Below, one piece after another: positions 1 through 64,000 of a stretch of DNA of 64,000 nucleotides. The DNA comes from Phytohabitans houttuyneae (lineage in GTDB: Bacteria > Actinomycetota > Actinomycetes > Mycobacteriales > Micromonosporaceae): NCBI RefSeq assembly GCF_011764425.1, contig NZ_BLPF01000002.1, forward strand, positions 620,997 to 684,996, given 5' to 3'. A program made the translations under genes and the position numbers. How positions within the stretch are numbered: the first letter of the stretch is position 1; the number at the start of each line of letters is the position of its first letter. The notes beneath the pieces are model-generated. The model searched no databases and was not told the origin of the DNA. It worked only from the letters and a program-made list of their open reading frames with translations.

Positions 1-1
1 G

Positions 2-1117
2 GCCGAGATCGTGGCCGCCGTGCGGGAGAAGGTCAGGGTCGTCAAGGTGTTTGCCGACGCGACTCCGGACGTGCCACTAGCCGATGTCGACCTGGCCGTC
101 TCGGTCGCCGCGGAGGTGGACGCCGACGTGATCCTCGCCATCGGGGGTGGCACGGTGATCGACCTCGCCAAAATCGTCGGCGTCATCCGGCGCCACGGTG
201 GGACGCCGCGCGACTTCTACGGCGAGTCGAAGGTGCCGGGGCCGACGATTCCTCTCGTCGCGGTCCCGACGACGTCAGGCACCGGCTCCGAGCTCACGCC
301 GGTCTCCGTGCTGACCGACCCGGACCGCGAGCTGAAGGTGGGGGTCTCCAGCGTCCACATCGTGCCCGACTTCGCCATCGTCGACCCCGAGCTCACCTAC
401 ACCTGCCCTGCGACCGTCACCGCCCACTCCGGCATCGACGCGTTTTGCCACGCGGTGGAGAGCTACACCGCGCGACCCCGGCCCCACGGACCGCGCGACC
501 CGGTGGAGCAGGTCTTCCTCGGCCGCAACCCGATCACCGATCACTACGCGCTCCTGGCCGCGGAGCGGATCGCCCGCAGCTTGCGCCGTGCCGTCAGGGA
601 CGGAGGCGACACGGACGCGCGCGCGGACATGTCCTACGGGTCCATGCTCGCCGGGCTCGCGTTTTCCCACGCGGGCAACGCGGCCCCGCACGCTTTCCAG
701 TACCTCATCGGCGCAGCCACCCACACGCCGCACGGCCTGGGCGTCGGGCTGCTGCTGCCCTACGCGCTGGACGCGGTCAGGGACGCCATCGGCGACCGGT
801 TGACCGCCCTCGCCCGGGTGTGCGGGCTCGACGTGACCGACGCCTCGGACGCCGAGGGCGCGGATACGTTCCTCACCTGGCTCGACGGGCTCCTTGCCGA
901 CATCGGCATCCCCGCCACCTTGGCGGACATCGGCGTGGCGCGCGCCGACCTCCCGCGCTTCGCAGAGATGGCCAGCGGCATCACCCGCTTGATCCAGAAC
1001 CATCCAGGCCCGACCGACACCGCCAGCCTGACCGCGATCCTCGAAGCGGCCTGGACCGGGGACCGGACCCGGCACGTCCTGACCCCGAGCAGGGATAGTG
1101 ACGCGCCTTTCACATGA
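2..1117 (+). CDS. Iron-containing alcohol dehydrogenase (5' partial)
   Basis: This is an iron-dependent (type III) alcohol dehydrogenase or related dehydroquinate-synthase-like oxidoreductase; the substrate is unknown. The visible protein carries the NAD-binding GGGTVIDLAK segment, a TTSGTGSE loop, and the metal-site histidines in DAFCHAVES and in the GNAAPHAFQ...THTPHG segment. The frame is open to the window edge and the usual 30-40 N-terminal residues are missing, so the true start lies upstream; the GTG at 11 is internal. The C-terminus is complete. The family call is secure, the reaction is not. Confidence 0.85.
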   Translation, partial: AEIVAAVREKVRVVKVFADATPDVPLADVDLAVSVAAEVDADVILAIGGGTVIDLAKIVGVIRRHGGTPRDFYGESKVPGPTIPLVAVPTTSGTGSELTPVSVLTDPDRELKVGVSSVHIVPDFAIVDPELTYTCPATVTAHSGIDAFCHAVESYTARPRPHGPRDPVEQVFLGRNPITDHYALLAAERIARSLRRAVRDGGDTDARADMSYGSMLAGLAFSHAGNAAPHAFQYLIGAATHTPHGLGVGLLLPYALDAVRDAIGDRLTALARVCGLDVTDASDAEGADTFLTWLDGLLADIGIPATLADIGVARADLPRFAEMASGITRLIQNHPGPTDTASLTAILEAAWTGDRTRHVLTPSRDSDAPFT

Positions 1118-1183
1118 CGGCGAATTCCTGCCCACACGCGGTATCGGAATGGTCGGCTACGCGCATTCCTCCGATATTCTGGC

Positions 1184-1735
1184 GTGGTGTCCGAATCAGA
1201 GGGCCCGCTGGCAGAGTTCAACGCCCTTCGCCAAGAGATCGATTCTCGTAGCCGCAATCAGCACCAGATCTTGACTTTGCAGTTGACCACCGCAGGCGGC
1301 CTGTTCGGCCTAGTCATCGACGAACCCAAACGGTTTGCGCTCCTCGCCCTGATACCGATCACTTCTTATTTACTCTGCGGGCGATTTGTCACGCAGGTCC
1401 ACGCCGTGGAGGCGCTCGCGCGCTACATCCGGGAGGTGCTCAATCGGAAAGTGGGCGGCGGGTTCAACTGGGAAAGGTGGCAGCGGGACACCAAGCGCAA
1501 AGACTATGCGTGGGCGTGGTTCATCCCACTGTTGCTGACGTTTCCCGGGGCAAGTGTTCTGGCGATCGGTGGCTGCGCCGCGGTAGCCGTCCTTGACCGG
1601 AAGAAATACGGCGTGGAGGGCTGGGCGCTGGCCGCCCTGATAGAGGCGCTGGTCCTCGGCTTGGTGGCAACGGTGGGGTCCTACCTGTTGCTTCGCGGGG
1701 CGAGGAAGAAGCTGCCCGACCGTCCGGCGGGCTAG
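1184..1735 (+). CDS. Small membrane protein, unknown function
   Basis: A 183-residue protein that I do not recognise. The N-terminus is charged and helical (residues 1-32). It is followed by hydrophobic segments around 35-65 and two clear membrane spans around 108-130 and 143-167, ending in a basic tail. The start is one of two adjacent GTG codons (1184, 1187). It lies between the alcohol dehydrogenase and rph and ends at a strong hairpin terminator, so it is probably a single transcription unit. No catalytic motif is visible. Confidence 0.6.
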   Translation: MVSESEGPLAEFNALRQEIDSRSRNQHQILTLQLTTAGGLFGLVIDEPKRFALLALIPITSYLLCGRFVTQVHAVEALARYIREVLNRKVGGGFNWERWQRDTKRKDYAWAWFIPLLLTFPGASVLAIGGCAAVAVLDRKKYGVEGWALAALIEALVLGLVATVGSYLLLRGARKKLPDRPAG

Positions 1736-1747
1736 CCAACCGCAGCG

Positions 1748-1779
1748 AAAAGGGCGGGGAGACTTCTCCCTGCCCTTTT
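1748..1779 (+). terminator. Rho-independent-type hairpin after the small membrane protein
   Basis: Arms at 1748-1762 and 1765-1779 pair over 15 positions with one G-T wobble (AAAAGGGCGGGGAGA against TCTCCCTGCCCTTTT). The 3' arm ends in four T residues. It sits 13 bases after the stop of the upstream gene and before the rifamycin-associated element, so it insulates rph from the upstream unit. Confidence 0.75.
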
Positions 1780-1797
1780 CAAGGTATAGCCCAACGG

Positions 1798-1816
1798 GGG
1801 GCTTGCGGCAAGACCC
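1798..1816 (+). promoter_or_regulatory. Rifamycin-associated element (RAE)
   Basis: The 19-mer GGGGCTTGCGGCAAGACCC is an imperfect inverted repeat about 80 bases upstream of the rph start. From memory it differs by a single base from the RAE consensus described upstream of rifamycin-inactivating genes in actinomycetes (GGGGCTTGCGGCAAGGCCC). In those strains the element is needed for induction by rifamycins. A possible -35 (TTGCGG) lies inside the element, with a weak -10-like CAGAAT at 1828-1833. Confidence 0.85.
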
Positions 1817-1894
1817 GGGTCGTGCCGCAGAATCGGCGGCCGTGGTCATAACCTGCGGATACGGGGGCGCTGCGTGCTGGCTGGAGGTATCGGA

Positions 1895-4492
1895 ATGACC
1901 GAGCGGTACGTGCTGGATCTTCAAGAGCTCGACGAGACACAGGTCGCTGTCGCCGGCGGTAAGGGCGCGCACCTGGGGGAGCTGTCGCGGATCGACGGCA
2001 TCCGCGTGCCGGGCGGCTTCTGCGTGACGACCGACGCCTTCCGGCTGGTCGTGGCGGACGCGCCGTCGCTCGGCGACCAGCTGGATCGCCTGGCGCGCGT
2101 GGGCCCGGACGAGCGGGACGAGATTCGCACGCTCAGCGCCCGGCTCCGCCAGACGCTCGAAGGGGTCGCCATCCCCGACGGCGTGGCGGCGGCGGTCACC
2201 GGAGTGCTCGTGCGGCTCGGCGAGCGGGCGGCCTACGCGGTGCGGTCCAGCGCGACGGCGGAGGATCTGCCGACCGCGTCGTTCGCGGGCCAGCAGGACA
2301 CGTATTTGAACGTCGTCGGCCCGGCGGCGATCCTCCAGCACATCAGCCGGTGCTGGGCCTCGCTGTTCACGGAGCGGGCGGTGACCTACCGCATCCGCAA
2401 CGGCTTCGACCACCGCAAGGTACACATGGCGGTGGTCGTGCAGCGGATGGTCTTCCCGCAGGCGTCCGGCATCCTGTTTACTGCGGACCCCGTCACGGGA
2501 AACCGGAAGGTCGCGACGGTGGACGCCGGCTTCGGGCTCGGCGAGGCTTTGGTCTCCGGGCTGGTAAACCCGGACGTCTTCGAGGTGCGCGACGGCGAGG
2601 TGGTCAGCCGGACGGTCGCCGCCAAGCAACTGGCCATCACCGCCCTGCCTGCGGGTGGGACGCAGGTGCTGCCGGTCGACCCGCAGCGGCAGGAGCAGCC
2701 GGCGCTGACGGATGAGCAGGTCGTGCGGCTGGTGCGGCTCGGGCGGCGGATCGAGGCGCACTTCGGCCGGCCGCAGGACATCGAGTGGTGCCTCGTCGAC
2801 GGCGACTTCCAGATCGTCCAGAGCCGGTCGATCACCACGCTGTTTCCCATCCCCGAGGTTGGCGACCAGGAAAACCACGTCTTCCTCTCGGTCGGGCACC
2901 AGCAGATGATGACCGACGCGATGAAGCCGCTGGGCCTGTCCATGTGGCAGCTGACCGCCGCGGCGCCGATGCACGCGGCCGGCGGGCGGCTGTTCGTCGA
3001 CGCCACGAGGGGCCTGGCCGCGCCGGCGAGCCGCGCCGGCCTGCTGAGCGTCATCGGCCGGTCGGATCCGCTGACCACCGACGCGCTGGAGACCCTCCTC
3101 GACCGGGGCGACTTCATCCCGACGCTCCCGGAGGGGACTCCCGGCCGGCCACCGGTCGGCGGCGCGCCCGCCACGATCGAGACCGATCCGGCGATCGTCA
3201 CCGAGCTGATCGCGCGCAGCGAGGCGTCCGTCGCCGACCTGCGGCGGGACATCCGGACCAGGACCGGACCGGCGCTGTTCGACTTCCTGCTGGAGGCCTT
3301 CCAGGAGCACAAGCGGATCCTCAGCGACCCGCTGAGCATGCAGGCGATCATGGCGGGGATGGAAGCCACCTGGTGGCTGAACGACAAGCTGCAGGAATGG
3401 CTGGGCGAGACGAACGCCGCCGACACGCTCACGCTCTCCGCGCCCAACAACATCACCTCGGAGATGGGACTGGCGCTGCTCGACGTCGCGGACGCGATCC
3501 GGCCGCATCCGGAGGTCGTGGCGTTCCTGCGGGGCGTGGAGGACGAGGGCTTTCTGGACGAGCTGCCGAAGCTGGCGGGCGGGACCGAAGCGCGCGAGGC
3601 CATCGCCGCCTACCTCGACCGGTACGGCATGCGCTGCGTCGGTGAGATCGACATCACGCGGCCGCGCTGGAGCGAACGTCCCACCACGCTCGTGCCCCTG
3701 ATCCTCGACAACATCAAGCTCTTCGAGCCGGGCGCCGCCGAGCGGCGCTTCGCGCAGGGGCGGCAGGAGGCGCAGCACAAGCAGGAGGAGCTGCTTGAAC
3801 GCCTGCGGGCCCTGCCGGACGGCGAGCAGAAAGCCGACGAGACCGAGCGGATGATCGACCGGGTCCGGACGTTCATCGGGTACCGGGAGTACCCGAAATA
3901 CAACATCATCAGCCGCTACTTCGTGTACAAGCAGGCTCTGCTTGAAGAGGCCGAGCGCCTGGCGCGGGCCAACGTGCTCGCTGACCCGGAGGATGCCTTC
4001 TACCTGACGTTTCAGGAGCTTCACGAGGTCGCGCGCACCAACCAGGTGGACGCCGACCTCATCCGGCAGCGCAAGGACGAGTTCCGCTCGTACCAGGCGC
4101 TCACCCCGCCCCGGGTGCTCACTTCGGACGGCGAGGTCCTCACCGGCGCGTACCGGCGCGACGGCGTGCCGGACGGTGCGCTTGTCGGCCTGCCCGTGTC
4201 CGCCGGGACGGTCGAGGGCCGCGCCCGCGTCATCCTCGACATCGCACAGGCCGACCTCGAAGCGGGCGACATCCTGGTCACAGCGCACACGGACCCGAGC
4301 TGGTCACCCCTGTTCGTCGCGATCACGGGGCTGGTGACCGAGGTGGGTGGCCTGATGACCCACGGCGCGGTGATCGCCCGCGAGTACGGATTGCCGGCCG
4401 TCGTGGGGGTGATGGACGCGACGCGGCTGATCCGCGACGGGCAGCGGATTCGCGTGCACGGCGCGGAGGGGTACGTCGAGATCCTGCCCTGA
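1895..4492 (+). CDS. rph: Rifamycin-inactivating phosphotransferase
   Basis: This enzyme transfers the beta-phosphate of ATP to the C21 hydroxyl of rifamycins, inactivating the drug. The 865-residue product has the full family layout: an N-terminal ATP-grasp domain (GGKGAHLGEL, AVRSSATAEDLPTASFAGQQD), a central rifamycin-binding domain, and a C-terminal swivelling His domain. The phosphocarrier histidine is about residue 823 in GGLMTHGAVIAREYGLPAVVG. Length and motifs match characterised Rph proteins closely. ATG 1895 is preferred over GTG 1874 because TGGAGG sits seven bases upstream and MTERYVLDL is the family's normal N-terminus. The upstream RAE strongly supports the assignment and implies rifamycin-inducible expression. 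Confidence 0.95.
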   Translation: MTERYVLDLQELDETQVAVAGGKGAHLGELSRIDGIRVPGGFCVTTDAFRLVVADAPSLGDQLDRLARVGPDERDEIRTLSARLRQTLEGVAIPDGVAAAVTGVLVRLGERAAYAVRSSATAEDLPTASFAGQQDTYLNVVGPAAILQHISRCWASLFTERAVTYRIRNGFDHRKVHMAVVVQRMVFPQASGILFTADPVTGNRKVATVDAGFGLGEALVSGLVNPDVFEVRDGEVVSRTVAAKQLAITALPAGGTQVLPVDPQRQEQPALTDEQVVRLVRLGRRIEAHFGRPQDIEWCLVDGDFQIVQSRSITTLFPIPEVGDQENHVFLSVGHQQMMTDAMKPLGLSMWQLTAAAPMHAAGGRLFVDATRGLAAPASRAGLLSVIGRSDPLTTDALETLLDRGDFIPTLPEGTPGRPPVGGAPATIETDPAIVTELIARSEASVADLRRDIRTRTGPALFDFLLEAFQEHKRILSDPLSMQAIMAGMEATWWLNDKLQEWLGETNAADTLTLSAPNNITSEMGLALLDVADAIRPHPEVVAFLRGVEDEGFLDELPKLAGGTEAREAIAAYLDRYGMRCVGEIDITRPRWSERPTTLVPLILDNIKLFEPGAAERRFAQGRQEAQHKQEELLERLRALPDGEQKADETERMIDRVRTFIGYREYPKYNIISRYFVYKQALLEEAERLARANVLADPEDAFYLTFQELHEVARTNQVDADLIRQRKDEFRSYQALTPPRVLTSDGEVLTGAYRRDGVPDGALVGLPVSAGTVEGRARVILDIAQADLEAGDILVTAHTDPSWSPLFVAITGLVTEVGGLMTHGAVIAREYGLPAVVGVMDATRLIRDGQRIRVHGAEGYVEILP

Positions 4493-4511
4493 TCGGTCCG
4501 GGCGCACCGGT

Positions 4512-5111
4512 CTATCGCGTCAGGACACCGGACTCGACCAGGATGATCGTCCCGATCGCGATGAACACGGCCGGGACGATCCAATGGCCGAAGCGCTCCA
4601 CCACGGCGATGATGCGCCGGTGGCCGCCCAGCCAGGCTCCCGCCGCGCACCAGAGTCCGACAAGGACCATGAACACGGCCAGCGTGACGAGGCTGTCGCC
4701 AACGCCGAGAGTCCGGAACATCGGCGTGTAGACGGAGATGTTGTCGGCACCGTTGGCGACGGTGACCGCGGCGACGGAGAAGAGCCCGGACGCGACGACG
4801 GCCGAGGGCTCTTCGCCGTCGTTGCGGGCGCGGATCGTGCGGACAAGACTCCGGACGCCCAGCGCGATTGGGACGAGGCCGAGCAGCCCGACCCACTGGT
4901 CGGGAACGACGCTCAGGCCGAGCGCGGCGACGGCCGACGCGGCGACGAGCACGCCGATGCCGGTGTACTGGCCGAGGACGATCTGCCACGGGCGGGGCTT
5001 GCCGCTGGTGCGGAACGTCAGGAACAGCACGGTCAGCACGATGAGGTCGTCGACGTTGGTTCCGGCGAAGACCCCGACCGCGGCGGCGACCGTGCCGATG
5101 AGTTGATCCAC
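4512..5111 (-). CDS. CadD-family cadmium resistance/export membrane protein
   Basis: A 199-residue polytopic membrane protein with about five or six spans, matching the CadD (Cad) transporter family. Features include an N-terminal GVFAGTNVDDLIVL segment with conserved acidic and amide residues and a related ANGADNISVYTP segment after the mid-protein loop. The two segments suggest an internally repeated fold. Members are linked to cadmium or other cation efflux; the substrate here is unknown. It is convergent with rph and separated from it by only 19 bases. Confidence 0.8.
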   Translation of the reverse strand: MDQLIGTVAAAVGVFAGTNVDDLIVLTVLFLTFRTSGKPRPWQIVLGQYTGIGVLVAASAVAALGLSVVPDQWVGLLGLVPIALGVRSLVRTIRARNDGEEPSAVVASGLFSVAAVTVANGADNISVYTPMFRTLGVGDSLVTLAVFMVLVGLWCAAGAWLGGHRRIIAVVERFGHWIVPAVFIAIGTIILVESGVLTR

Positions 5112-5142
5112 GGCGGGTCACGGTACCCCGTCGACCACACCC

Positions 5143-5175
5143 GGCGGCCCGACCCCGTTGCGGGGTCGAGCCGCC
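5143..5175 (-). terminator. Hairpin terminator downstream of the secreted repeat protein
   Basis: Arms 5143-5156 and 5162-5175 (GGCGGCCCGACCCC against GGGGTCGAGCCGCC) pair at 13 of 14 positions around a five-base loop. It begins 13 bases past the stop of the minus-strand gene ending at 5189. There is no T-tract, as is common in actinobacteria. Confidence 0.6.
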
Positions 5176-5188
5176 CCCCGTCACCGGA

Positions 5189-6043
5189 TCAGGAAGCGCA
5201 GACCGCCTGCGGGATGACCGCCCAGCTTGCGCTCGTGGAGTCGTTCTCGTAAGCCTTGCCGGAGGCGCTGCTCGGCCCGGCGCCGACATCCTCGGTCAGC
5301 ACGTCGGTCTCCGCGCCGGTCCGGATCAGCCCGACCCCGTGCAGCCTCGTCCCGCTCGGGCAGGACGCCGATGCGTCCTTGGGCGTCGCCGAGTCGAACA
5401 CGTAGTTGCTCGACGTGATCACCGCCTGGTTCGGGGAGGGCGCGCCGCAGATCGCGTACGCGGTCGCCGACCAGTTCAGAAGCGTGTCGTCGAGGTCGCC
5501 GCGCACCGTGACGCCGCTGGTCACCGATCCGCTGCCCATCGTCACCACCATCTGGTTGAGGAAAGCCTCGGCGTACCCGTTTGTGAACACGAAGCCCGCC
5601 CCGTACGGCTTCTGGCTGGACGGGCAGCTCGCCTTGACCGTCTTCGACGGGATCGCGGCGTCGCTGGTGGTCGCCGAGACCCGCTGCAGCCCCGCCACCG
5701 GCGGCCCGCAGATCGCCTGGGCGATGACCCGCCAGCTCGTACTGACCGGCGCCACCTCCATCGCCTCGACGAGCACGCTGCTGAGGTTGCTGCTCGGCTG
5801 CGCGGTGTTGACGGCAACCCGGCCGAGGCCGTCCACGACGACGAACGCCGCGCCGTACACCCGCTGGCCCACGGCGCAGGTCGCGGTCGCGTTCTTGAAG
5901 TTGTTGGCGTTGAGCGCGCTGGACGCCTCGACCAGCACGGGTGACGCGATCGCGCTCGCCGGGCTTGCGACACACAGCGCGCCGCCGGCGGCCAGGACGC
6001 CGGCCGCCAACGCCGCGAGGCGCCGTCTCGCCGATCCGCTCAT
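5189..6043 (-). CDS. Secreted three-repeat protein, unknown function
   Basis: A 284-residue exported protein with a signal peptide (basic MSGSARRR, hydrophobic core, ASPASA-like cleavage region near residue 30). The mature part consists of three degenerate repeats of roughly 80 residues. Each has a first cysteine in a C-x2-G or C-P-S context followed by GAAF, GAGF or GVGL, and a closing tryptophan and cysteine (SWRVIAQAICG, NWSATAYAICG, SWAVIPQAVC). ATG 6043 is chosen because GGAGGGG lies a few bases upstream and the signal peptide starts there; an upstream in-frame start at 6130 would add non-signal sequence. Probably a disulfide-stabilised beta-rich surface protein; function not recognised. 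Confidence 0.75.
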   Translation of the reverse strand: MSGSARRRLAALAAGVLAAGGALCVASPASAIASPVLVEASSALNANNFKNATATCAVGQRVYGAAFVVVDGLGRVAVNTAQPSSNLSSVLVEAMEVAPVSTSWRVIAQAICGPPVAGLQRVSATTSDAAIPSKTVKASCPSSQKPYGAGFVFTNGYAEAFLNQMVVTMGSGSVTSGVTVRGDLDDTLLNWSATAYAICGAPSPNQAVITSSNYVFDSATPKDASASCPSGTRLHGVGLIRTGAETDVLTEDVGAGPSSASGKAYENDSTSASWAVIPQAVCAS

Positions 6044-6143
6044 GTTCTGTCCCCTCCCACGTTGTGACCCCCGCGGTGCGGGCGCCAGGTCGGGGAACGC
6101 TAACGACGGGTTGCGCCAGAACAGTTGCAAGAAAGCTGCACGG

Positions 6144-9100
6144 TCAGCGGCTCACGCCGGCGGCAAGTGCGGCCAGGACCGCCTCCGCGCGCCGCCGCAG
6201 CAGCGGGTATCCGCAGGCGCGGCTGCGGGCCAGGGCACGCCGGGCGTGTACCGACGCCAGGCTCGTCGCGGCGAGCGCGGCGTGCACCTCGGCCAGGCCG
6301 ACATCGGCCTCGACCTCCAGGTACGGCTCGGCCAGATCTTCGGCGAGGTCGAGTGCGAGGTGGTACTCGGTGATCGCCCTGTCGTGGCGGTGGGCGTGCA
6401 GGTGGATGCTGGCGCGGACCACCCGCGCGGCAGCCTCGGCCCGCCGGTCGTTGAGCCGCGTGGCAAGGCTGATCGCCTCGGTGGCGAGCAGGTCGGCGCC
6501 GGCCAGCAGGCCGCGGTCGCGCTGCACCGCCGCCAGCGCCGGCAGCGCGTCGCTCTCGCTGCTGCGGTCGCCGATCTCGCGAAGGCCGGCCACGGCCTGG
6601 ACCAGGTGGTCCGTGGCCACATCGAGGGCGCCCTCCGCGTGCCAGGCGGTGCCGAGGCCGGCCAGCGTCGCCAGCTCGCCCTCGCGCGAGCCGCTCTGCC
6701 GGAACAACCGCACCGCCGCGCTGAACGACTCGATGCTCTCCTCGACGCGGCCCATCTCGCGGTACCCGGCGCCCAGCCCGCCGAGCACGACCGCCTCGCT
6801 GCGCACCGCGTCGGTCCGCCGGGCCAGCGACAGCGCCCGCAGCAGGTAGCGCTCGGCGACGTTGGGCCGGCCGGCGCTGCGGTACAGGCCGCCGAGGCAG
6901 CCGAGCGCGGCCGCGGCCATTGCGGTCCAGTCCAGCTCCTCGGCCAGCTCCAGCGCCCGCTCGTAGTGCTCCGGCGCTTGGCGGCTGCGACCGGTCCGCC
7001 GCAGCACGTCGCCGAGGTTGAACCAGGCCGCGGCCCGGGCGTGCGCGGACCCCTCGGCTTCGGCCGCGGCGAGCGCCGCCCGGGCGACCACCAGCCAGTC
7101 GACGGTGTTCAGGCAGAGCCAGAAGTACCCGCGCAGCGTGTCGGCGAGCCGCCAGGCGACCGCCTTCGGGCCGTGCTCGGCCGTGTACGTGACGACCCGT
7201 ACAAGATTGGCCAGCTCGACCTGCAGCCAGGCGGCCGCCGCGGCGCGGTCGGCGAGCCGCACCGGCTCGACCGGTGGCACGCCGCCGGAGTCGGGCGGCA
7301 GGCGCAGCCGCAGCGGGTACAGCAGCCGCGCGGCGGCGTCGGCGCTGCGCTCGTACCACCAGACCAGGCGGTGTACGGCGGCCGCCCGCTCGCCGGGGGT
7401 CTCGTCGTCGGCGACCCGTTCGGTGGCGTAGAGCCGGAGCAGGTCGTGCACCGCGTACCGGCCGGCCGCGTGCTGCCTCACCAGGTGGGCGTCGGTGAGC
7501 TCGTCGAGCATCCCGCCGGCGTGGTCGAGGTCGGTGCCGGCCAGGGCCGCTGCCGCGGCGGCGCTGAGGTCCGCGCCGACCGCCAGCCCGAGCAGCCGGA
7601 ACATCCGCTGGGCCGGCGGCGCCAGCAGCCGGAAGGACAGGTCGAACACGGCGCGTACCGCGGCCGGCCCGTCCCGGCCCACCGCCAGCTTGCCCAGCCG
7701 GTCTCCGGTGCGCAGCTCTTCGACGTGGGCCGCGATCGACTCCCACGGGCGGTCTGCGAGGTTGGCGGCCACGATCCGCAAGGCCAGCGGCAGGCCCGCG
7801 CACACCCGCGCCAGCTCGGCCGCGGCGGCCGGTTCGGCCGCCATCCGCTCGCCACCGAGATGGCGTTCCAGCAGCGACAGGGCCTCCGCGCCGGTCAACA
7901 CATCAAGGTGTACCCGGTACGCGCCGTCCCGCGCCGTCAAGCCGGACAGGCCACGCCGGCTGGTGACCAGCACCAGGCAACCGGGGCCGGCGGGCAGCAG
8001 CGGGCGTACCTGCTCGGCGCTGGCGGCGTTGTCCAGCACGACGAGCATCCGGCGGTCGGCCAGGCGGCCGCGGTAGCCGTCGATGGCCTCCCGGACGTCG
8101 GCCGGTACCTGGTCGGGCGGCACGCCGAGCGCGCGCAGGAGCTGGGTCAGCGCGTCGAGCGGGCGTACCGGTGGCTCGGTGGCGAAACCCTTCAGGTCGA
8201 GGTAGAGCTGCCCGTCCGGAAACCTGTCGCGTACCCGGCCGCCCCAATGCGCCACGAGCGCGGTCTTGCCGACGCCGGCCGTGCCGGTGACCACGACCAG
8301 CGGAGCCGCGGCCGGGCTCGCGGCGGCCAGCGCGTCGAGCCGGTCGAGCACCTCCGCGCGGCCGGTGAAGTCGACAACGCCCGCCGGCAGGAGCGCCGGT
8401 ACCGTGCGCGCCGGTACCGCCGATGGCGCGTCACCGTCGCGCAGCACGGCGAGGTGGGTGGCGCGCAGCTCACGCGAGGGGTCGACGCCCAGCTCGTCGG
8501 CGAGGCGGTGGCGGGCCTGCTCGTAGGCCCGGAGGGCTTCCGCGGTGCGGCCGGAGCGGTGCAGCGCGAGCATGAGCGCGGCGGTGAGCCTCTGCCGGTG
8601 CGGGTGGGCGGCGGCCTCCGTGGACAGCTCGGCGAGCACCCGGCCGGCCCGGCCCAGCGACAGCTCTACCTCAGCCAGCTCCTCGACCGCGGCCAGCCGC
8701 GTCTCGGCCAGCGCGTGGCACAGGCGCTGGCGCGCCTCCTCGTCGAGCACGTCGGCAAGCGGCGGCCCGGCCCACAGGTCGAGCGCCTCACGCAGCGTCC
8801 GCGCGGTCACCTCTGGGTCACCCGAGCGGCGTGCCCGCTCGACAAGGCCGGCGAAGCGGTGCGCGTCCACCGTGTCCGGCTCGCCGCACAGCTGGTATCC
8901 CGCGCCGCGTCGGACCAGTGTCACCTCCGGCTGGGCATCGCCTCCGGCGGTGAGGGCTGTTCGGAGGCGACTCACGTACGCCTGTACGGTGCGCCGGGCG
9001 GTCCGTGGCGGGCCTTCCGGCCACAGCAGCCCGGTGACCGCATCGACGGTGACGAGGCGGTTGATCTCCAGTAGCAGCACCGCACAAAGCAGACGCTGCT

Positions 9101-9170
9101 TGGGGCTTCCCAGGTCGAGCTCGGTGGTGCCCCGCCACGCCCGCACCGGTCCGAGCACTTGAAAGCGCAT
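6144..9170 (-). CDS. SARP/AfsR-type transcriptional regulator (winged helix, BTAD, NB-ARC, TPR)
   Basis: A 1008-residue activator. Order of domains: an OmpR-type DNA-binding winged helix (residues about 1-95, with TVQAYVSRLRTAL), a bacterial transcriptional activation domain (about 100-245), an NB-ARC ATPase (P-loop GTAGVGKTAL around 296-304, LLVVLDNA-type Walker B, GLPLAL motif), and a long C-terminal TPR array. SARPs of this size commonly control antibiotic clusters and respond to signals through the ATPase and TPR parts. The start could also be 9179; neither has a strong ribosome site. It diverges from the GH15 operon across 222 bases, so it may control that operon; the target is inferred only from position. 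Confidence 0.9.
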   Translation of the reverse strand: MRFQVLGPVRAWRGTTELDLGSPKQRLLCAVLLLEINRLVTVDAVTGLLWPEGPPRTARRTVQAYVSRLRTALTAGGDAQPEVTLVRRGAGYQLCGEPDTVDAHRFAGLVERARRSGDPEVTARTLREALDLWAGPPLADVLDEEARQRLCHALAETRLAAVEELAEVELSLGRAGRVLAELSTEAAAHPHRQRLTAALMLALHRSGRTAEALRAYEQARHRLADELGVDPSRELRATHLAVLRDGDAPSAVPARTVPALLPAGVVDFTGRAEVLDRLDALAAASPAAAPLVVVTGTAGVGKTALVAHWGGRVRDRFPDGQLYLDLKGFATEPPVRPLDALTQLLRALGVPPDQVPADVREAIDGYRGRLADRRMLVVLDNAASAEQVRPLLPAGPGCLVLVTSRRGLSGLTARDGAYRVHLDVLTGAEALSLLERHLGGERMAAEPAAAAELARVCAGLPLALRIVAANLADRPWESIAAHVEELRTGDRLGKLAVGRDGPAAVRAVFDLSFRLLAPPAQRMFRLLGLAVGADLSAAAAAALAGTDLDHAGGMLDELTDAHLVRQHAAGRYAVHDLLRLYATERVADDETPGERAAAVHRLVWWYERSADAAARLLYPLRLRLPPDSGGVPPVEPVRLADRAAAAAWLQVELANLVRVVTYTAEHGPKAVAWRLADTLRGYFWLCLNTVDWLVVARAALAAAEAEGSAHARAAAWFNLGDVLRRTGRSRQAPEHYERALELAEELDWTAMAAAALGCLGGLYRSAGRPNVAERYLLRALSLARRTDAVRSEAVVLGGLGAGYREMGRVEESIESFSAAVRLFRQSGSREGELATLAGLGTAWHAEGALDVATDHLVQAVAGLREIGDRSSESDALPALAAVQRDRGLLAGADLLATEAISLATRLNDRRAEAAARVVRASIHLHAHRHDRAITEYHLALDLAEDLAEPYLEVEADVGLAEVHAALAATSLASVHARRALARSRACGYPLLRRRAEAVLAALAAGVSR

Positions 9171-9392
9171 GCCGCCCATCCGCGAGACTACGACGCACAT
9201 CGAAGTATGCCGCTGCGTTCCCATGGTCGCGGCCCGTCGCCGCACCACGGACCGAAAGTGCCGCCGAACCTGGCCGAACGGGAGAGGCGGCCGGAGCGGG
9301 CCGTGGCGGCTGATCGGCCGTTTCGGCCGCGCCGGGCGGCTGCCCGTGGTGTTCTGGAAGCGGCCGACCCATTCCAGCGCGGGGGAGACGTG

Positions 9393-11258
9393 GTGGCGGC
9401 ACGGATCGAGGACTACGGGCTGATCGGCGACACGCGTGGTTCGGCGCTGGTGTCGCGCAGCGGTGACATCGACTGGCTGTGCGTTCCCCGCTTCGACGCC
9501 GAGGCATGTTTCGCCGCGCTGCTCGGCCGGGACGAGCACGGCCGTTGGGGGCTGCGCCCCACTGAGCCGGTGCTGTCGTCGGCCCAGCGCTACCGCGGCG
9601 ACACGATGGTGCTGGAGACCGAGTTCACTTGTGCCGGCGGGGTCGCGCGGGTGGTCGACTTCATGCCCGTCGCCGAGGGGCGCAGCGACGTGGTGCGGCT
9701 GGTGCGGGGCGTCTCGGGCGAGGTCGAGTTCACCTGCCGGCTCGAGCCGCGCTTCGGGTACGGCGCCTCCCGCCCGTGGGTCCGGGAGGGCAGCGAGGGC
9801 GTGGTCTCGCTGATCGCGGGTCCGGACTCGCTGCACCTGCGTTCCACGGTCGCCGTACAGCCGGGTCCGGGGATGGTCACGGCGACGTTCACGGTGGCCG
9901 CCGGCGCGTCGGTGGCGTTCGTGGTGAGCTGGGCGTCGTCCGACCGGCCGGTACCGCCGCCCCTGGACGTCGCGGGGGCGCTGGCCGAGACGGAGGCGTA
10001 CTGGCAGTCGTGGGCCGACCGGTGCGCGTACCAGGGGCGCTGGCGGGACGCCGTCGTGCGGTCGCTGCTGACGCTGAAGGCGCTCACGTACGCGCCGACG
10101 GGTGCGATCGTGGCCGCACCGACGACGTCGCTGCCGGAGGAGCTCGGCGGGGTGCGCAACTGGGACTACCGCTACTGCTGGCTGCGTGACTCCGGCCTCA
10201 CCCTGCACGCGTTCATGGCCGGCGGGTACAGCGAGGAGGCCGGTGCCTACCGCGACTGGCTGGCCCGCACGATCGCCGGCGACCCGACCAAGCTGCAGAT
10301 CATGTACGGCATCAGCGGCGAACGGCGGCTGACCGAGGCGTCGCTTGACTGGCTGCCCGGCTACGAGGAGTCCCGGCCGGTGCGCATCGGCAACGGCGCG
10401 TGGGACCAGTTCCAGCTCGACGTGTACGGCGAGACGCTGAGCTGCCTGTACGCGGCGCGCAAGATGGGCCTGGTCGGAGCGCCCGAGTCCTGGGATCTGG
10501 TGCGGGGAATGCTGGAGTACCTGGAGCGGGTGTGGCAGCGCCCCGACGAGGGCATCTGGGAGGTGCGGGGCGAGCAGACCCGGCACTTCACCCACTCGAA
10601 GGTCGAGGCGTGGGTGGCCGTGGATCGGGCGATCGGCCTGATCGAGGAGTTCGGCCTGTTCGGCGACGACGGGCCGGGAATGCTGCCGCACCTCCGAACC
10701 CTGCGCGAGCGCATCCGAGACGAGGTCATGGAGCGCGCGTGGCATCCGGGAGTGGGTGCGTTCACCCAGGCGTACGGTTCGGCGGCGCTGGACGCGAGCG
10801 TGCTCGTCATGCCGCTGGTCGGGTTCATCGACGCCGACGACCCGCGAATGGTGTCCACTGTGGAGGCGATCGAAAAGGGCCTGATGCGGGGCGGTTTCGT
10901 GAGGCGCTACGACACAAGTCACGGCTATGACGGGCTGCCTGGCGACGAGAGTCCGTTCCTGGCCTGCAGCTTCTGGCTTGCCGACGTCTACGCGCTGCAG
11001 GGCCGCCGGGAGGACGCCGAGGCGCTGTTCGAGCGGCTGCTGGGGCTGCGCAACGAGCTGGGACTGCTGGCGGAGGAGTACGATCCGGTCGATCGACGGC
11101 ACATCGGCAACTTCCCGCAGGGCTTCTCGCACCTGACGCTGATCCAGACCGCCGACCTGCTGGCGCGCGGCACCGCCAAACGCACCCGCGCCTGGGATCC
11201 GGTCGTGCTGTCCCCGGACGCCGGCGTGCTCACCGGGCAGGCGGGAAACCGGTCTTGA
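9393..11258 (+). CDS. Glycoside hydrolase family 15 protein (glucoamylase/trehalase-like)
   Basis: A 621-residue cytosolic GH15 enzyme, acting on alpha-glucosides; many actinobacterial members are trehalases. It has the N-terminal beta-sandwich (IEDYGLIGDTRGSALVSRSGDIDWLC) and an (alpha/alpha)6 barrel with NWDYRYCWLRDS (residues from about 256) and LLAEEYDP (561-565), which are family hallmarks near the catalytic acids. GTG 9393 is favoured because GGGGGAG lies five bases upstream. No signal peptide is present. It is the first gene of a four-gene run with overlapping ends, suggesting that it supplies glucose or a related sugar to the following oxidative enzymes. Confidence 0.85.
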   Translation: MAARIEDYGLIGDTRGSALVSRSGDIDWLCVPRFDAEACFAALLGRDEHGRWGLRPTEPVLSSAQRYRGDTMVLETEFTCAGGVARVVDFMPVAEGRSDVVRLVRGVSGEVEFTCRLEPRFGYGASRPWVREGSEGVVSLIAGPDSLHLRSTVAVQPGPGMVTATFTVAAGASVAFVVSWASSDRPVPPPLDVAGALAETEAYWQSWADRCAYQGRWRDAVVRSLLTLKALTYAPTGAIVAAPTTSLPEELGGVRNWDYRYCWLRDSGLTLHAFMAGGYSEEAGAYRDWLARTIAGDPTKLQIMYGISGERRLTEASLDWLPGYEESRPVRIGNGAWDQFQLDVYGETLSCLYAARKMGLVGAPESWDLVRGMLEYLERVWQRPDEGIWEVRGEQTRHFTHSKVEAWVAVDRAIGLIEEFGLFGDDGPGMLPHLRTLRERIRDEVMERAWHPGVGAFTQAYGSAALDASVLVMPLVGFIDADDPRMVSTVEAIEKGLMRGGFVRRYDTSHGYDGLPGDESPFLACSFWLADVYALQGRREDAEALFERLLGLRNELGLLAEEYDPVDRRHIGNFPQGFSHLTLIQTADLLARGTAKRTRAWDPVVLSPDAGVLTGQAGNRS

Positions 11259-13030
11259 CCACTGTGGACGGACCTCGACCGCTGCGCAGCCAGCAGTGGT
11301 GGGACAACCCTGCCCACCCGGACATGACCGCGCTGTACCTGGAGCGGTACCTCAACTTCGGCCTGACCGGTGCCGAGCTGCAGTCCGGACGGCCCATCAT
11401 CGGGATCGCGCAGACCGGCAGCGACCTGGTGCCGTGCAACCGCCACCATCTGGCGCTGGCCGACCGCGTCCGGGCCGGGGTCCGCGACGCCGGCGGCATA
11501 CCGCTCGAGTTTCCGGTGCATCCGTTGCAGGAGACCGGAAAGCGCCCGACCGCGGCGCTGGACCGCAACCTCGCCTACCTGGGCCTGGTCGAGATCCTCT
11601 ACGGCTACCCGCTCGACGGGGTGGTGCTCACCACCGGCTGCGACAAGACGACCCCCGCGTGCCTGATGGCGGCCGCGACCGTCAACCTGCCCGCGATTGT
11701 GCTGTCCGGCGGACCGATGCTCAACGGCTACGTGGACGGCCGCCGCGCCGGCTCCGGACTGATCATCTGGCAGTCCCGGCGGCTGCTCGCCGCCGGGAAG
11801 ATCGACTACGCCGAGTTCATGGACCGGGTGTCGCGTTCGGCCACCAGCACGGGGCACTGCAACACCATGGGCACCGCACTGTCGATGAACAGCATCGCCG
11901 AGGCCCTGGGAATGACCCTGCCCGGGTGCGCCGCGATTCCCGCCCCGTACCGCGAACGGGCCCAGATCGCCTACGACACCGGGTACCGCGCGGTCGGCCT
12001 GGTACGGGAAAACCTCACGCCGAAGGCGATCATGACGCGGGAGGCTTTCGAGAACGCGATCGTGGTCGCGTCGGCGATCGCCGGCTCCACCAACTGCCCC
12101 ATCCACGTCAACGCGATCGCCCGCCACGTCGGTGTGGACCTGCGCAACAGCGACTGGGAGAGCGTCGGCGGCAGCGTGCCGATCCTGGCCAACTGCGCCC
12201 CCGCCGGCGACTACCTGGGCGAGGACTTCTACCACGCCGGTGGCGTGCCGGCCGTGCTGCACGCCCTGCTGAGCGCCGGGCGGCTGCACGCCGACGCGAT
12301 GACCGTCACCGGCCGCACCATCGGCGAGAACATCGCCGGCGCGGCAAGCACCAACCCCGACGTCATCGCCGACTACGACAAGCCGTTCGGCCCGCGCGGC
12401 GGGGTGCTCGTCCTGCACGGCAACGTCTTCTCCTCGGGAATGATGAAGATGTCGGTCATCACCGAGGAGCTGCACGCCCGCTACCTGACCAGCCCCGCGC
12501 TGACCTGGCGGGCGGTCGTGTTCGACAGCCCCGAGGACTACCACCGGCGGATCGACGACCCCACGCTCGACATCGACGAGGACTGCATCCTCGTCGTGCG
12601 CAACAGCGGCAACATCGCCTACCCGGGCTCGGCCGAGGTGGTCAACATGCAGCCGCCCACCGAGCTGATCATGCGCGGGATCGAGGCCATCCCCACTCTG
12701 GGTGACGGCCGGCAGAGCGGCACCGCCGACGCCCCGTCCATCCTCAACATCAGCCCCGAGGCAGCGGTCGGCGGCAACATCGCGATCCTGCGCACCGGCG
12801 ACCGGATCACCCTCGACATCCCCAACCACCGCCTCGACGTGGATCTCACCGACGAGGAGATCGCCGAACGGTGGCGCGAGTACGAGCCGCCCCCGCTCGA
12901 CCACCAGACCCCGTGGCAGGAGCTCTTTCGCAGGTACACCGGCCAGATGGACACCGGCAGCTGCCTCGACTTCGCCACGGCCTACCAGGACATCGTCGTC
13001 ACGAAGGGGATGCCCCGTGACTCGCACTAG
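11255..13030 (+). CDS. IlvD/Edd-family sugar-acid dehydratase (xylonate dehydratase-like)
   Basis: A 591-residue Fe-S dehydratase. Three family cysteines occur in SDLVPCNRHH (61), TTGCDKTTPA (129) and GHCNTMGTA (202), and SGTADAPSIL near the C-terminus is also typical. Length and remembered sequence resemble Caulobacter xylonate dehydratase more than branched-chain IlvD, so an aldonic acid such as xylonate, gluconate or arabinonate is the likely substrate. The TTG start overlaps the upstream stop (TTGA); an in-frame GTG at 11264 is an alternative. Translational coupling with the GH15 gene is likely. The exact sugar acid cannot be read from sequence. Confidence 0.85.
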   Translation: MTTVDGPRPLRSQQWWDNPAHPDMTALYLERYLNFGLTGAELQSGRPIIGIAQTGSDLVPCNRHHLALADRVRAGVRDAGGIPLEFPVHPLQETGKRPTAALDRNLAYLGLVEILYGYPLDGVVLTTGCDKTTPACLMAAATVNLPAIVLSGGPMLNGYVDGRRAGSGLIIWQSRRLLAAGKIDYAEFMDRVSRSATSTGHCNTMGTALSMNSIAEALGMTLPGCAAIPAPYRERAQIAYDTGYRAVGLVRENLTPKAIMTREAFENAIVVASAIAGSTNCPIHVNAIARHVGVDLRNSDWESVGGSVPILANCAPAGDYLGEDFYHAGGVPAVLHALLSAGRLHADAMTVTGRTIGENIAGAASTNPDVIADYDKPFGPRGGVLVLHGNVFSSGMMKMSVITEELHARYLTSPALTWRAVVFDSPEDYHRRIDDPTLDIDEDCILVVRNSGNIAYPGSAEVVNMQPPTELIMRGIEAIPTLGDGRQSGTADAPSILNISPEAAVGGNIAILRTGDRITLDIPNHRLDVDLTDEEIAERWREYEPPPLDHQTPWQELFRRYTGQMDTGSCLDFATAYQDIVVTKGMPRDSH

Positions 13031-14030
13031 CCGTGGCGTCATCATGATCGCCGACTCCGACTTCGGTGATGTGGACATCGAACGCGGGATCGTCGAAGGT
13101 GCCGGGTTTACGCTCGAGGCCCACCAGTGCACGTCCGAGGAGGAGATCATCGCCCGCGGCCGCGACGCCGCCGGCATCCTCACCCAGTACGCGCACATCG
13201 GCGCCGCGGCAATGGACGGCATGCCCCGGCTGCGGGTCATCTCGCGATACGGCACCGGCGTCGACACGGTCGACGTCGAACAGGCGACCCGCCGCGGCAT
13301 CCAGGTCACCAACGCACCGAACGACTGGTGCGCCGACGAGGTCGCCGACCACGCGATCGCGCTCTGGCTCGCCGCCGCCCGGAAGATCAGCAGGTACGAC
13401 GCGGCGACCCGGCAGGGCGAGTGGCGGTGGCAGACCGGTGCGCCGATCTGGCGGCTGCGGGGCAGGGTCTTCGGCCTGCTGGGCTACGGCGCCATCGCCC
13501 GGCTCATCGCCGCCCGGGCGCAGGCGTTCGGCGTACAGGTCTGGGCGCACGACCCGTTCGTCGAAGCCGATCAGCTGCGGATCGACAAGGTGCGCCCGGT
13601 CAGCCTGGACGAGCTGATCCGCGAGAGCGACTACCTCACCATCCAGGCGCCGCTGACCACGGACACCCGGCACCTGTTCGACGACGCCACGCTGGCGCGG
13701 ATGAAGCCCACCGCGATCCTCGTCAACACCGCCCGCGGACCCATCATCGAGGACGCCGCCCTCGACCGGGCTCTGTGCGCCGGCACGATCGCCGCGGCCG
13801 CGCTCGACGACCTGGAGGAAGAGCCCGCCAAGCAGGCCGAGTGGGCGCCGGGCAACAGCCTCCTGCGCCACCCCAACGTGGTGGTGACGCCGCACGCCGC
13901 GTACTACTCCGAGGAGTCGATCCAGACCATCCGCACCATCGCGGCCGGTGAGGCCGTGCGCGTCCTCAGCGGCGAGCCGCCCCGGTCGCCGGTCAACCAC
14001 CCGAGCGCGAGGGCAGGTGTCACGCGATGA
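13017..14030 (+). CDS. D-isomer-specific 2-hydroxyacid dehydrogenase
   Basis: A 337-residue NAD(P)-dependent dehydrogenase. The Rossmann signature GLLGYGAIA (residues 153-161) has Ala in place of the third glycine. The catalytic set is present: Arg240 in VNTARGPII, a glutamate in DDLEEEP (about 267-269) and His293 in TPHAAYYS. GTG 13017 is chosen because AAGGGGA lies just upstream; it overlaps the dehydratase stop by 14 bases. Located between a sugar-acid dehydratase and a Zwf-family gene, it could reduce a 2-keto acid or oxidise a hydroxyacid in the same pathway. Confidence 0.85.
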   Translation: MTRTSRGVIMIADSDFGDVDIERGIVEGAGFTLEAHQCTSEEEIIARGRDAAGILTQYAHIGAAAMDGMPRLRVISRYGTGVDTVDVEQATRRGIQVTNAPNDWCADEVADHAIALWLAAARKISRYDAATRQGEWRWQTGAPIWRLRGRVFGLLGYGAIARLIAARAQAFGVQVWAHDPFVEADQLRIDKVRPVSLDELIRESDYLTIQAPLTTDTRHLFDDATLARMKPTAILVNTARGPIIEDAALDRALCAGTIAAAALDDLEEEPAKQAEWAPGNSLLRHPNVVVTPHAAYYSEESIQTIRTIAAGEAVRVLSGEPPRSPVNHPSARAGVTR

Positions 14031-15394
14031 TCCAGCGGCTGGCCATCCTTGGCGCCACCGGCGACCTCACCGCCCGGTTCCTGCTGCCGGGTCTGGCGGC
14101 GCTGCGCGCTGCCGGCGAAATCGGCGAACGCTTCCGGCTCGACGCGGTCGGCCGGGAGGACTTGTCGGACGACGCGTTCCGGCAGTGGGCGGCCGGCCAA
14201 CTCGACCGGCACGCGGGGCAGCTTCCCGCCGCCGCGAAACAGGCGATCGTGAGCGCGTCCCGCTACCACCGGGCGGACGTCACCGACCCGGCCAGCATGG
14301 CCACCGTCCTGCCCGGGGACGAGCCCGTCGCCGCCTACCTGGCGCTCCCGCCGTCCGTCTTCCCCGCGGCCGTGACCGCCGTCTACAACGCGGGCAGCAC
14401 CGATGGAAGCGTCGTGGTGCTGGAGAAGCCGTTCAGCGAGGACCTGGCCGGCGCGATCGAGCTCAACCGGCTCCTCGCCGGCCTCTACGGCGAGCAGGAC
14501 GTGTTTCGGGTCGACCACTTCCTCGCCATGTCCACCGTCCAGAACGTGCTCGGCATCCGCCTGGCCAACCGGGTGCTCGAACCGATCTGGAACAGCGCCC
14601 ACATCGCCAAGGTGGACATCGTCTGGGACGAGTCCCTGGCGTTGGAGGGCCGTGCCAGCTACTACGACGGGGTCGGCGCGCTCAAGGACATGCTGCAGAA
14701 CCACCTGCTGCAGCTGCTGTGCCTGACCGCCATGGAGCCGCCGATCAGCCTCGGCGACCGCGACCTGCGCGACCGCAAGGTCGACGTACTGCGGTCCATC
14801 CGCCCGCTGAGCCTTGAGGACGCGATCCAGCGGACCCGCCGCGCCCGGTACACCAGCGGGCAGATCGGCGACCGTGCCATCCCCGCCTACGTCGACGAAG
14901 CCGATGTGGACCCCGCCCATCGCACCGAGACGTTCGCCGAGCTGCACCTGGAGCTGGACAGCTGGCGGTGGGCCGGCACGCGTTTCCGGCTGCGCACCGG
15001 CAAGGCGCTGCGCACCGACCGCAAGCAGATCGCGGTGCACTTCCGGCCCGTTCCCCATCTTCCCTTTGAACACGACGGGCAGGTACAACCCAACGTGCTC
15101 CGCTTCCACCTCGAACCCGAGAGCGTGACGCTGGAGCTGACCGGCACAGGCCTGCGGGCGGGCACGCTCGCGCCGCTCAACCTCGCGGCCGACCTGGAGC
15201 CGGCTGCCCTGCCGCCGTACGGGCGGCTGCTGCTCGACGTGCTCCACCGCAACACCGCGCTGTCCATCCGCGCCGACGAGGCCGAGCAGTCGTGGCAGGC
15301 CGTCACGCCCGTGCTCGATGCCTGGGCCAAGGACCTCGTGCCCCTGGACGAGTACCCGGCCGGCTCGGACGGGCCGGCTGACCTGATGGGTTGA
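14027..15394 (+). CDS. Glucose-6-phosphate dehydrogenase (Zwf) family protein with altered substrate motif
   Basis: A 455-residue protein with the Zwf fold: N-terminal GATGDLTAR nucleotide loop, VVLEKPF motif, and the C-terminal beta-sheet domain. The family active-site signature D-H-Y-L-G-K-E is here D163-H164-F-L-A-M-S169, so the lysine that normally contacts the 6-phosphate is replaced by methionine. The general-base region (YYDGVGALKDMLQNHLLQLL) is normal. It overlaps the preceding gene by four bases (ATGA) and closes the operon. It may oxidise a different sugar or sugar phosphate; ordinary G6PDH activity is not assured. Confidence 0.8.
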   Translation: MIQRLAILGATGDLTARFLLPGLAALRAAGEIGERFRLDAVGREDLSDDAFRQWAAGQLDRHAGQLPAAAKQAIVSASRYHRADVTDPASMATVLPGDEPVAAYLALPPSVFPAAVTAVYNAGSTDGSVVVLEKPFSEDLAGAIELNRLLAGLYGEQDVFRVDHFLAMSTVQNVLGIRLANRVLEPIWNSAHIAKVDIVWDESLALEGRASYYDGVGALKDMLQNHLLQLLCLTAMEPPISLGDRDLRDRKVDVLRSIRPLSLEDAIQRTRRARYTSGQIGDRAIPAYVDEADVDPAHRTETFAELHLELDSWRWAGTRFRLRTGKALRTDRKQIAVHFRPVPHLPFEHDGQVQPNVLRFHLEPESVTLELTGTGLRAGTLAPLNLAADLEPAALPPYGRLLLDVLHRNTALSIRADEAEQSWQAVTPVLDAWAKDLVPLDEYPAGSDGPADLMG

Positions 15395-15406
15395 CCCCGA
15401 GAGTCG

Positions 15407-16021
15407 CTACTCGAAGCGTGACGGGTCGCCGGCGCCGGCGCGCAGGATCTGCGGCTCGTCCTGGGAAAGGTCGACCACCGTGGTGGGTTCGGTGCCGCAG
15501 TCGCCGGAGTCGATCACCGCGTCGATCTGGTGGTCGAGCAGTTGCTTGATCTGCTGGCCGTTCGTCATCGGCTCGTCCTGGTCGGGCAGCAGCAGGGTGC
15601 TGGACAGCAGCGGTTCGTCGAGCTCGGCCAGCAGCGCCTGCGCGACCCGGTGGTCCGGGATGCGCACACCGACCGTGCGTTTGCGCGGGTGCATCAGCCG
15701 GCGCGGCACCTCTTTGGTGGCCGGCAGTATGAACGTGTAGGGGCCGGGCGTTGCCGCCTTGATCAGCCGGTACACCGAATTATTGATCTTGACTAGCTGG
15801 CCGAGCTGGGCGAAGTCCCGGCAGACCAGCGTGAAGTGGTGGTTGGCGTCGAGCTTGCGGATCTCGCGGAGGCGATCCAGGCTGCCGCTGTTGCCCATCT
15901 GGCAGCCGAGCGCGAAGCACGAGTCCGTCGGATAAGCGATCAGTCCGCCGGCGCGCACCACGTCGGCGACCCGCCGGATCGAGCGCGGCTGCGGGTTGTC
16001 CGGATGTACCTCAAGATACAT
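15407..16021 (-). CDS. YciO-type Sua5/YrdC-domain protein
   Basis: A 204-residue YrdC-domain protein. It aligns in memory almost end to end with E. coli YciO (IHPDNPQ-type N-terminus, YPTDS, FTLVCRDFAQL, TPGPYTFILPATKEVPRRL, RVPD-type and PTTVVDL segments). YrdC domains bind ATP and L-threonylcarbamoyladenylate. YciO is a paralogue of the tRNA t6A enzyme TsaC and its role is less settled. ATG 16021 starts at MYLEVHPDNPQ, the normal YciO N-terminus. Convergent with the Zwf-family gene, 12 bases apart. Confidence 0.85.
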   Translation of the reverse strand: MYLEVHPDNPQPRSIRRVADVVRAGGLIAYPTDSCFALGCQMGNSGSLDRLREIRKLDANHHFTLVCRDFAQLGQLVKINNSVYRLIKAATPGPYTFILPATKEVPRRLMHPRKRTVGVRIPDHRVAQALLAELDEPLLSSTLLLPDQDEPMTNGQQIKQLLDHQIDAVIDSGDCGTEPTTVVDLSQDEPQILRAGAGDPSRFE

Positions 16022-16163
16022 TGCCACCGACAGAGCGTAGTTTTCGCCGGCCTCAACCCGGTAGGCCGGCCCGGAAACCGCAGCCACTGTGAGGTCGGAC
16101 CAACCGGCGCTCTGGTAGGGCCAGGCGACGCGTCGGGACGCAGCCAATTGACAGACGTCAATG

Positions 16164-19283
<3,120 letters not shown>

Positions 19284-19287
19284 CGAA

Positions 19288-19505
19288 TCGGCTCCTCCGT
19301 CAGGCGTGCTCACCAACGGAGGGACGAGGCCGCCAGGGCCCCGCGGTACCACCCTCCTTGACCGCGCAACCTCCGCGGCCCTCTCAAGGCCGTGCCACGA
19401 ACCGGCTCCGGGGTGATCTTCCCGCCGCGCACGCTCCCGGGCTCACACCATCCCCGGGTCGCTGCCAGCTGCGTTCAGCGGTACTCGTCCCATCAACGCC
19501 TTTTC
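19288..19505 (-). promoter_or_regulatory. T-box riboswitch (Ile), translational type
   Basis: On the minus strand the leader contains the T-box core AGGGTGGTACCGCG (19342-19355) and an upstream stem with ATC at 19415-19417 in a GAAGATCACC context, the expected isoleucine specifier. Near the gene, CCTCCGT (19316-19322) can pair with ACGGAGG (19294-19300), sequestering the ribosome site GGAGGAG. No T-tract follows, so control is probably by initiation: uncharged tRNA-Ile would free the ribosome site. The 5' limit is approximate. Confidence 0.9.
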
Positions 19506-19514
19506 GCGACCCGA

Positions 19515-19520
19515 ATCGTA
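19515..19520 (-). promoter_or_regulatory. Possible -10 element for the ileS leader
   Basis: On the minus strand TACGAT lies about ten bases upstream of the inferred start of the T-box leader and fits the actinobacterial TANNNT -10 pattern. No convincing -35 hexamer is seen. Low confidence. Confidence 0.3.
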
Positions 19521-19801
19521 CCGCACAGCCCGTGGCCGGCCCCGCCATTAACCGCCGACCCCGGACGGCCTTCAGAAGACCCAACCCCGAAACCGATGCG
19601 AGCTACCGCGATGTCCGCGGTGGTCCGGACCGTTGCTCCCGCGGCCTCACCCTCCGCGGTCGCCCAGCTCACCCCGCTCCCGCAGATCGTGGAGACTCAC
19701 GGTGTCCGCGCCGCAGTGACAGCCTTGCGGGTCCGCCCGCAGTTCGGCGCCGTCGTCGCGCTCCGTGACTGCCGATCAGGTGCAGGCGGTGTGAGCTTCG
19801 A
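19521..19801. other. Gene-free stretch upstream of the ileS leader
   Basis: No open frame here has the local codon bias or a ribosome site. The stretch contains no recognisable RNA gene. It precedes the long hairpin at 19802-19846. Confidence 0.5.
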
Positions 19802-19846
19802 ATCTTGGTGAGTTAGCGCGATATCTCAACGCTAACTTGCCAAGAT
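19802..19846. repeat. Long inverted repeat in the ileS/propeller intergenic region
   Basis: Arms ATCTTGGTGAGTTAGCG (19802-19818) and CGCTAACTTGCCAAGAT (19830-19846) pair at 15 of 17 positions around an 11-base spacer containing GATATC. It is more AT-rich than its surroundings. It lies 100 bases past the stop of the minus-strand propeller gene, so it could be a terminator, a protein-binding palindrome or a dispersed repeat. Confidence 0.6.
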
Positions 19847-19946
19847 CTGCTGGAACGGGCTCAGGGGTTGGGCTGGGCGACCACGGAGGGTGAGGCGGCA
19901 ACCGCGGGCAACCTGTAGTCCGGACCGCAGCGACAGGCCGGATCTT

Positions 19947-21217
19947 CTAGGGCAGCTCCCGGATTCGCAGCGTCACCATGTTGGGCTCGGACGACTGCTC
20001 GGTGACCGCGTAGACGCGGTCGCCATGCACGGCGAGCCCGCCGTCGACGAGGGTGTGCGCCCACGTCTCCTGGTTGGGCAGGTGCCCGAACTCGAACGTG
20101 GCGATCGGCGTGGTCCCGCCGGGCTCGAAGACCCACACGTCCTCTTCGTACGCCGCGTTGGCACCGGCGACGACCAGGCCGTCGCCGCGGATGGCGACCG
20201 CGTTGGGGTACGGGACGGTCGGGTACCGGTGCACCTCGGCGAGGTCGGTGGTGTTCAGCACCGGGTGGTAGTACGGCGCGCCGGAGGGAACGATCACCTG
20301 GCTGCCGTCCGGGGTGACCGCCAGCTGCCGCACCGAGCCCCCGTCGGTACGCCGCCACGCCCGCTGGACCAGCTCGGTGGAGGTGGCCTCGAAGCGGTAC
20401 AGGTTGGCCGGGTTGCTGCCGGTCTCGCCGGCGATGATGATGTTCGGCTGGCCCGGGACGGTGGTCAGCAGCGGTGCGGTGCCGATCCGCGAGTCCACCA
20501 CTGTGGCGCTCAGGTCGTACAGGCGGGTCTCCGGGTCGATCCTGCCGATGTTGGCCGGGGCGTTGTCGCATCCCCAGGAGAACCAGAGCTGCCCGGCGGC
20601 GAAGGCCACGTCGCGCGGGCAGGTGTTGGACCCGTCGGTCTGTCCGGCGAAGAGCCCGCCGGTCTCGTAGGTCGTCAGGTCGACGATCGTGATCCACCAC
20701 TGGTCACCGGCGGTGACGTAGAGCTTGGTACCGTCCGGGCTCAGCGCCATCCCGCGGCGCCCGGGATGCCACTCACCCGGCGCACGATGTTGCCGTCAAG
20801 GTCGGTGACGACGAGATCGTCGGTGCCCCGGCCGCCGGTGATGTAGATCTGGCCACGGGCTTCGTCCACGAGGATCTCACCGAAGCGGTTCGGGAAGTCG
20901 AACCCTGGCAGCGGGATCTGGACGTTGATGCCTGCGCCGGGCGCGGGCGTGGGCGCCGTCGGCGTGGGCGCCGCGGTGGGCGTCGGACTCGACGTCGGCG
21001 TGGGTGTCGGGCGCGGCTTCTTCCCCGGCTTCGGGGACGTCGCGCCGGCGGCGGGTGCTGCCTTGACGGACACCGACTCCTTGCCGCGGGCGACGCCATC
21101 GCCCGGCTGGCCGTCGCGCGCCAAGGCGACGCCTCCACCGAGTGCCAGCGCGACGGCGGTCCCGATGCCCGCGACCCGCGCCCAAAAAGGTATGCCCAGC
21201 TTTGCCATGCGGCGCAC
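19947..21217 (-). pseudogene. Exported beta-propeller (YVTN-like) protein, frameshifted
   Basis: Two overlapping frames form one protein. The upstream frame (21217 to 20741) encodes a signal anchor (IPFWARVAGIGTAVALALGGGVALA), a Thr-Pro-rich linker and the first propeller strand (GQIYITGGRGTDDLVVTDLDGNIVRRVSGIPG). The other frame (20750 to 19947) continues with MALSPDGTKLYVTAGD and the rest of the blades. Adding one C to the run at 20751-20753 restores a 423-residue protein. GTG 21217 has GGAGGAG six bases upstream. Either an indel in the assembly or a real inactivation. The fold is typical of secreted or surface-bound propellers; ligand unknown. Confidence 0.7.
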
Positions 21218-21347
21218 GACCACTCCTCCCCGTAAGCGAACAACTACATGTCCGGCGGCCGCGCGACGCGTGCCGCCGGGCACATCGGGAAAGAACGACG
21301 AACGCGCGGCGGGCGTTACATCCCCGGCAGTTCGGTCGCGAGGCCAG

Positions 21348-21898
21348 CTAGCGAGGTGGCCCGCGCCGTGGGCAGGTGATCGGGCCGGGAGCGCAGCCGA
21401 TGTCGAGCGGGTCGGGCACGAGCTTGGTGGGGACGGCGAAGACCACGAGGTACCACTGCGGCACCATGCAGTTGGCCACGAACGGTAGCTCGGGAAACAT
21501 CACGGGTGGTGCGATGCGCAGCGTGGCGTCCTCGTTCGAGCACCCGTCGAGTCCTTCGTAGACGAACACGCGCACGCCGGGCCGCTGGTACGGCAGGACG
21601 CCCGCGCTGACCGTCGCCTCACGGCCGGAGCGCAGGCGCATCCGGGCCAGCTGCTCCGGCGTCGTGACCTCGCCGATGAAACCTCGGTCGGTGTCCCACT
21701 CGATCCTCGCGAAGACGATCAGTGTCGGCCGAGTCGGCGCCGGACTGACCGGGGGAGCGGCGGTGGGGAGGGTGGCGCGGGCGACGACGAAGGGACCACG
21801 GGCGCGGGCAGGGGAGCGGGAGGAGCAGCCGGTGTGGTGCAGGCGGCCAACAGGCCGAGCGCCGCGTACGCGGCGAGCCGCTTCCACACGATGTCCAC
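21348..21898 (-). pseudogene. Lipoprotein, frameshifted
   Basis: The upstream frame encodes a lipoprotein signal (KRLAAYAALGLLAACTTPA, lipobox LLAAC) followed by a Pro-Ser-rich linker. The mature domain, with FARIEWDTDRGFIGEVTTPEQLA, a VRVFVYEGLDGC segment and further cysteines, lies in another frame that runs on to 21348. Adding one base to the five-G run at 21751-21755 joins them into about 183 residues. Start codon uncertain (GTG 21898 or 21889). Not recognised as a named family. Confidence 0.6.
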
Positions 21899-21930
21899 AG
21901 TGGCAGGTCGCGTTCGTACCCGCAACCGAG

Positions 21931-22239
21931 TCAGGGCGTCCGGTCGTGGCGGTCCGCGTCGGCGATCAATCGGTCTACCAGGTCGTCCGCGCTGACACCG
22001 CCGCTGCCCACGGCGGCGAGCAACGTGAGGGCGTCGGGAAGCCGAACGCGCGGGCACAGGTCATGAGCAGGCGGCCGGCGCTCGCGTACCGGGCGGCCTG
22101 GAACTCCTCCACGGTCAAGCGTGGGGCGGCGGGCAGCGATCTCCACCTCGGCGCCGGGCCGGGCGGCGCCGCCCGAAGCCGCCAGGTAGACCGTCCGGCC
22201 GCCGGCTTCCACGGGTACGAGCGTCTCAGCCTGGGTCAT
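21931..22239 (-). CDS. Small protein of unknown function, internally frame-swapped
   Basis: The frame 22239 to 21931 is open for 102 residues, but its middle (about 22053-22120) has poor third-position GC while the neighbouring frame there reads LTVEEFQAARYASAGRLLM with near-perfect bias. Removing one C in the run near 22119-22122 and adding one near 22038 gives a continuous product of about the same length. The N-terminus (TLVPVEAGGRTVYLAA) faintly resembles trypsin-co-occurring domain proteins. Function unknown. Confidence 0.4.
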   Translation of the reverse strand: MTQAETLVPVEAGGRTVYLAASGGAARPGAEVEIAARRPTLDRGGVPGRPVRERRPPAHDLCPRVRLPDALTLLAAVGSGGVSADDLVDRLIADADRHDRTP

Positions 22240-22381
22240 CGGGTCACCTATCGTCCGGCAGCGGCGAGCGGCACCGATTCTATGTGCCGCCGCCCACCGT
22301 GCTCCCCAGCCAACCTTGACGAGTCCTTAACGCCTGGCCGGCATGTTTGATCGCGAGGCATTAACCCCGCGAGGAGGATTG

Positions 22382-23125
22382 ATGAGGAAAAAGACCTGGA
22401 TACGGGCGGGTGTGTGCGTGGCGGCCACCGCGCTGCTGCTGGCCGCGACCACGGCACCGGCCGGCGCGGCCGGCATCGCCACCGGGCAGACCTTGGGCGT
22501 CGGCGACAGCCGGTGTACCGACTCCGTGCAGTCGGACAACGGGGCGCGGCTGACCGGGTTCTTCACCAACGGCACCGGTGAGTGGACGGTGCTGCGGTCG
22601 AGCACCATGGGTGGGCCGGAGACCGTCGTCTTCAGAGCTCCCGCGGGTGCGCGGAGCGGGGCGCAGACGCCCATCGACAAGACCATCTCGCCCACCGCGT
22701 CCGGCACCTTCGTGTACCGGGCGTGCGTGGTCGTCCACAAGATCATGAAGGTCAGCGTCTTCAGCGTGACCCACTACCAGGCCCTGCTCACCTCGACGAG
22801 CTCCACCGCAGTGAGCGACCTCGGCCCGGAGACGGCGAACCTGTCGCTGAACGCCCAGGCCTGCGGCGACCGTACCCCGGTGTCTCCCGGCGACACGATC
22901 CGGCTGGTCGGCACCGGCACCGGCCGGACCGGCTGGATCATCTCCGTCACCGGCTCCACAAACAACTACGAGGGAAACTGGGCGGTGCTCTACACCGCGA
23001 CCGACGGCGGCATCGACCAGACCTTCGTCCTGGACCCGGAGATCACCGAGGTGACCGCCTGTGCGGGCGGCGCTGTCGCCACGGGTAGGGACGCGGTGTC
23101 GTTCGAGCTGTCCATCGTCGACTGA
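22382..23125 (+). CDS. Secreted protein, unknown function
   Basis: A 247-residue exported protein: signal peptide with MRKK, hydrophobic core and APAGA cleavage region near residue 27. The mature part has paired cysteines and beta-rich, Thr/Ser/Gly-rich segments (GEWTVLRSSTMGG, YRACVVVHKIMKVSV, GDTIRLVGTGTGR). ATG 22382 is chosen because GAGGAGG lies five bases upstream; an earlier in-frame start would bury the signal peptide. Divergent from the broken lipoprotein/small-protein group. Not assigned to a family. Confidence 0.7.
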   Translation: MRKKTWIRAGVCVAATALLLAATTAPAGAAGIATGQTLGVGDSRCTDSVQSDNGARLTGFFTNGTGEWTVLRSSTMGGPETVVFRAPAGARSGAQTPIDKTISPTASGTFVYRACVVVHKIMKVSVFSVTHYQALLTSTSSTAVSDLGPETANLSLNAQACGDRTPVSPGDTIRLVGTGTGRTGWIISVTGSTNNYEGNWAVLYTATDGGIDQTFVLDPEITEVTACAGGAVATGRDAVSFELSIVD

Positions 23126-23290
23126 CAGCGTTCCACAGCGGTGGTGGGTGTCCACTCTGGACGCCCACCGCCTGCTGCTCGCTCACCGGGCGACATCCGC
23201 CGAAGCGGGGATGATCGGGCACGCCACGGAGGATCGTCGATTCTGGGACGTGCCATGCGGGGTGCATTCGGGTTTGGCGAGGGGTGGCGC

Positions 23291-23882
23291 ATGCGGCCCG
23301 CCTGGGCGGTGGCCTGCGGCGCCGCCGGTGCGTCGGTCCTTGTGGCAACGCCGGCCTCGGCGGCCACGTGGACGCCGATACAGCAGGTCAGCGCCGCCGG
23401 CTGGTCGGGGCAGGACTCGCCGACCGTCGCGTTCGACAGGCAGGGCGACGCCCTGCTGGTGTGGGCGGGCTGCGACGAGACCAAGCCGTACTGCTATTTC
23501 CAGGCGCAGGCGCGGATCGCCCCGGCCGGCGGCGGTCCGCTCGGGCCGATCCTGACTCTGTCACCGGTGGGCAGCTCGTCGAGCTGGCCACCGGTGACGA
23601 CGGCGACGCGGCCGTGGCGTGGCAGCAGGACGGCGTGGTGGTGGGGCGCCGCATCTCGTCGGTCGGCACCGTGGGCGCCCTCCAGACGACCGGACCGGCG
23701 GCGCCATCGTCGCGTGGTCGGACGCCGGCTACGAGCGGGTGACGGCCCGCGGCTGACGCCCGCCGCCGTGTCCGAGCCCCTGGCCGTCGACGGCCCCGCC
23801 GCCGACGTCCGCTACGGGCGCGTGTCGGTGACCGTGACACTGGACGACGACGGCGAAGGGCTGGGCCCGTTTCGGTCACTGA
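23291..23882 (+). pseudogene. Secreted repeat/propeller-like protein, multiple frameshifts
   Basis: It begins with a good signal peptide (MRPAWAVACGAAGASVLVATPASA) and GAGGGGTGG upstream. Coding bias then changes frame near 23580 (to QLVELATGDDGDAAVAWQQDG), near 23694 (to GGAIVAWSDAGYERVTA) and near 23750 (to LTPAAVSEPLAVDGPAADV). Each switch is repaired by adding one G or C to a short run. The VAW(Q/S)-D-G motifs resemble exported propeller repeats. The end is placed at the first stop consistent with a further shift near 23858 and overlaps the convergent gene by a few bases. Confidence 0.5.
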
Positions 23883-24547
23883 CTCTCGGCCAGCCCCGTC
23901 GTTTCCGGGACCGACGGCTGCTGGGGCCTCGGACGCCTGCGGATCAGCAGCGTGAACACGCCGGCGGCCACCCCCGTCGCGATCAGCAGCGCGAGGACGG
24001 TCGCGTCGGAGGTCGGATGCCGGGACAGCTGGACGATGCCGAACCCGGCCAGGACGGCTACGCCCACGACGCTGACGAAGGCGAACTTCACCTGCGCGCA
24101 CAACCGGGCCACGCGGATCCGTCCTCGGGGCACGGCGTGTACGCCGTCGTGCTCGCTCAGGGTGCGCAGCAGGACGACGTTTTCGACGACGTCCAGCACG
24201 CCGGCCGCCACGGCGAGGATGGCCGCGCCCCACGCGATCACCAAGAGGACGGAATAGCCAGCGGCGTCGGCGCGGTCGGCCACGTGCAGCGCGGCGGCGG
24301 CGAGCAGCGTCACGTACACCGCGATGAACGGAAAGTCCCAGTGGATGGACTGCCGTGCCGCCCGCCGGCCGGTCGTGCCCCACGCCCGCATGTAGCGGTC
24401 GGCCTCGCGTGGGCTCTCGGCGAGCTCGAACGGCACGATGCCCGGACCGCCGGTGCCCCGCATGATCCGCTCCGCGCGGTGCATCATCGCCAGCGGCCAG
24501 CTTCCGACCACCAGCGCGGCCGCCATCACCACGGTCAGGGCGGTCAT
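23876..24547 (-). CDS. Integral membrane protein, unknown function
   Basis: A 223-residue protein with an N-terminal span (TALTVVMAAALVVGSWPLAMM), an amphipathic loop, three more spans (FPFIAVYVTLLAAAALHV, VLLVIAWGAAILAVAAGVLDVV, FAFVSVVGVAVLAGFGIV) and a final one before an Arg/Pro-rich tail. Its start lies two bases before the stop of the patatin gene on the same strand, so the two are probably co-transcribed. Not recognised as a named family. Confidence 0.65.
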   Translation of the reverse strand: MTALTVVMAAALVVGSWPLAMMHRAERIMRGTGGPGIVPFELAESPREADRYMRAWGTTGRRAARQSIHWDFPFIAVYVTLLAAAALHVADRADAAGYSVLLVIAWGAAILAVAAGVLDVVENVVLLRTLSEHDGVHAVPRGRIRVARLCAQVKFAFVSVVGVAVLAGFGIVQLSRHPTSDATVLALLIATGVAAGVFTLLIRRRPRPQQPSVPETTGLAESQ

Positions 24548-24549
24548 GG

Positions 24550-26332
24550 CTACACGTCCGGCGAGATACGCATGCAGGCGGGCGGCCTGAGCGGCTGGTC
24601 GGGTCGGAACTTCAGCTCGACGGTCGCGTCATCCCCGTCGGTCGGCGGGAGGGTTCCCAGCCACTGGTCCGCGTCCCGGAGGAGTGCAGCGGTGGCCGGC
24701 CCGGCGGCGGCGTACCACTCGGGGAGCCGTCCACCCGCCGGCGGCTGTTGCGCGTAGCAAGCGATCCGGTCCGCCAGTCCCGCGTTCCACGCGTCCTGGA
24801 CTGTCCGGGCCGGCCGGCTCTGTCTCCCTGCGGCGGCGACAGGCCGTCCTGGAGCATGCCCATGAAAACCTCGTACCGCCGCGCCTGATGCTTTTCCCAG
24901 ACGAAGTCGTCACGCAGCTCTTCGCCGGCGCGAGCGCCCTTCTCGTCGATGAACGCGATCACGTCGGCCGGCATCGTGATGTTCAGCCCGCCCTCTTTCG
25001 ACGACAGCTCGATGTGCGCGATCCGGTCGTGGAAGCCGGTCAGCTCGGACTGGAGCGTGTCGCGCCAGTTTTGCATCGTGGCCACGATCTGCCCCAGGAA
25101 GCCGGCCAACGAACGGATCGGCACGGTGGTCGGCGGGGCGGTCCGTCCATATAGGTCTGGACGTAGTCGGCCGCCTCTTTGCTGGGGTTGTTTCGGTCGA
25201 TCTGGACGAGGTTCAGGCCGAACGTCGGCCGGGTCGGCACCCAGGCGTCGAAGAGGTGGATCGGGAAGTTGCTGCTGATGCCGCCGTCGGAGAACCAGTG
25301 CCGGCGGGCCGTACCGTCGGGGTCTTCGGCCCACAGCGGCACGGCCGCCAGCAGCACGGGAAACGACAGGCTCATCCGGGTGGCCACGATGACCGGCAGG
25401 TCCAGTCCCGGCAACGGCAGCAACGTGCGCTCGCCCTCCGGCGTGGGAAAGGTTTGTGCCCGCTCCTGACCGCACGCCACGAGGTGGGCGATCACCGGCT
25501 CGGGAAAGAGCGCCCGGAACTCGTCGACGTCCAGGTAGTAGGTCTGGTCGTCGCAGGGCAGGCGCACCGGCCGGCTCCAGGTCAGGTTGGTCGTTGTCAT
25601 CGTCAGCCTGATGCCCTTGTCCCGCAACGCGCGGAAGGTCAACGGCTCGCCGGCGTCGAGCCCCGCGATGCCCTGGATCTTCTGGTGCAGCCACTCGGTG
25701 AGGGCGGGCGGTGGTGGGTCGCCCGCCTGCTCCGACAGGCCCAGGCACATGCCGTAGTTGCTGGTCGGCAGGTAGGTCGTGACGGCTCGCCCCAACCGCA
25801 AGGCGATCTGGCCGACCAGCGCCAGAACGAAGAGGAACAGCAACACGAACCCAAGCAACACGTACGCACGCCAGGTGAACGACGACCAGGTGGCGCCCGC
25901 CCGCCCGAGCAGCAGGGCCAGCACGGCGAACCCGGCGCTGAGCCACACCGCCGCCGGCAGCGCGAGCCTGCCGAGCACCCGGTGAGCGAACACTCTCACC
26001 TTCCGCCACCAGGGTTTGGCAGTCTGGGCCGCAAGCATCAGGTTGAGCAGCGGGCGAGACTCCTTCGTCGCCTGAAACAGCCGTGGCATCAGATCCGGCG
26101 TCTGCAGCTCGCGCCGCACGTCGTCGAGGCGCTCAAACCCTTTGTCATTACGGGCGAACTGGGCCGCTGCCGTAACCGCCGCCGCGATCGCTCCCGCGGA
26201 GGAACCACCGATCGAGGCGAAGTCGTAGCGCTGGCTCAGGCGCATCACCGCGGCGGGATAGGCCACACCGCTGGTGATTCCGCCCTTCATGATGAGATCG
26301 CACTTTTCCCGCTCGCGCTTCGCGTCAGCCAT
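24550..26332 (-). pseudogene. Patatin-like phospholipase with internal membrane spans, two frameshifts
   Basis: A serine acyl hydrolase of the patatin family. Oxyanion-hole segment KGGITSGVAYP (about 16-26), nucleophile elbow GGSSAG (Ser45) and catalytic DGGISSNFP (Asp349) are all present. Between nucleophile and aspartate lies a hydrophobic insert (about 115-180) with two probable membrane spans. Coding continues in a second frame after the four-G run at 25135-25138 and in a third after about 24831, ending at 24550 with CMRISPDV. Adding two bases yields about 594 residues. ATG 26332 follows a G-rich ribosome site. If the shifts are assembly errors the enzyme is intact. Confidence 0.75.
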
Positions 26333-26782
26333 CCTGGCCCCCTTACTTCGGGGACAGCGCCCACTTAGCCTACGCCGCAAGCGGATGCGCTGTTGCGGGA
26401 CTCGGCAATCCCGTGCGCCGCAACGCGCGTAGGGTGAGGTCTGGCAAGCGAGGCGCCTGCATCTGGCCGCAGACCCGCGACATGCTGGCTCGCGCCGGTG
26501 CGGGATCGGACAGCCGGATCGGTCACTGTGGACTCCGCGCTCCTGCCGCAGCCAGCCGTTTCCGCCGACGCTGAGCGCGCACCTGCGCGGCCCCGACCGG
26601 TGACACAGCGGCGGTGGCCGCGCCCGTGGCCGAGTTCCAGGTGTGGCCCGGCAGGCACCCCGGTCGGCCTCGCTCTGGAGAAACGCCGGTCTCCACCGAC
26701 CCCGTGGCGGCACTGCTGGTCCAGCACGGCCGCGCGCCCGGTTAACGACAGCGGAGGCGCCGCAAAATTGGTACTAGCGCAA
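26333..26782. other. Intergenic region without a supported gene
   Basis: About 450 bases between divergent genes. Open frames on both strands lack ribosome sites and the local third-position bias. Only its right edge, with the palindrome described separately, looks regulatory. Confidence 0.5.
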
Positions 26783-26805
26783 ATAGGTTTGTGATGGAAA
26801 CCTAT
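26783..26805. promoter_or_regulatory. Perfect palindrome abutting a membrane-protein start
   Basis: Arms ATAGGTTT (26783-26790) and AAACCTAT (26798-26805) are exact inverted repeats with a seven-base spacer, ending five bases before the ATG at 26810, in unusually AT-rich sequence. Its placement across the translation start region suggests an operator, plausibly for the winged-helix regulator encoded by the second gene of the pair. Confidence 0.55.
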
Positions 26806-26809
26806 TGGC

Positions 26810-27508
26810 ATGACCGCTGACTCGATCCCCGCCGGTGCCGATCCGCGCCGGCTGCTGGCCGATGCCCGCGACCTCGCCCGCCGCGTGCGCCTTGACCAGC
26901 GGGTGACGTGGCTGCCGCTGCTGGCACTGGCCCTGGTGACGTTCGGGGCGATCCTCGTGTACCGGTTCACCGAGCCGGTCCTCACCGACTGCCGGGCGCT
27001 GGCCGACGGCCAGGTGTGCAAGGCCCGCTACCAGGCCGCGCTGCTCTACTGGTGGACGGCGCTGGCGGCGGCCTACGTGGTGATTGCCGCCGGCTACCTG
27101 CGGGTCGCCCGTGCACGGGGCCTGGGCAGCCGCGTGCTGCCGTACGTGCTCGCCGGCGTCGCCCTCATCGCGCTGTCCGCCGCCGTCTCGGTGACGTGGA
27201 GCATCCTCGACCACCCGTACTTCCCGGACGCCCCGCCCACCTCCGTCCAGTTCCTGCTCCGGCTGCTCGACCCGACCGGCGTGATCGGGCTGGCGCTGCT
27301 CGTGCTGGCCTGGCTGGAGCGGCGGGCCGCGCTGCTGCTGTTCGCCTCCGTATACCTGGTGGTGGTGCTGGTGCCGGTCAACTTCGGGTGGGGCGTGGGC
27401 TGGGGTCCACTGTGGGCGTTCGCGCCGCAGCTGGTCATCAACGGCGGCCTGCTGCTGCTCGGCAGCGCCGGCTTCGCGCTGGCACAGCGGCTGCGGCGGC
27501 CCCGGTGA
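26810..27508 (+). CDS. Integral membrane protein paired with a winged-helix regulator
   Basis: A 232-residue protein with a charged N-terminal helix (PRRLLADARDLARRVRLDQR) and about six membrane spans, none with transport signature motifs. It is followed directly by a winged-helix regulator whose GTG start overlaps its stop (GTGA). This tight pairing implies a self-regulated membrane protein/regulator module. Function unknown. Confidence 0.75.
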   Translation: MTADSIPAGADPRRLLADARDLARRVRLDQRVTWLPLLALALVTFGAILVYRFTEPVLTDCRALADGQVCKARYQAALLYWWTALAAAYVVIAAGYLRVARARGLGSRVLPYVLAGVALIALSAAVSVTWSILDHPYFPDAPPTSVQFLLRLLDPTGVIGLALLVLAWLERRAALLLFASVYLVVVLVPVNFGWGVGWGPLWAFAPQLVINGGLLLLGSAGFALAQRLRRPR

Positions 27509-27867
27509 GCGGCCCCGCCGAAGCACCGGCCCCGGACGAGACCGAGACCCCGCATCCGGTCACCGGCCTCGACGACGTGGTGCACCAGCGGGTCCGGCTC
27601 GGCATCCTCACGATCACGCACGAGGCGCGCCGGGTGGAGTTTGGCTACCTGCGCACCCAGCTGCAGCTCACCGCCGGCAACCTCTCCCAGCACCTCGGCG
27701 TGCTGGAGACCGCCGGCCTTGTCGAGGTCGAAAAGGGCTACGCCGGCCGGCGCGGCCGCACCTGGATCACCCTCACCGCCGCCGGCAGCGCGGCGCTCGC
27801 CGACGAGATCGGGCGGCTGAAGCTGCTCATCGCGCGCGTCGAGACCACCGAGACCCCGGAGGACTGA
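27505..27867 (+). CDS. Winged-helix transcriptional regulator
   Basis: A 120-residue DNA-binding protein with a MarR/PadR-like winged helix: DDVVHQRVRLGILTI, then recognition-helix region LRTQLQLTAGNLSQHLGVLETAGLVEV and a wing (GYAGRRGRTWITLTAAG). The GTG start overlaps the stop of the membrane protein gene, so translation is likely coupled. It probably acts on the palindrome before that gene. No ligand domain is visible. Confidence 0.85.
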   Translation: MSGPAEAPAPDETETPHPVTGLDDVVHQRVRLGILTITHEARRVEFGYLRTQLQLTAGNLSQHLGVLETAGLVEVEKGYAGRRGRTWITLTAAGSAALADEIGRLKLLIARVETTETPED

Positions 27868-27965
27868 CGGACCAGGGACGCTCGCTGAGTCGGGCGCGCG
27901 GCAGGTTTCGCCACGAGCGTCTGGGAAACAGTGACGCAGAGCGATGCCAAACCCGAGGAGGGGCG

Positions 27966-28142
27966 ATGAAGTTTGAGGTCAAGAAGACCACGAGCGGGCA
28001 GTTCCGGTTCAACCTGGTCGCGTCCAACGGCCAGGTCGTCGCCACCAGCGAGACCTACACCCGCAAGCAGTCCGCGATGGACACCATCGAGTCCATCAAG
28101 TCCAAGGCCGGCGGCGCCACCGTCGACGACCAGACCGACTAG
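27966..28142 (+). CDS. YegP/UPF0339 (DUF1508) small protein
   Basis: A 58-residue protein starting MKFEVKKTTSGQFRFNLVASN, with the family pattern K/T..G.F.F.L.A.NGQ.VA.S..Y and an SA-D-I-SIK repeat end. DUF1508 proteins are small beta-alpha proteins of unknown function. GAGGAGGGG sits immediately upstream of the ATG. Its stop codon shares a CTAG tetranucleotide with the convergent regulator gene. Confidence 0.85.
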   Translation: MKFEVKKTTSGQFRFNLVASNGQVVATSETYTRKQSAMDTIESIKSKAGGATVDDQTD

Positions 28143-28996
28143 GGTTTAAGGCTCGCCCCGGCTAGTTGCTGTGACCCGATCACGGAGAGAAGCTGAAGCT
28201 TCTCGTGGCTTTCGCTGCCGGGTACGGCTGTGTAGACCAGCAGAGAATGCGACTGGTCGGGGTCGAGAAGTATCTGGCAGTTGAGCTCGAGAGCGCCGAC
28301 CTCGGGGTGTACGTAGCGCTTGCGGTCGTTGTAGCTGACGCCGATTTCGTGCTCGTCCCATACGGCGCGAAACTCTTCGCTGCGGGCGGTCAGCAGCCGC
28401 AGCAGGTGAGCGGCCGGCGAGTCGGGTCCGCGGAGGGTGACCAGCCTGCGTAGCCCCGAGGCGAAGACGCGGGAGTGCAGCTCGTGGTCGTCGGGGTGGT
28501 ACAGCGCGCGGGTGTCCGGATCGGTGAACCAGCGGTAGCCGATGCTGCGGGAAGGCCCGGTGTAACGCGTGAGGTCGCCGGTGAGCGCGACGCCGAGCGC
28601 GGTCTGCCGCAGGGTCTCGCCCAGCTCGGTGACGATCTCGGCCGGCGTGTCGGTGAGCCGGTCGAAGATGCGCAACAGGCCGGGACTGATGTGCTCGCTC
28701 GTCGCGCCCCGCGTGGGCGGGCGGTGACCGGCGAGGCGAAACAGGTGGTCGCGCTCGTCGAGGGACAGGTGCAGGCCCTGCGCGATCGAGGCGATCATCT
28801 GCTCGGACGGGTGAGGGCCGCGCTCCCGCTCCAGCCGGCTGTAGTAGTCGGCGGAGATGTGGCAGAGGGCGGCGACCTCTTCGCGGCGCAGGCCGGCGGT
28901 CCTGCGCCGCCGCCCGCGCGGCAGACCGACGTCCTCCGGCTGCAGTGACTCCCGGCGGTGCCGCAGGAAGTCGGCAAGCCCGGCTCGGTCGATCAC
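28139..28996 (-). CDS. XRE-family regulator with MmyB-like ligand domain
   Basis: A 285-residue regulator. N-terminal helix-turn-helix (TAGLRREEVAALCHISADYYSRLERERG, about 35-65) followed by a C-terminal MmyB-like domain (DLTRYTGPSRSIGYRWFTDP, ELNCQILLDPDQSHSLLVYTA), a fold that binds small hydrophobic molecules. GTG 28996 is chosen because GGAAGGAGG is close upstream. It is divergent from a short-chain dehydrogenase, the usual arrangement for this family, so it probably represses that gene. Confidence 0.9.
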   Translation of the reverse strand: MIDRAGLADFLRHRRESLQPEDVGLPRGRRRRTAGLRREEVAALCHISADYYSRLERERGPHPSEQMIASIAQGLHLSLDERDHLFRLAGHRPPTRGATSEHISPGLLRIFDRLTDTPAEIVTELGETLRQTALGVALTGDLTRYTGPSRSIGYRWFTDPDTRALYHPDDHELHSRVFASGLRRLVTLRGPDSPAAHLLRLLTARSEEFRAVWDEHEIGVSYNDRKRYVHPEVGALELNCQILLDPDQSHSLLVYTAVPGSESHEKLQLLSVIGSQQLAGASLKP

Positions 28997-29104
28997 GGCT
29001 GCCTCCTTCCTGGGGTACCGGCGTCCCTTTCGTTCTACCACCGGCGCCGGGGCGCAGCCTCGGATTGTGAGGCCGTGGATAACCCTCGTGATGCGGCGCA
29101 GCCT

Positions 29105-29122
29105 TGAGTCGCAACCGACTCA
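29105..29122. promoter_or_regulatory. Candidate operator between XRE regulator and SDR
   Basis: TGAGTCG (29105-29111) and CGACTCA (29116-29122) form an exact inverted repeat with a four-base spacer, 19 bases before the SDR start and about 110 bases from the regulator start. The position in the divergent promoter region fits an operator for the adjacent XRE/MmyB-like regulator. Confidence 0.5.
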
Positions 29123-29140
29123 GACAAGCGAGGACGAGGC

Positions 29141-30094
29141 ATGGCACGCACACGACCGGACATCACCGTTCCCGACCTTTCCGGAAAGCTTGCCGTCGTC
29201 ACCGGCGCCAGCGATGGCGTGGGACTTGTCCTGGCGGCCCGCCTGGCCGCCTCGGGTGCCGAGGTCGTCATGCCCGTACGCAACCGCCGCAAGGGAGAAG
29301 CGGCGGTCGCGAAGATCAAGCAGCGGTACCCGAAGGCCACGCTGTCCCTGCGGGACCTCGACCTGTCGTCGCTGCGGTCCGTCGCCGCGTTGGGCGCCAC
29401 CCTAATCGGCGAGGACCGCCCGATCCACATCCTGATCAACAACGCCGGCGTGATGACGCCACCGGAGCGGCAGACCACCGAAGACGGGTTCGAGCTGCAG
29501 TTCGGCAGCAACCACCTGGGGCACTTCGCCCTGGTCTCCCACCTGCTGCCGCTGCTGCGCGCGGGAGGCGCCCGGGTGACCTCCCAGCTCAGCGTCGCCG
29601 CGAACGGGAACGCCATCAACTGGGACGACCTCAACTGGGAACGGTCCTACAACGGCCGGCGCGCGTACAGCCAATCCAAGATCGCGTTCGGCCTGTTCGG
29701 TCTGGAACTGGACCGGCGCAGCCGGGCCGCCGGCTGGGGCATCACCAGCAACATCGCCCACCCCGGTGTCGCGCCCACCAGCCTTCTGGCCGCGCGCCCC
29801 GAGGTGGGCCGGGCGCGGGACACCGCCGGCGTGCGCCTGATCCGCGTGCTGTCCCGCCGCGGCATCCTCGGCACGGTCGAGAGCGCGGCACTGCCGGCCC
29901 TGTACGCCGCGACCTCCCCGGACGCACGCGGCGGTCGCTTCTACGGTCCCAGCGGTTTCCAGCACCTGTCCGGCGGGCCGGCCGAACAGCCCATCTACTC
30001 CCGGCTCCGCGGCGAGGACGACGCCCGGCGGATCTGGCAGGTCTCCGAGGACCTCACCCGCATAGCGCGCTCTGCTCGTGGCGGAATTGCTTGA
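29141..30094 (+). CDS. Short-chain dehydrogenase/reductase
   Basis: A 317-residue classical SDR resembling the retinol-dehydrogenase/WWOX-type group. NAD(P) motif [10 protein letters not shown] (about 19-28), NNAGVM, catalytic serine in [10 protein letters not shown] and Y-S-Q-S-K as the YxxxK motif. Substrate unknown. Divergent from an XRE/MmyB-like regulator with a palindrome between them, so expression is probably ligand-controlled. The alpha/beta hydrolase downstream is on the same strand and nearly overlaps it. Confidence 0.85.
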
Positions 30095-30125
30095 GCCCGA
30101 GGCGGCGGTTGGTCAGGCTCGCAGT

Positions 30126-30836
30126 GTGCCTGCGCTGATGGACGTCACGGTCGGGGAGCTCAGGCTCTCGTTGCGGGTGTGGCGGCCCGACGACCAGGGC
30201 GCGGCGACCGCGGCGCCAACGGCGCCAGCGGTACTGCTGCCGGCCACCGGAAAGACCGCGCGCGACTGGGACACGATCGCCTCGGGCCTGTGCGCGAAGC
30301 GGACGGTGTACGCCGTCGACCTGCGGGGTCACGGCGCCAGCGACTGGCCCGGCACGTACAGCCTGGGCCTTCTCGCGCAGGACGTCGCCGGCATCCTGGA
30401 CAGGTTGGACGCCGGCGCGGTGGACCTGGTCGGGCACTCCCTCGGCGGTCTGGTGGCCTGCGCGGTGGCCGCCGACCGGCCGCGGCACGTCCGCAGGCTC
30501 GTGCTGGAAGACATCGGCTTCCCGCACCCTCGACCGCCGGGACACCCCGCCCGTCCCGCGGGAGACCTGCCGTTCGACTGGCGCGTGGTGGAGCAGGTCC
30601 GGCCCGAGATCGACGATCCGGACCCGGGGTGGGCCGGCATCGTCGCCCGGATCACGGCGCCCACACTGCTCATCGCGGGCGGAGCGGCGAGCCCGGTCCC
30701 GCAGCGGCACGTCGCCGAGCTCGCCGATCGCCTCGCCGACGCCCGACTGGTCACGGTCGACGCCGGCCACCTGGTCCACGAGACCGTTCCGGACGCGTAC
30801 CTCGAGACGCTGTCAGCGTTCCTGGAAAGCGATTGA
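30126..30836 (+). CDS. Alpha/beta hydrolase
   Basis: A roughly 236-residue alpha/beta hydrolase: oxyanion-region PATGKTARDW, DLRGHGAS, nucleophile elbow GHSLGG, acidic residue after the sixth strand, and a C-terminal histidine in DAGHLVHE. An esterase, lactonase or haloperoxidase-like activity is possible. The start is uncertain: GTG 30078, GTG 30126 and ATG 30138 are in frame and none has a clear ribosome site. Follows the SDR on the same strand. Confidence 0.8.
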   Translation: MPALMDVTVGELRLSLRVWRPDDQGAATAAPTAPAVLLPATGKTARDWDTIASGLCAKRTVYAVDLRGHGASDWPGTYSLGLLAQDVAGILDRLDAGAVDLVGHSLGGLVACAVAADRPRHVRRLVLEDIGFPHPRPPGHPARPAGDLPFDWRVVEQVRPEIDDPDPGWAGIVARITAPTLLIAGGAASPVPQRHVAELADRLADARLVTVDAGHLVHETVPDAYLETLSAFLESD

Positions 30837-30923
30837 GGCCGAAGACGGCTGCAACCTTCTCCACCTCCCGGTGGTTCTACGTGCGGCACCCGCCAGAGCG
30901 GGCCGCCGGCCGGGGAGGGACTG

Positions 30924-31463
30924 TTGACGATCGTGAAGGGGCCAGCGACCGCGAAGCCGCAGGTGACGCCGGGTGCGGCGGACGGGTTCGCGGAGCTGTA
31001 CGCGGCGCACGTGCACAGCCTTACCGTGCAGCTGTTCGCCTACACCGGCGACCTCGCGGTCGCTGAAGACCTGGTGCACGAGGCGTTCTGCCGGGCGTTG
31101 AGCCGGTGGAGCAGGGTCCGCGTGCACGACAACCCGGTGGCCTGGGTTCGCCTGGTCGCGTGGAACCTGGCCCGCAACCGCTGGCGCCGGCTTCGGGTCG
31201 CGGCGGACTTCCTGCGGCGGCAGCGGGTCCAGGCGGTGGAGGGGCCCGGCCCGGACCGGGTGGCGCTGGCGGCCGCGTTGGCGCAGCTGCCACCGCGGCA
31301 GCGGCGGGCGGTCATCCTCTACTACCTGGCGGACCTGCCCATCGCGGAGATCGCACAGCAGGAGAACGTCGCGCCAGGCACCGTCAAGTCGTGGCTGCAC
31401 CGGGGCCGGACCGCACTGGCAAGCCATCTGCGAGAAACCGGAAAGGAGACGGGTGATGACTGA
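30924..31463 (+). CDS. ECF sigma factor, SigE family
   Basis: A 179-residue extracytoplasmic-function sigma factor. Region 2 (FAELYAAHVHSLTVQLFAYTGDLAVAEDLVHEAFCRAL) and region 4 (LPPRQRRAVILYYLADLPIAEIAQQENVAPGTVKSWLHRGR) are complete. TTG 30924 has GGGGAGGG five bases upstream. Its stop overlaps the start of the next gene, whose product is a single-span protein and probable partner. A TGCAACC...GGTTCT pair upstream (about 30848-30877) might be an autoregulated ECF promoter. Confidence 0.85.
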   Translation: MTIVKGPATAKPQVTPGAADGFAELYAAHVHSLTVQLFAYTGDLAVAEDLVHEAFCRALSRWSRVRVHDNPVAWVRLVAWNLARNRWRRLRVAADFLRRQRVQAVEGPGPDRVALAAALAQLPPRQRRAVILYYLADLPIAEIAQQENVAPGTVKSWLHRGRTALASHLRETGKETGDD

Positions 31464-32685
31464 CCCTCTCGACGACGAAGCTCTGGTGCGGTCGGCGTTC
31501 ACCGATCTCCGGGTCCTGGTGCCCGGCCCGCCACCGGGCCGCCTCGTGGCGGTCGAGGCCACCGTCCGGCGGCGACGGCGGCGGCGGGCCACCGGGCTTG
31601 TCGCCGCCAGCCTGCTGGCCACCGCGCTCGCCGTGACGCCGGCGGTGCTCGCGCGCGGCGAGCCGGTCGGCACGCCCGAGGCCACGCCGGTCGAGTCGCG
31701 TACGCCGTCCGAGCCGGAGGTGCTGGGTAGCTGCCCGTCGAGCGCCGCGCGGCAGGGTGTCGACGTCTCCGTGACCGCCACGGACATCGCGATGGGCCCG
31801 GTCTTCGACGGCGCGGCGGGCAAGCGGCGGCGGGGCGACATGGTCGTCGAGGTCTGCAGCGCCGGCCGCGCGGCGGCACCCGCGGGCACCTTGACCCTGC
31901 GCTGGCTCGCCACTGTCACACCGGACGTCCCGCTGGGCAGCGGCTCGTGGCGGGACTGCCGGGCCGGCGAGCCGGAGAGCGCCGGCGGCGTGACGTACAC
32001 CGTCGTGCACTGCGACCATCCCGCCCTTCCCCCGAGGACGGCCTGGGAGCGGATGTTCCTGTTCGACATGCCCGGCGAGGACGACCCGGGTTTCGAGCGC
32101 CCGATCGAGCAGTACGCGGAGGCGCCCGCGGGCGGTGACGTGGACACCGGCAACAACCGCGCGCTGTTCAAGAACCGGCCGGCCGAGGCGGTCGGCACGG
32201 TCACGCAGCCGGCCAGGCCTTCGTGCACGGCGAAGACCGCGCGCAACGGCGTCGACCTGTCCGTGGTCGCCACCCCGCTCACCCTGGGCCCGGCGCCCGC
32301 CGAAGGGCAGGCGCGGCGCGGCGACATCGCCATCACGGTCTGCAACAACGGCAGGGCGGCGGCACCGGCCGGCACCCTGACGCTGCGGTGGCTGGCCGCG
32401 ATCCCGCCGGACGTCCAGATGGGCAGCGGTTCGTGGGAGAACTGCCGGTACGGCGAGCCCGAGCGGGAAGCGGCCGGCGGCGGCGAGGTGACCTACAGCG
32501 TCGTCCACTGCAGCTACGCCGCCCTTGAGGCCGGGACATCCCGGGAACACATGTTCCTGTTCGAGATACCGGGCGGCGCCGACCCGGACCTCGGACACCC
32601 GGTCTCGCAGTACGCCCACGTCTCCGAGACCGGCGACACCAACGCCAAGGACAACCGGGTGGCCTTCACGATCGCCACGGTCTGA
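31456..32685 (+). CDS. Membrane-anchored protein with two tandem extracytoplasmic repeats
   Basis: A 409-residue protein. Residues 1-45 are cytosolic (DDEALVRSAFTDLRVL, then an Arg-rich stretch), one span follows (TGLVAASLLATALAVTPAVLA), and the exterior consists of two homologous repeats of about 140 residues. Both repeats carry RRGD, VC, GRAAAPAGTLTLRWLA, GSGSW and V-V-HC segments, with conserved cysteine pairs. Overlapping the sigma factor stop by eight bases implies coupled translation; the cytosolic tail may act as an anti-sigma or sensor element, although no zinc-finger anti-sigma motif is present. Confidence 0.7.
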   Translation: MTDPLDDEALVRSAFTDLRVLVPGPPPGRLVAVEATVRRRRRRRATGLVAASLLATALAVTPAVLARGEPVGTPEATPVESRTPSEPEVLGSCPSSAARQGVDVSVTATDIAMGPVFDGAAGKRRRGDMVVEVCSAGRAAAPAGTLTLRWLATVTPDVPLGSGSWRDCRAGEPESAGGVTYTVVHCDHPALPPRTAWERMFLFDMPGEDDPGFERPIEQYAEAPAGGDVDTGNNRALFKNRPAEAVGTVTQPARPSCTAKTARNGVDLSVVATPLTLGPAPAEGQARRGDIAITVCNNGRAAAPAGTLTLRWLAAIPPDVQMGSGSWENCRYGEPEREAAGGGEVTYSVVHCSYAALEAGTSREHMFLFEIPGGADPDLGHPVSQYAHVSETGDTNAKDNRVAFTIATV

Positions 32686-32691
32686 CGGTGC

Positions 32692-33630
32692 TCACGGCAC
32701 GAGCACGAGCTTGCCGCGTACCCGACCGGTCTGGCTCAGCCGGTGGCCCTCGGCGACCTCGCGCAGCGGCAATGTCTGTTCAATGTGGACCCTGACGAGG
32801 CCGCGGTCGGTGAGCTTGCCGAGTTCCTCGAGGTCGGCGGCGGAAGGAGCGACCTTGACGGTCTCGAAGCGGACACCCCGCCGTGCGGCGTCGTCCTCGG
32901 TCACGCCGGGGTGGTCCCAGATCGCGCTGACCAGCAGGCCGCCGGGCGCCAGCGTGTCGAGGGACCTGGCGCCGTAGGCGTCACCGATGTTGTCCAGCAC
33001 CACGTCGACGTCCCGCACGGCGTCGGTGAAGTCTTCGAGGGTGTGGTCGACAAGCTCGTCGGCGCCGAGGTCGCGCAGGAAGGGGTGGTTCGCGGTGCGG
33101 GCGGTGCCGATCACGTACGCGCCGCGGGCCTTGGCGATCTGGACGGCGACGTGGCCGACCCCGCCGGCCGCCGCGTGCACGAGGATCCGCTGGCCGGCGC
33201 CCACTTCGGCGATGCCGACCAGGGCCTGCCACGCGGTCAGCCCGACCGCGGACACGGCGGCCGCCTCGGCGTGCGACAGCGCGCGGGGCTTGGCGGCGAG
33301 GTCGGCGGCCGGTGCCCGCACATAGTCGGCGTACGGGCCGACGAATGGCGCCGGCATCCCGAAGACCTCGTCGCCCGGTCGAAAGCGGGTGACCCGGTCG
33401 CCGGCGGCCACGACGACGCCGGCGAGGTCGAAGCCGGGTGTGAAGGGCAGGGTCACCGGCAGCGCGGCCACGCCGGACCGGATCTTCCAGTCCGCCGGGT
33501 TGACGCTGGCCGCCCGCACCTCGACGAGCACGTCGGCCGGGCCGGCGACGGGCCGGGCGACCTGCGCGACCTCCAGCACCTCCGGGCCGCCGAAGTCGTG
33601 GAACCGGATCGCGTTCATGGTGGTTGACAT
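32692..33630 (-). CDS. Zinc-independent MDR-type quinone oxidoreductase
   Basis: A 312-residue medium-chain dehydrogenase/reductase of the quinone-oxidoreductase type, NADPH-dependent. GroES-like N-terminus (ADVLVEVRAASVNPADWKIR), then AAAGGVGHVAVQIAKARGA as the nucleotide motif; the zinc-ligand cysteines of alcohol dehydrogenases are absent. Start ATG 33630 or 33618. It diverges from an AraC-family regulator 99 bases away, which probably controls it. Convergent with the repeat protein, six bases apart. Confidence 0.85.
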   Translation of the reverse strand: MSTTMNAIRFHDFGGPEVLEVAQVARPVAGPADVLVEVRAASVNPADWKIRSGVAALPVTLPFTPGFDLAGVVVAAGDRVTRFRPGDEVFGMPAPFVGPYADYVRAPAADLAAKPRALSHAEAAAVSAVGLTAWQALVGIAEVGAGQRILVHAAAGGVGHVAVQIAKARGAYVIGTARTANHPFLRDLGADELVDHTLEDFTDAVRDVDVVLDNIGDAYGARSLDTLAPGGLLVSAIWDHPGVTEDDAARRGVRFETVKVAPSAADLEELGKLTDRGLVRVHIEQTLPLREVAEGHRLSQTGRVRGKLVLVP

Positions 33631-33729
33631 CGTTCGACCGTATGGCGCCTTCGTGAGACGTTCCAGCACAGTACGTCCGGGTTTTATTGCTGTGCGTCTC
33701 AGCGCCGAGATGTTCGTTACCATCACCTG

Positions 33730-34641
33730 GTGGACCTGCTCGGCGACGCCCTGGCCGCGATGCGGGTGGCGCGACCCGGCTCGACGCTCACCCGGCTGCG
33801 CCCGCCGTGGGGGCTGCGGTTCGACAAGATCCCCGGCGCCGGCTTCCACGTGGTGCTGCAGGGTTCGTGCTGGCTGCTGCCGCCGCTCGGACCTGCCGTC
33901 CCGCTGGGCACCGGTGACGTCGTCTTCCTGCGCAGCGGGCGCCGCCACGGGCTTGCCGACGACCCGGGCACCGCGCTCGGCCCGTTTCCACCCGCCGACC
34001 CGCTGGACGCGGGCGGTGGCCAGGACATCCGGACCGTGCTGCTCTGCGGGGCCTATCACCTGGATCTCGCCCGCCCGCATCCCTTGCTCGCCCAGCTGCC
34101 CGAGGTCATCCACCTGCCCAGCCGGCTCGGCCGGCACCCGTCACTGCGCGCCGCTGTCGACCTGCTCGGCCGCGAGCTCGACACGCCCGGCTTCGGCTCC
34201 GGCTCCGGCGTGCCCATGCTGGTCGACCTGTTGCTGCTCTACATCCTGCGGGCCTGGTTTGACGACCAGGCCGCCGGCGCCAACCCGACCGGATGGGTGC
34301 TGGCGCTGCGCGACCAGCCGATCCGGAGCGCCCTGCAGGAGATCCACAGTGGACCGTCGCGGCCCTGGACCGTGGCGGAGCTGGCGAGGCGGGCGGGCAT
34401 GTCCCGGGCCACCTTCGCGCGCCGGTTCACCGACACCGTCGGCCAGCCGCCGCTGTCCTATCTGACCTGGTGGCGCATGACGACCGCGGCACGGCGGCTG
34501 CGTGAGTCCGACGCACCGCTCAGCGCGATCGCCAAAGACGCCGGGTACACGTCGCAGTTCGCTTTCGCCCGGGCCTTCAAGCGCGAGTTCGGCGACGCGC
34601 CCGGCCACTACCGGCGTCTCGCCGCCGGTCCGGCGTCGTGA
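33730..34641 (+). CDS. AraC-family transcriptional regulator with cupin domain
   Basis: A 303-residue regulator. N-terminal cupin-like sensor (residues about 10-180: GSTLTRLRPPWGLRF, GFHVVLQGSCWLL, GDVVFLRSGRRHGLAD) and C-terminal double helix-turn-helix (WTVAELARRAGMSRATFARRF; PLSAIAKDAGYTSQFAFARAFKREFG). This architecture commonly activates an adjacent divergent oxidoreductase, here the MDR gene. GTG start at 33730. Confidence 0.88.
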   Translation: MDLLGDALAAMRVARPGSTLTRLRPPWGLRFDKIPGAGFHVVLQGSCWLLPPLGPAVPLGTGDVVFLRSGRRHGLADDPGTALGPFPPADPLDAGGGQDIRTVLLCGAYHLDLARPHPLLAQLPEVIHLPSRLGRHPSLRAAVDLLGRELDTPGFGSGSGVPMLVDLLLLYILRAWFDDQAAGANPTGWVLALRDQPIRSALQEIHSGPSRPWTVAELARRAGMSRATFARRFTDTVGQPPLSYLTWWRMTTAARRLRESDAPLSAIAKDAGYTSQFAFARAFKREFGDAPGHYRRLAAGPAS

Positions 34642-34673
34642 CCGGTCCGCTCGCGGCTTGAGAGAATGGCCGC

Positions 34674-35009
34674 ATGACCATCGTCAAGATCAATGCCATC
34701 ACCGTGCCGGCCGACAGCGGCGACGAGCTGGCACGCCGGTTCGCCGCGCGGGCCGGGGCCGTCGACGACCAGGACGGGTTCGAAGGCTTCGAGCTGCTCC
34801 GGCCGACAGACGAGCGGACGACCTGGCTCGTCGTCACCCGCTGGCGCGACGAGGAGGCGTTCCAGGCGTGGGTCAGCTCACCGGCGTTCGCCCACGGGCA
34901 CCGCTCGGCCGCCGAGCGCGGTGGCGACGCCCCGCCGCCACCGATCGGGGTGCACAGCGAGGTCTGGTCCTACGCGCCGGCCGGGGGATCGGGCCAGGCG
35001 CGGCCGTAA
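34674..35009 (+). CDS. MhuD/IsdG-like heme-degrading monooxygenase
   Basis: A 111-residue ABM-fold protein. Sequence and numbering follow mycobacterial MhuD: Asn7 in VKINAI, Arg22 in RRF, Trp66 in FQAW, and a histidine at 74 (two residues later another) in place of the heme-ligand His75. MhuD opens heme to release iron without producing CO. The match over the first 66 residues is strong, so heme degradation is a better call than a generic antibiotic-biosynthesis monooxygenase. No heme-uptake genes adjoin it. Confidence 0.8.
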   Translation: MTIVKINAITVPADSGDELARRFAARAGAVDDQDGFEGFELLRPTDERTTWLVVTRWRDEEAFQAWVSSPAFAHGHRSAAERGGDAPPPPIGVHSEVWSYAPAGGSGQARP

Positions 35010-35023
35010 GCGACAATGTCCGC

Positions 35024-36289
35024 GTGACCCGATCGCGTGCCGTAAACCCGCTGACCTGCCAGCTCGACGCGGTGGTGCGCCCGCCGGGTTCCAAGAGCAT
35101 CACCAACCGGGCACTACTGTGCGCCGCGCTCGCCCCGGGCCGGTCCACGCTGACGGGGGCGCTGTTCGCGGACGACACCCGGGCCATGACCGACGCGGTG
35201 GTCGCCCTGGGAGCGGCGGTCACGGCCGACCCCGACGCCCGCACCCTGGTGGTACGCGGCGGCGGCTCGCCGGCGCCGGACGCCGTGATCTTCGCGCGGC
35301 AGTCCGGCACGACCTCCCGTTTCGTCCTTCCCGCTGCGGCGCTGTTCGGCACGCGCACGGTCGTCGACGGAGCGCCGCAGCTGCGCGCCCGCCCGTTCGG
35401 CCCGGTCCTTGACGCGCTGCGGCAGCTCGGCGCCACCGTCGAGGAGCTCGCCGAGCCGGGCTTCCTGCCCGCCGCGGTCAGCGGCCCGATGCGTGGCGGG
35501 CCGGTGCGGGTCAGCGGCCACGTCTCCAGCCAGTTCCTGTCCGGCCTGCTGATGGCCGGACCGCTCATGCGTGACGGCCTCGAGGTCTCGGTGACCTCGG
35601 AGCTGGTGTCCGTGCCGTACGTGGAGATGACCAAGTCGGTGATGGCCGCGTTCGGTGTGAGCGTCGACGGGCTTTCGGTGCGGCCGGGAGGCTACCGGGC
35701 CCGCCACTACGACATCGAGCCCGATGCCAGCACCGCGTCGTACTTTCTGGGCGCGGCCGCCATCGCCGGCGGGCGGGTGACGGTCGACGGGCTCGGCACC
35801 GGCAGCCTGCAAGGGGACGTGCGGTTCGCCGACGTGCTGGAGCGGATGGGCGCCTCGGTGTCGCGGACCGCGGACTCGCTGACGGTCAGCTCGTCGGGCG
35901 CACTACGCGGTGTCGACGTCGACATGGCCGACATCTCGGACACGGCGCAGACGCTCGCGGCCGTCGCCGTCTTCGCCGACTCGCCGACCCGGGTGCGCGG
36001 CATCGGCTTCATCCGCGGCAAGGAGACCAACCGGGTGGCCGCGGTGGTGACCGAGCTGCGGCGGGCCGGCATCGACGCCACCGAAGACGAGGACGGCTTC
36101 ACGATCACGCCGGGCCTCCCGCGGCCGACCGCCTTCCAGACGTACGAGGACCACCGGATGGCGATGAGCCTGTCGCTGATCGGGTTGCGGGTGCCGGGCA
36201 CCGAGATCCTCGACCCGGGCTGCGTGGCCAAGACCTACCCGGACTTCTTCACCGATCTGGAATCGCTCGCCGCGCACGACAGGAGGTGA
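35024..36289 (+). CDS. aroA: 3-phosphoshikimate 1-carboxyvinyltransferase (EPSP synthase)
   Basis: A 421-residue shikimate-pathway enzyme joining shikimate-3-phosphate and PEP. Conserved PPGSKSITNRALL (Lys24), ARPFG, SSQFL, and KTYPDFF motifs are present. The catalytic Asp and Glu are in DISDTAQT and GKETNR. The PEP-site loop reads SGTTSRF where class I enzymes have AGTAMRP. No ribosome site precedes GTG 35024, and a GACAAT sequence just upstream suggests a leaderless transcript. The downstream small gene probably shares its transcript. Confidence 0.92.
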   Translation: MTRSRAVNPLTCQLDAVVRPPGSKSITNRALLCAALAPGRSTLTGALFADDTRAMTDAVVALGAAVTADPDARTLVVRGGGSPAPDAVIFARQSGTTSRFVLPAAALFGTRTVVDGAPQLRARPFGPVLDALRQLGATVEELAEPGFLPAAVSGPMRGGPVRVSGHVSSQFLSGLLMAGPLMRDGLEVSVTSELVSVPYVEMTKSVMAAFGVSVDGLSVRPGGYRARHYDIEPDASTASYFLGAAAIAGGRVTVDGLGTGSLQGDVRFADVLERMGASVSRTADSLTVSSSGALRGVDVDMADISDTAQTLAAVAVFADSPTRVRGIGFIRGKETNRVAAVVTELRRAGIDATEDEDGFTITPGLPRPTAFQTYEDHRMAMSLSLIGLRVPGTEILDPGCVAKTYPDFFTDLESLAAHDRR

Positions 36290-36296
36290 GGTCGCC

Positions 36297-36770
36297 GTGC
36301 TACCGAACCAGGCGGCAGCGTTCCTGGAAAACGTGATCCGCCAGATGTTCGAGGCCCAGTCGGACCGCAATGGCCCGCGAGAGTTCCAGGGCATCCTGGA
36401 GTGGGAGATCACGACCGGCTGGGACGACGGTGACCAGCTGACCCGCCTCGCCGTGATCCCGGCGCTGGCGGAGTGGTCCGACAGCTACGGCGGCAGGGTG
36501 CGCCCGAAGGTCTTTGTCGCGGTGGGCAGCGACGCGCAGCCGCACAACCCGCATGGCGTCCGCCCGACGGTTCCTCGTTTTCTCGACCAACCGCCCGGCA
36601 CCGCCGCGATCCAGCTGGACTCGTTGCCGACCACCCCCACCGGAGTATGGGCGGGTGCTCTCATGACGCGCCTGCGTGGCGAGCAGGCCGAGCAGTTCGC
36701 GAACGGGTGGATCGGGTTTACCGTGACCCTGCCCGACGAGCCTCCGTGGGTGGTCGAGCCCGCGCGCTAG
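36297..36770 (+). CDS. Conserved-looking protein of unknown function
   Basis: A 157-residue soluble protein following aroA by seven bases. GGAGG overlaps the aroA stop and serves GTG 36297. The sequence is mixed alpha/beta (AAFLENVIRQMFEAQ, EFQGILEWEITTGWDDGDQLTRLAVIPAL, VRPKVFVAVGSDAQP), with no signal peptide or membrane span. I do not recognise the family. Convergent with the response regulator gene, whose stop overlaps by four bases. Confidence 0.6.
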   Translation: MLPNQAAAFLENVIRQMFEAQSDRNGPREFQGILEWEITTGWDDGDQLTRLAVIPALAEWSDSYGGRVRPKVFVAVGSDAQPHNPHGVRPTVPRFLDQPPGTAAIQLDSLPTTPTGVWAGALMTRLRGEQAEQFANGWIGFTVTLPDEPPWVVEPAR

Positions 36771-37402
36771 GCGTCGAGGTAGGCCAGCACGGCGAGGACG
36801 CGGCGGTTGTCGTCGTCTGACGGTGGCATGTCGAGTTTCGTCAGGATGTTGTTGATGTGCTTGCTGACCGCCTTTTCGGTGATGCGGAGCTTTGCGGCGA
36901 TGGCGGCGTTGGAGCGCCCTTCGGCCATCACACCGAGCACCTCACGCTCCCGGCTGGTGAGCACGGCCAGCGGCTCCCGGCGGACAAGCAGCTGGGAGAT
37001 GACCTCGGGGTCCATGGCGGTACCGCCGCCGGCGACCCGGCGGACGGCGTCGACGAACTCCTCGACGTCCGAGATGCGGTCCTTGAGCAGGTAGCCCACG
37101 CCGCCGTTCGGGGCGCTGAGCAGCTCGTGCGCGTACATGGGCTCGACGTGCTGCGAGAGCATCAGGACCGGGAGGCCGGGCATCTGCGCCCGGGCGGCGA
37201 TGGCGGCCTGCAGGCCCTCGTCGGTGAACGTCGGCGGCAGCCGGACGTCGATGATCGCCACCTGGGGCCGGTGGGTGATGAGCGCGGGCAGCAGGGCCGG
37301 GCCGTTGTCGACGGCCGCGACGACGTCGAAGTCGAATGCCTGCAGAAGCCGGGTCAGTCCGTCGCGGAGGAGGGCGTGATCCTCGGCGATGACAACGCGC
37401 AC
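36767..37402 (-). CDS. NarL/LuxR-type response regulator
   Basis: A 211-residue response regulator. Receiver domain with acidic pocket (VIAEDHALLRDGL), phospho-acceptor Asp52 in IIDVRLPP, and the conserved lysine in YLLKDR; C-terminal LuxR helix-turn-helix (LTSREREVLGVMAEGRSNAAIAAKLRITEKAVSKHINNI). GTG 37402 has GGAG upstream. It overlaps the 3' end of the histidine kinase by 49 bases, so the pair is co-translated. Likely target: the divergent desaturase beyond the kinase. Confidence 0.92.
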   Translation of the reverse strand: MRVVIAEDHALLRDGLTRLLQAFDFDVVAAVDNGPALLPALITHRPQVAIIDVRLPPTFTDEGLQAAIAARAQMPGLPVLMLSQHVEPMYAHELLSAPNGGVGYLLKDRISDVEEFVDAVRRVAGGGTAMDPEVISQLLVRREPLAVLTSREREVLGVMAEGRSNAAIAAKLRITEKAVSKHINNILTKLDMPPSDDDNRRVLAVLAYLDA

Positions 37403-38655
37403 GGCAGCTCCATGGTGATGACGGTGGGTCCACCGGCAGGGCTCGACAGAGCCATCCTGCCATCGAATGCGGCCAGGCGGCGCTCTATGCCTCGCAGCCC
37501 GGTGCCGGCGGCCGGGTCGGCGCCGCCCGCGCCGTCGTCGGTGACCATCATGGTCAGCGTCCCTTCGCTGTGCCGCGCGGACACCGATCCGGTGTGCGCG
37601 TGGCTGTGCCGGACCATGTTGGTCAGCGCCTCGGCGACGGCGAAATAGGCCGCGGACTCGACGGGTGTGTCCAGCCGTCCCGGCAGGTCGACGTCGACCG
37701 TGATGGGTACCGGCAGGCTGAGCGCCAGCGCGCGGACGGCGCCGGCGAGCCCCCGTTCGGCCAGCACCGGGGGGTGGATCCCGCGGACGAGGTGCCGCAG
37801 CTCGACCAGCGCCGCGCCGCTGGAGGCGCGCGCTTCGGCCAGCAGCTTGTGCGCCTGTGCCGGGTTGTGGTCGATGAGGGTGTCGGCAAGGCCGATCACC
37901 ATGCGCAGCGAGACGAGGCGGGCCTGGACGCCGTCGTGCAGGTCCCGCTCGATGCGGCGCAGCTCGGCGGCCTGGGCGTCGACGGTGTCGGCGCGGGTGA
38001 TGGTGAGCTGGGTGACCCGCAGCCGGAGGCCGGCGGCGGTGGTGGGCGCGAGCAGGAGCCGGGCGAAGAGAGCGTCGACGCGGCGCAGCCACGGCCCGAT
38101 CCAGAGGCCGATCGCGAGGATGACGGCGCCTTTCGGCACGCAGAGCAGGCCCTCGCTGAACGAGTCGATGGACCACAGCGCGCCGTAGCCGTACCAGCCG
38201 GTGCCGAGCCAGATCCACAGCGGCGCCAACGTCAGGCCGGCCAGGCCGTACAGCGGCACGAGCACGGTGACCAGGCCTAGCCCGAAACTGATGATCGCAC
38301 CGGGCAGGAGCCAGGCCAGGTCGCGCCAGGTGGCCGGGTCCGTCACGATCCACCGGAACCGCTTCCACCCGCCGGCCATCGCCCCTTCCGGCGCCGGATG
38401 GTACGGGCGGGTCACCAGGACACCGATGCGTGAGGCGCGCCGGCGCTCGAGGTCGGCGCGCATCCGGACCAGCGTCATCGTCCACGGCGCCAGCGCCAGG
38501 CCGAGAAACGGCACTGGTGCCAGCGCCAGCGCGACCACCGACGCGGCCAGCAGCGGCAGGTTGGTGAATGCCAGGCCCATCGCGGCGAGCCCGCCCACTA
38601 CGGAGCGCACGCCGCGGATTACCCACCGCAGCAGCCGTACCCGGGCCTCAGACAT
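37354..38655 (-). CDS. Sensor histidine kinase (HisKA_3 type)
   Basis: A 433-residue membrane kinase. An N-terminal membrane region has about four spans (VVGGLAAMGLAFTNLPLLAASVVALALAPV, then spans near 120-190). The dimerisation box RRIERDLHDGVQARL follows with phospho-acceptor His240, and then an HATPase domain with N box (AEALTNMVRHS) and DDGAGGAD/GTGLRGIERRLAAF. NarL-type kinases with such membrane sensors include the DesK thermosensor family. ATG 38655 or GTG 38661; a TATATG sequence just upstream hints at a near-leaderless transcript. Confidence 0.88.
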   Translation of the reverse strand: MSEARVRLLRWVIRGVRSVVGGLAAMGLAFTNLPLLAASVVALALAPVPFLGLALAPWTMTLVRMRADLERRRASRIGVLVTRPYHPAPEGAMAGGWKRFRWIVTDPATWRDLAWLLPGAIISFGLGLVTVLVPLYGLAGLTLAPLWIWLGTGWYGYGALWSIDSFSEGLLCVPKGAVILAIGLWIGPWLRRVDALFARLLLAPTTAAGLRLRVTQLTITRADTVDAQAAELRRIERDLHDGVQARLVSLRMVIGLADTLIDHNPAQAHKLLAEARASSGAALVELRHLVRGIHPPVLAERGLAGAVRALALSLPVPITVDVDLPGRLDTPVESAAYFAVAEALTNMVRHSHAHTGSVSARHSEGTLTMMVTDDGAGGADPAAGTGLRGIERRLAAFDGRMALSSPAGGPTVITMELPCALSSPRITPSSATD

Positions 38656-38692
38656 CTGCACAGCTCATATAGTCCCGCCTTGCTGGTCCGAT

Positions 38693-38710
38693 GGTGGTGC
38701 TAGCACCACC
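38693..38710. promoter_or_regulatory. Perfect 18-bp palindrome between kinase and desaturase
   Basis: GGTGGTGCTAGCACCACC is an exact palindrome in the 111-base gap between the divergent kinase and desaturase genes, 57 bases before the desaturase ATG. NarL-family response regulators bind inverted repeats, so this is the leading candidate operator for the adjacent regulator. Confidence 0.65.
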
Positions 38711-38766
38711 GGGCCGCAGGCTCTAGCGCTCCTGACTTTTCGGACAGCGGGCGGTTGGATAGAAAC

Positions 38767-39819
38767 ATGACGATCACCACGACGCCGCCGCCACGGGCAA
38801 CGACGGGCAGTGACTTCGCCGCTCTCTCTCGCCGGATCAACGGCGAAGGTTTGATGCGGCGCCGGCCCGCCTACTACAGCGCCCGGCTGAGCGTCGTCGC
38901 CCTCATGTTCATCGGGGGATGGACCGCGTTTTTCGTCATCGGCTCCTCTTGGTGGCAGATGGTCACGGCAGTGTTTCTCGCCGTCACCTTCGCCCAGCTC
39001 GGGCTCGTGGCGCATGACCTGGCACACCGCCAAGTCTTCCGCACCAAGCGCCCCAGCGAAATCGCCGGGCGGCTCGCCGGAAACCTCGGCATCGGCATGA
39101 GCTACGGCTGGTGGATGGACAAGCACACCCGCCACCACAACAACCCCAACCACGACGACCTCGATCCGGACGTCACGCCCGAAGTACTCATCTGGGCCAC
39201 GGAGTCCGCACTCGGCCGCCGCGGTCTGAAGGGGTTCATAACCCGGCATCAGGCCGCCCTGTTCTTCCCCCTGCTCACCCTGCTCGCCATCGACCTGAAG
39301 GTCTCCAGCGTCAAGGCCCTGCGCAACGGCACGGTCAAGCAGCGCCGGCTCGAAGCCGCGCTGCTGATTCTGCACGCCGTCGGCTACCTGTCGGCGCTGC
39401 TGATCGTCCTGTCCCCCGTACAGGCGATCGCCTTCCTGCTCGTGCATCAGGCACTGTTCGGCGTCTACCTCGGCATGACGTTCGCGCCCAACCACAAGGG
39501 CATGCCGCACCCGACCGGCGACGAGGACTTCCTGCGCAAGCAGGTCGTGACCTCCCGCAACGTCCGCGGTGGCTGGCTGACCGACGCGGCGCTCGGCGGC
39601 CTGAACTATCAGATCGAGCACCACCTGTTTCCCGCGATGCCGACCCCGAACCTGCGCAAGGCCCAACCGATCGTGCGTGCGTACTGCGCCGAGGTCGGCG
39701 TCCCCTACGAGGAGACCAGCCTCCTGACCTCCTACCGCCAGGCCCTGCGGTTCCTGCACGAGGTGGGCGTACCGGCCCGCGCCGAGCACGCCGCCCGCCG
39801 CGCCTCCCGCACCCGCTGA
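38767..39819 (+). CDS. Membrane fatty acid desaturase
   Basis: A 350-residue integral membrane acyl desaturase. The three histidine boxes for the di-iron centre are present: HDLAHR (from His83), HTRHHNNPNHDD (from His120) and IEHHLFP (His285-286), separated by membrane spans. It introduces double bonds into membrane lipid acyl chains. ATG 38767 begins MTITTTPPP. Position next to a NarL-type two-component system with a palindrome between suggests DesK/DesR-like control of membrane fluidity, by analogy only. Confidence 0.9.
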   Translation: MTITTTPPPRATTGSDFAALSRRINGEGLMRRRPAYYSARLSVVALMFIGGWTAFFVIGSSWWQMVTAVFLAVTFAQLGLVAHDLAHRQVFRTKRPSEIAGRLAGNLGIGMSYGWWMDKHTRHHNNPNHDDLDPDVTPEVLIWATESALGRRGLKGFITRHQAALFFPLLTLLAIDLKVSSVKALRNGTVKQRRLEAALLILHAVGYLSALLIVLSPVQAIAFLLVHQALFGVYLGMTFAPNHKGMPHPTGDEDFLRKQVVTSRNVRGGWLTDAALGGLNYQIEHHLFPAMPTPNLRKAQPIVRAYCAEVGVPYEETSLLTSYRQALRFLHEVGVPARAEHAARRASRTR

Positions 39820-39825
39820 GCGCGT

Positions 39826-39857
39826 ACCGCCGCGCGGCTTCGCGGCCGCGCGGCGGT
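39826..39857. terminator. Bidirectional hairpin between convergent genes
   Basis: ACCGCCGCGCGG (39826-39837) and CCGCGCGGCGGT (39846-39857) are exact inverted repeats with an eight-base loop. They lie between the desaturase stop and the stop of the convergent anti-sigma gene, so the hairpin can serve both strands. No T-tract. Confidence 0.6.
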
Positions 39858-40588
39858 CACCGGGCCGTGCCGGCGAGGACGGCATCGGGGACCGTGCGGG
39901 AGCGGAGCTGGATCTGGCCCACCGCGGACACGGCGACGCCGAGGCGGTAGCCGGACGTGCCGTTGCGGTCGGCCACCTCGCAGGTGCCGGCCGGGTGGGC
40001 GGCGCCGCCGCGGTCGATTACGAGCACGTCGTACGCGCCGTCGGCCGGAGCGGCGTACACGGTGACGAGAAGCCAGGACGGGTTGCCCTGGTACAGGAAT
40101 GCCGTGCCCGCCGGCTGTCCGTCCACTGTGGTCATCCGGATCGCCTTGAGATAGCGGCCGTCCGCCACGTCGAGGGTCTGCCGGTACTGGCGGGCCAGCT
40201 CCCGGTCGGCCTCGGTCTGCCACCGCACGGCCTGCGCGCCGGCCCCCGCCGCCACCACGACCGCGACGGCGAACGCGATCGCCAGGCGCGGTCGCGGCCA
40301 CAGACGCAAGCCCCCGGGCAGGAGACTCCGCCGTCGTCTCCTGCCCGGGGATGACCCGGTGTCCAGCCGGGCCAGTACGCGGCCCTCGAAGCCGGGCGGC
40401 GGTTCCACCGGCGGCGCCAGCAGCAGCACCGCGTCGGCGGCGCGGGACAACGCGGCCAACTCCCGCCGGCACGTCGCGCAGCCGCCGACGTGGCCGAGCG
40501 CGAGCGCCCGCTCGTCGCCGGCGAGCGCGCCGGTGGCCAGCTCGGGCAGCAGCTCGCGCACCTCGGGGCAGCCGTGCGGCTCACTCAT
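39857..40588 (-). CDS. Anti-sigma factor (RskA-like, zinc-finger)
   Basis: A 243-residue single-span anti-sigma factor. N-terminal zinc-finger motif H-V-G-G-C-A-T-C (HX3CX2C) within residues 1-50, a basic linker, one span (RLAIAFAVAVVVAAGAGAQAV), and an extracytoplasmic RskA-like domain (YLKAIRMTTVDGQPAGTAFLYQGNPSWLLVTVYAAPADGAYDVLVID). It overlaps the end of the ECF sigma gene, the standard coupled arrangement, and should hold that sigma factor inactive at the membrane. Confidence 0.88.
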   Translation of the reverse strand: MSEPHGCPEVRELLPELATGALAGDERALALGHVGGCATCRRELAALSRAADAVLLLAPPVEPPPGFEGRVLARLDTGSSPGRRRRRSLLPGGLRLWPRPRLAIAFAVAVVVAAGAGAQAVRWQTEADRELARQYRQTLDVADGRYLKAIRMTTVDGQPAGTAFLYQGNPSWLLVTVYAAPADGAYDVLVIDRGGAAHPAGTCEVADRNGTSGYRLGVAVSAVGQIQLRSRTVPDAVLAGTAR

Positions 40589-41135
40589 CAAGCACCTCGA
40601 AGTGTTCGCGCAGCCGGGCCATCCCGAGCCTGATCCTGGTCTTGGCGGTACCCAGCGGCACCGCTTCGCGTTCGGCGATCTCCTTGGCCGTCAGTCCGTA
40701 GAAGATGGCCAGTACGACAGCGGTCGCCTGCTCCCGAGAGAGCACCGCGAGCGCTGACCGGATGCGGTCCGCCTCGGCGACCTCGTCCGCCGCCCATTCG
40801 CCACCCGCCGCCGCCTCGGTCCCACTGATCATGGCCAGCAGCACCTCCGGCTGGTACGGCTGGTCCCGCCGCATCCGCACGACGTCGATCGCCGCGTGGC
40901 GCGCGATGGCCAGCAGCCAGGGCGCGACGCCGCCGCGCCTCGGGTCGTACCCACCGGCAAACCGCCACGCACGCACAAACGCCTCCTGGGCCACGTCCTC
41001 CGCCGTCGCCGGCACGCCGACGATGCTCAACGCGAGGCCGTACACGCGGGGCTGGAAGCGGCGCACGAAGCCGGCAGCGGCCTGCGCGTCACCGGCCGCC
41101 ATGCCGGCCACGAGCGCCTCGTCACTGACCCCCAC
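40581..41135 (-). CDS. ECF sigma factor
   Basis: A 184-residue ECF sigma factor with region 2 (FVRRFQPRVYGLALSIVGVPATAEDVAQEAFVRAWR) and region 4 (LSREQATAVVLAIFYGLTAKEIAEREAVPLGTAKTRIRLGMARL). The downstream overlapping gene encodes its zinc-finger anti-sigma factor. The divergent lipoprotein/cytochrome pair beginning 83 bases away is a plausible regulon member. Confidence 0.9.
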   Translation of the reverse strand: MGVSDEALVAGMAAGDAQAAAGFVRRFQPRVYGLALSIVGVPATAEDVAQEAFVRAWRFAGGYDPRRGGVAPWLLAIARHAAIDVVRMRRDQPYQPEVLLAMISGTEAAAGGEWAADEVAEADRIRSALAVLSREQATAVVLAIFYGLTAKEIAEREAVPLGTAKTRIRLGMARLREHFEVLDE

Positions 41136-41218
41136 GTCAGGTACTACGCGGGGCGGGCCCCGCGGGATCCATCCGGCGGCGATGAATCCGGCGGAGCGGC
41201 CCGGCCGGTAGTACCGGT

Positions 41219-41674
41219 ATGGGATCGATAATGATGCACATCAGGAACATCGCCGCGGCGGCCGCGCTCACGCTGGCCGCCGGTGGCCTCGTGGCCTGCG
41301 GCGACGACGGGAGCGCCGGCAGCGGCGGGGCCGGTGGGGGCATGACCGTCTCCGTGCTCGAACCGTCGGCCGGCGCGGACGTCCGCGTGCCGTTCACCGT
41401 CAAGGTGGACTCCAGCGTGCCGCTCGGCCCGAGCGAGTCGGGCAAGCACCACGTGCACGTCTGGTTCGACGGCGACGAGGACAACTACGTGATCGTCGAG
41501 TCGGACACCACGCAGATCAACGCGGCGCCGACGGGCGAGCACGTCATGCACGTCTCGCTGCGCAACGCCAACCACTCGGCCGCCGGCGTCGAGGCCACCA
41601 CCCGCGTGGTCGTCGCGGAGGGCGAGTCCGTGCCGGGCGGGGAGGAAACCGGCGGCCCCGGATACGGCTACTGA
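41219..41674 (+). CDS. Small lipoprotein with HHVHVWFDG motif
   Basis: A 151-residue lipoprotein: signal peptide with lipobox GLVACG (cysteine near residue 27), a Gly/Ser linker, then a beta-domain with SGKHHVHVWFDGDEDN and GEHVMHVSLRNANHS, similar in style to DUF4399 domains. The histidines could bind metal, but this is not shown. ATG 41219, 41231 or 41234 are possible starts. Its stop overlaps the start of a cytochrome b gene (TGATG), suggesting that the two act together in the membrane. Confidence 0.75.
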   Translation: MGSIMMHIRNIAAAAALTLAAGGLVACGDDGSAGSGGAGGGMTVSVLEPSAGADVRVPFTVKVDSSVPLGPSESGKHHVHVWFDGDEDNYVIVESDTTQINAAPTGEHVMHVSLRNANHSAAGVEATTRVVVAEGESVPGGEETGGPGYGY

Positions 41675-42351
41675 TGCGGCGAACCGTCGAGCGGTACAAC
41701 CGCCGCACCCGGTGGTTTCACGCCGCCACCTACGTGGTCGTGCTGGCCCTGCTGGGCACCGGGTGGTGGCTGCTGTCCGGCCAGGAGGGGCGGCCGAGCC
41801 CGGCCGCCCGCATCACCGGCGTGCCCGACACCGACCTGCACTTCTGGGCCGGCTGGGGCCTGACCGGCATCGCGGTCGCCGCGGTCACGCTCGGCGTCCG
41901 CGGCGCGCGGACCTTCGCGCGGGAGTCGATACGGTACGACCGCGGCGACGCGACCTGGCTGCGGCGCTGGCCCGGCGCCGCGGTCAGCGGGCGCTTCCCG
42001 CGGCACGAAGGACACTTCGACCCGGGGCAGCGGATCGCCAACCTCGTGCTGGTGCTGCTGCTCGCCGCGCTCGTCGGCAGCGGTGTCGGGCTGACCCAGG
42101 TGGGCGGCGGTGCCGCGTTCGTATGGCTGCACCGCGTGCACCGTTGGGCGACGTACCTCGTCACGCCGGTGCTGCTCGGCCACATCCTGATCGCGGCGGG
42201 TCTGCTGCCCGGCTACCGCGGCGTGGCCCGCTCGATGCACCTGGGCGGACGCCTGCCGGTGGACGTGGCCCGCCGGCTGTGGCCCGGATGGCTGGCGGCG
42301 CGGGCGTCGGCCGCGAAGAATGAGAGTTTTTCGGAAAACCGGCAGGGGTGA
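41674..42351 (+). CDS. Cytochrome b/b6-type (formate dehydrogenase gamma-like) membrane protein
   Basis: A 225-residue di-heme cytochrome b-like protein. An early histidine in RTRWFHAATYVV, a second span with DLHFWAGWGLTG, and late histidines in WLHRVHRWATYLVTPVLLGHILIAAG fit four heme-binding spans of the Ni-Fe-hydrogenase/formate dehydrogenase cytochrome b class. It likely passes electrons between quinone and an unidentified partner; the overlapping upstream lipoprotein may be that partner. Confidence 0.8.
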   Translation: MRRTVERYNRRTRWFHAATYVVVLALLGTGWWLLSGQEGRPSPAARITGVPDTDLHFWAGWGLTGIAVAAVTLGVRGARTFARESIRYDRGDATWLRRWPGAAVSGRFPRHEGHFDPGQRIANLVLVLLLAALVGSGVGLTQVGGGAAFVWLHRVHRWATYLVTPVLLGHILIAAGLLPGYRGVARSMHLGGRLPVDVARRLWPGWLAARASAAKNESFSENRQG

Positions 42352-42470
42352 GGTTTAGCCGGCGGCCGCCGTGGGAAAGCAGCACGGTTGTCGAGCAACA
42401 TCTACATATTTAGATGGTTGCGTGTGCTCCTCGGTTGGGGGCCCTCATGGGCAGGGGAAGCGGACAGGGT

Positions 42471-43762
42471 ATGAGCCGGATCGCCGTGTGCTCGAGCGAC
42501 CAGCTGCGGCGTGACGCGCTGGCGGCCTACCTGAGCGGTCTACCCGACTTCAGCGTGGTCGGGCGGGTGGTCGACGGCCACCACCTCATCCCGCTGGTGG
42601 ACCTGGAGCGCCCACACATCGTCCTGATCGACGGGGAGCGAAGCCCGGGCCAGGCCGGACCCACCCTCCAGCAGGTACACGCCCGGCACCCGTCGGTCCG
42701 GCTCGTGCTGGTGTACGAAAAGCTCTCCGCGGAGGACCTCGCCGGCCTGCAGGCGACCGGCGTCGCAGCCGTGGTGCCGTACGCGCACGGCCTCGGCGGG
42801 CTGGTCTCGGTGCTGCGCGGGCTCGCCACCGGCCCCGTGCCCAACGGCAACGGGGTGGGGCTCACCGCCCGCCAGCGCGAGATCCTGCTGCTGGTCGCCT
42901 CCGGCCACCAGGTCAGCGAGATCGCCGCGATGCTGGACATCAGCCCGGGCACCGTGGAAAACCACAAGCGCCGGGTGTACGCGAAGCTGAGCGCGACAAG
43001 CGCCGCGCACGCCGTGGCCCGGGCCGCCTCGCTCGGCATCATCGACAGCACCTCGGCGCCGCAGCCCGCGCCCTCGGCGGAGAAGCGGCGCCCAGAAGGC
43101 GAACAGGCGCCGCTCGCCGTCGTGGTCGGCTACGCCAGCCCGGTGCTCGACCGGGTGGTCACCACGCTGATCCGGCACCAGCTCGCGGTCGTGCGCGAGC
43201 ACTGTCCACAGTCGGCACCGCAGGTCCACTGGGCGCGCTCGCACCGCGGGCCGGTGGTACGCGTGCTGGTCGACCCGACGGCTGAGCACTGGCGGGTCGG
43301 CGGCACGCTCGGCTGGTCCGCCGTCATGGTGCACGACGGCCGCGTCGACCGGCACGCCATGGGGAGGCGCTCACCAACGGCGTGCTCGCGCTGGTGCACG
43401 CCGACCACGTCGAGTCCCGCCTCATGCCCGCCATGCACCTGGCGGCCGGCGGCTACATGGTGATGGATCCGACCTCGTCCGAGCTGTTTACCGATCCGAT
43501 GTGGACCTGGCCGGCCGACCTGCCGCCGTTGGCGCCGCAGCTGACCGCGCGCGAGCACGACATCCTCCGGCAGATCGGGCGCAACCAGACCGTGCGGCAG
43601 ACCGCCCGCGTGCTCGGCATCGCGATGAAGACCGTGGAGAACGCGCAGGGCCACCTGTTCAGCAAGCTTGGCGTGCACAACCGGGCGGCGGCGCTCGCCA
43701 AGGCGTACGCGCTGGGCCTGCTGCAGCCCACCGACGCGGTGCCCGATCCGGGCCTGAGCTAG
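42471..43762 (+). pseudogene. Double receiver/LuxR-type regulator, one frameshift
   Basis: Two tandem receiver-like plus LuxR units. Unit 1: IAVCSSDQLRRDALAAYL with IVLIDGE, then helix-turn-helix LTARQREILLLVASGHQVSEIAAML. Unit 2: VVVGYASPVLDRVVTTLI with VVRVLVDP, then LTAREHDILRQIGRNQTVRQTARVL. The frame breaks in the four-G run at 43363-43366; one extra G restores about 430 residues. The receiver acidic pockets look degenerate. Start is ATG 42471 or upstream ATG 42447. It borders the unusual biosynthetic-looking locus and is the likely regulator. Its stop shares CTAG with the convergent methyltransferase. Confidence 0.75.
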
Positions 43763-44421
43763 GTGCGTGCGGTCACCACCACCCGGTCCCGCGGTCCGGA
43801 AAGGGGGCGGGTGTAGGTGAAGGTGGTGGACGAGACGTCGGCGAAGCCCGCCTCGCGGCACTGCTCGACGAGGTAGCCGGCCGAGAGCCAGTGTGCGGGG
43901 ATGCCGGGCGCCTGCTGCGCGTCCTGCCCCTGCTGGGTGCCGTCGTTGGAGATGACCAGCACGCCCGGGCCCGGTACCAGCCATCCGTGCAGGTGCTTGA
44001 GGACCGGGGCCAGGCTGCCCTCCGGGTCGTAGAGGTGTGCCATCAGCCCGTCGGCGTACACGACGCCCCAGCGGCCCTCCGGCGGCGACCACGAGCGGGC
44101 GTCGGCCACCTCGGCGGACAGGCCCTTGCGGCGGGCGATGTCGACCGCGCGCTGCAGGACGTCGACGGCGTGCACGTCGTAGCCGGCGCGGGCCACCTCG
44201 GCCTCCACGGTGGCGTTGCCGCAGCCGACGCTGAGCAGGGTCGGCGGGTCCGTCCGGTCCAGTACGCCGCACAGGTGGTCGACCATCCAGGCGCGGTAGG
44301 GTGCGCTGTACGTGGACGGGGTGACCGAGTCACCGTTTGCCGCACCGCCCTCCCAGATGTCGAAGAGGCTGAGATCCTCGTCGCAGAGGTAGAACCTCCA
44401 CAGCTGTTCGACGCTTGTCAC
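43759..44421 (-). CDS. Class I SAM-dependent methyltransferase
   Basis: A 220-residue methyltransferase. SAM-binding motif I TLLSVGCGNATVEAEVA (about 65-81), acidic motif II in YDVHAVDVLQRAVD, and a Rossmann-type C-terminus. GTG 44421 has GGAGG six bases upstream. The substrate is unknown; its position in the flavin-oxygenase/DHQD-SDH locus suggests O-, N- or C-methylation of a small aromatic or carboxylic product. Confidence 0.85.
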   Translation of the reverse strand: MTSVEQLWRFYLCDEDLSLFDIWEGGAANGDSVTPSTYSAPYRAWMVDHLCGVLDRTDPPTLLSVGCGNATVEAEVARAGYDVHAVDVLQRAVDIARRKGLSAEVADARSWSPPEGRWGVVYADGLMAHLYDPEGSLAPVLKHLHGWLVPGPGVLVISNDGTQQGQDAQQAPGIPAHWLSAGYLVEQCREAGFADVSSTTFTYTRPLSGPRDRVVVTART

Positions 44422-44787
44422 GATGGGCCTCCAAACGCGCTGATCGCCGAATTTGGACGGACTTAATGGCCGGGCCAGGTATAGATCGAGTCCACTGCGG
44501 CGTGGAAAGCGAATTGATCGGGCCGGCACGAAAAGCCGTTCACCGCAGCCTATGTGTGGTCGCCTTTAGCTGCCAATCCCCCGGGGGACCTCGCATATAC
44601 GGAACCCCCCGGGGTGGTGGAATTGGCGCTTATCTGTGGCTGCCGGCGGAATTTATCTGCTCCGGAGTTGCGGCTATTTCGGGCCCGTGATAGGCCAGAT
44701 TAGATGCGACGCGCGTTCGTGTGGACGGTGTTGCTCCGGCGCCCGTTGCAATTGCATCCGCCTATTTATTTTGAGGGAGGAATGGTC
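44422..44787. promoter_or_regulatory. Divergent promoter region with CCCCCGGGG motifs
   Basis: This 366-base gap is less GC-rich than neighbouring DNA. It contains the palindrome CCCCCGGGGG (44578-44587), a second site CCCCCGGGGTGGTG (44606-44619) and several TATA-like hexamers (for example TATAGA at about 44480). The second motif recurs at 47002-47015 before the DHQD/SDH gene. Candidate binding sites for the locus regulator. Confidence 0.45.
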
Positions 44788-46278
44788 GTGGTGACCACCC
44801 GCAGAAGCGTCGTCGGCTTCGGCATGCTCGGCTTGGCGATTGGCTACTTCGCCTGGTACACGCCCTACGCTGGGCTGACCAAGGCGCTCTCCAGCGGGTT
44901 GTTGCCCGGCATGGACTCGCGGGTGGGCGGCCTGGTGCTGCTGCCGGCCGCCGCGCTCGGCACGCTCGCCGGCTCGCTGATCTTCCTCAGCGTCTCCGGC
45001 TGGTGGCGGTACGCCGGGCGGGCAACGGTGGCCGGGCGCCAGACGATCCGGCCCGGGCCGGCCACCGTGACCGCCGGCCTGTTCATGGCACTGATCATCG
45101 CGACGACGACGCTCAACTACACGTTCGCCGGCGTCTCGATCCTGTTCATGCTGCTGATGATGCGCGGCGGCGTGCTGGTGCTCTCCCCGATCGTGGACGC
45201 CGCCCGCCGCCGCCCGGTCCGCGTGTACTCGTGGGTGGCACTCGGGCTCAGCCTGCTCGCGGTCGTCGCCGCGCTCTCCGATGTGGACAGCTACCACCTC
45301 GGCATCGCCGCGGTGGTCAGCCTGGGCATCTACCTGTTCGGCTACATCGGACGGTTCGAGATCATGAGCCGGGTCGCGAAGACCGGTGACCCGGCGATCG
45401 ACCGCCGGTACCTCGTGGAGGAGCAGCTGTCGGCGGCGCTGTGGCAGGTGGGCCTCTGCGCCGCGCTGGCGCTGATCGGGATCGGGCCGGTGCTCGGCGC
45501 GCTGCGCGAGGGGTTCACCTCGTTCCTGCTGACCCCCGCGGTGATCCCGGCGTTCGCGGTCGGCCTGCTGTACGAGGCGCTGTTCATCTTCGGCACGCTC
45601 ATCTACCTCGACCCGCGCGAGTACACCTGGTGCGTGCCGGCGAACCGCGTCGCCAGCCTGCTGTCCGGGCTGGTCGCCTCGTTCGGCCTCACCTGGCTGA
45701 CCGGCATCGCGGCGCCCGGCGCGGGCCAGCTCGTCGGCACCGCGTTCATCGTCGGGGCGGTGCTGGCGCTCAGCTATCCGGCACTGCGCCAAGCGGCCGC
45801 CCGCCGGTGGGCGTGGGCGCGGCGGCGCCGCGTGCTCTTCGTCTGCGGAGGCAACACCGGCCGGTCGGCGATGGCCGAGTCGATCGCCCGCGCCGACGGG
45901 GACGGCACGTGGAGCCCGCGCAGCGCCGGGCTCGCGCCGCGGATCTCCGGAGCCCCGATGGCGGCCGGCGCGACCGCAGCCCTCCGGCAGATCGGGGTAC
46001 CGCCCCGGCGGCACCGCACCCGGCAGCTCACCCGGCAGATGTGCCGCGACGCCGACGCGGTGTACTGCATGACCCGCGCCCAGCGCACGGCGGTCGAGCA
46101 GCTCGCGCCTGAGGCGCGGGGCCGCACGTTCTGCCTCGACCCGGAGCGGGACATCCCCGACCCGTCGGGCACCGCCGACAACGCGGCGTACGTGCGGACG
46201 GCCACCGTGCTGCGCGAACAGGTGCGCGCGCGGCTGCGCGAGAACGCGCCCCAGCTCCAGCCTCAGGCGGGTGGCTGA
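44788..46278 (+). CDS. Polytopic membrane protein fused to low-molecular-weight protein tyrosine phosphatase
   Basis: A 496-residue fusion. Residues 1-345 have about ten membrane spans in a DMT-transporter-like pattern (GMLGLAIGYFAWYTPY, TLNYTFAGVSILFMLLMMRGGVLVLSP). Residues 348-496 form an LMW-PTP domain: VLFVCGGNTGRSAMAESIAR gives the CX5R loop (Cys353, Arg359) and DIPDPSG supplies the general-acid aspartate (Asp455 or 458). GTG 44788 is seven bases after GAGGGAGG. The phosphatase faces the cytosol if the span count is even. It may dephosphorylate a regulator or a transported phosphate ester; both are speculation. Confidence 0.85.
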   Translation: MVTTRRSVVGFGMLGLAIGYFAWYTPYAGLTKALSSGLLPGMDSRVGGLVLLPAAALGTLAGSLIFLSVSGWWRYAGRATVAGRQTIRPGPATVTAGLFMALIIATTTLNYTFAGVSILFMLLMMRGGVLVLSPIVDAARRRPVRVYSWVALGLSLLAVVAALSDVDSYHLGIAAVVSLGIYLFGYIGRFEIMSRVAKTGDPAIDRRYLVEEQLSAALWQVGLCAALALIGIGPVLGALREGFTSFLLTPAVIPAFAVGLLYEALFIFGTLIYLDPREYTWCVPANRVASLLSGLVASFGLTWLTGIAAPGAGQLVGTAFIVGAVLALSYPALRQAAARRWAWARRRRVLFVCGGNTGRSAMAESIARADGDGTWSPRSAGLAPRISGAPMAAGATAALRQIGVPPRRHRTRQLTRQMCRDADAVYCMTRAQRTAVEQLAPEARGRTFCLDPERDIPDPSGTADNAAYVRTATVLREQVRARLRENAPQLQPQAGG

Positions 46279-46952
46279 TCATGCCAGGTGACGTAGTCGC
46301 ACAGCGGGGCCCGCTCCGGTACGAAACCGTTGACACCCGCCGCCGGGTCCGGATATCCGGTGGCCAGACCGCAGACGATCAGGCGGCCGGCGAGGCCCAG
46401 CGCGTCGCGCAGCACGTCCGGGTAGCCGGCGACGCTGTACTGCGGGCAGCTGCCCAAGCCGCAGGCGACAAGCCCGAGCATTGTGTTCTGCACGAAGAAG
46501 CCCATCTCCAGGAACGTGCCGGGCGCGGCGTCGGCGGGCAGGTGGAAGACCAGCGTCGCCGGCGCGCCGTGGAAATCGAGGTTGGCTCGCAGGTGCGCCC
46601 GGCGCCCGGCCGGATCGTCGCGGGCGATGCCCATCGCGGCGAGGATGCCGGCGCCGAAGGCCCCGGCCCGTCGCCTCGTCACCTCGTCCACGGTGGACGG
46701 CTGGTTGGGATAGTCCGGGTGCGGCGGGACGCCCCGGTCGAACTCGGCACGCAGCCGCCGGCCCAGCGCGTCCCGGCACGCGCCGGTCACCACGGCGACC
46801 CGCCACGGCTGCCCGTTGCGGGTGGACGGCGCGTGTCCGGCCGCGGTGAGGACCCGTTCGAGCACCTCACGCGGCACCGGTCGGTCGAGGAAGGCGCGCT
46901 TGCAGTGCCGCGCGGTGGCGATCGCGGCGAACCCGGACCAGTTGTCGTCCAC
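46263..46952 (-). CDS. Nitroreductase-family flavoprotein
   Basis: A 229-residue FMN-dependent nitroreductase: N-terminal ARHCKRAFLDRPVP (FMN phosphate contact region), HAPSTRNGQPWRVAVV, and GLGSCPQYSVAGYPDVLRDALGL near the C-terminus. Such enzymes reduce nitro groups or quinones, or act as dehydrogenases on heterocycles. It overlaps the phosphatase fusion gene tail-to-tail by 16 bases and is divergent from the DHQD/SDH gene with only 68 bases between. Confidence 0.85.
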   Translation of the reverse strand: MDDNWSGFAAIATARHCKRAFLDRPVPREVLERVLTAAGHAPSTRNGQPWRVAVVTGACRDALGRRLRAEFDRGVPPHPDYPNQPSTVDEVTRRRAGAFGAGILAAMGIARDDPAGRRAHLRANLDFHGAPATLVFHLPADAAPGTFLEMGFFVQNTMLGLVACGLGSCPQYSVAGYPDVLRDALGLAGRLIVCGLATGYPDPAAGVNGFVPERAPLCDYVTWHDQPPA

Positions 46953-47020
46953 AGCCTGGGAAGTCTGCGCGGCCGCGGCTGCCGTGTCGAGACGCCAAAT
47001 ACCCCCGGGGTGGTGCCCTC

Positions 47021-48478
47021 ATGACCGAGATGACCGCGACGCTGACCCGCCGGCGGGATCTGTCCACAGTGCCCGAAGGCGTCACGCGGCTGGAGGTGCG
47101 CGCCGACCTGCTGGGCGACCTCGACCCGGCGATGCTGCGCCGGGCGTTCGGCGGCCGGCTGGTGTACACGCTTCGCAGCCGCGCGCACGGCGGCCAGTGC
47201 GCCGACCCGCCGGCGGCCCGGCGGATCCGCCTGGCGGCGGCGGCACTCGGGTACGACACGGTGGACCTGGAGGCGGACCACGACCTCGTACCCGACGTGC
47301 TGGCCGCGGTGCCCGCCTCACGGCGGCGGATCTCCTGGCACGGGCCGACAATGCCCTTGGCAGCACTGCGCGAGCGGTTCGCCGGCATGGCGGCCGTGCC
47401 GGCGGCCGGCTACCTGCTCGCACCGGGGACCCGGTCCTCCGCGGACGCGTTGGTGCCGTTGCGAGTGCTGGCCGAGCTTGGCCGGGACGACGTCACCGCC
47501 TACGGCACCGGCCCGTTCGGCGCCTGGAGCCGCCTGCTCGCACCGTGGCTCGGCGCGCCGACCATCGCGGGGCGCCTCGACGAGGACGGCAGCGGCAGCG
47601 GCGCGCCCGACGTGGCCCGGCTCTGCGCCGACTACCCGCTCCCGGCCCGGCCGCCGGTGCGGGAGCTGTACGGGCTGATCGGCCCGGTGGCGCTCGGGTC
47701 CGGCTTTCCCGGGCTGCACAACCGGGCCTACCGCGAGCACGGCATCCCGGCCCTTTACCTGCCGTTTCACCTGGCCGGGCTCGGCGACTTCCTCACCGGC
47801 TTCTGGCCCGCCGTCCCGCAAGGGCTGCGGGAGCTCGGCCTGCCACTGCGCGGACTGACGGTCAGCGGGCCGCTCAAGGAGGTGGCGCTGCACGTCGCGG
47901 ACGTCGTCAGCCCGGTGAGCCGGGCCGCCGGCGCGGCCAACGCCCTCACCCGGCGCGGCGGTCGCTGGCGGGCGGCGACGACCGACATGTCCGCGGTCGG
48001 GGCGGCATTGCGGTCGGCCGGCGTACCGCTCGCCGGACGCGCGGCCGCGGTCGTCGGCTGCGGCGGGGCCGGCCGGGCCGCCGCCGTGGCGCTGTGCGAC
48101 GCGGGCGCGGCGGTGACGATGGTCAACCGCGGCCGGACCCGCGGCCGGCTCGCCGCCGACCTGCTGAGACTGCCGTTCACGCCGCTGGAGAGCTTCCGCC
48201 CGACAGGATCGATGGTCGTCGTGCACGCCACGTCCGTACACACCGGACTGCCGTTTCCGCTGGACGGACTCAGCTCCGGCTCCGCCGTGCTGGACATGGT
48301 CTGCCCGCCGGACGGGTTGAGCGCGCTCGTCACGGCCGCGCGCCGGCGAGGGCTGCGCGTGGTCGACGGCCGGCGGGTGCTCGCCGTCGAGGCGGAACAC
48401 CAGTTTCGGCTCATGACCGGCCGTTCAATGCCCAAGACCCCGGAGATGGTGACACATGACAGCCTCGGCACTCCATGA
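47021..48478 (+). CDS. Fused dehydroquinate dehydratase-like/shikimate dehydrogenase-like protein
   Basis: A 485-residue protein with the same domain order as plant DHQD-SDH. Residues 1-205 resemble type I dehydroquinate dehydratase (RLEVRADLL, His107 in SWHGPTMP), but the Schiff-base lysine expected around 130 is replaced (PAAGYLLAPG). Residues 215-480 are an SDH-like Rossmann enzyme with VSGPLKE (Lys286), GAANAL (Asn307), TTDMSAVG (Asp322) and GCGGAGRA (347-354). The shikimate-binding S-x-S of the N-terminal loop is replaced by GSGFP. It probably acts on a related carbocycle, or only its reductase half is active. Confidence 0.8.
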   Translation: MTEMTATLTRRRDLSTVPEGVTRLEVRADLLGDLDPAMLRRAFGGRLVYTLRSRAHGGQCADPPAARRIRLAAAALGYDTVDLEADHDLVPDVLAAVPASRRRISWHGPTMPLAALRERFAGMAAVPAAGYLLAPGTRSSADALVPLRVLAELGRDDVTAYGTGPFGAWSRLLAPWLGAPTIAGRLDEDGSGSGAPDVARLCADYPLPARPPVRELYGLIGPVALGSGFPGLHNRAYREHGIPALYLPFHLAGLGDFLTGFWPAVPQGLRELGLPLRGLTVSGPLKEVALHVADVVSPVSRAAGAANALTRRGGRWRAATTDMSAVGAALRSAGVPLAGRAAAVVGCGGAGRAAAVALCDAGAAVTMVNRGRTRGRLAADLLRLPFTPLESFRPTGSMVVVHATSVHTGLPFPLDGLSSGSAVLDMVCPPDGLSALVTAARRRGLRVVDGRRVLAVEAEHQFRLMTGRSMPKTPEMVTHDSLGTP

Positions 48479-49271
48479 CGGACGGTCCGTCCTGGACCAC
48501 GCCGCGCTGCTCGGCGTGTGGCGCAACACCGACGCCGGCGCCGGCGGAGTGCGCCGGATGGTCCTCACCGAGCGCGGCGGCGGGCTGCGCCTGCGGCTGC
48601 TCGGCGCGGGGCGGCACAAACCCTACGACTGGGGCGAGATCGAGGCGCGGGCGTACACGACCGCGCCGGGCTCGCCGTCCGCCTGGGCGTTCACGGCCGT
48701 GCACGACACCGGGCTGCGCGGCCTGCGGCTGTGCGCGTACTCCCGGGGTGGGCTGCTGGTGGTCACCACCTACCAGGCGTTCAGCGGCCCGGGCTGGCCG
48801 TCGCCGTACTGGACCCGGGAGTTCTTCCACCGCGACGACTCGGCGGCCCCCGCGCCGGACGGCGAGCCGGCCGGCCAGTACGGCACGGCGCTGCCCACCT
48901 CGGCGCCGCTCGGGCCGTGGCAGCTCGACCCGACCGCCCTGGTGGGCATGTGGCACAACGTCGACCCGGCCGCCACCCGCCTGGCCCGGGTCCTGCTCCG
49001 CGAGCGGGACGGCTACCTCGCGGTGCGTCCCCACGGCGTCTGGGCACCACGCCGCCACGACTGGCACGAGACCGTCGGCAGCGCGTACGCCGGCGACGTG
49101 CGCGACACCGCCGCCGTGGCGTTCACCGCCTTCTTCGAGCTCGCCGCCGGGCGGGTGGACATGGTCGGGTACCTCGACCGCCGGCTGCTCACCATCGAGA
49201 CCGCCAGCACCCTCACCGACGGCGGCGGCCGCTATCCCTTCTATGTCCGCGAACACTTCTACCCGAGCTGA
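48456..49271 (+). CDS. Two-repeat WRN/DWGE protein A, unknown function
   Basis: A 271-residue protein made of two homologous units (about 14-125 and 155-270). Each opens with L-x-G-x-W-(R/H)-N-x-D, continues with a V-L-x-E-R-x-G strand and a DW(G/H)E turn, and ends in a Y-x-R-E-(F/H)-F segment. The pattern of alternating strands suggests a beta-barrel (lipocalin-like) fold. No signal peptide. The start overlaps the DHQD/SDH gene by 23 bases, so they are co-translated. I do not recognise the family. Confidence 0.75.
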   Translation: MTASALHDGRSVLDHAALLGVWRNTDAGAGGVRRMVLTERGGGLRLRLLGAGRHKPYDWGEIEARAYTTAPGSPSAWAFTAVHDTGLRGLRLCAYSRGGLLVVTTYQAFSGPGWPSPYWTREFFHRDDSAAPAPDGEPAGQYGTALPTSAPLGPWQLDPTALVGMWHNVDPAATRLARVLLRERDGYLAVRPHGVWAPRRHDWHETVGSAYAGDVRDTAAVAFTAFFELAAGRVDMVGYLDRRLLTIETASTLTDGGGRYPFYVREHFYPS

Positions 49272-49277
49272 GGGACC

Positions 49278-50473
49278 ATGAGCGTCGAATTCGAGACACG
49301 CTTGACCGGCGCGGCAGCGGTACGCCGCGCCGCCGACCTGGCCCGTGACCGGTTCGCCGGACGGGCCGCCGGGTACGACCGTGACGCGCTGTTCCCGGCC
49401 GCCGACCTGGAGGACCTGTTCGCCGCCGGGCTGCTCGCACCGACGGTGCCGGTCGAGCACGGCGGCCTCGGCCTCGGACCGCGGCGCGGCGACACGCACG
49501 CGCTGTGGGAGATGACCCGCGAGCTGGCCCGGGTCGACCTCTCCCTGGCCCGCTGCTGGGAGGGGCACGCGAACGCGCTCGTGCTCCTCGACGCGTTCGC
49601 CGTGGGGGAGCAGCGGGAGCGGTGGTTCGACGGTGTCGTGCGGCGGGGGAGAAGTGGGTGGCCTGGAGCGGCGAGCCGCAGGCCGCCAAGCCCGGAGAGG
49701 CCCGCCGTTTCGGCACCACGCTCACCCGTACCGAGGACGGCTGGGTCGTCGACGGCACCAAGGCCTTCGCGACAAGCGCGACCGGCGCGGACTGGGCGGT
49801 CCTGCTGGTCAGCCTCGCCGGACCGGGCGGCGCCCGGCACGCGGCGGCGCCGGAGAGCGTGCTGCTGCTCGGCTGCGACCTGCGGCATCCCTCGGTCACT
49901 GTGGACACGTCGTGGTGGGACCCGGTCGGCATGCGGGCCACGGCCAGCCACGTGGTCCGCTTCGACCGGACGCCGGTGCCCGCGGCCTGGCAGCTCGGCC
50001 AGCCCGGCGACTACGTGCGCCAGAGCTGGCAGGCCGCGTTCATCCCGCACTACGCGGCGAGCTTCCTCGGCGCGGCCGAGGGGGCGTACGACTACGCGAT
50101 CCAGTACGTGGAGAAGCAGGACAAGGGCGGCGACCCGTACGTGCAGCAGCGGGTCGGCAGCATGGCCGTCGACCTGGACACCGCCCGGCTGTGGCTGCGG
50201 CACGTGGCCCGGCTGTGGGACACCGGGCGCATCGACGAGGCCCGCATCGCCGGCAGCCGAGCCCGGCACGTGGTCGAGCACCTCGCGCTGTCCACCGTGG
50301 ACCACTGCATCCGGGCCTGCGGCGCGCGCTCGCTCGTCCGGCCCAGCCCGGTCGAGCGGATCCTGCGCGACCTGACCTTCTACGTACGGCATGACAACGA
50401 CGACCACCTCCTGGCCACGATCGGCCGCGCGGCCCTGGGACGCGAACATGACGCCTCTTTCTTCAAGCCCTGA
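49278..50473 (+). pseudogene. Acyl-CoA-dehydrogenase-fold flavin monooxygenase/dehydrogenase, one frameshift
   Basis: Begins MSVEFETRLTG after GAGGGA. The first frame covers the N-terminal helical domain (EHGGLGLGP) up to the five-G run at 49645-49649. Coding continues in another frame with EKWVAWSGEP, GWVVDGTKAFATSATGADWAV and a C-terminal helical bundle to SFFKP. One added G gives 398 residues. Adjacent to a flavin reductase, it resembles two-component group D monooxygenases (DszC-like) as much as true acyl-CoA dehydrogenases. Substrate unknown. Confidence 0.75.
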
Positions 50474-51017
50474 GGCGCGGGTCGGCGGCGCGCGAGAGCT
50501 GATCGGCACGGCGCCGCCGGTGGACCGCTTCCGCGACCTCATGGCTGCCTGGCCCACCGGGGTGGCGGTGGTCACCGGCACGGACGGGGCACGGCCGCTC
50601 GGTTGTACCGTCACCGCGCTCACCTCCGTGTCGGTGGACCCGCCGCTGCTGCTCGTCTCGCTCGCCACGGGCAGCCGCACGCTTGCCGCGGTACAGCGGA
50701 ACGGGCGGTTCGGTGTCTGCGTGCTGTCGGCGGCGCAGCACCACCTGGCCCGCGCGTTCGCCGCGGGCGAGCCGACCGCCCGGTTCGACGGGGTGCCGTT
50801 CCGCTGGAACCTCGGAGTGCCGCTCCTGCAGGGGACAGCCACCGGCGCCGTCTGCGTGGTCGGCAGAACGGTCACTGTCGCCGACCACGTGCTGGTGCTC
50901 GGACGGCCGATGTGGCTGGCCGGCGACCCGGGCATCGATCCGGTTATCTGGTACCGCCGGGAGGCGCACGCGCTCGCCGGGATCCGTGCGGACGCGGCCA
51001 CCCCCGGGGGGTTCTGA
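50448..51017 (+). CDS. Flavin reductase (FMN reductase-like domain)
   Basis: A 189-residue flavin reductase of the NADH:FMN oxidoreductase type: FRDLMAAWPTGVAVVTG, GCTVTALTSVSVDPPLLLVSLA, and FGVCVLSAAQHHLARAF are family hallmarks. ATG 50448 overlaps the 3' end of the acyl-CoA-dehydrogenase-like gene by 26 bases, strong evidence for a two-component flavin-dependent oxygenase pair. It supplies reduced flavin to that partner. Confidence 0.88.
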   Translation: MTPLSSSPEARVGGARELIGTAPPVDRFRDLMAAWPTGVAVVTGTDGARPLGCTVTALTSVSVDPPLLLVSLATGSRTLAAVQRNGRFGVCVLSAAQHHLARAFAAGEPTARFDGVPFRWNLGVPLLQGTATGAVCVVGRTVTVADHVLVLGRPMWLAGDPGIDPVIWYRREAHALAGIRADAATPGGF

Positions 51018-51085
51018 CCAGTCGGGTCACCAGCCGGGTCCACCTAGCATGACATTGAACTCCAACAATCAGTTTGGGGAATCGC

Positions 51086-52051
51086 ATGACCACCACAGGT
51101 ACGACCGCCAAGTATCTCCGCGAGATCGACCGGCTCCCGGACGGCGGACCGGCACGGGTCGCGCCGATCGACACGCGAGCGCTGATCGGCACGTGGCGCA
51201 ATGCCAACCACCAGACGTGGGGAATCTCCACGGTGGAGCTGACCGAGCGCGACGGCCAGGTGTGGGCACACGCCTGGGCCGTCGACCCGCACACCGGCCG
51301 GACACGCGACTGGGGCGAGGTGCTGGTCGACGGCCTGTACGCGCTCGGGCCGACGTCGAACGACGTGTGTGGCTACCGGGCCACGTTCGAGCTGGGCCAC
51401 GCCCGCACGCAGATCCAGGCGAACATGCTGCACAGCGTGATGGTGTGCGGTGCGTTCACCACCTTCACCGATGGCAGCGGGCGAGCGGACTACTTCTCGC
51501 GGGAGTTCCTGCACCGGCGCGGGCCGCAGTCCACGATGGATACTCCCGCGGACGGCATCGCGGACCAGGAAACGCGCGACGGTATCGGCTACGCCCGCGG
51601 CGACGACCGGCTGCCCATGCTCCGGGCGCCGATAGTCCCGGACCGCCTGCTCACCCGGTGGCGCAACACCGATGCGGGCACCACGGGCATCTCCGAGGTC
51701 GAGCTCCACCTGCGCGACGGGCAGACCCACCTGCGGGTCACCGCGGTCGGTCCGGACGGCTCCATCGACTGGGGCGACGCCCCGGTGCGGCTCTACACCG
51801 ACATCAGCGTGACCGGGGGAGGGCGCTCGGCCGCCGATCCGACGGTCGACGGGCGGCCGACACCGCACTACGCCGACGTTTCCGCGACTGATGGTGGACC
51901 GGCTCTGTTCGCCACGTTCGACCACGGCTTCATGCGGGTGCACATGCAGGCGCGGTTCAACATAGGCATCCTGCCATTCGTGATGTTCAACGAGTTTTCG
52001 GACGACAGCGGCCGGCAGGACTACTTCCAGCGGGAGGTTTTCGTCCGGTAA
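51086..52051 (+). CDS. Two-repeat WRN/DWGE protein B, unknown function
   Basis: A 321-residue paralogue of protein A with two units (about 30-150 and 190-321). Unit starts read LIGTWRNANHQTWGISTVELTERDG and LLTRWRNTDAGTTGISEVELHLRDG; both have a DWG(E/D) turn, an ATFELGH/ATFDHGF strand, and end YFSREFL/YFQREVF after a D-x-S-G-R loop. GGGGA is six bases before ATG 51086. Four copies of one unit in two genes of one locus imply a specific role in its chemistry; fold and ligand unknown. Confidence 0.75.
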   Translation: MTTTGTTAKYLREIDRLPDGGPARVAPIDTRALIGTWRNANHQTWGISTVELTERDGQVWAHAWAVDPHTGRTRDWGEVLVDGLYALGPTSNDVCGYRATFELGHARTQIQANMLHSVMVCGAFTTFTDGSGRADYFSREFLHRRGPQSTMDTPADGIADQETRDGIGYARGDDRLPMLRAPIVPDRLLTRWRNTDAGTTGISEVELHLRDGQTHLRVTAVGPDGSIDWGDAPVRLYTDISVTGGGRSAADPTVDGRPTPHYADVSATDGGPALFATFDHGFMRVHMQARFNIGILPFVMFNEFSDDSGRQDYFQREVFVR

Positions 52052-52074
52052 CGACGGGGTATTGTCTACTGTGG

Positions 52075-52099
52075 ACTGCCCGACGACATGTCGGGCAGT
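52075..52099. promoter_or_regulatory. Inverted repeat upstream of the multicopper oxidase
   Basis: ACTGCCCGAC (52075-52084) and GTCGGGCAGT (52090-52099) are exact inverted repeats with a five-base loop, 24 bases after the stop of protein B and about 140 before the oxidase start. It could terminate the upstream operon (no T-tract) or be an operator for the oxidase gene. Confidence 0.5.
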
Positions 52100-52237
52100 T
52101 CGCCATGTCTCCAGTTTGGACACTCGTTCCACCACCAAGGGATTCCCGTCTGTTTGGCCACGGTCTCAATCTGTCAATAGGTGGTTGCCTAAATTGGACG
52201 ACCGGCTCCGCCCAAGGAGCCGAGAAAGGTGGGCAGA

Positions 52238-54436
52238 ATGCAACCACCACAGAGGACGGTCGAGAGAAGACCCGCGGTGGGCGGCGCCCGCGCGCTGCTC
52301 GTCGCGATTCTCCTGACCGTCGGCACAGCCGCCGTATGGCTGGTCCTCCCACCAGACGTGCTCGGCGGCGGTGACCCGTCGGGCGTACGGCAGATCGGTG
52401 TCGCCGCACTCGTCGTAGCGCCGTTGGCCCTGCTGGCCGTCGGTGCCATGGCGTGGCTGGCGCGGCGGCAGGGCTGGCACGACCGCGGTCCCCGCCGGCT
52501 GCTGGTCCAAGCGGCTGTCGCGGCCGGATTGTTCACCGCGCTCGTGCTGGCCACCGCGCCCCTGCAGCAGATGGCCTCGCAACGGCTGGCCCAGGGGCCC
52601 CTCGCGCCCAACCTCGCCGCGGTCGGCTACGACACGTCCTGCTCGGCGATGTTCAACGCCGCCGAGTGCCGTGAGTACCTCGCGGACTACGGCAACCTGG
52701 ACGCGGCGAGCCTCGCCCGGGTGCATCACGCGATGATGCGGGAGACCGACCACTCGCCGGCCGAGCACGCGGCGATCACCGCACCCTTCGACCCGCGGCA
52801 GGACGCCGCCCTCGGACCTGACGCGATGGCCTTCGCCATCCAGGACTCGTTCGTGGTGTTCCTGTTCGCACTACCGCTCACCGCAGGTGGGCTCTTCCTG
52901 ACCGTCCGCCTGGCACCCTCCGCCGTGGTGCCGGCACGACAGCGCCGTACCCGCCTGGTGCGGGTGCGCACGCGCTGGGCCGCCGCCGGGGTCGCCGTGC
53001 TGGTGGCCGTGGTCGGCAACTTCGTACTCTCCTCGGCCGCCACAGCGCAGGCGGTCGTGCCGTTCAGCGTGCCGCTGCGCATCCCGCCGGTACTGCAGGG
53101 ATCGCAGGTGACCATCCAGATGCGCCAGGCCGACGTGCAGATCATGCCGACCGGCCCACCAACTCGCATGTGGACCTACAACGGGATATTCCCCGGCCCG
53201 ACGATCCGGCGGCCCTCCGGCCAGACCAGCCGGATCACCTTCCGCAACGACCTGCCGGCGAACTTCGGCCAGGCGACCATCCACCACCACGGCAGCCACT
53301 CACGGCCCAGTGAGGACGGCCAGCCCGACGACTTCCTCATCCCCCGGGGCAGGCAACGCACGTACGTGTACGAGCACATGGAGCGCGGCGAGCCAGAGTG
53401 GGCCGTCACGCAGTGGTATCACGACCACCGGATGGACGTGACCGGACGCAACGTCTGGAACGGACTGGCCGGCCTGTTCATCCTCGACGACGCCTTCGAC
53501 TCCGCGCTGCCGCTGCCGAAGGGTGAGTTCGACATACCCCTGGTCATCGCCGACCGCACCTTCGACGCCAACAACCAGATCCCCTACAACTTCAGCATCG
53601 TCGGCACGCTGGGCGACACGTGGCTGGTCAACGGCCGGCCGCAGCCGTACTTCCACGTCGGCGACCGCAAGTACCGGGTCCGCATCCTCAACGCGGCCAA
53701 CCGGCGACCGCTCGTGCTGGGTCTGAGCAACGGCGCTCCGATCACCCAGATCGGCACCGACGCCGGCCTGCTGCCGGCACCGGTGCAGCGCACGTCGATC
53801 ATCGTGCAGCCGGCCGAGCGGGTGGAGGTCGTACTCGACTTCGCGGGCCTGCTGGGTCAGAACCTGCTGCTGATGGACACCAACACCCCGGCGACGCCGG
53901 GCAACCCACCGAAGGAGCTCATGCAGTTCCGGGTCAGCCGTGACCTCAGGGAGACCAGCTCGGTGCCGGCGTCACTGCGCCCGGTACCGGTGTTCCCGGC
54001 ACCGTCCAAGGACCGGTCGTTCGTGCTCCGCGCGACCACCGACGCCGCCGGTGTCCCCACACAGTGGACGATCAACGGTCAGCCGTTCCAGTCCGGCCGG
54101 ATCGACGCCGACCCGGTGCTGAACTCGACCGAGCGGTGGAACTTCTTCAACGACTCACCGCAGCCACACGCCATCCACCTGCACGACGTCGACTGGAGGC
54201 TGGTGCGGCGGTTCCAGCTTGCCTTCGACGCGGGCGGCAACCCAGTGCCGGGAGCCGAGCTGCCCATCCAGCCGGCCGAGGCGGGGCTGAAGGAGACCTT
54301 CCTGATCCCGCCGCAGACCGGGTTCTCCGTCCTGACCACCTTCACCGATCACGTCGGTCCGTACATGTTCCACTGCCACATGCTGGAGCATGAGGACATG
54401 GCGATGATGGCGACCTTCAACGTGCGAGCCGCCTGA
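52238..54436 (+). CDS. Multicopper oxidase with N-terminal membrane domain
   Basis: A 732-residue protein. Residues 1-270 contain about five membrane spans (ALLVAILLTVGTAAVWLVL, QIGVAALVVAPLALLAVGAMAWL, and others) with a loop bearing two cysteines. The remainder is a three-domain laccase/bilirubin-oxidase-like enzyme with all copper motifs: TIHHHGSH, WYHDHRMD, HAIHLHDVDW and HCHMLEHEDMAMM, so type 1, 2 and 3 sites are intact. It can couple one-electron oxidation of phenols, aminophenols or metals to oxygen reduction. ATG 52238 follows AAGGTGG. Probably the last enzyme of the locus. Confidence 0.9.
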   Translation: MQPPQRTVERRPAVGGARALLVAILLTVGTAAVWLVLPPDVLGGGDPSGVRQIGVAALVVAPLALLAVGAMAWLARRQGWHDRGPRRLLVQAAVAAGLFTALVLATAPLQQMASQRLAQGPLAPNLAAVGYDTSCSAMFNAAECREYLADYGNLDAASLARVHHAMMRETDHSPAEHAAITAPFDPRQDAALGPDAMAFAIQDSFVVFLFALPLTAGGLFLTVRLAPSAVVPARQRRTRLVRVRTRWAAAGVAVLVAVVGNFVLSSAATAQAVVPFSVPLRIPPVLQGSQVTIQMRQADVQIMPTGPPTRMWTYNGIFPGPTIRRPSGQTSRITFRNDLPANFGQATIHHHGSHSRPSEDGQPDDFLIPRGRQRTYVYEHMERGEPEWAVTQWYHDHRMDVTGRNVWNGLAGLFILDDAFDSALPLPKGEFDIPLVIADRTFDANNQIPYNFSIVGTLGDTWLVNGRPQPYFHVGDRKYRVRILNAANRRPLVLGLSNGAPITQIGTDAGLLPAPVQRTSIIVQPAERVEVVLDFAGLLGQNLLLMDTNTPATPGNPPKELMQFRVSRDLRETSSVPASLRPVPVFPAPSKDRSFVLRATTDAAGVPTQWTINGQPFQSGRIDADPVLNSTERWNFFNDSPQPHAIHLHDVDWRLVRRFQLAFDAGGNPVPGAELPIQPAEAGLKETFLIPPQTGFSVLTTFTDHVGPYMFHCHMLEHEDMAMMATFNVRAA

Positions 54437-54445
54437 GCGCACTCC

Positions 54446-54477
54446 GGGAAGGGCACCTGTGGCAGGGTGCCCTTCCC
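54446..54477 (+). terminator. Hairpin terminator after the multicopper oxidase
   Basis: GGGAAGGGCACC (54446-54457) and GGTGCCCTTCCC (54466-54477) form a perfect 12-bp stem with an eight-base loop, ten bases past the oxidase stop and before the convergent small membrane-protein gene. No T-tract; probably serves both genes. Confidence 0.7.
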
Positions 54478-54503
54478 TCCAACGACACACCGGCAGGCTC
54501 AGG

Positions 54504-54701
54504 TCACTGGGACGGCTCGGGCACGTCGCACTTGACCCTCGGGTTGACGCCGACGTAGTTCAGCGGTCCGGCGATGACCGTGACCGCGATGGTGCCGGCC
54601 TCGGTGCAGCTGCTGGCGTCCCCGCCGAGGTACCCGCGCTGGCCGGCAGCGAGAAGTCCTATGATCAACCAGATCACGACGATTACTGCTCCGATGCGCA
54701 C
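54504..54701 (-). CDS. Small conserved actinobacterial membrane protein
   Basis: A 65-residue protein with one N-terminal span (IGAVIVVIWLIIGLLAAGQRGY) and a short exterior containing two cysteines and AGTIAVTVIAGPLNYVGVNPRV. This pattern (span, C, T-I-(V/I)-AGPLNYVGVNP, C-x-VP-x-PS) is familiar from many actinobacterial genomes as an unnamed family. AGGAGG lies seven bases before GTG 54701. Function unknown. Confidence 0.8.
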   Translation of the reverse strand: MRIGAVIVVIWLIIGLLAAGQRGYLGGDASSCTEAGTIAVTVIAGPLNYVGVNPRVKCDVPEPSQ

Positions 54702-54823
54702 GGGTCGCCTCCTGACACGGTCCGATGTGGGTTGTCTGCAGCCAGACAGGTACCCAGATCGACCGGTTTCTTAACGGCGCCCTGCTCCCGCGGGCCCGGC
54801 GCCCGCCGGTGCCCGGTCCGCCA

Positions 54824-55921
54824 TCATTTCTCCACGAGCGTGCGAATCGTGACGATCTCGCGCTTGATCTCCTCGTTCAGCTCGCGGTTGTACCACTGGA
54901 CGACGACGAAGTCGTACTGGTTGCTGAACGCGCACACGGCCACGGACATCCCGGACTGGGTGGTCTGGCCGCACGCGGTGAAGCCGCCGAGGGCGGTGCG
55001 CACGTCCACGATGCCGGTGACCGGCTTGCCGCCGATGGACGGCCCGGTGTTGGTGAACTGCTTGTCGAATGTGGACTTTCGCAGTGGCCCGGGGATGGTC
55101 GAGCCGACGATGTAGATCTGGTCGACCTTGCGGTCGGCGGTCCCGTAGTACGCGACGACGAGGCTCGCGCCGGCGCTCAACGACGATTTGAGCTCCTTTT
55201 CGGCCTTGGTCGCCTTGGTGGCGTACTCGCCCTTGGTGATGCGGGCGCGGTCGCCGACGCGGTTCGGGCGGACCAGCACCACGTCGGCCGGCGGCCTCGC
55301 CAGCGGCGTGGCCTCGGTCGGGGCCAAGCTGCTCAGCGAGGGCGCGGGAGGGCCGGCCAGCGAGTCGCCCGCGGATCGCATGAAGCCGTAGACCAGGCCG
55401 CACCCGGCGAGGACGACGAGCACCGTGGCCCCGGCGGCGATGCCGATCCAGAGCCCGACGCGCGACTTGCCGCCCGGCGGCGTGGCGGGCGCCGGCTGCT
55501 GCCACTGCGATGGCGCCGCCTGCCCGGGCCGCGGCTGCTGCCACGGCGTCGGCGGCTGCTGGTAGCCGGCCTGCTGGTAGCCGGATGGTGCGGTGCCGTA
55601 CTGCGCGGGCTGCCCGTACGGCTGCTGGCCGTAGGGTTGCTGTCCGTATTGCTGCTGCTGGCCGTAGGGGTCCTGCTGTCCGTACGGCTGCTGTCCGTAC
55701 GGCTCTTGCTGTCCGTACGGCTCTTGCTGTCCATAGGGCTGCTGTTGCGGGTAGGCCGGCGGGGCGTAGCCCGGTTGCGCCGAGACCGGCGGATAGCCCG
55801 GCGGCGCGCTGACCTGATCCTGCGCCGGCGGCCAGACTCCCCGCGGCTGGCCGTTGTGGCCGTAATGCTGGTCAGGTTGCGGACTGTAACCGCTCGGCTG
55901 CCATTGATCGCGGTGCGACAT
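54824..55921 (-). CDS. Single-span membrane protein with YGQQ-repeat cytosolic tail
   Basis: A 365-residue protein. Residues 1-150 are a Pro/Gln/Tyr/Gly-rich low-complexity tail with repeats of PYGQQ(E/D), then one span (VGLWIGIAAGATVLVVLAGCGLVYGFM), then an extracytoplasmic domain of about 180 residues with a PG-rich linker and the pattern KVDQIYIVGSTIPGP...VRTALGGFTACGQT. ATG 55921 is preceded by GGGGGGAA. Such tails occur on many actinobacterial membrane proteins. Function unknown. Confidence 0.75.
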   Translation of the reverse strand: MSHRDQWQPSGYSPQPDQHYGHNGQPRGVWPPAQDQVSAPPGYPPVSAQPGYAPPAYPQQQPYGQQEPYGQQEPYGQQPYGQQDPYGQQQQYGQQPYGQQPYGQPAQYGTAPSGYQQAGYQQPPTPWQQPRPGQAAPSQWQQPAPATPPGGKSRVGLWIGIAAGATVLVVLAGCGLVYGFMRSAGDSLAGPPAPSLSSLAPTEATPLARPPADVVLVRPNRVGDRARITKGEYATKATKAEKELKSSLSAGASLVVAYYGTADRKVDQIYIVGSTIPGPLRKSTFDKQFTNTGPSIGGKPVTGIVDVRTALGGFTACGQTTQSGMSVAVCAFSNQYDFVVVQWYNRELNEEIKREIVTIRTLVEK

Positions 55922-56164
55922 CGATTCCCCCCGAGAAGACCGCGCCAGGCTAGCAGGCATGCCGTGATCGTCAGGTCCCGTAACGTGAGCTGCCCTCACG
56001 TAGGGCCGGGCGGGTAGAAAAGGGCCGCGTCCGGCCGCTTCAGGACGGACCCGCCGCCAGCCCGCCGCGGCCGCCGACCGCTAGGACGCACCCGCCCGGC
56101 GCTTCGCCCGCAAGGCGGCGGAGTCGAGAGCACCGGTACGTCGGCGGAAAGGGACGAGTGAGCG
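55922..56164. other. Gene-free stretch before the gas-vesicle remnant
   Basis: No supported frame. A short inverted repeat ACGTGAG...CTCACGT (55983-56001) is present near the divergent start of the YGQQ protein and might be a regulator site. GAAAGGGACGAG just before 56165 is a plausible ribosome site. Confidence 0.4.
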
Positions 56165-56538
56165 ATGACCAGCGCGTCCAACAAGCCCGAGACACTGGGC
56201 AGGAGCTGGCCGCCATGGTGACGGCGGAGCTGCGCAACCTGCTGTCGGCCCTCGGTGAGCGCGCTGCCCGCGAGATCACGCAGCGCATCGGCGGATTGAC
56301 CGGCAACCTGACGTCGTTGGCCAGCAACGAGGGCACACCGGGTGGGTCCGCGCTGTCGGCGGGCCTTGGCCAGCTGGCGAGCGGAAAGTCCCCGTGCGAG
56401 CGGCGGTCAGCGCGGCCACCGCCGGAGTCAAGGAGCGCGTCAAGAACGCTTTCGGGGAGCAACGGCATGGCTGACCTCGCCAGCCACCGCCCGGAGGCCG
56501 GGCCGAATCAGGGGCCGGCCGAGGAGGCGGGGCGATGA
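56165..56538 (+). pseudogene. Gas-vesicle-cluster accessory protein (GvpZ/Y-like N-terminal part), frameshifted
   Basis: Coding signal runs through three frames: MTSASNKP (ATG 56165), then GQELAAMVTAELRNLLSALGERA and QRIGGLTGNLTSLAS, then VRAAVSAATAGVKERVKNAFG, then SNGMADLASHRPEAG to a stop overlapping the next ATG. Adding C at CCC 56188-56190, C at CCCC 56389-56392 and two G near 56453 gives 125 residues. The helical segment with EGKSPV-like and GVKEKVKxAF-like patterns resembles the N-terminal part of SRPBCC proteins found in actinobacterial gvp clusters; the SRPBCC domain itself is absent. Confidence 0.5.
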
Positions 56539-56756
56539 CAGAGGTACCGCTGCCGGACGCCGCGAGCGATCCGCGGCTGTACGGCTCGATCGCCCTGGTG
56601 GACCTGCTCGACCGGCTGCTCGCGACCGGCGTCGTGGTCTCCGGCGACGTCGTCATCTCCATCGCGGACGTCGACCTGGTCCGCATATCGCTGCGGGCTC
56701 TCGTCGCCTCGGTGGGGACGTCGTCCCCGCCCGATCCGGTGGGTACGGCCGGATGA
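56535..56756 (+). CDS. gvpS: Gas vesicle protein, GvpA/J/S family
   Basis: A 73-residue small gas-vesicle protein: LYGSIALVDLLDRLLATGVVVSGDVVISIADVDLVRISLRALVAS is the GvpA-family core. Position directly before gvpK matches GvpS in Streptomyces-type clusters; J is an alternative. Start and stop overlap both neighbours (ATGA). No major shell gene gvpA or gvpF/L is in the window, so it cannot build vesicles with what is visible. Confidence 0.8.
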   Translation: MTEVPLPDAASDPRLYGSIALVDLLDRLLATGVVVSGDVVISIADVDLVRISLRALVASVGTSSPPDPVGTAG

Positions 56757-57088
56757 CCGCGCAGCCGCGAGGCGATCCGGGCGGGCAGGGCTGGCGTCCG
56801 CCGCGGGTGACGCCGCTGGACCAGCGCGTACCGATCGACCGCGACTCCGTCGAGCGCGGCCTCGCCGGCTTGGTGCTGACGATCGTGGAGCTGCTGCGCC
56901 AGCTGATGGAGCGGCAGGCGCTGCGCCGGATGGACGTCGGCGACCTGACCGACGAACAGGTCGAGCGGATCGGACTCACGCTGATGGCGCTCGACGAGCA
57001 GATGGTCCGCCTGCGTGAGCACTTCGGCCTCTCACCCGAGGACCTGAACATCGACCTCGGCCCGCTCGGCCCGCTCCTGCCGAGGTGA
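56753..57088 (+). CDS. gvpK: Gas vesicle protein GvpK
   Basis: A 111-residue protein matching GvpK: RIPIDRDSVERGLAGLVLTIVELLRQLMERQALRRMD-type core (here with VPIDRDSVERGLAGLVLTIVE), followed by LTDEQVERIGLTLMALDEQMVRLREHFGL and an LNIDLGPLGPLL tail. It overlaps gvpS by four bases. GvpK is an accessory protein in gas-vesicle assembly. Confidence 0.88.
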   Translation: MTAQPRGDPGGQGWRPPRVTPLDQRVPIDRDSVERGLAGLVLTIVELLRQLMERQALRRMDVGDLTDEQVERIGLTLMALDEQMVRLREHFGLSPEDLNIDLGPLGPLLPR

Positions 57089-57094
57089 GCCGGG

Positions 57095-57592
57095 TCAGCG
57101 GCTGTCGCGGCGAGCCTGTACCCGCTTCGTGGCCGCGCGGGTGGTGGCGTGGCGCTTGAGGCGGTCCGGGGTGCGGGGGCGCCGGTCCTTTCGCTGCGGC
57201 TCGGGCAGCACCGCCGACGGCCGCGCGGTGGGCGGGACGTCGGTGTTGCGGGCCATGCGCGCCTCGGCCAGCCGCTCCGCCTTCAGCTCCTGAGCGGAGG
57301 CCCGGGCGGCGGCCGCGAGCTTGCGGCTGACGCGGGCGAGCGCGTCCTCGAAGATCTCCGCTTTCGCCCGGTCGCGGGTGCCTTTCGGGTACGCCTTGCC
57401 ACGGGCACCCAGGTCGTCGATCCTCGCCGCGGCGCCCCGGCGGTAGACCGACACGGACTTGTCGCGCATCTGCCGCACCCGCGCGTGAAGCGCGACGAGC
57501 GCGTCCTCGTCGAGGCCGGTGAGCTGCTCGCGCTCGGTCTCGCGCACGAGCGCCCGCTCGTTGTCGGTCAGTGACCCCAGCAGCGCTCGCAT
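57095..57592 (-). CDS. Basic helical protein, unknown function
   Basis: A 165-residue protein. The N-terminal half is helical (RALLGSLTDNERALVRETEREQLTGLDEDALVALHARVRQMRDKSVSVYRRGAAARI), then a coiled segment, then a strongly basic Arg/Lys/Pro tail that could bind nucleic acid. ATG 57592 follows a G-run ribosome site. Convergent with gvpK, six bases apart. Similar unnamed proteins are common in actinobacteria, but I assign no function. Confidence 0.65.
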   Translation of the reverse strand: MRALLGSLTDNERALVRETEREQLTGLDEDALVALHARVRQMRDKSVSVYRRGAAARIDDLGARGKAYPKGTRDRAKAEIFEDALARVSRKLAAAARASAQELKAERLAEARMARNTDVPPTARPSAVLPEPQRKDRRPRTPDRLKRHATTRAATKRVQARRDSR

Positions 57593-57782
57593 CACGCCCC
57601 CGTCCGCCGTTCTTACCATCAAACCCCAGCGGCCACGCCGCCGCTGCCGATTTGGCGAGCGTCGGTCCGCTGGCTCGGCGGCCGACGCCCCTGGGGTGAC
57701 CTGCGCGACCGCCGGCCAAGTCTCCTACTAAAGTGATGGGTTTGATGGGTAAGATGTCGGCGAGCCCGAGGAGGTCTGGGTC

Positions 57783-58280
57783 ATGGTCGGCTCGCTGTTC
57801 AGCTTTCCCAATCCGGTCAACGAGGTCTCCGCCCGGCTCGTCGCCGGCGGAGTGGTGGTCCTGTCGGTGGCGGCGATTGCGCTGGACCTGCCCTGGCTCA
57901 CGGCCGTGATCGCCTACGGCTTCGTCGCGCGCGTGCTCACCGGGCCGAAGCTCAGCCCGCTCGGCCTGCTCGTCACCCGGGTGGTCACGCCGCGGCTGCC
58001 GGTACCGGCCAAGCTCGTGCCCGGCCCGCCCAAGCGGTTCGCGCAGGGGATCGGTGCCGTGCTGACCGTCAGCGCCGCCGTCCTGGCGCTGGGCTTCGCC
58101 CAGCACACCGCGGCGTACGCCCTGCTCGGCGCCGTCATCGTGGCGGCCGTCCTGGAGTCGGTGTTCGCCTTCTGCGTCGGCTGCACGATCTTCGCCGGGC
58201 TCATGCGCCTGGGGTGGATCCCCGAGGCGGTCTGTGCCGAGTGCAACGACATCTGGAGCCGCGCGCCCGCGAGCGGGTAG
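57783..58280 (+). CDS. DUF4395 membrane protein
   Basis: A 165-residue DUF4395 protein: N-terminal FPNPVNEVSARLVAG, four membrane spans, and the diagnostic FAFCVGCTIFAGLMRLG with two cysteines, then a terminal ECNDIW. Family members are often near thioredoxin-like or sulfurtransferase genes; here the next gene encodes a sulfonate monooxygenase, consistent with a sulfur theme. GAGGAGG lies just upstream of ATG 57783. Confidence 0.88.
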   Translation: MVGSLFSFPNPVNEVSARLVAGGVVVLSVAAIALDLPWLTAVIAYGFVARVLTGPKLSPLGLLVTRVVTPRLPVPAKLVPGPPKRFAQGIGAVLTVSAAVLALGFAQHTAAYALLGAVIVAAVLESVFAFCVGCTIFAGLMRLGWIPEAVCAECNDIWSRAPASG

Positions 58281-58325
58281 ACCGGCAGGGCGCCCCGCCG
58301 AACCCCCTACGCCCAGGAGGACTCC

Positions 58326-59480
58326 ATGGCACTGACGTTCCACTGGTTTCTGCCCACAAACGGTGACAGCCGCGACGTCGTCGGCGGCGGCCATGGTGTG
58401 CCCACGGGCCGCGCCGGCGGCGCCCGCCCGCCGTCGGTCGCGTACCTCGGCCAGATCGCCCGCTCCGCCGAGCAGTTGGGCTTCGAAGGCGCGCTGACGC
58501 CTACGGGTGCGTGGTGCGAGGACGCGTGGCTGACCACCGCGATGCTGGCGCCGGTGACCGAACGGCTGAAGTTTCTCGTGGCGTTCCGCCCGGGTTTGTT
58601 GTCGCCGACCCTCGCGGCGCAGATGGCCGCGACCTACCAGCGGCTGTCGGGTGGGCGGCTGCTGCTCAACGTGGTCACCGGCGGCGAGTCGCGAGAGCAG
58701 CGCGGCTACGGTGACTTTCTCGACAAGGACGACCGCTACGCCCGCACCGACGAGTTCCTCCACATCGTCCGGTCACTGTGGAGCGGCGAGGAAGTGACCC
58801 ACGACGGCGAGCACCTGCGGGTGGAGCAGGCCCGCCTCACGAACCCGCCGGACCCGCTGCCGCCGGTCTACTTCGGAGGCTCGTCGCGGGCGGCCGGTCC
58901 GGTGGCGGCCCGCCACAGCGACGTGTACCTCACCTGGGGTGAGCCTCCCGGCCAGGTCGCGGAGAAGCTCGCCTGGATCCGCGGGCTCGCCCAGCGGGCC
59001 GGCCGCGAACTGCGCTACGGCATCCGCCTGCACGTCATCTCCCGGGACACGAGCGAGGAGGCGTGGGCGCAGGCGCGGCGCCTGCTCGCCGGGATCAGCG
59101 AGAGTGACATCCGCGCGGTGCAGGAAGGCCTGGCCCGCAGCGAGTCCGAGGGGCAGAAGCGGATGCTCGCCCTGCACGGCGGGCAGCGCGACTCCCTCGA
59201 GATCTCGCCCAACCTCTGGGCCGGAGTCGGCCTCGTCCGCGGCGGCGCCGGCACCGCGCTCGTGGGCAGCCACACCGAGGTCGCCGACCGCATCACCGAA
59301 TACCACGCGCTGGGCCTGACCGAGTTCATCCTTTCCGGCTATCCGCACCTGGAGGAGGCGTACTGGTTCGGCGAGGGCGTCCTGCCGATCCTCGCGGCGC
59401 GCGGCCTGTGGCGGCATCCGGACGGCACCCAACCGGTGGCGGAAGCGCGCATCCCGTTCGCCGGCGTGGGCCGGACCTAG
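58326..59480 (+). CDS. ssuD: FMNH2-dependent alkanesulfonate monooxygenase
   Basis: A 384-residue bacterial-luciferase-fold enzyme that oxidises alkanesulfonates to aldehyde and sulfite using reduced flavin. Features typical of SsuD: FHWFLPTNGDSR start, GALTPTGAWCEDAW, LKFLVAFRPGLLSPTLAAQMAATYQRLSGGRLLLNVVTGG, and a C-terminal HPHLEEAYWFGEGVLP-type end. AGGAGG precedes the ATG. No SsuABC transporter or SsuE reductase adjoins; DUF4395 is directly upstream. Confidence 0.88.
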   Translation: MALTFHWFLPTNGDSRDVVGGGHGVPTGRAGGARPPSVAYLGQIARSAEQLGFEGALTPTGAWCEDAWLTTAMLAPVTERLKFLVAFRPGLLSPTLAAQMAATYQRLSGGRLLLNVVTGGESREQRGYGDFLDKDDRYARTDEFLHIVRSLWSGEEVTHDGEHLRVEQARLTNPPDPLPPVYFGGSSRAAGPVAARHSDVYLTWGEPPGQVAEKLAWIRGLAQRAGRELRYGIRLHVISRDTSEEAWAQARRLLAGISESDIRAVQEGLARSESEGQKRMLALHGGQRDSLEISPNLWAGVGLVRGGAGTALVGSHTEVADRITEYHALGLTEFILSGYPHLEEAYWFGEGVLPILAARGLWRHPDGTQPVAEARIPFAGVGRT

Positions 59481-59486
59481 GCGGTC

Positions 59487-59515
59487 CGGTGCCGCGGCCG
59501 CTGCGGGCCGCGGGA
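59487..59515 (+). terminator. Possible hairpin after ssuD
   Basis: Around CCGCGGCC and GGCCGCGG (with a six-base loop) an imperfect stem can form just after the ssuD stop and before the convergent DUF1152 gene. Pure G/C composition makes this only suggestive. Confidence 0.35.
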
Positions 59516-59543
59516 GGCACGGACGAGGAGGCTGATCGCCCGA

Positions 59544-60536
59544 TCAGTGGGGGTACGCGCGGGGAAGTCGGGTCGAGACCTCATCGCGGAACGCTTCGAT
59601 CCGGCCGATCACCTGGCGCCGGCCGTAGGTGTTCTCGATGCGGTCGAGGTACAGGCAGCGTGCGGCGAGCATGTCCAGGTCAACGGTGAAGTAGATGGCC
59701 ATCAGCGGGTTGACGAACAGGGCGCTGCCCCGCGTGCGCCGGGTGAACTGGACGTCGCCGAACTCGCCGCTCGTGGCGGCCGCGATCTGGCCGTGGACGA
59801 TGCTCGGCCGCTGCGGCGTGGCCGCCTGGGTGTGGGCGACGGCCTCGCGGTACAGGGCCGCCTCCCGGCTGCGGCCGGGGATGGACAGCGCGCCGAGGTA
59901 GCCGCCGTCGCGGTCGAGCGCGGCGAGGTTTTCCAGCACCTGGACGTGGTTGACGCCGTGGTACGCGTCGATGCCGAAGCCCAGGCAGGTCACCAGCTTC
60001 ACCGGCAGGTCGATGCCGGCCACAGCGCCGAGGCTGGTGATGTCCTCCACCGGTGTGCCGAGGGCCGCTTCGTCGCCGCGCAGCAGGATGTCAGTACCGC
60101 CGTCGACCAGCACCACCGCGTCGATGTCCAGGCGCTGGACCAGGTGGCGGTACGCCTCGCGCAGCGTCTGCACGCCGAGCGGCGGGAACGCGTACACCGT
60201 CGACGGCAGGTCCTGCGCGGCCAGCCAGCGGGCGAGCGTCCGCTCGGGGAAGTACCAGTCCGGGCTGGCCGAGTCCGGCGTCACGGCCGCGACGTGCTCG
60301 GTCTCCCACGTGGCGCGGTCGACCAGCTCGAGCTCGGAGAAGGACAGGTTGGCCAGGTGCACCCGCGCGCCGCCGTGCCACAAGGACAGGGCCAGCGGCA
60401 GCCCCGCGTACACGTCGAAGCCGCCGCCGGCACCGGCGATCAGGATGTTGCGGGCGGGGGCGAGAGCGGCGAGGAGTGGAGGAGCGGCCAGCGAGAACGT
60501 GTCCGCCTTTCCCGGCGGTGCGGCAGGGCTCGTCAC
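59544..60536 (-). CDS. DUF1152 family protein
   Basis: A 330-residue protein matching DUF1152: glycine-rich ILIAGAGGGFDVYAGLPLALSLWHGGA near residue 31, YAFPPLGVQTLREAYRHL, VVLVDGGTDILLRGDEAALGTPVEDITSL and LVTCLGFGIDAYHGVNHVQVLENLA. The GAGGGFDV loop suggests nucleotide or metabolite binding; no activity is established. GTG start at 60536, ten bases downstream of a WYL regulator gene on the same strand, so they form an operon. Confidence 0.85.
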   Translation of the reverse strand: MTSPAAPPGKADTFSLAAPPLLAALAPARNILIAGAGGGFDVYAGLPLALSLWHGGARVHLANLSFSELELVDRATWETEHVAAVTPDSASPDWYFPERTLARWLAAQDLPSTVYAFPPLGVQTLREAYRHLVQRLDIDAVVLVDGGTDILLRGDEAALGTPVEDITSLGAVAGIDLPVKLVTCLGFGIDAYHGVNHVQVLENLAALDRDGGYLGALSIPGRSREAALYREAVAHTQAATPQRPSIVHGQIAAATSGEFGDVQFTRRTRGSALFVNPLMAIYFTVDLDMLAARCLYLDRIENTYGRRQVIGRIEAFRDEVSTRLPRAYPH

Positions 60537-60546
60537 CGTTCAATGA

Positions 60547-61539
60547 TCAGCCAGGCGCGCAACCCGAGGCGGCGCGGCTGTAGCGGCGTGCCAGGTCCGC
60601 GAAGGCGGTTTTGAGCTCGGCCGGTCCGACCACCTCGATGTCGGCGTCGAACCTGCCGATCGCCGCGGCCAGGCCCGGCCACGACCACGAGCCGAGGGTG
60701 AGCCGGCAGCGGTCCGGCCCGAGCGCCTCGACGATCCCGTCGCCGGCGAACGGTGCCACCCCGGCGGCGGGCAGGTCGAGGATCACCTCGCCGCGGCACG
60801 GCCAGTCGCCGGTGCTGCTCGAGCCGCGAAACCTGCTGGTGACGAAGGCGGCGACGCTTTCTCCGGGAAGCGTCCGCGGGGCGAAGGCGGGCCCGGTCGG
60901 GCTGCGCGGGACGATGCGGTCCGCGCGGAAGGTGCGCCAGTCGTCGCGGTCCAGGTCCCAGGCGACGAGGTACCAGCGGCCGCCCCAGGTGACGAGGTGG
61001 TGCGGCTGCACGCGGCGGGGCGGGGTCGGCGGCCCGCCGTGGTCGGCCTCTGGCGGGGACGCGGGCCGGTAGTCGAAGCGCAGCACCTGGTGGGCGTGGA
61101 TGGCGGCGGCGAGCGCCATCAGTACACCGCTGTCCGCCCGTGGCGCCGCGGGCCGCTCGGCCGCGACCACCTGGAGGGTGTCGATGCGGTGGCGCAGCCG
61201 CGAGGGCATGACCTGCCGGACGGTGTGCAGCGCCCGTGCGGCCGCCTCCTCGATGCCCGCACCGCTTGCGCTGGCGCTCTGCAGCGCGACGGCGAGGGCG
61301 ACGGCCTGCTCGTCGTCGAACAGCAGCGGCGGGAGGTGGGTGCCGGCGCCGAGCCGGTAGCCGCCGTCCGGCCCCTTGACGGCCGCGATGGGATAGCCGA
61401 GCTCGCGCAGGCGGTCGACGTCGCGGCGCACGGTGCGCGGGCTGACCGCCAGCCGCTCGGCGAGCAGGGCTCCCGGCCAGTCCCGGCGCGCCTGCAGCAG
61501 CGACAGCAGCGCCAGCAGCCGCGTGGAGGTCTTCGGCAT
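60547..61539 (-). CDS. WYL-domain transcriptional regulator
   Basis: A 330-residue regulator: N-terminal DeoR-like helix-turn-helix (RLLALLSLLQARRDWPGALLAERLAVSPRTVRRDVDRLRELGYPI), central WYL domain (LRFDYRP, GGRWYLVAWDLDRDDWRTFRADRI) and a C-terminal WCX extension. WYL domains bind small ligands or nucleic acids. Divergent from a PhnB-like VOC gene 97 bases away, the typical arrangement for WYL regulator/VOC pairs, so it probably controls that gene and the DUF1152 gene. Confidence 0.9.
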   Translation of the reverse strand: MPKTSTRLLALLSLLQARRDWPGALLAERLAVSPRTVRRDVDRLRELGYPIAAVKGPDGGYRLGAGTHLPPLLFDDEQAVALAVALQSASASGAGIEEAAARALHTVRQVMPSRLRHRIDTLQVVAAERPAAPRADSGVLMALAAAIHAHQVLRFDYRPASPPEADHGGPPTPPRRVQPHHLVTWGGRWYLVAWDLDRDDWRTFRADRIVPRSPTGPAFAPRTLPGESVAAFVTSRFRGSSSTGDWPCRGEVILDLPAAGVAPFAGDGIVEALGPDRCRLTLGSWSWPGLAAAIGRFDADIEVVGPAELKTAFADLARRYSRAASGCAPG

Positions 61540-61636
61540 GTTTCTCAGTCTGCCCGAAGAAGAGGACACGCCCTGGCCGCTTCCGGTGCGAACGTTGCCC
61601 GGGTCAGGCAACGAGCGCTGAGCAGAGGAGCCGATC

Positions 61637-62058
61637 TTGTCCATCACGACCACGACCCACCTGAACTTCCGCGGCGACGCCCGGTCGGCGCTGGAGTTCT
61701 ACAAGTCCGTATTCGGCGGCGAACTCGCCGTCGTCACGTACAAGGACGCCGGGAACGTGCCCGAGGAGTCCGCGGCCGACCAGGTGATGTGGGGGCAGGT
61801 GCGCGCCGACGACGGCTTCCACGTCATGGCCTACGACGTACCCACGCAGCTGGGCTACGAGCAGGGGAGAACTCCTTCTTCGTCTCCGTGCGCGGCGAGA
61901 CGGTCGAGGAGGTCACCGGTTTGTGGGACAAGCTCTGCGACGGCGCGGCCGTCGTGGTCCCGATGGGCCCGGCCGGCTGGGCGCCCGCGTACGGGATGGT
62001 GCGCGACCGCTTCGGCGTCGTCTGGGTCCTCGACGTGCTGGGCGAACACGCGGGGTAG
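61637..62058 (+). pseudogene. PhnB-like VOC protein, one frameshift
   Basis: Begins TTG 61637 (SITTTTHLNFRGDARSALEFYKSVFGGE), with AGAGGAG upstream, and runs to GYEQG. After the four-G run at 61864-61867, coding continues in another frame as ENSFFVSVRGETVEEVTGLWDKLCDGA to LGEHAG. One added G gives 140 residues, the normal PhnB-like length. VOC-fold small-molecule enzyme or binding protein; probably regulated by the divergent WYL gene. Confidence 0.8.
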
Positions 62059-62089
62059 GCATGTGGCAAGGTGCCATGCGGAGGGGAGC

Positions 62090-62866
62090 ATGGTGCGAAA
62101 ATCTGTCAGCTACGACACCGAGTTGGAGCGGTACAACGAGGTGCTGCACAGGGCGTGTGGCGTGCGGCCGCACGAGCAGGTCCTCGACATCGGCTGCGGG
62201 AGCGGCCAGACGACCCGGGAGGCCGCGCGTGCCGCGCGGGACGGCGGTGCGCTCGGCCTCGACATCTCCGCGCCGGCCATCGAGCGGGCCCGCGAGCTCG
62301 CGCGGGCCGAAGGGCTCGGCAACGTGACGTTCGAGCGTGCCGACGTGCAGGCCCACCGCTTCGCGCCGGAGCGTTTCGACCTGGCGATCAGCAGGTTCGG
62401 CACGATGTTCTTCGACGACCCGGTCGCCGCGTTCGCCAACGTCGGGCGGGCGCTGCGTCCGGCCGGGCGGCTGGCGATGATCGTCTGGCAGTCCCGCTCA
62501 CGCAACGAGTGGGACGTCGCGATCCGCCAGTGCCTCGGGGTCTCCGAGGAGGACACGGCCGGACCCGACGCGTTTACGCTGGCCGATCCCGCGACGGTGG
62601 AGCGGATCCTGGCGGCTGCGGGGTTCGCCGACATCGCGTTGACCGATGTCAACCAGCCGGTCTACTTCGGCCCGGACGTGGACGCCGCGCTCGACTGGGT
62701 GCGCGGCTTCACGTGTACCAGCGAGGCTTTGGAGCGGCTGGATGCCGCGGACGCCGCGGCAGCGGTCGGGCGCCTGAGCGCGATGCTCGCGGCGCATCTG
62801 GGCGACGACGGCGTCTGGTTCGACTCCCGCGCCTGGCTGGTCACCGCGCGCCGCCGTCCGGCGTGA
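62090..62866 (+). CDS. SAM-dependent methyltransferase (UbiE/Methyltransf_11-like)
   Basis: A 258-residue methyltransferase: VLDIGCGSGQTTREAAR as motif I (about 32-48), GLDISAPAIERARELA as motif II, DLAISRFGTMFFDDP and a long C-terminal helical part with WLVTARR. GAGGGGAG lies directly before ATG 62090. Substrate unknown. It follows the VOC gene by 31 bases and may share its transcript. Confidence 0.85.
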   Translation: MVRKSVSYDTELERYNEVLHRACGVRPHEQVLDIGCGSGQTTREAARAARDGGALGLDISAPAIERARELARAEGLGNVTFERADVQAHRFAPERFDLAISRFGTMFFDDPVAAFANVGRALRPAGRLAMIVWQSRSRNEWDVAIRQCLGVSEEDTAGPDAFTLADPATVERILAAAGFADIALTDVNQPVYFGPDVDAALDWVRGFTCTSEALERLDAADAAAAVGRLSAMLAAHLGDDGVWFDSRAWLVTARRRPA

Positions 62867-62888
62867 CGACGCGGCCGTCCACATCGGA

Positions 62889-63287
62889 TCAGGCGTCGGC
62901 CTCGAGGGCGAAGGTGTTGCCGTCCGGGTCCTGAAACCACGCGATGCGGCCGCCGCCGGCCCGAGCGGTGATCCCCTTGGCGTCGTGCTCGAACTGGTCG
63001 TAGCGGGTGAACTCGACGCCGGAGGAGACGAGCTCGTCGACGACCTGGTCGAGGTCGTCGACGTACCAGGTCGCCAGTGTCGCCGCCGTCGTCCCCGCGG
63101 TGGCCGACTCGTACACGTTCAGCGCGGGGCCGCCACCGGAACCGTAGACGCGGCTGCCGTCGGCGATGTGGGCGCTGGGGCCGGACTCCAGCGCCCGCAG
63201 GCCCAGCTTGCCTTCGTAGAACGCGACCGCGCGCGCGATGTCGGACACGGCGATCGAAGCTCTGACGTGATGGGCGTCCAAGGGCAT
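62889..63287 (-). CDS. VOC-family (glyoxalase-like) protein
   Basis: A 132-residue VOC protein with two beta-alpha-beta-beta-beta modules: HHVRASIAVSDIARAVAFYEGKLGLRAL and IAWFQDPDGNTFALEAD, the latter carrying the usual D-P-D-G-N-x-x-x-L-E metal-site ending. Possible roles include glutathione or mycothiol transferase, dioxygenase or drug-binding protein. It precedes, on the same strand, nothing further; the TetR gene upstream probably forms an operon with it. Confidence 0.85.
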   Translation of the reverse strand: MPLDAHHVRASIAVSDIARAVAFYEGKLGLRALESGPSAHIADGSRVYGSGGGPALNVYESATAGTTAATLATWYVDDLDQVVDELVSSGVEFTRYDQFEHDAKGITARAGGGRIAWFQDPDGNTFALEADA

Positions 63288-63295
63288 GCACCACT

Positions 63296-63883
63296 CTAAG
63301 TCGTGATCGCCGCCAGGGCAGCGTCGATCGCGTCGCCGAGCCGGTGCGGCTCGCGCTCGGCCCGGGCGATGACGTGCAGGCCCTGGAGCAACGCCAGTAG
63401 CACGCGGGCGTACGCACCGCAGTCCACGTCGTCGCGGATTTCGCCGGCGCGCTGCGCGTCGACGAGCGCCCGCTCGATCCCGGATTCGAGCTCGCCGAGT
63501 GCGCGCCGGACGATCTGCCCAGCCTCCTCGTCGTCGGGAAGCACTTCCATGGCCGTGTTGCCGAGCATGCAGCCGCGGCCGGGCGTGGACCGCGCCGCGT
63601 CCACCGCGTCGGTCAGCAGCTGCCGCACGCTGGCCAGGCCCGGCCCGCTCGGCTGGAGCGCGGCGGCCGCCTCACCCGCCTGCTCCGCGTACCGATCGAG
63701 GGCTCGCAGGAAGAGCGCGTGCTTGTCGCCGAATGCTCCGTAGAGGCTGCCGGGCAGCACGCCCAGCTCGCCCTTGAGCTCGCGCATCGACGTGCCGGCG
63801 TAACCCCGGCGCCAGAAGATCTCCTTCGCCTGGTCGACGACCTGGGCGTCGTCGAAGGAGCGCGGCCGGCCGATGCGTGTCAT
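63296..63883 (-). CDS. TetR-family transcriptional regulator
   Basis: A 195-residue repressor: helix-turn-helix DQAKEIFWRRGYAGTSMRELKGELGVLPGSLYGAFGDKHALFLRAL (about 19-64) and a helical ligand domain with CMLGNTAMEV, as in the AcrR/YxaF-like TetR_C group. ATG 63883. Two similar palindromes lie between it and the divergent gene at 63986, so it probably represses itself and that gene; the VOC gene downstream, eight bases away, should be co-transcribed. Confidence 0.9.
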   Translation of the reverse strand: MTRIGRPRSFDDAQVVDQAKEIFWRRGYAGTSMRELKGELGVLPGSLYGAFGDKHALFLRALDRYAEQAGEAAAALQPSGPGLASVRQLLTDAVDAARSTPGRGCMLGNTAMEVLPDDEEAGQIVRRALGELESGIERALVDAQRAGEIRDDVDCGAYARVLLALLQGLHVIARAEREPHRLGDAIDAALAAITT

Positions 63884-63899
63884 GGCACGATCGTACCGG

Positions 63900-63923
63900 C
63901 TTCTTGATCGCTCGTTCAAGAAC
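63900..63923. promoter_or_regulatory. TetR operator copy 1 (imperfect)
   Basis: CTTCTTGATCG, two bases, CGTTCAAGAAC: nine of eleven arm positions pair. Same layout as the perfect copy at 63937-63960. It starts 17 bases before the TetR start codon, so occupancy would block TetR transcription. Confidence 0.6.
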
Positions 63924-63936
63924 GGCTACCGTGTGA

Positions 63937-63960
63937 CTTCTTGGTCGCCCGACCAAGAAG
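63937..63960. promoter_or_regulatory. TetR operator copy 2 (perfect)
   Basis: CTTCTTGGTCG (63937-63947) and CGACCAAGAAG (63950-63960) are exact inverted repeats with a two-base spacer. The centre lies 37 bases from copy 1. It is 25 bases before the start of the divergent gene. Confidence 0.75.
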
Positions 63961-63985
63961 TGGACGCGAGCTACCGGAGGAAGCC

Positions 63986-64000
63986 ATGGGGCGACTCTTT
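63986..64000 (+). CDS. Start of a divergent gene, cut by the window end
   Basis: ATG 63986 with CCGGAGG six bases upstream opens a frame reading MGRLF to the window end. Its position beyond the paired palindromes makes it the likely target of the TetR regulator. Product cannot be told. Confidence 0.55.

Follow-up and report, generated by a model that had tools for sequence, protein, structure and literature searches.

A candidate specialised-metabolite locus of Phytohabitans houttuyneae with an ACAD-fold flavoenzyme and a DHQD/SDH-like fusion

The 64,000-nucleotide stretch of Phytohabitans houttuyneae DNA analysed here (the window) carries ten gene types between 42.4 and 54.4 kb, which raises the question of whether they form one biosynthetic unit and, if so, of what kind. 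The original prediction was of a specialised-metabolism locus without PKS or NRPS that makes and oxidatively couples a shikimate-type carbocycle or aromatic metabolite. Pfam matches and open reading frames (ORFs) locate all ten of the gene types that it had named (Table 1), and the Pfam matches of these ORFs include no KS, A, C or carrier domain of PKS or NRPS type. We propose that the locus is a cluster for a specialised metabolite, neither PKS nor NRPS and of an unclassified kind, with an acyl-CoA-dehydrogenase-fold (ACAD) flavoenzyme and a redox protein on a DHQD-SDH scaffold as its core, a reading that we hold to be probable, if only just. No description of the gene set was found in the open-access literature, a scope that proves little.

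The genes and their reading frames

Table 1. Genes of the locus and their positions in the window
Gene product	Positions	Strand	Pfam match and remarks
Double LuxR-type regulator, two HTH regions	42471..43762	+	GerE/LuxR; frameshift near 43360
Class I SAM methyltransferase	43759..44421	-	Methyltransf_23
Membrane domain + low-molecular-weight phosphatase fusion	44782..46278	+	LMWPc; ~9 hydrophobic segments upstream of it
Nitroreductase-family flavoprotein	46263..46952	-	Nitroreductase
DHQD/SDH-like fusion	47021..48478	+	DHquinase_I + Shikimate_dh_N
Two-barrel protein 1 (predicted fold)	48456..49271	+	no Pfam family
ACAD-fold flavoenzyme	49278..50473	+	Acyl-CoA_dh_N; frameshift near 49640
Flavin reductase, StyB/HsaB/HpaC-like	50391..51017	+	Flavin_Reduct; start may be 50520
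Two-barrel protein 2 (predicted fold)	51086..52051	+	no Pfam family
Multicopper oxidase	52229..54436	+	Cu-oxidase domains behind ~5 N-terminal hydrophobic segments

The methyltransferase and the nitroreductase are encoded on the minus strand, so the cluster is not one operon. Of the many overlapping gene ends reported at the outset, those at 46263-46278 and 48456-48478 are real, and others are effects of frameshifts. The double LuxR gene is broken into 42471-43463 and 43382-43762, and the N-terminal part of the ACAD lies in the frame of 49278 with the remainder in the frame of 49658. These breaks could signal decay, which would count against a biosynthetic cluster; they are probably sequencing indels, runs of G adjoining both sites. 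In the second species of the genus (G031) the regulator and ACAD genes are each one open frame, and in another genus (G054) one open frame holds the ACAD, and both regulator matches share a frame.

The methyltransferase is 71% identical to its counterpart in G031, 55% to that in G054 and 39% to that in the cyanobacterium Gloeothece. The phosphatase part has the invariant CX5RS motif (by eye), and the membrane-phosphatase fusion recurs in G031, G054 and G560; its assignment as an arsenate reductase is weak, arsC models scoring 18.5-20.8 bits as against 46.6 for Wzb, all under cut-off. The multicopper oxidase has three copper-site motifs by pattern, and its Cys-containing motif, unmatched by its pattern, was seen by eye.

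Distribution of the set

Conservation as a unit in other actinobacteria had been named as the check on the original prediction, and such conservation is found. G031 keeps the whole set in the same order at 65-86% amino acid identity, falling to 56% over one short segment. Subsets occur in other families. The DNA match between the window and G031 begins at 42.42 kb and ends at the cluster edges, the flanking DNA being unrelated; membership of an EPSP synthase gene at 35.0-36.3 kb is thus unsupported. The window genes had no match in the 20 kb upstream piece of G031 (L040) or in the first 5.7 kb of L008. A SARP-type regulator at 6144-9179, outside the cluster, is 38% like a regulator downstream of the G031 cluster; the family is common. 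In G054, eight members of the set lie within 11 kb, interspersed with a sulfotransferase and a P450 (the latter by eye).

The ACAD and the fusion occur together in all nine actinobacterial loci found (G000, G031, G054, G560, G565, G897, G947, G958 and G1025), which span three families and six genera and were retrieved by barrel, fusion or ACAD queries singly, none by a joint query. Barrel matches occurred in 3 of 200 family genomes and 2 of 394 class genomes, fusion matches in 3 of 394 class genomes and ACAD matches in 6 of 397 order genomes, every one inside an ACAD + fusion locus; these searches are samples at E cut-offs of 1e-5 (barrels), 1e-40 (fusion) and 1e-90 or 1e-100 (ACAD), weaker relatives being uncounted, and gene calls outside annotated records come from our own script or are mechanical ORFs. 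A single barrel protein searched against genome contigs found no relative among 34 stretches, and a three-row barrel profile found one, on G054 contig WHTQ01000050.1. The ACAD profile against viral contigs gave 49 stretches that matched the pattern and 0 relatives.

The five loci of family f3 keep, of the set, only the fusion and the ACAD, accompanied by a PepSY_TM protein (reduced to a remnant in one), an MFS gene and ChrB_N (PepSY, MFS and ChrB assigned by eye in G565). This counts against the biosynthetic reading, and it also indicates that the role of the core does not depend on barrels, methyltransferase, nitroreductase or oxidase. Outside the Actinomycetota, Gloeothece (Cyanobacteriota) has four barrel genes, a methyltransferase, an ACAD (54%), an FMN reductase and a multicopper oxidase in 8 kb, the oxidase adjoining the ACAD and only 33% identical to ours. 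Two further points weigh against the biosynthetic reading here: on a Nostoc plasmid the barrels are ~243 kb away from the ACAD, and the fusion is absent from the cyanobacterial loci, a fusion query against plasmids, the cyanobacterial DNA covered here, returning none at E<=1e-20. Beside the set, the multicopper oxidase was found in the window and G031 alone; in G054 none was seen, but there the contig stops 1.5 kb short of the regulator. The oxidative coupling that had been predicted rests on this enzyme and is weakened accordingly.

Fusion, flavoenzyme and paired barrels

The fusion matches the bifunctional enzyme of the 2gpt and 2o7s type in the PDB over residues 20-472 (E 1.6e-25), a comparison in which we take the Schiff-base Lys, pocket Gln and second carboxylate Ser to have their usual roles. 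At the site of the Schiff-base Lys, placed by that of 2gpt, eight of the nine loci, the window included, have Leu and the ninth has Val, and the DHQD half contains no Lys whatever in six loci (again including the window) and a single one in three. Since the Schiff-base Lys is missing from all nine, a working DHQD/SDH pair is ruled out by sequence. The SDH half is better preserved: its catalytic Lys is kept in 9/9 loci, and its catalytic Asp in the window, G031 (by eye), G054 and G560; in all five f3 loci the Asp is Asn, a further point against the biosynthetic reading. The pocket Gln, a shikimate-contacting residue, is Glu in those four loci and Asp in the five f3 loci, and the second carboxylate Ser is missing in the three Micromonosporaceae loci. 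The lost Lys and the altered pocket weaken the predicted shikimate-type carbocycle. Two further shikimate dehydrogenase genes lie elsewhere in the genome, so that the fusion is unlikely to be a housekeeping enzyme.

As the window copy of the ACAD is frameshifted, the G031 copy was compared; it matches 5z8t over residues 13-384 of 392 (E 6.9e-29). Among NCBIfam models SfnB scores highest for the ACAD, at 86 bits as against a cut-off of 431, and MsuC and DszC, two flavin monooxygenases that act on sulfur compounds, are among the relatives of the ACAD in the PDB. With positions assigned by eye, the residue at the ACAD catalytic Glu position is Asp367 against 8i4p, and the pair His-Asp stands against His-Asn of 5z8t; the Asp, found in one alignment, leaves room for dehydrogenase activity, which would speak against the biosynthetic reading. 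A flavin reductase gene lies near the ACAD in four loci (the window, G031, G054 and Gloeothece, where it is annotated as FMN reductase), and none was seen in G560, the f3 loci or Nostoc. The reductase matches StyB, HsaB and HpaC, none reaching the curated cut-off.

The two repeat proteins do hold four copies of one domain, as had been noticed from the letters, the six pairwise scores lying 9.2 to 22.8 SD above shuffles (500 each); the domain matches no Pfam family. Across 17 such domains only a Trp, an Asn and an Arg are invariant. The barrels come as non-identical pairs in 6/6 genomes, and the halves of two-barrel protein 1 group with two separate adjacent G560 genes in a tree that, like its alignment, omits the first half of G031 protein 1 (cut) and in which some supports are low (43-71). 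Structure prediction gives an eight-stranded avidin/lipocalin-like barrel for the single domain (mean pLDDT 72) and a poorer two-domain model (mean pLDDT 58). Foldseek with the barrel model gave probabilities of up to 0.99 for bradavidin, a lipocalin as the top row and nothing at E<=0.001, and none at that threshold against viral models. On structural realignment the single domain gave mostly avidin rows (Z 8.4 to 7.2; VIA Z 8.4 at rmsd 3.2 with 102 aligned), the designed barrel 8ah9 reaching Z 8.3, and the two-domain model gave avidins up to Z 10.4. A profile of the 17 domains against PDB sequences found no avidin chain at E<=10. Going by the predicted model, the barrels look ligand-binding or catalytic, as had been suggested for the repeat proteins.

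Proposed working, competing readings and known systems

From these genes we infer reactions and an order for them that would lead to a small molecule. The SDH half would reduce or oxidise a polar ring or keto substrate other than 3-dehydroshikimate, the catalytic Lys and Asp and the NADP fold being kept in the window, and the dead DHQD half would serve for binding or docking. The ACAD, given reduced flavin by the reductase, would oxygenate the product. In some loci the core is joined by one or two pairs of putative calycin-like barrels, and a pair may act as a heterodimer that holds a labile intermediate or shapes its conversion. The methyltransferase, nitroreductase and multicopper oxidase would be tailoring enzymes, the membrane-phosphatase protein may export the metabolite, perhaps taking off a phosphate, and the double LuxR protein would turn the set on. 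Against such a cluster it must be said that the analysis recognised neither a resistance gene nor a characterised homologue acting on the same substrate. A broader proposal, tentative and to our minds rather doubtful, is of a natural-product class common to Actinomycetota and Cyanobacteriota, in which the ACAD passes its product to a calycin-like barrel heterodimer (a cyclase or carrier) and to which actinobacteria added the DHQD-SDH scaffold, its Lys-less DHQD site turned binding domain.

It is conceivable, though unlikely, that the core instead makes a chelator of iron or another metal, exported by the MFS or membrane protein, imported by an ABC system of the FecBCDE type and released by a PepSY_TM reductase. 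In 3/11 loci (G897, G947 and Nostoc) FecB-type binding proteins, permeases and an ATPase adjoin the ACAD locus, and in the f3 loci a PepSY_TM gene immediately precedes the fusion (intact in 4/5, the remnant being in G947; one Pfam-tested), but inspection by eye of the window and of the stretches read beside G031, G054, G560, G565, G958 and G1025 showed no such transporter. A scan of 14 regions with IdeR, Zur and Fur consensus sequences is likewise divided. It finds one IdeR-like site ahead of fecB in G897, a weak one with 5 mismatches ~100 bases before the G031 regulator, and in the Gloeothece region six Fur-like sites as against 1.0 expected (on 8 shuffles of 7 regions only), one of the six ~100 bases before the first barrel gene, whereas the window from 41.5 to 55.5 kb has no IdeR-, Zur- or Fur-like site and no metal box precedes the fusion in the other actinobacterial regions.

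Less likely again is an operon that breaks down or detoxifies an aromatic, quinate-like or organosulfur compound. The likeness of the ACAD to SfnB, MsuC and DszC, that of the reductase to StyB, HsaB and HpaC and the MFS gene of the f3 loci would fit such a role, yet the SfnB, StyB, HsaB and HpaC matches are all under curated cut-offs, the Pfam matches of the ten ORFs include no ring-cleavage or CoA-ligase domain, and the methyltransferase, double LuxR protein, PhsA-like oxidase and barrel pairs are ill-suited to degradation. A chance run of independent housekeeping genes, or the scattered homologues that were to refute the original prediction, is highly improbable: the nitroreductase, methyltransferase and multicopper oxidase families are each common, but the neighbourhood is conserved in order in G031 despite unrelated flanks, the rare ACAD and fusion (the former in 6/397 order genomes) occur together in all nine actinobacterial loci found, and the genome has its two other SDH genes.

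If the locus is a specialised-metabolite cluster, cluster finders that seek PKS, NRPS or other known cores are expected to miss its core of ACAD-type enzyme and barrels, and the ACAD + fusion pair offers a sequence handle for locating more such loci. The Lys-less DHQD domain provides a natural test case for reuse of the shikimate scaffold, and as the barrel family has no Pfam match and is paired in two phyla, its ligand is directly searchable.

Among known systems, the plant and bacterial bifunctional 3-dehydroquinate dehydratase / shikimate dehydrogenase has the same two-domain order as the fusion, which differs from it at the Schiff-base Lys, pocket Gln and second carboxylate Ser. The cluster ACADs share their fold over near full length with DszC, MsuC, SfnB and 5z8t/5gj7, but form a group of their own (ten copies, 51-99% identical) far under the NCBIfam cut-offs. 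With avidins and lipocalins the modelled barrel has eight antiparallel strands in common, and its GxWxN stretch and last-strand Arg resemble the avidin/calycin signature; unlike them, the barrels have no Pfam family and occur in non-identical pairs, and designed barrels score equally high. No PDB chain named DynF is among the matches of the barrel profile. DynF of the actinomycete dynemicin cluster is a small eight-stranded barrel of unconfirmed role (PMC8725005); it resembles our predicted barrels in being such a fold inside an actinomycete biosynthetic cluster and differs in that its cluster is an enediyne one (PMC8725005).

Conservation of the gene set

All ten types of gene that the original prediction listed are present in the cluster (see the table), in a genome of 11.3 Mb. 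As that prediction would have it, the set is conserved as a unit: a second Phytohabitans species (G031) carries all the cluster genes without change of order, their proteins being 65-86% identical in amino acids except over the oxidase's first 100 residues (56%). When the cluster and its flanks were compared by blastn with 54 kb around this locus, the sole match was window 42,424-54,412; neither the 20.4 kb on the upstream side nor the 9.5 kb on the downstream side gave any. A SARP-type regulator outside the cluster is 38% like the regulator adjoining the G031 cluster at the protein level.

Features of the window and of the compared DNA pieces (ACAD, acyl-CoA-dehydrogenase-like flavoenzyme)
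Feature	DNA	Position
Double LuxR regulator	window	within 42.4-54.4 kb
Methyltransferase	window	within 42.4-54.4 kb
Low-molecular-weight phosphatase fused to membrane domain	window	within 42.4-54.4 kb
Nitroreductase	window	within 42.4-54.4 kb
DHQD/SDH-like fusion	window	within 42.4-54.4 kb
First two-repeat protein	window	within 42.4-54.4 kb
ACAD-like enzyme	window	within 42.4-54.4 kb
Flavin reductase	window	within 42.4-54.4 kb
Second two-repeat protein	window	within 42.4-54.4 kb
Multicopper oxidase, membrane-anchored	window	within 42.4-54.4 kb
SARP-type regulator	window	6144-9179
Predicted tRNA-Thr (cgt)	window	33614-33712
ABM monooxygenase gene, then EPSP synthase gene	window	34674-36289
Luciferase-like monooxygenase	window	58326-59480
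TrpF- and TrpC-like genes (TrpC-like by Pfam, other by eye)	L037, near f3 locus	4379-5775
Barrel pair and neighbours	L019, Nostoc plasmid pn1	10000-19400
Fur-like site	L020, Gloeothece	14897

The ABM monooxygenase and EPSP synthase genes, 6-8 kb before the cluster, have no match in the G031 flank compared, nor does the luciferase-like gene within the G031 pieces compared; another luciferase-like gene lies near the Gloeothece locus. The predicted tRNA gene, at 99 bases long for tRNA-Thr, overlaps fully with a long open frame that was called on the opposite strand.

Frameshifts break the regulator and ACAD genes of the window, with G-runs beside both breaks. Each is a single open frame in G031, and in a genome of a different genus (G054; contig WHTQ01000050.1, titled Micromonosporaceae MAG) the ACAD is one open frame and both regulator matches lie in a common frame. 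The breaks are most simply put down to sequencing indels, with decay as a possible alternative; the fusion copy of G031 and the nitroreductase copy of G560, a genome from the class-level sample, are likewise broken or short.

In G054, 11 kb hold the regulator, membrane-phosphatase, nitroreductase, ACAD, flavin reductase, methyltransferase, fusion and one two-barrel protein in a different order, interspersed with a sulfotransferase and a P450 (the latter by eye), on a contig that stops 1.5 kb before the regulator. G560 has the membrane-phosphatase, a short nitroreductase, the fusion, two single-barrel genes and the ACAD within 5.5 kb. Five genomes of family f3 have the fusion and ACAD separated by about 30 bases; a PepSY_TM gene precedes the fusion (a remnant in G947), and MFS and ChrB_N proteins are encoded nearby. 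In this compact set (L023, L036-L039) the SDH Asp is Asn, and the pair may serve another purpose there. ACAD and fusion occur together in all nine actinobacterial loci found, by searches none of which had asked for them jointly.

The set is rare. The barrel protein was found in three genomes out of 200 in the family, two out of 6 in the genus and two out of 394 in the class, the fusion in 3/394 of the class (E<=1e-40), and the ACAD in 6/397 of the order (E<=1e-90), in 1/396 of the phylum, the match being the window genome, and in one of 150 of the G560 genus (E<=1e-100; G560 itself); the window genome is counted in every sample save the last. Every match falls in a locus of the same kind.

Among 72,556 plasmid records the barrel protein matched two, from Nostoc sp. 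UHCC 0926 and Gloeothece verrucosa PCC 7822, and the ACAD matched the same two; the fusion had no match in this collection at E<=1e-20. In Gloeothece four genes for single barrels come in a row with those for an SDR, a methyltransferase (39% identical), the ACAD (54%), an FMN reductase and a multicopper oxidase (33%). The Nostoc ACAD (55% identical) lies directly 3' of an ABC operon of the iron-siderophore type; the same plasmid carries, about 243 kb distant, two barrel genes that adjoin nitrogenase-like and oxoanion-transport genes (several names in both regions by eye). An octopine-dehydrogenase-like gene adjoins this barrel pair too; the oxoanion transporter is an ABC system and the nitrogenase-like genes are nitrogenase-cofactor-like (partly by eye).

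The fusion and the flavoenzyme

The fusion aligns with Arabidopsis DHQD-SDH across both domains. The Schiff-base lysine position is Leu in eight loci and Val in one, and the whole DHQD half has no Lys in six of the nine and one in three, whereas the compared DHQD stretch of the Arabidopsis enzyme has 15; the His of this site is retained in all but G054 (by eye). The SDH catalytic Lys is retained in 9/9 loci, and the Asp in the window, G031, G054 and G560, while all five f3 copies have Asn there. The pocket Gln, which we take to be Arabidopsis residue 578, is Glu in four loci and Asp in five. Only the three Micromonosporaceae copies have Phe or Leu in place of the carboxylate clamp's second Ser. 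Judged by these residues, the known mechanism is closed to the DHQD half, and the substrate of the SDH half is probably a different one. The genome bearing the window has two other SDH genes.

Ten ACAD copies, the broken window copy left out, are 51-99% identical. The nearest solved structures are 5z8t/5gj7, then ordinary ACADs, then MsuC and DszC, and the top NCBIfam model is SfnB (86 bits against a cut-off of 431). With an Asp aligned at the dehydrogenase-Glu position in one case and an ambiguous alignment in a second, the enzyme may still be a dehydrogenase; the flavin reductase present in four loci favours oxygenation.

The repeat: predicted barrels in pairs

The four repeat domains of the window are alike far beyond chance (z 9.2-22.8), and the sole invariant residues across 17 domains of six genomes are W, N and R. 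Pfam gave no match for the ten proteins compared with it and a chance-level one (E 0.19) for 1 of the 17 domains, NCBIfam gave none for the one domain tested, and two profile searches of PDB returned no convincing relative (two matches at E 0.47 and 0.74; three at 0.93-1.1). AlphaFold, given six domain sequences, predicts eight antiparallel strands (mean pLDDT 72), for which Foldseek returned lipocalins and avidins, none at E<=0.001. On structural realignment of the one-domain model avidins filled most of 50 rows (best Z 8.4), with designed barrels at 8.3 and 7.7, a level that the tool rates common; the two-domain model reached Z 10.4, its best non-avidin row 8.1, at lower confidence (pLDDT 58). 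For these reasons we call the repeat, by prediction, a calycin-like barrel rather than an avidin. In the repeat, the conserved W lies in strand 1 and the conserved R in the last one, in keeping with the known signature of calycins.

In all six genomes the barrels come as one pair or two, the partners being non-identical; in G031 one partner is truncated at its start. A tree of the domains joins the two halves of protein 1 to the pair of separate barrel genes in G560 (supports 83 and 88) and divides the cyanobacterial domains into groups A and B (79 and 100). Pairing and grouping suggest that the barrels may form a heterodimer, fused in Micromonosporaceae.

Function and relation to known systems

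We read the locus as a cluster for a specialised metabolite that has neither PKS nor NRPS. For the oxidase the best-scoring model is that of the o-aminophenol oxidase PhsA (224 bits, with the cut-off at 950), ahead of CueO (199.5 against 525); this would fit the proposed oxidative coupling, but the oxidase is confined to two loci. A rival reading, a metallophore system, would account for the ABC transporters adjoining 3 of 11 loci, for the PepSY_TM proteins and, more weakly, for some putative metal-regulator sites. An IdeR-like site lies 5' of fecB in the f3 locus G897 and another, with 5 mismatches, before the G031 regulator (one seen, none after shuffling 8 times). The Gloeothece region has six Fur-like sites, against 1.0 expected from 8 shuffles; one of the six, with 4 mismatches, lies about 100 bases before the first of the four barrel genes. 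Against this, a box scan of the window region gave no IdeR- or Fur-like site. Another rival reading, a catabolic operon, draws on the distant kinship of the enzymes. In the open-access literature, searched for the set and for its single parts, no description of the set was found. Biosynthetic clusters outside PKS and NRPS are already known as a kind; for the paired barrel family the libraries searched gave no match.
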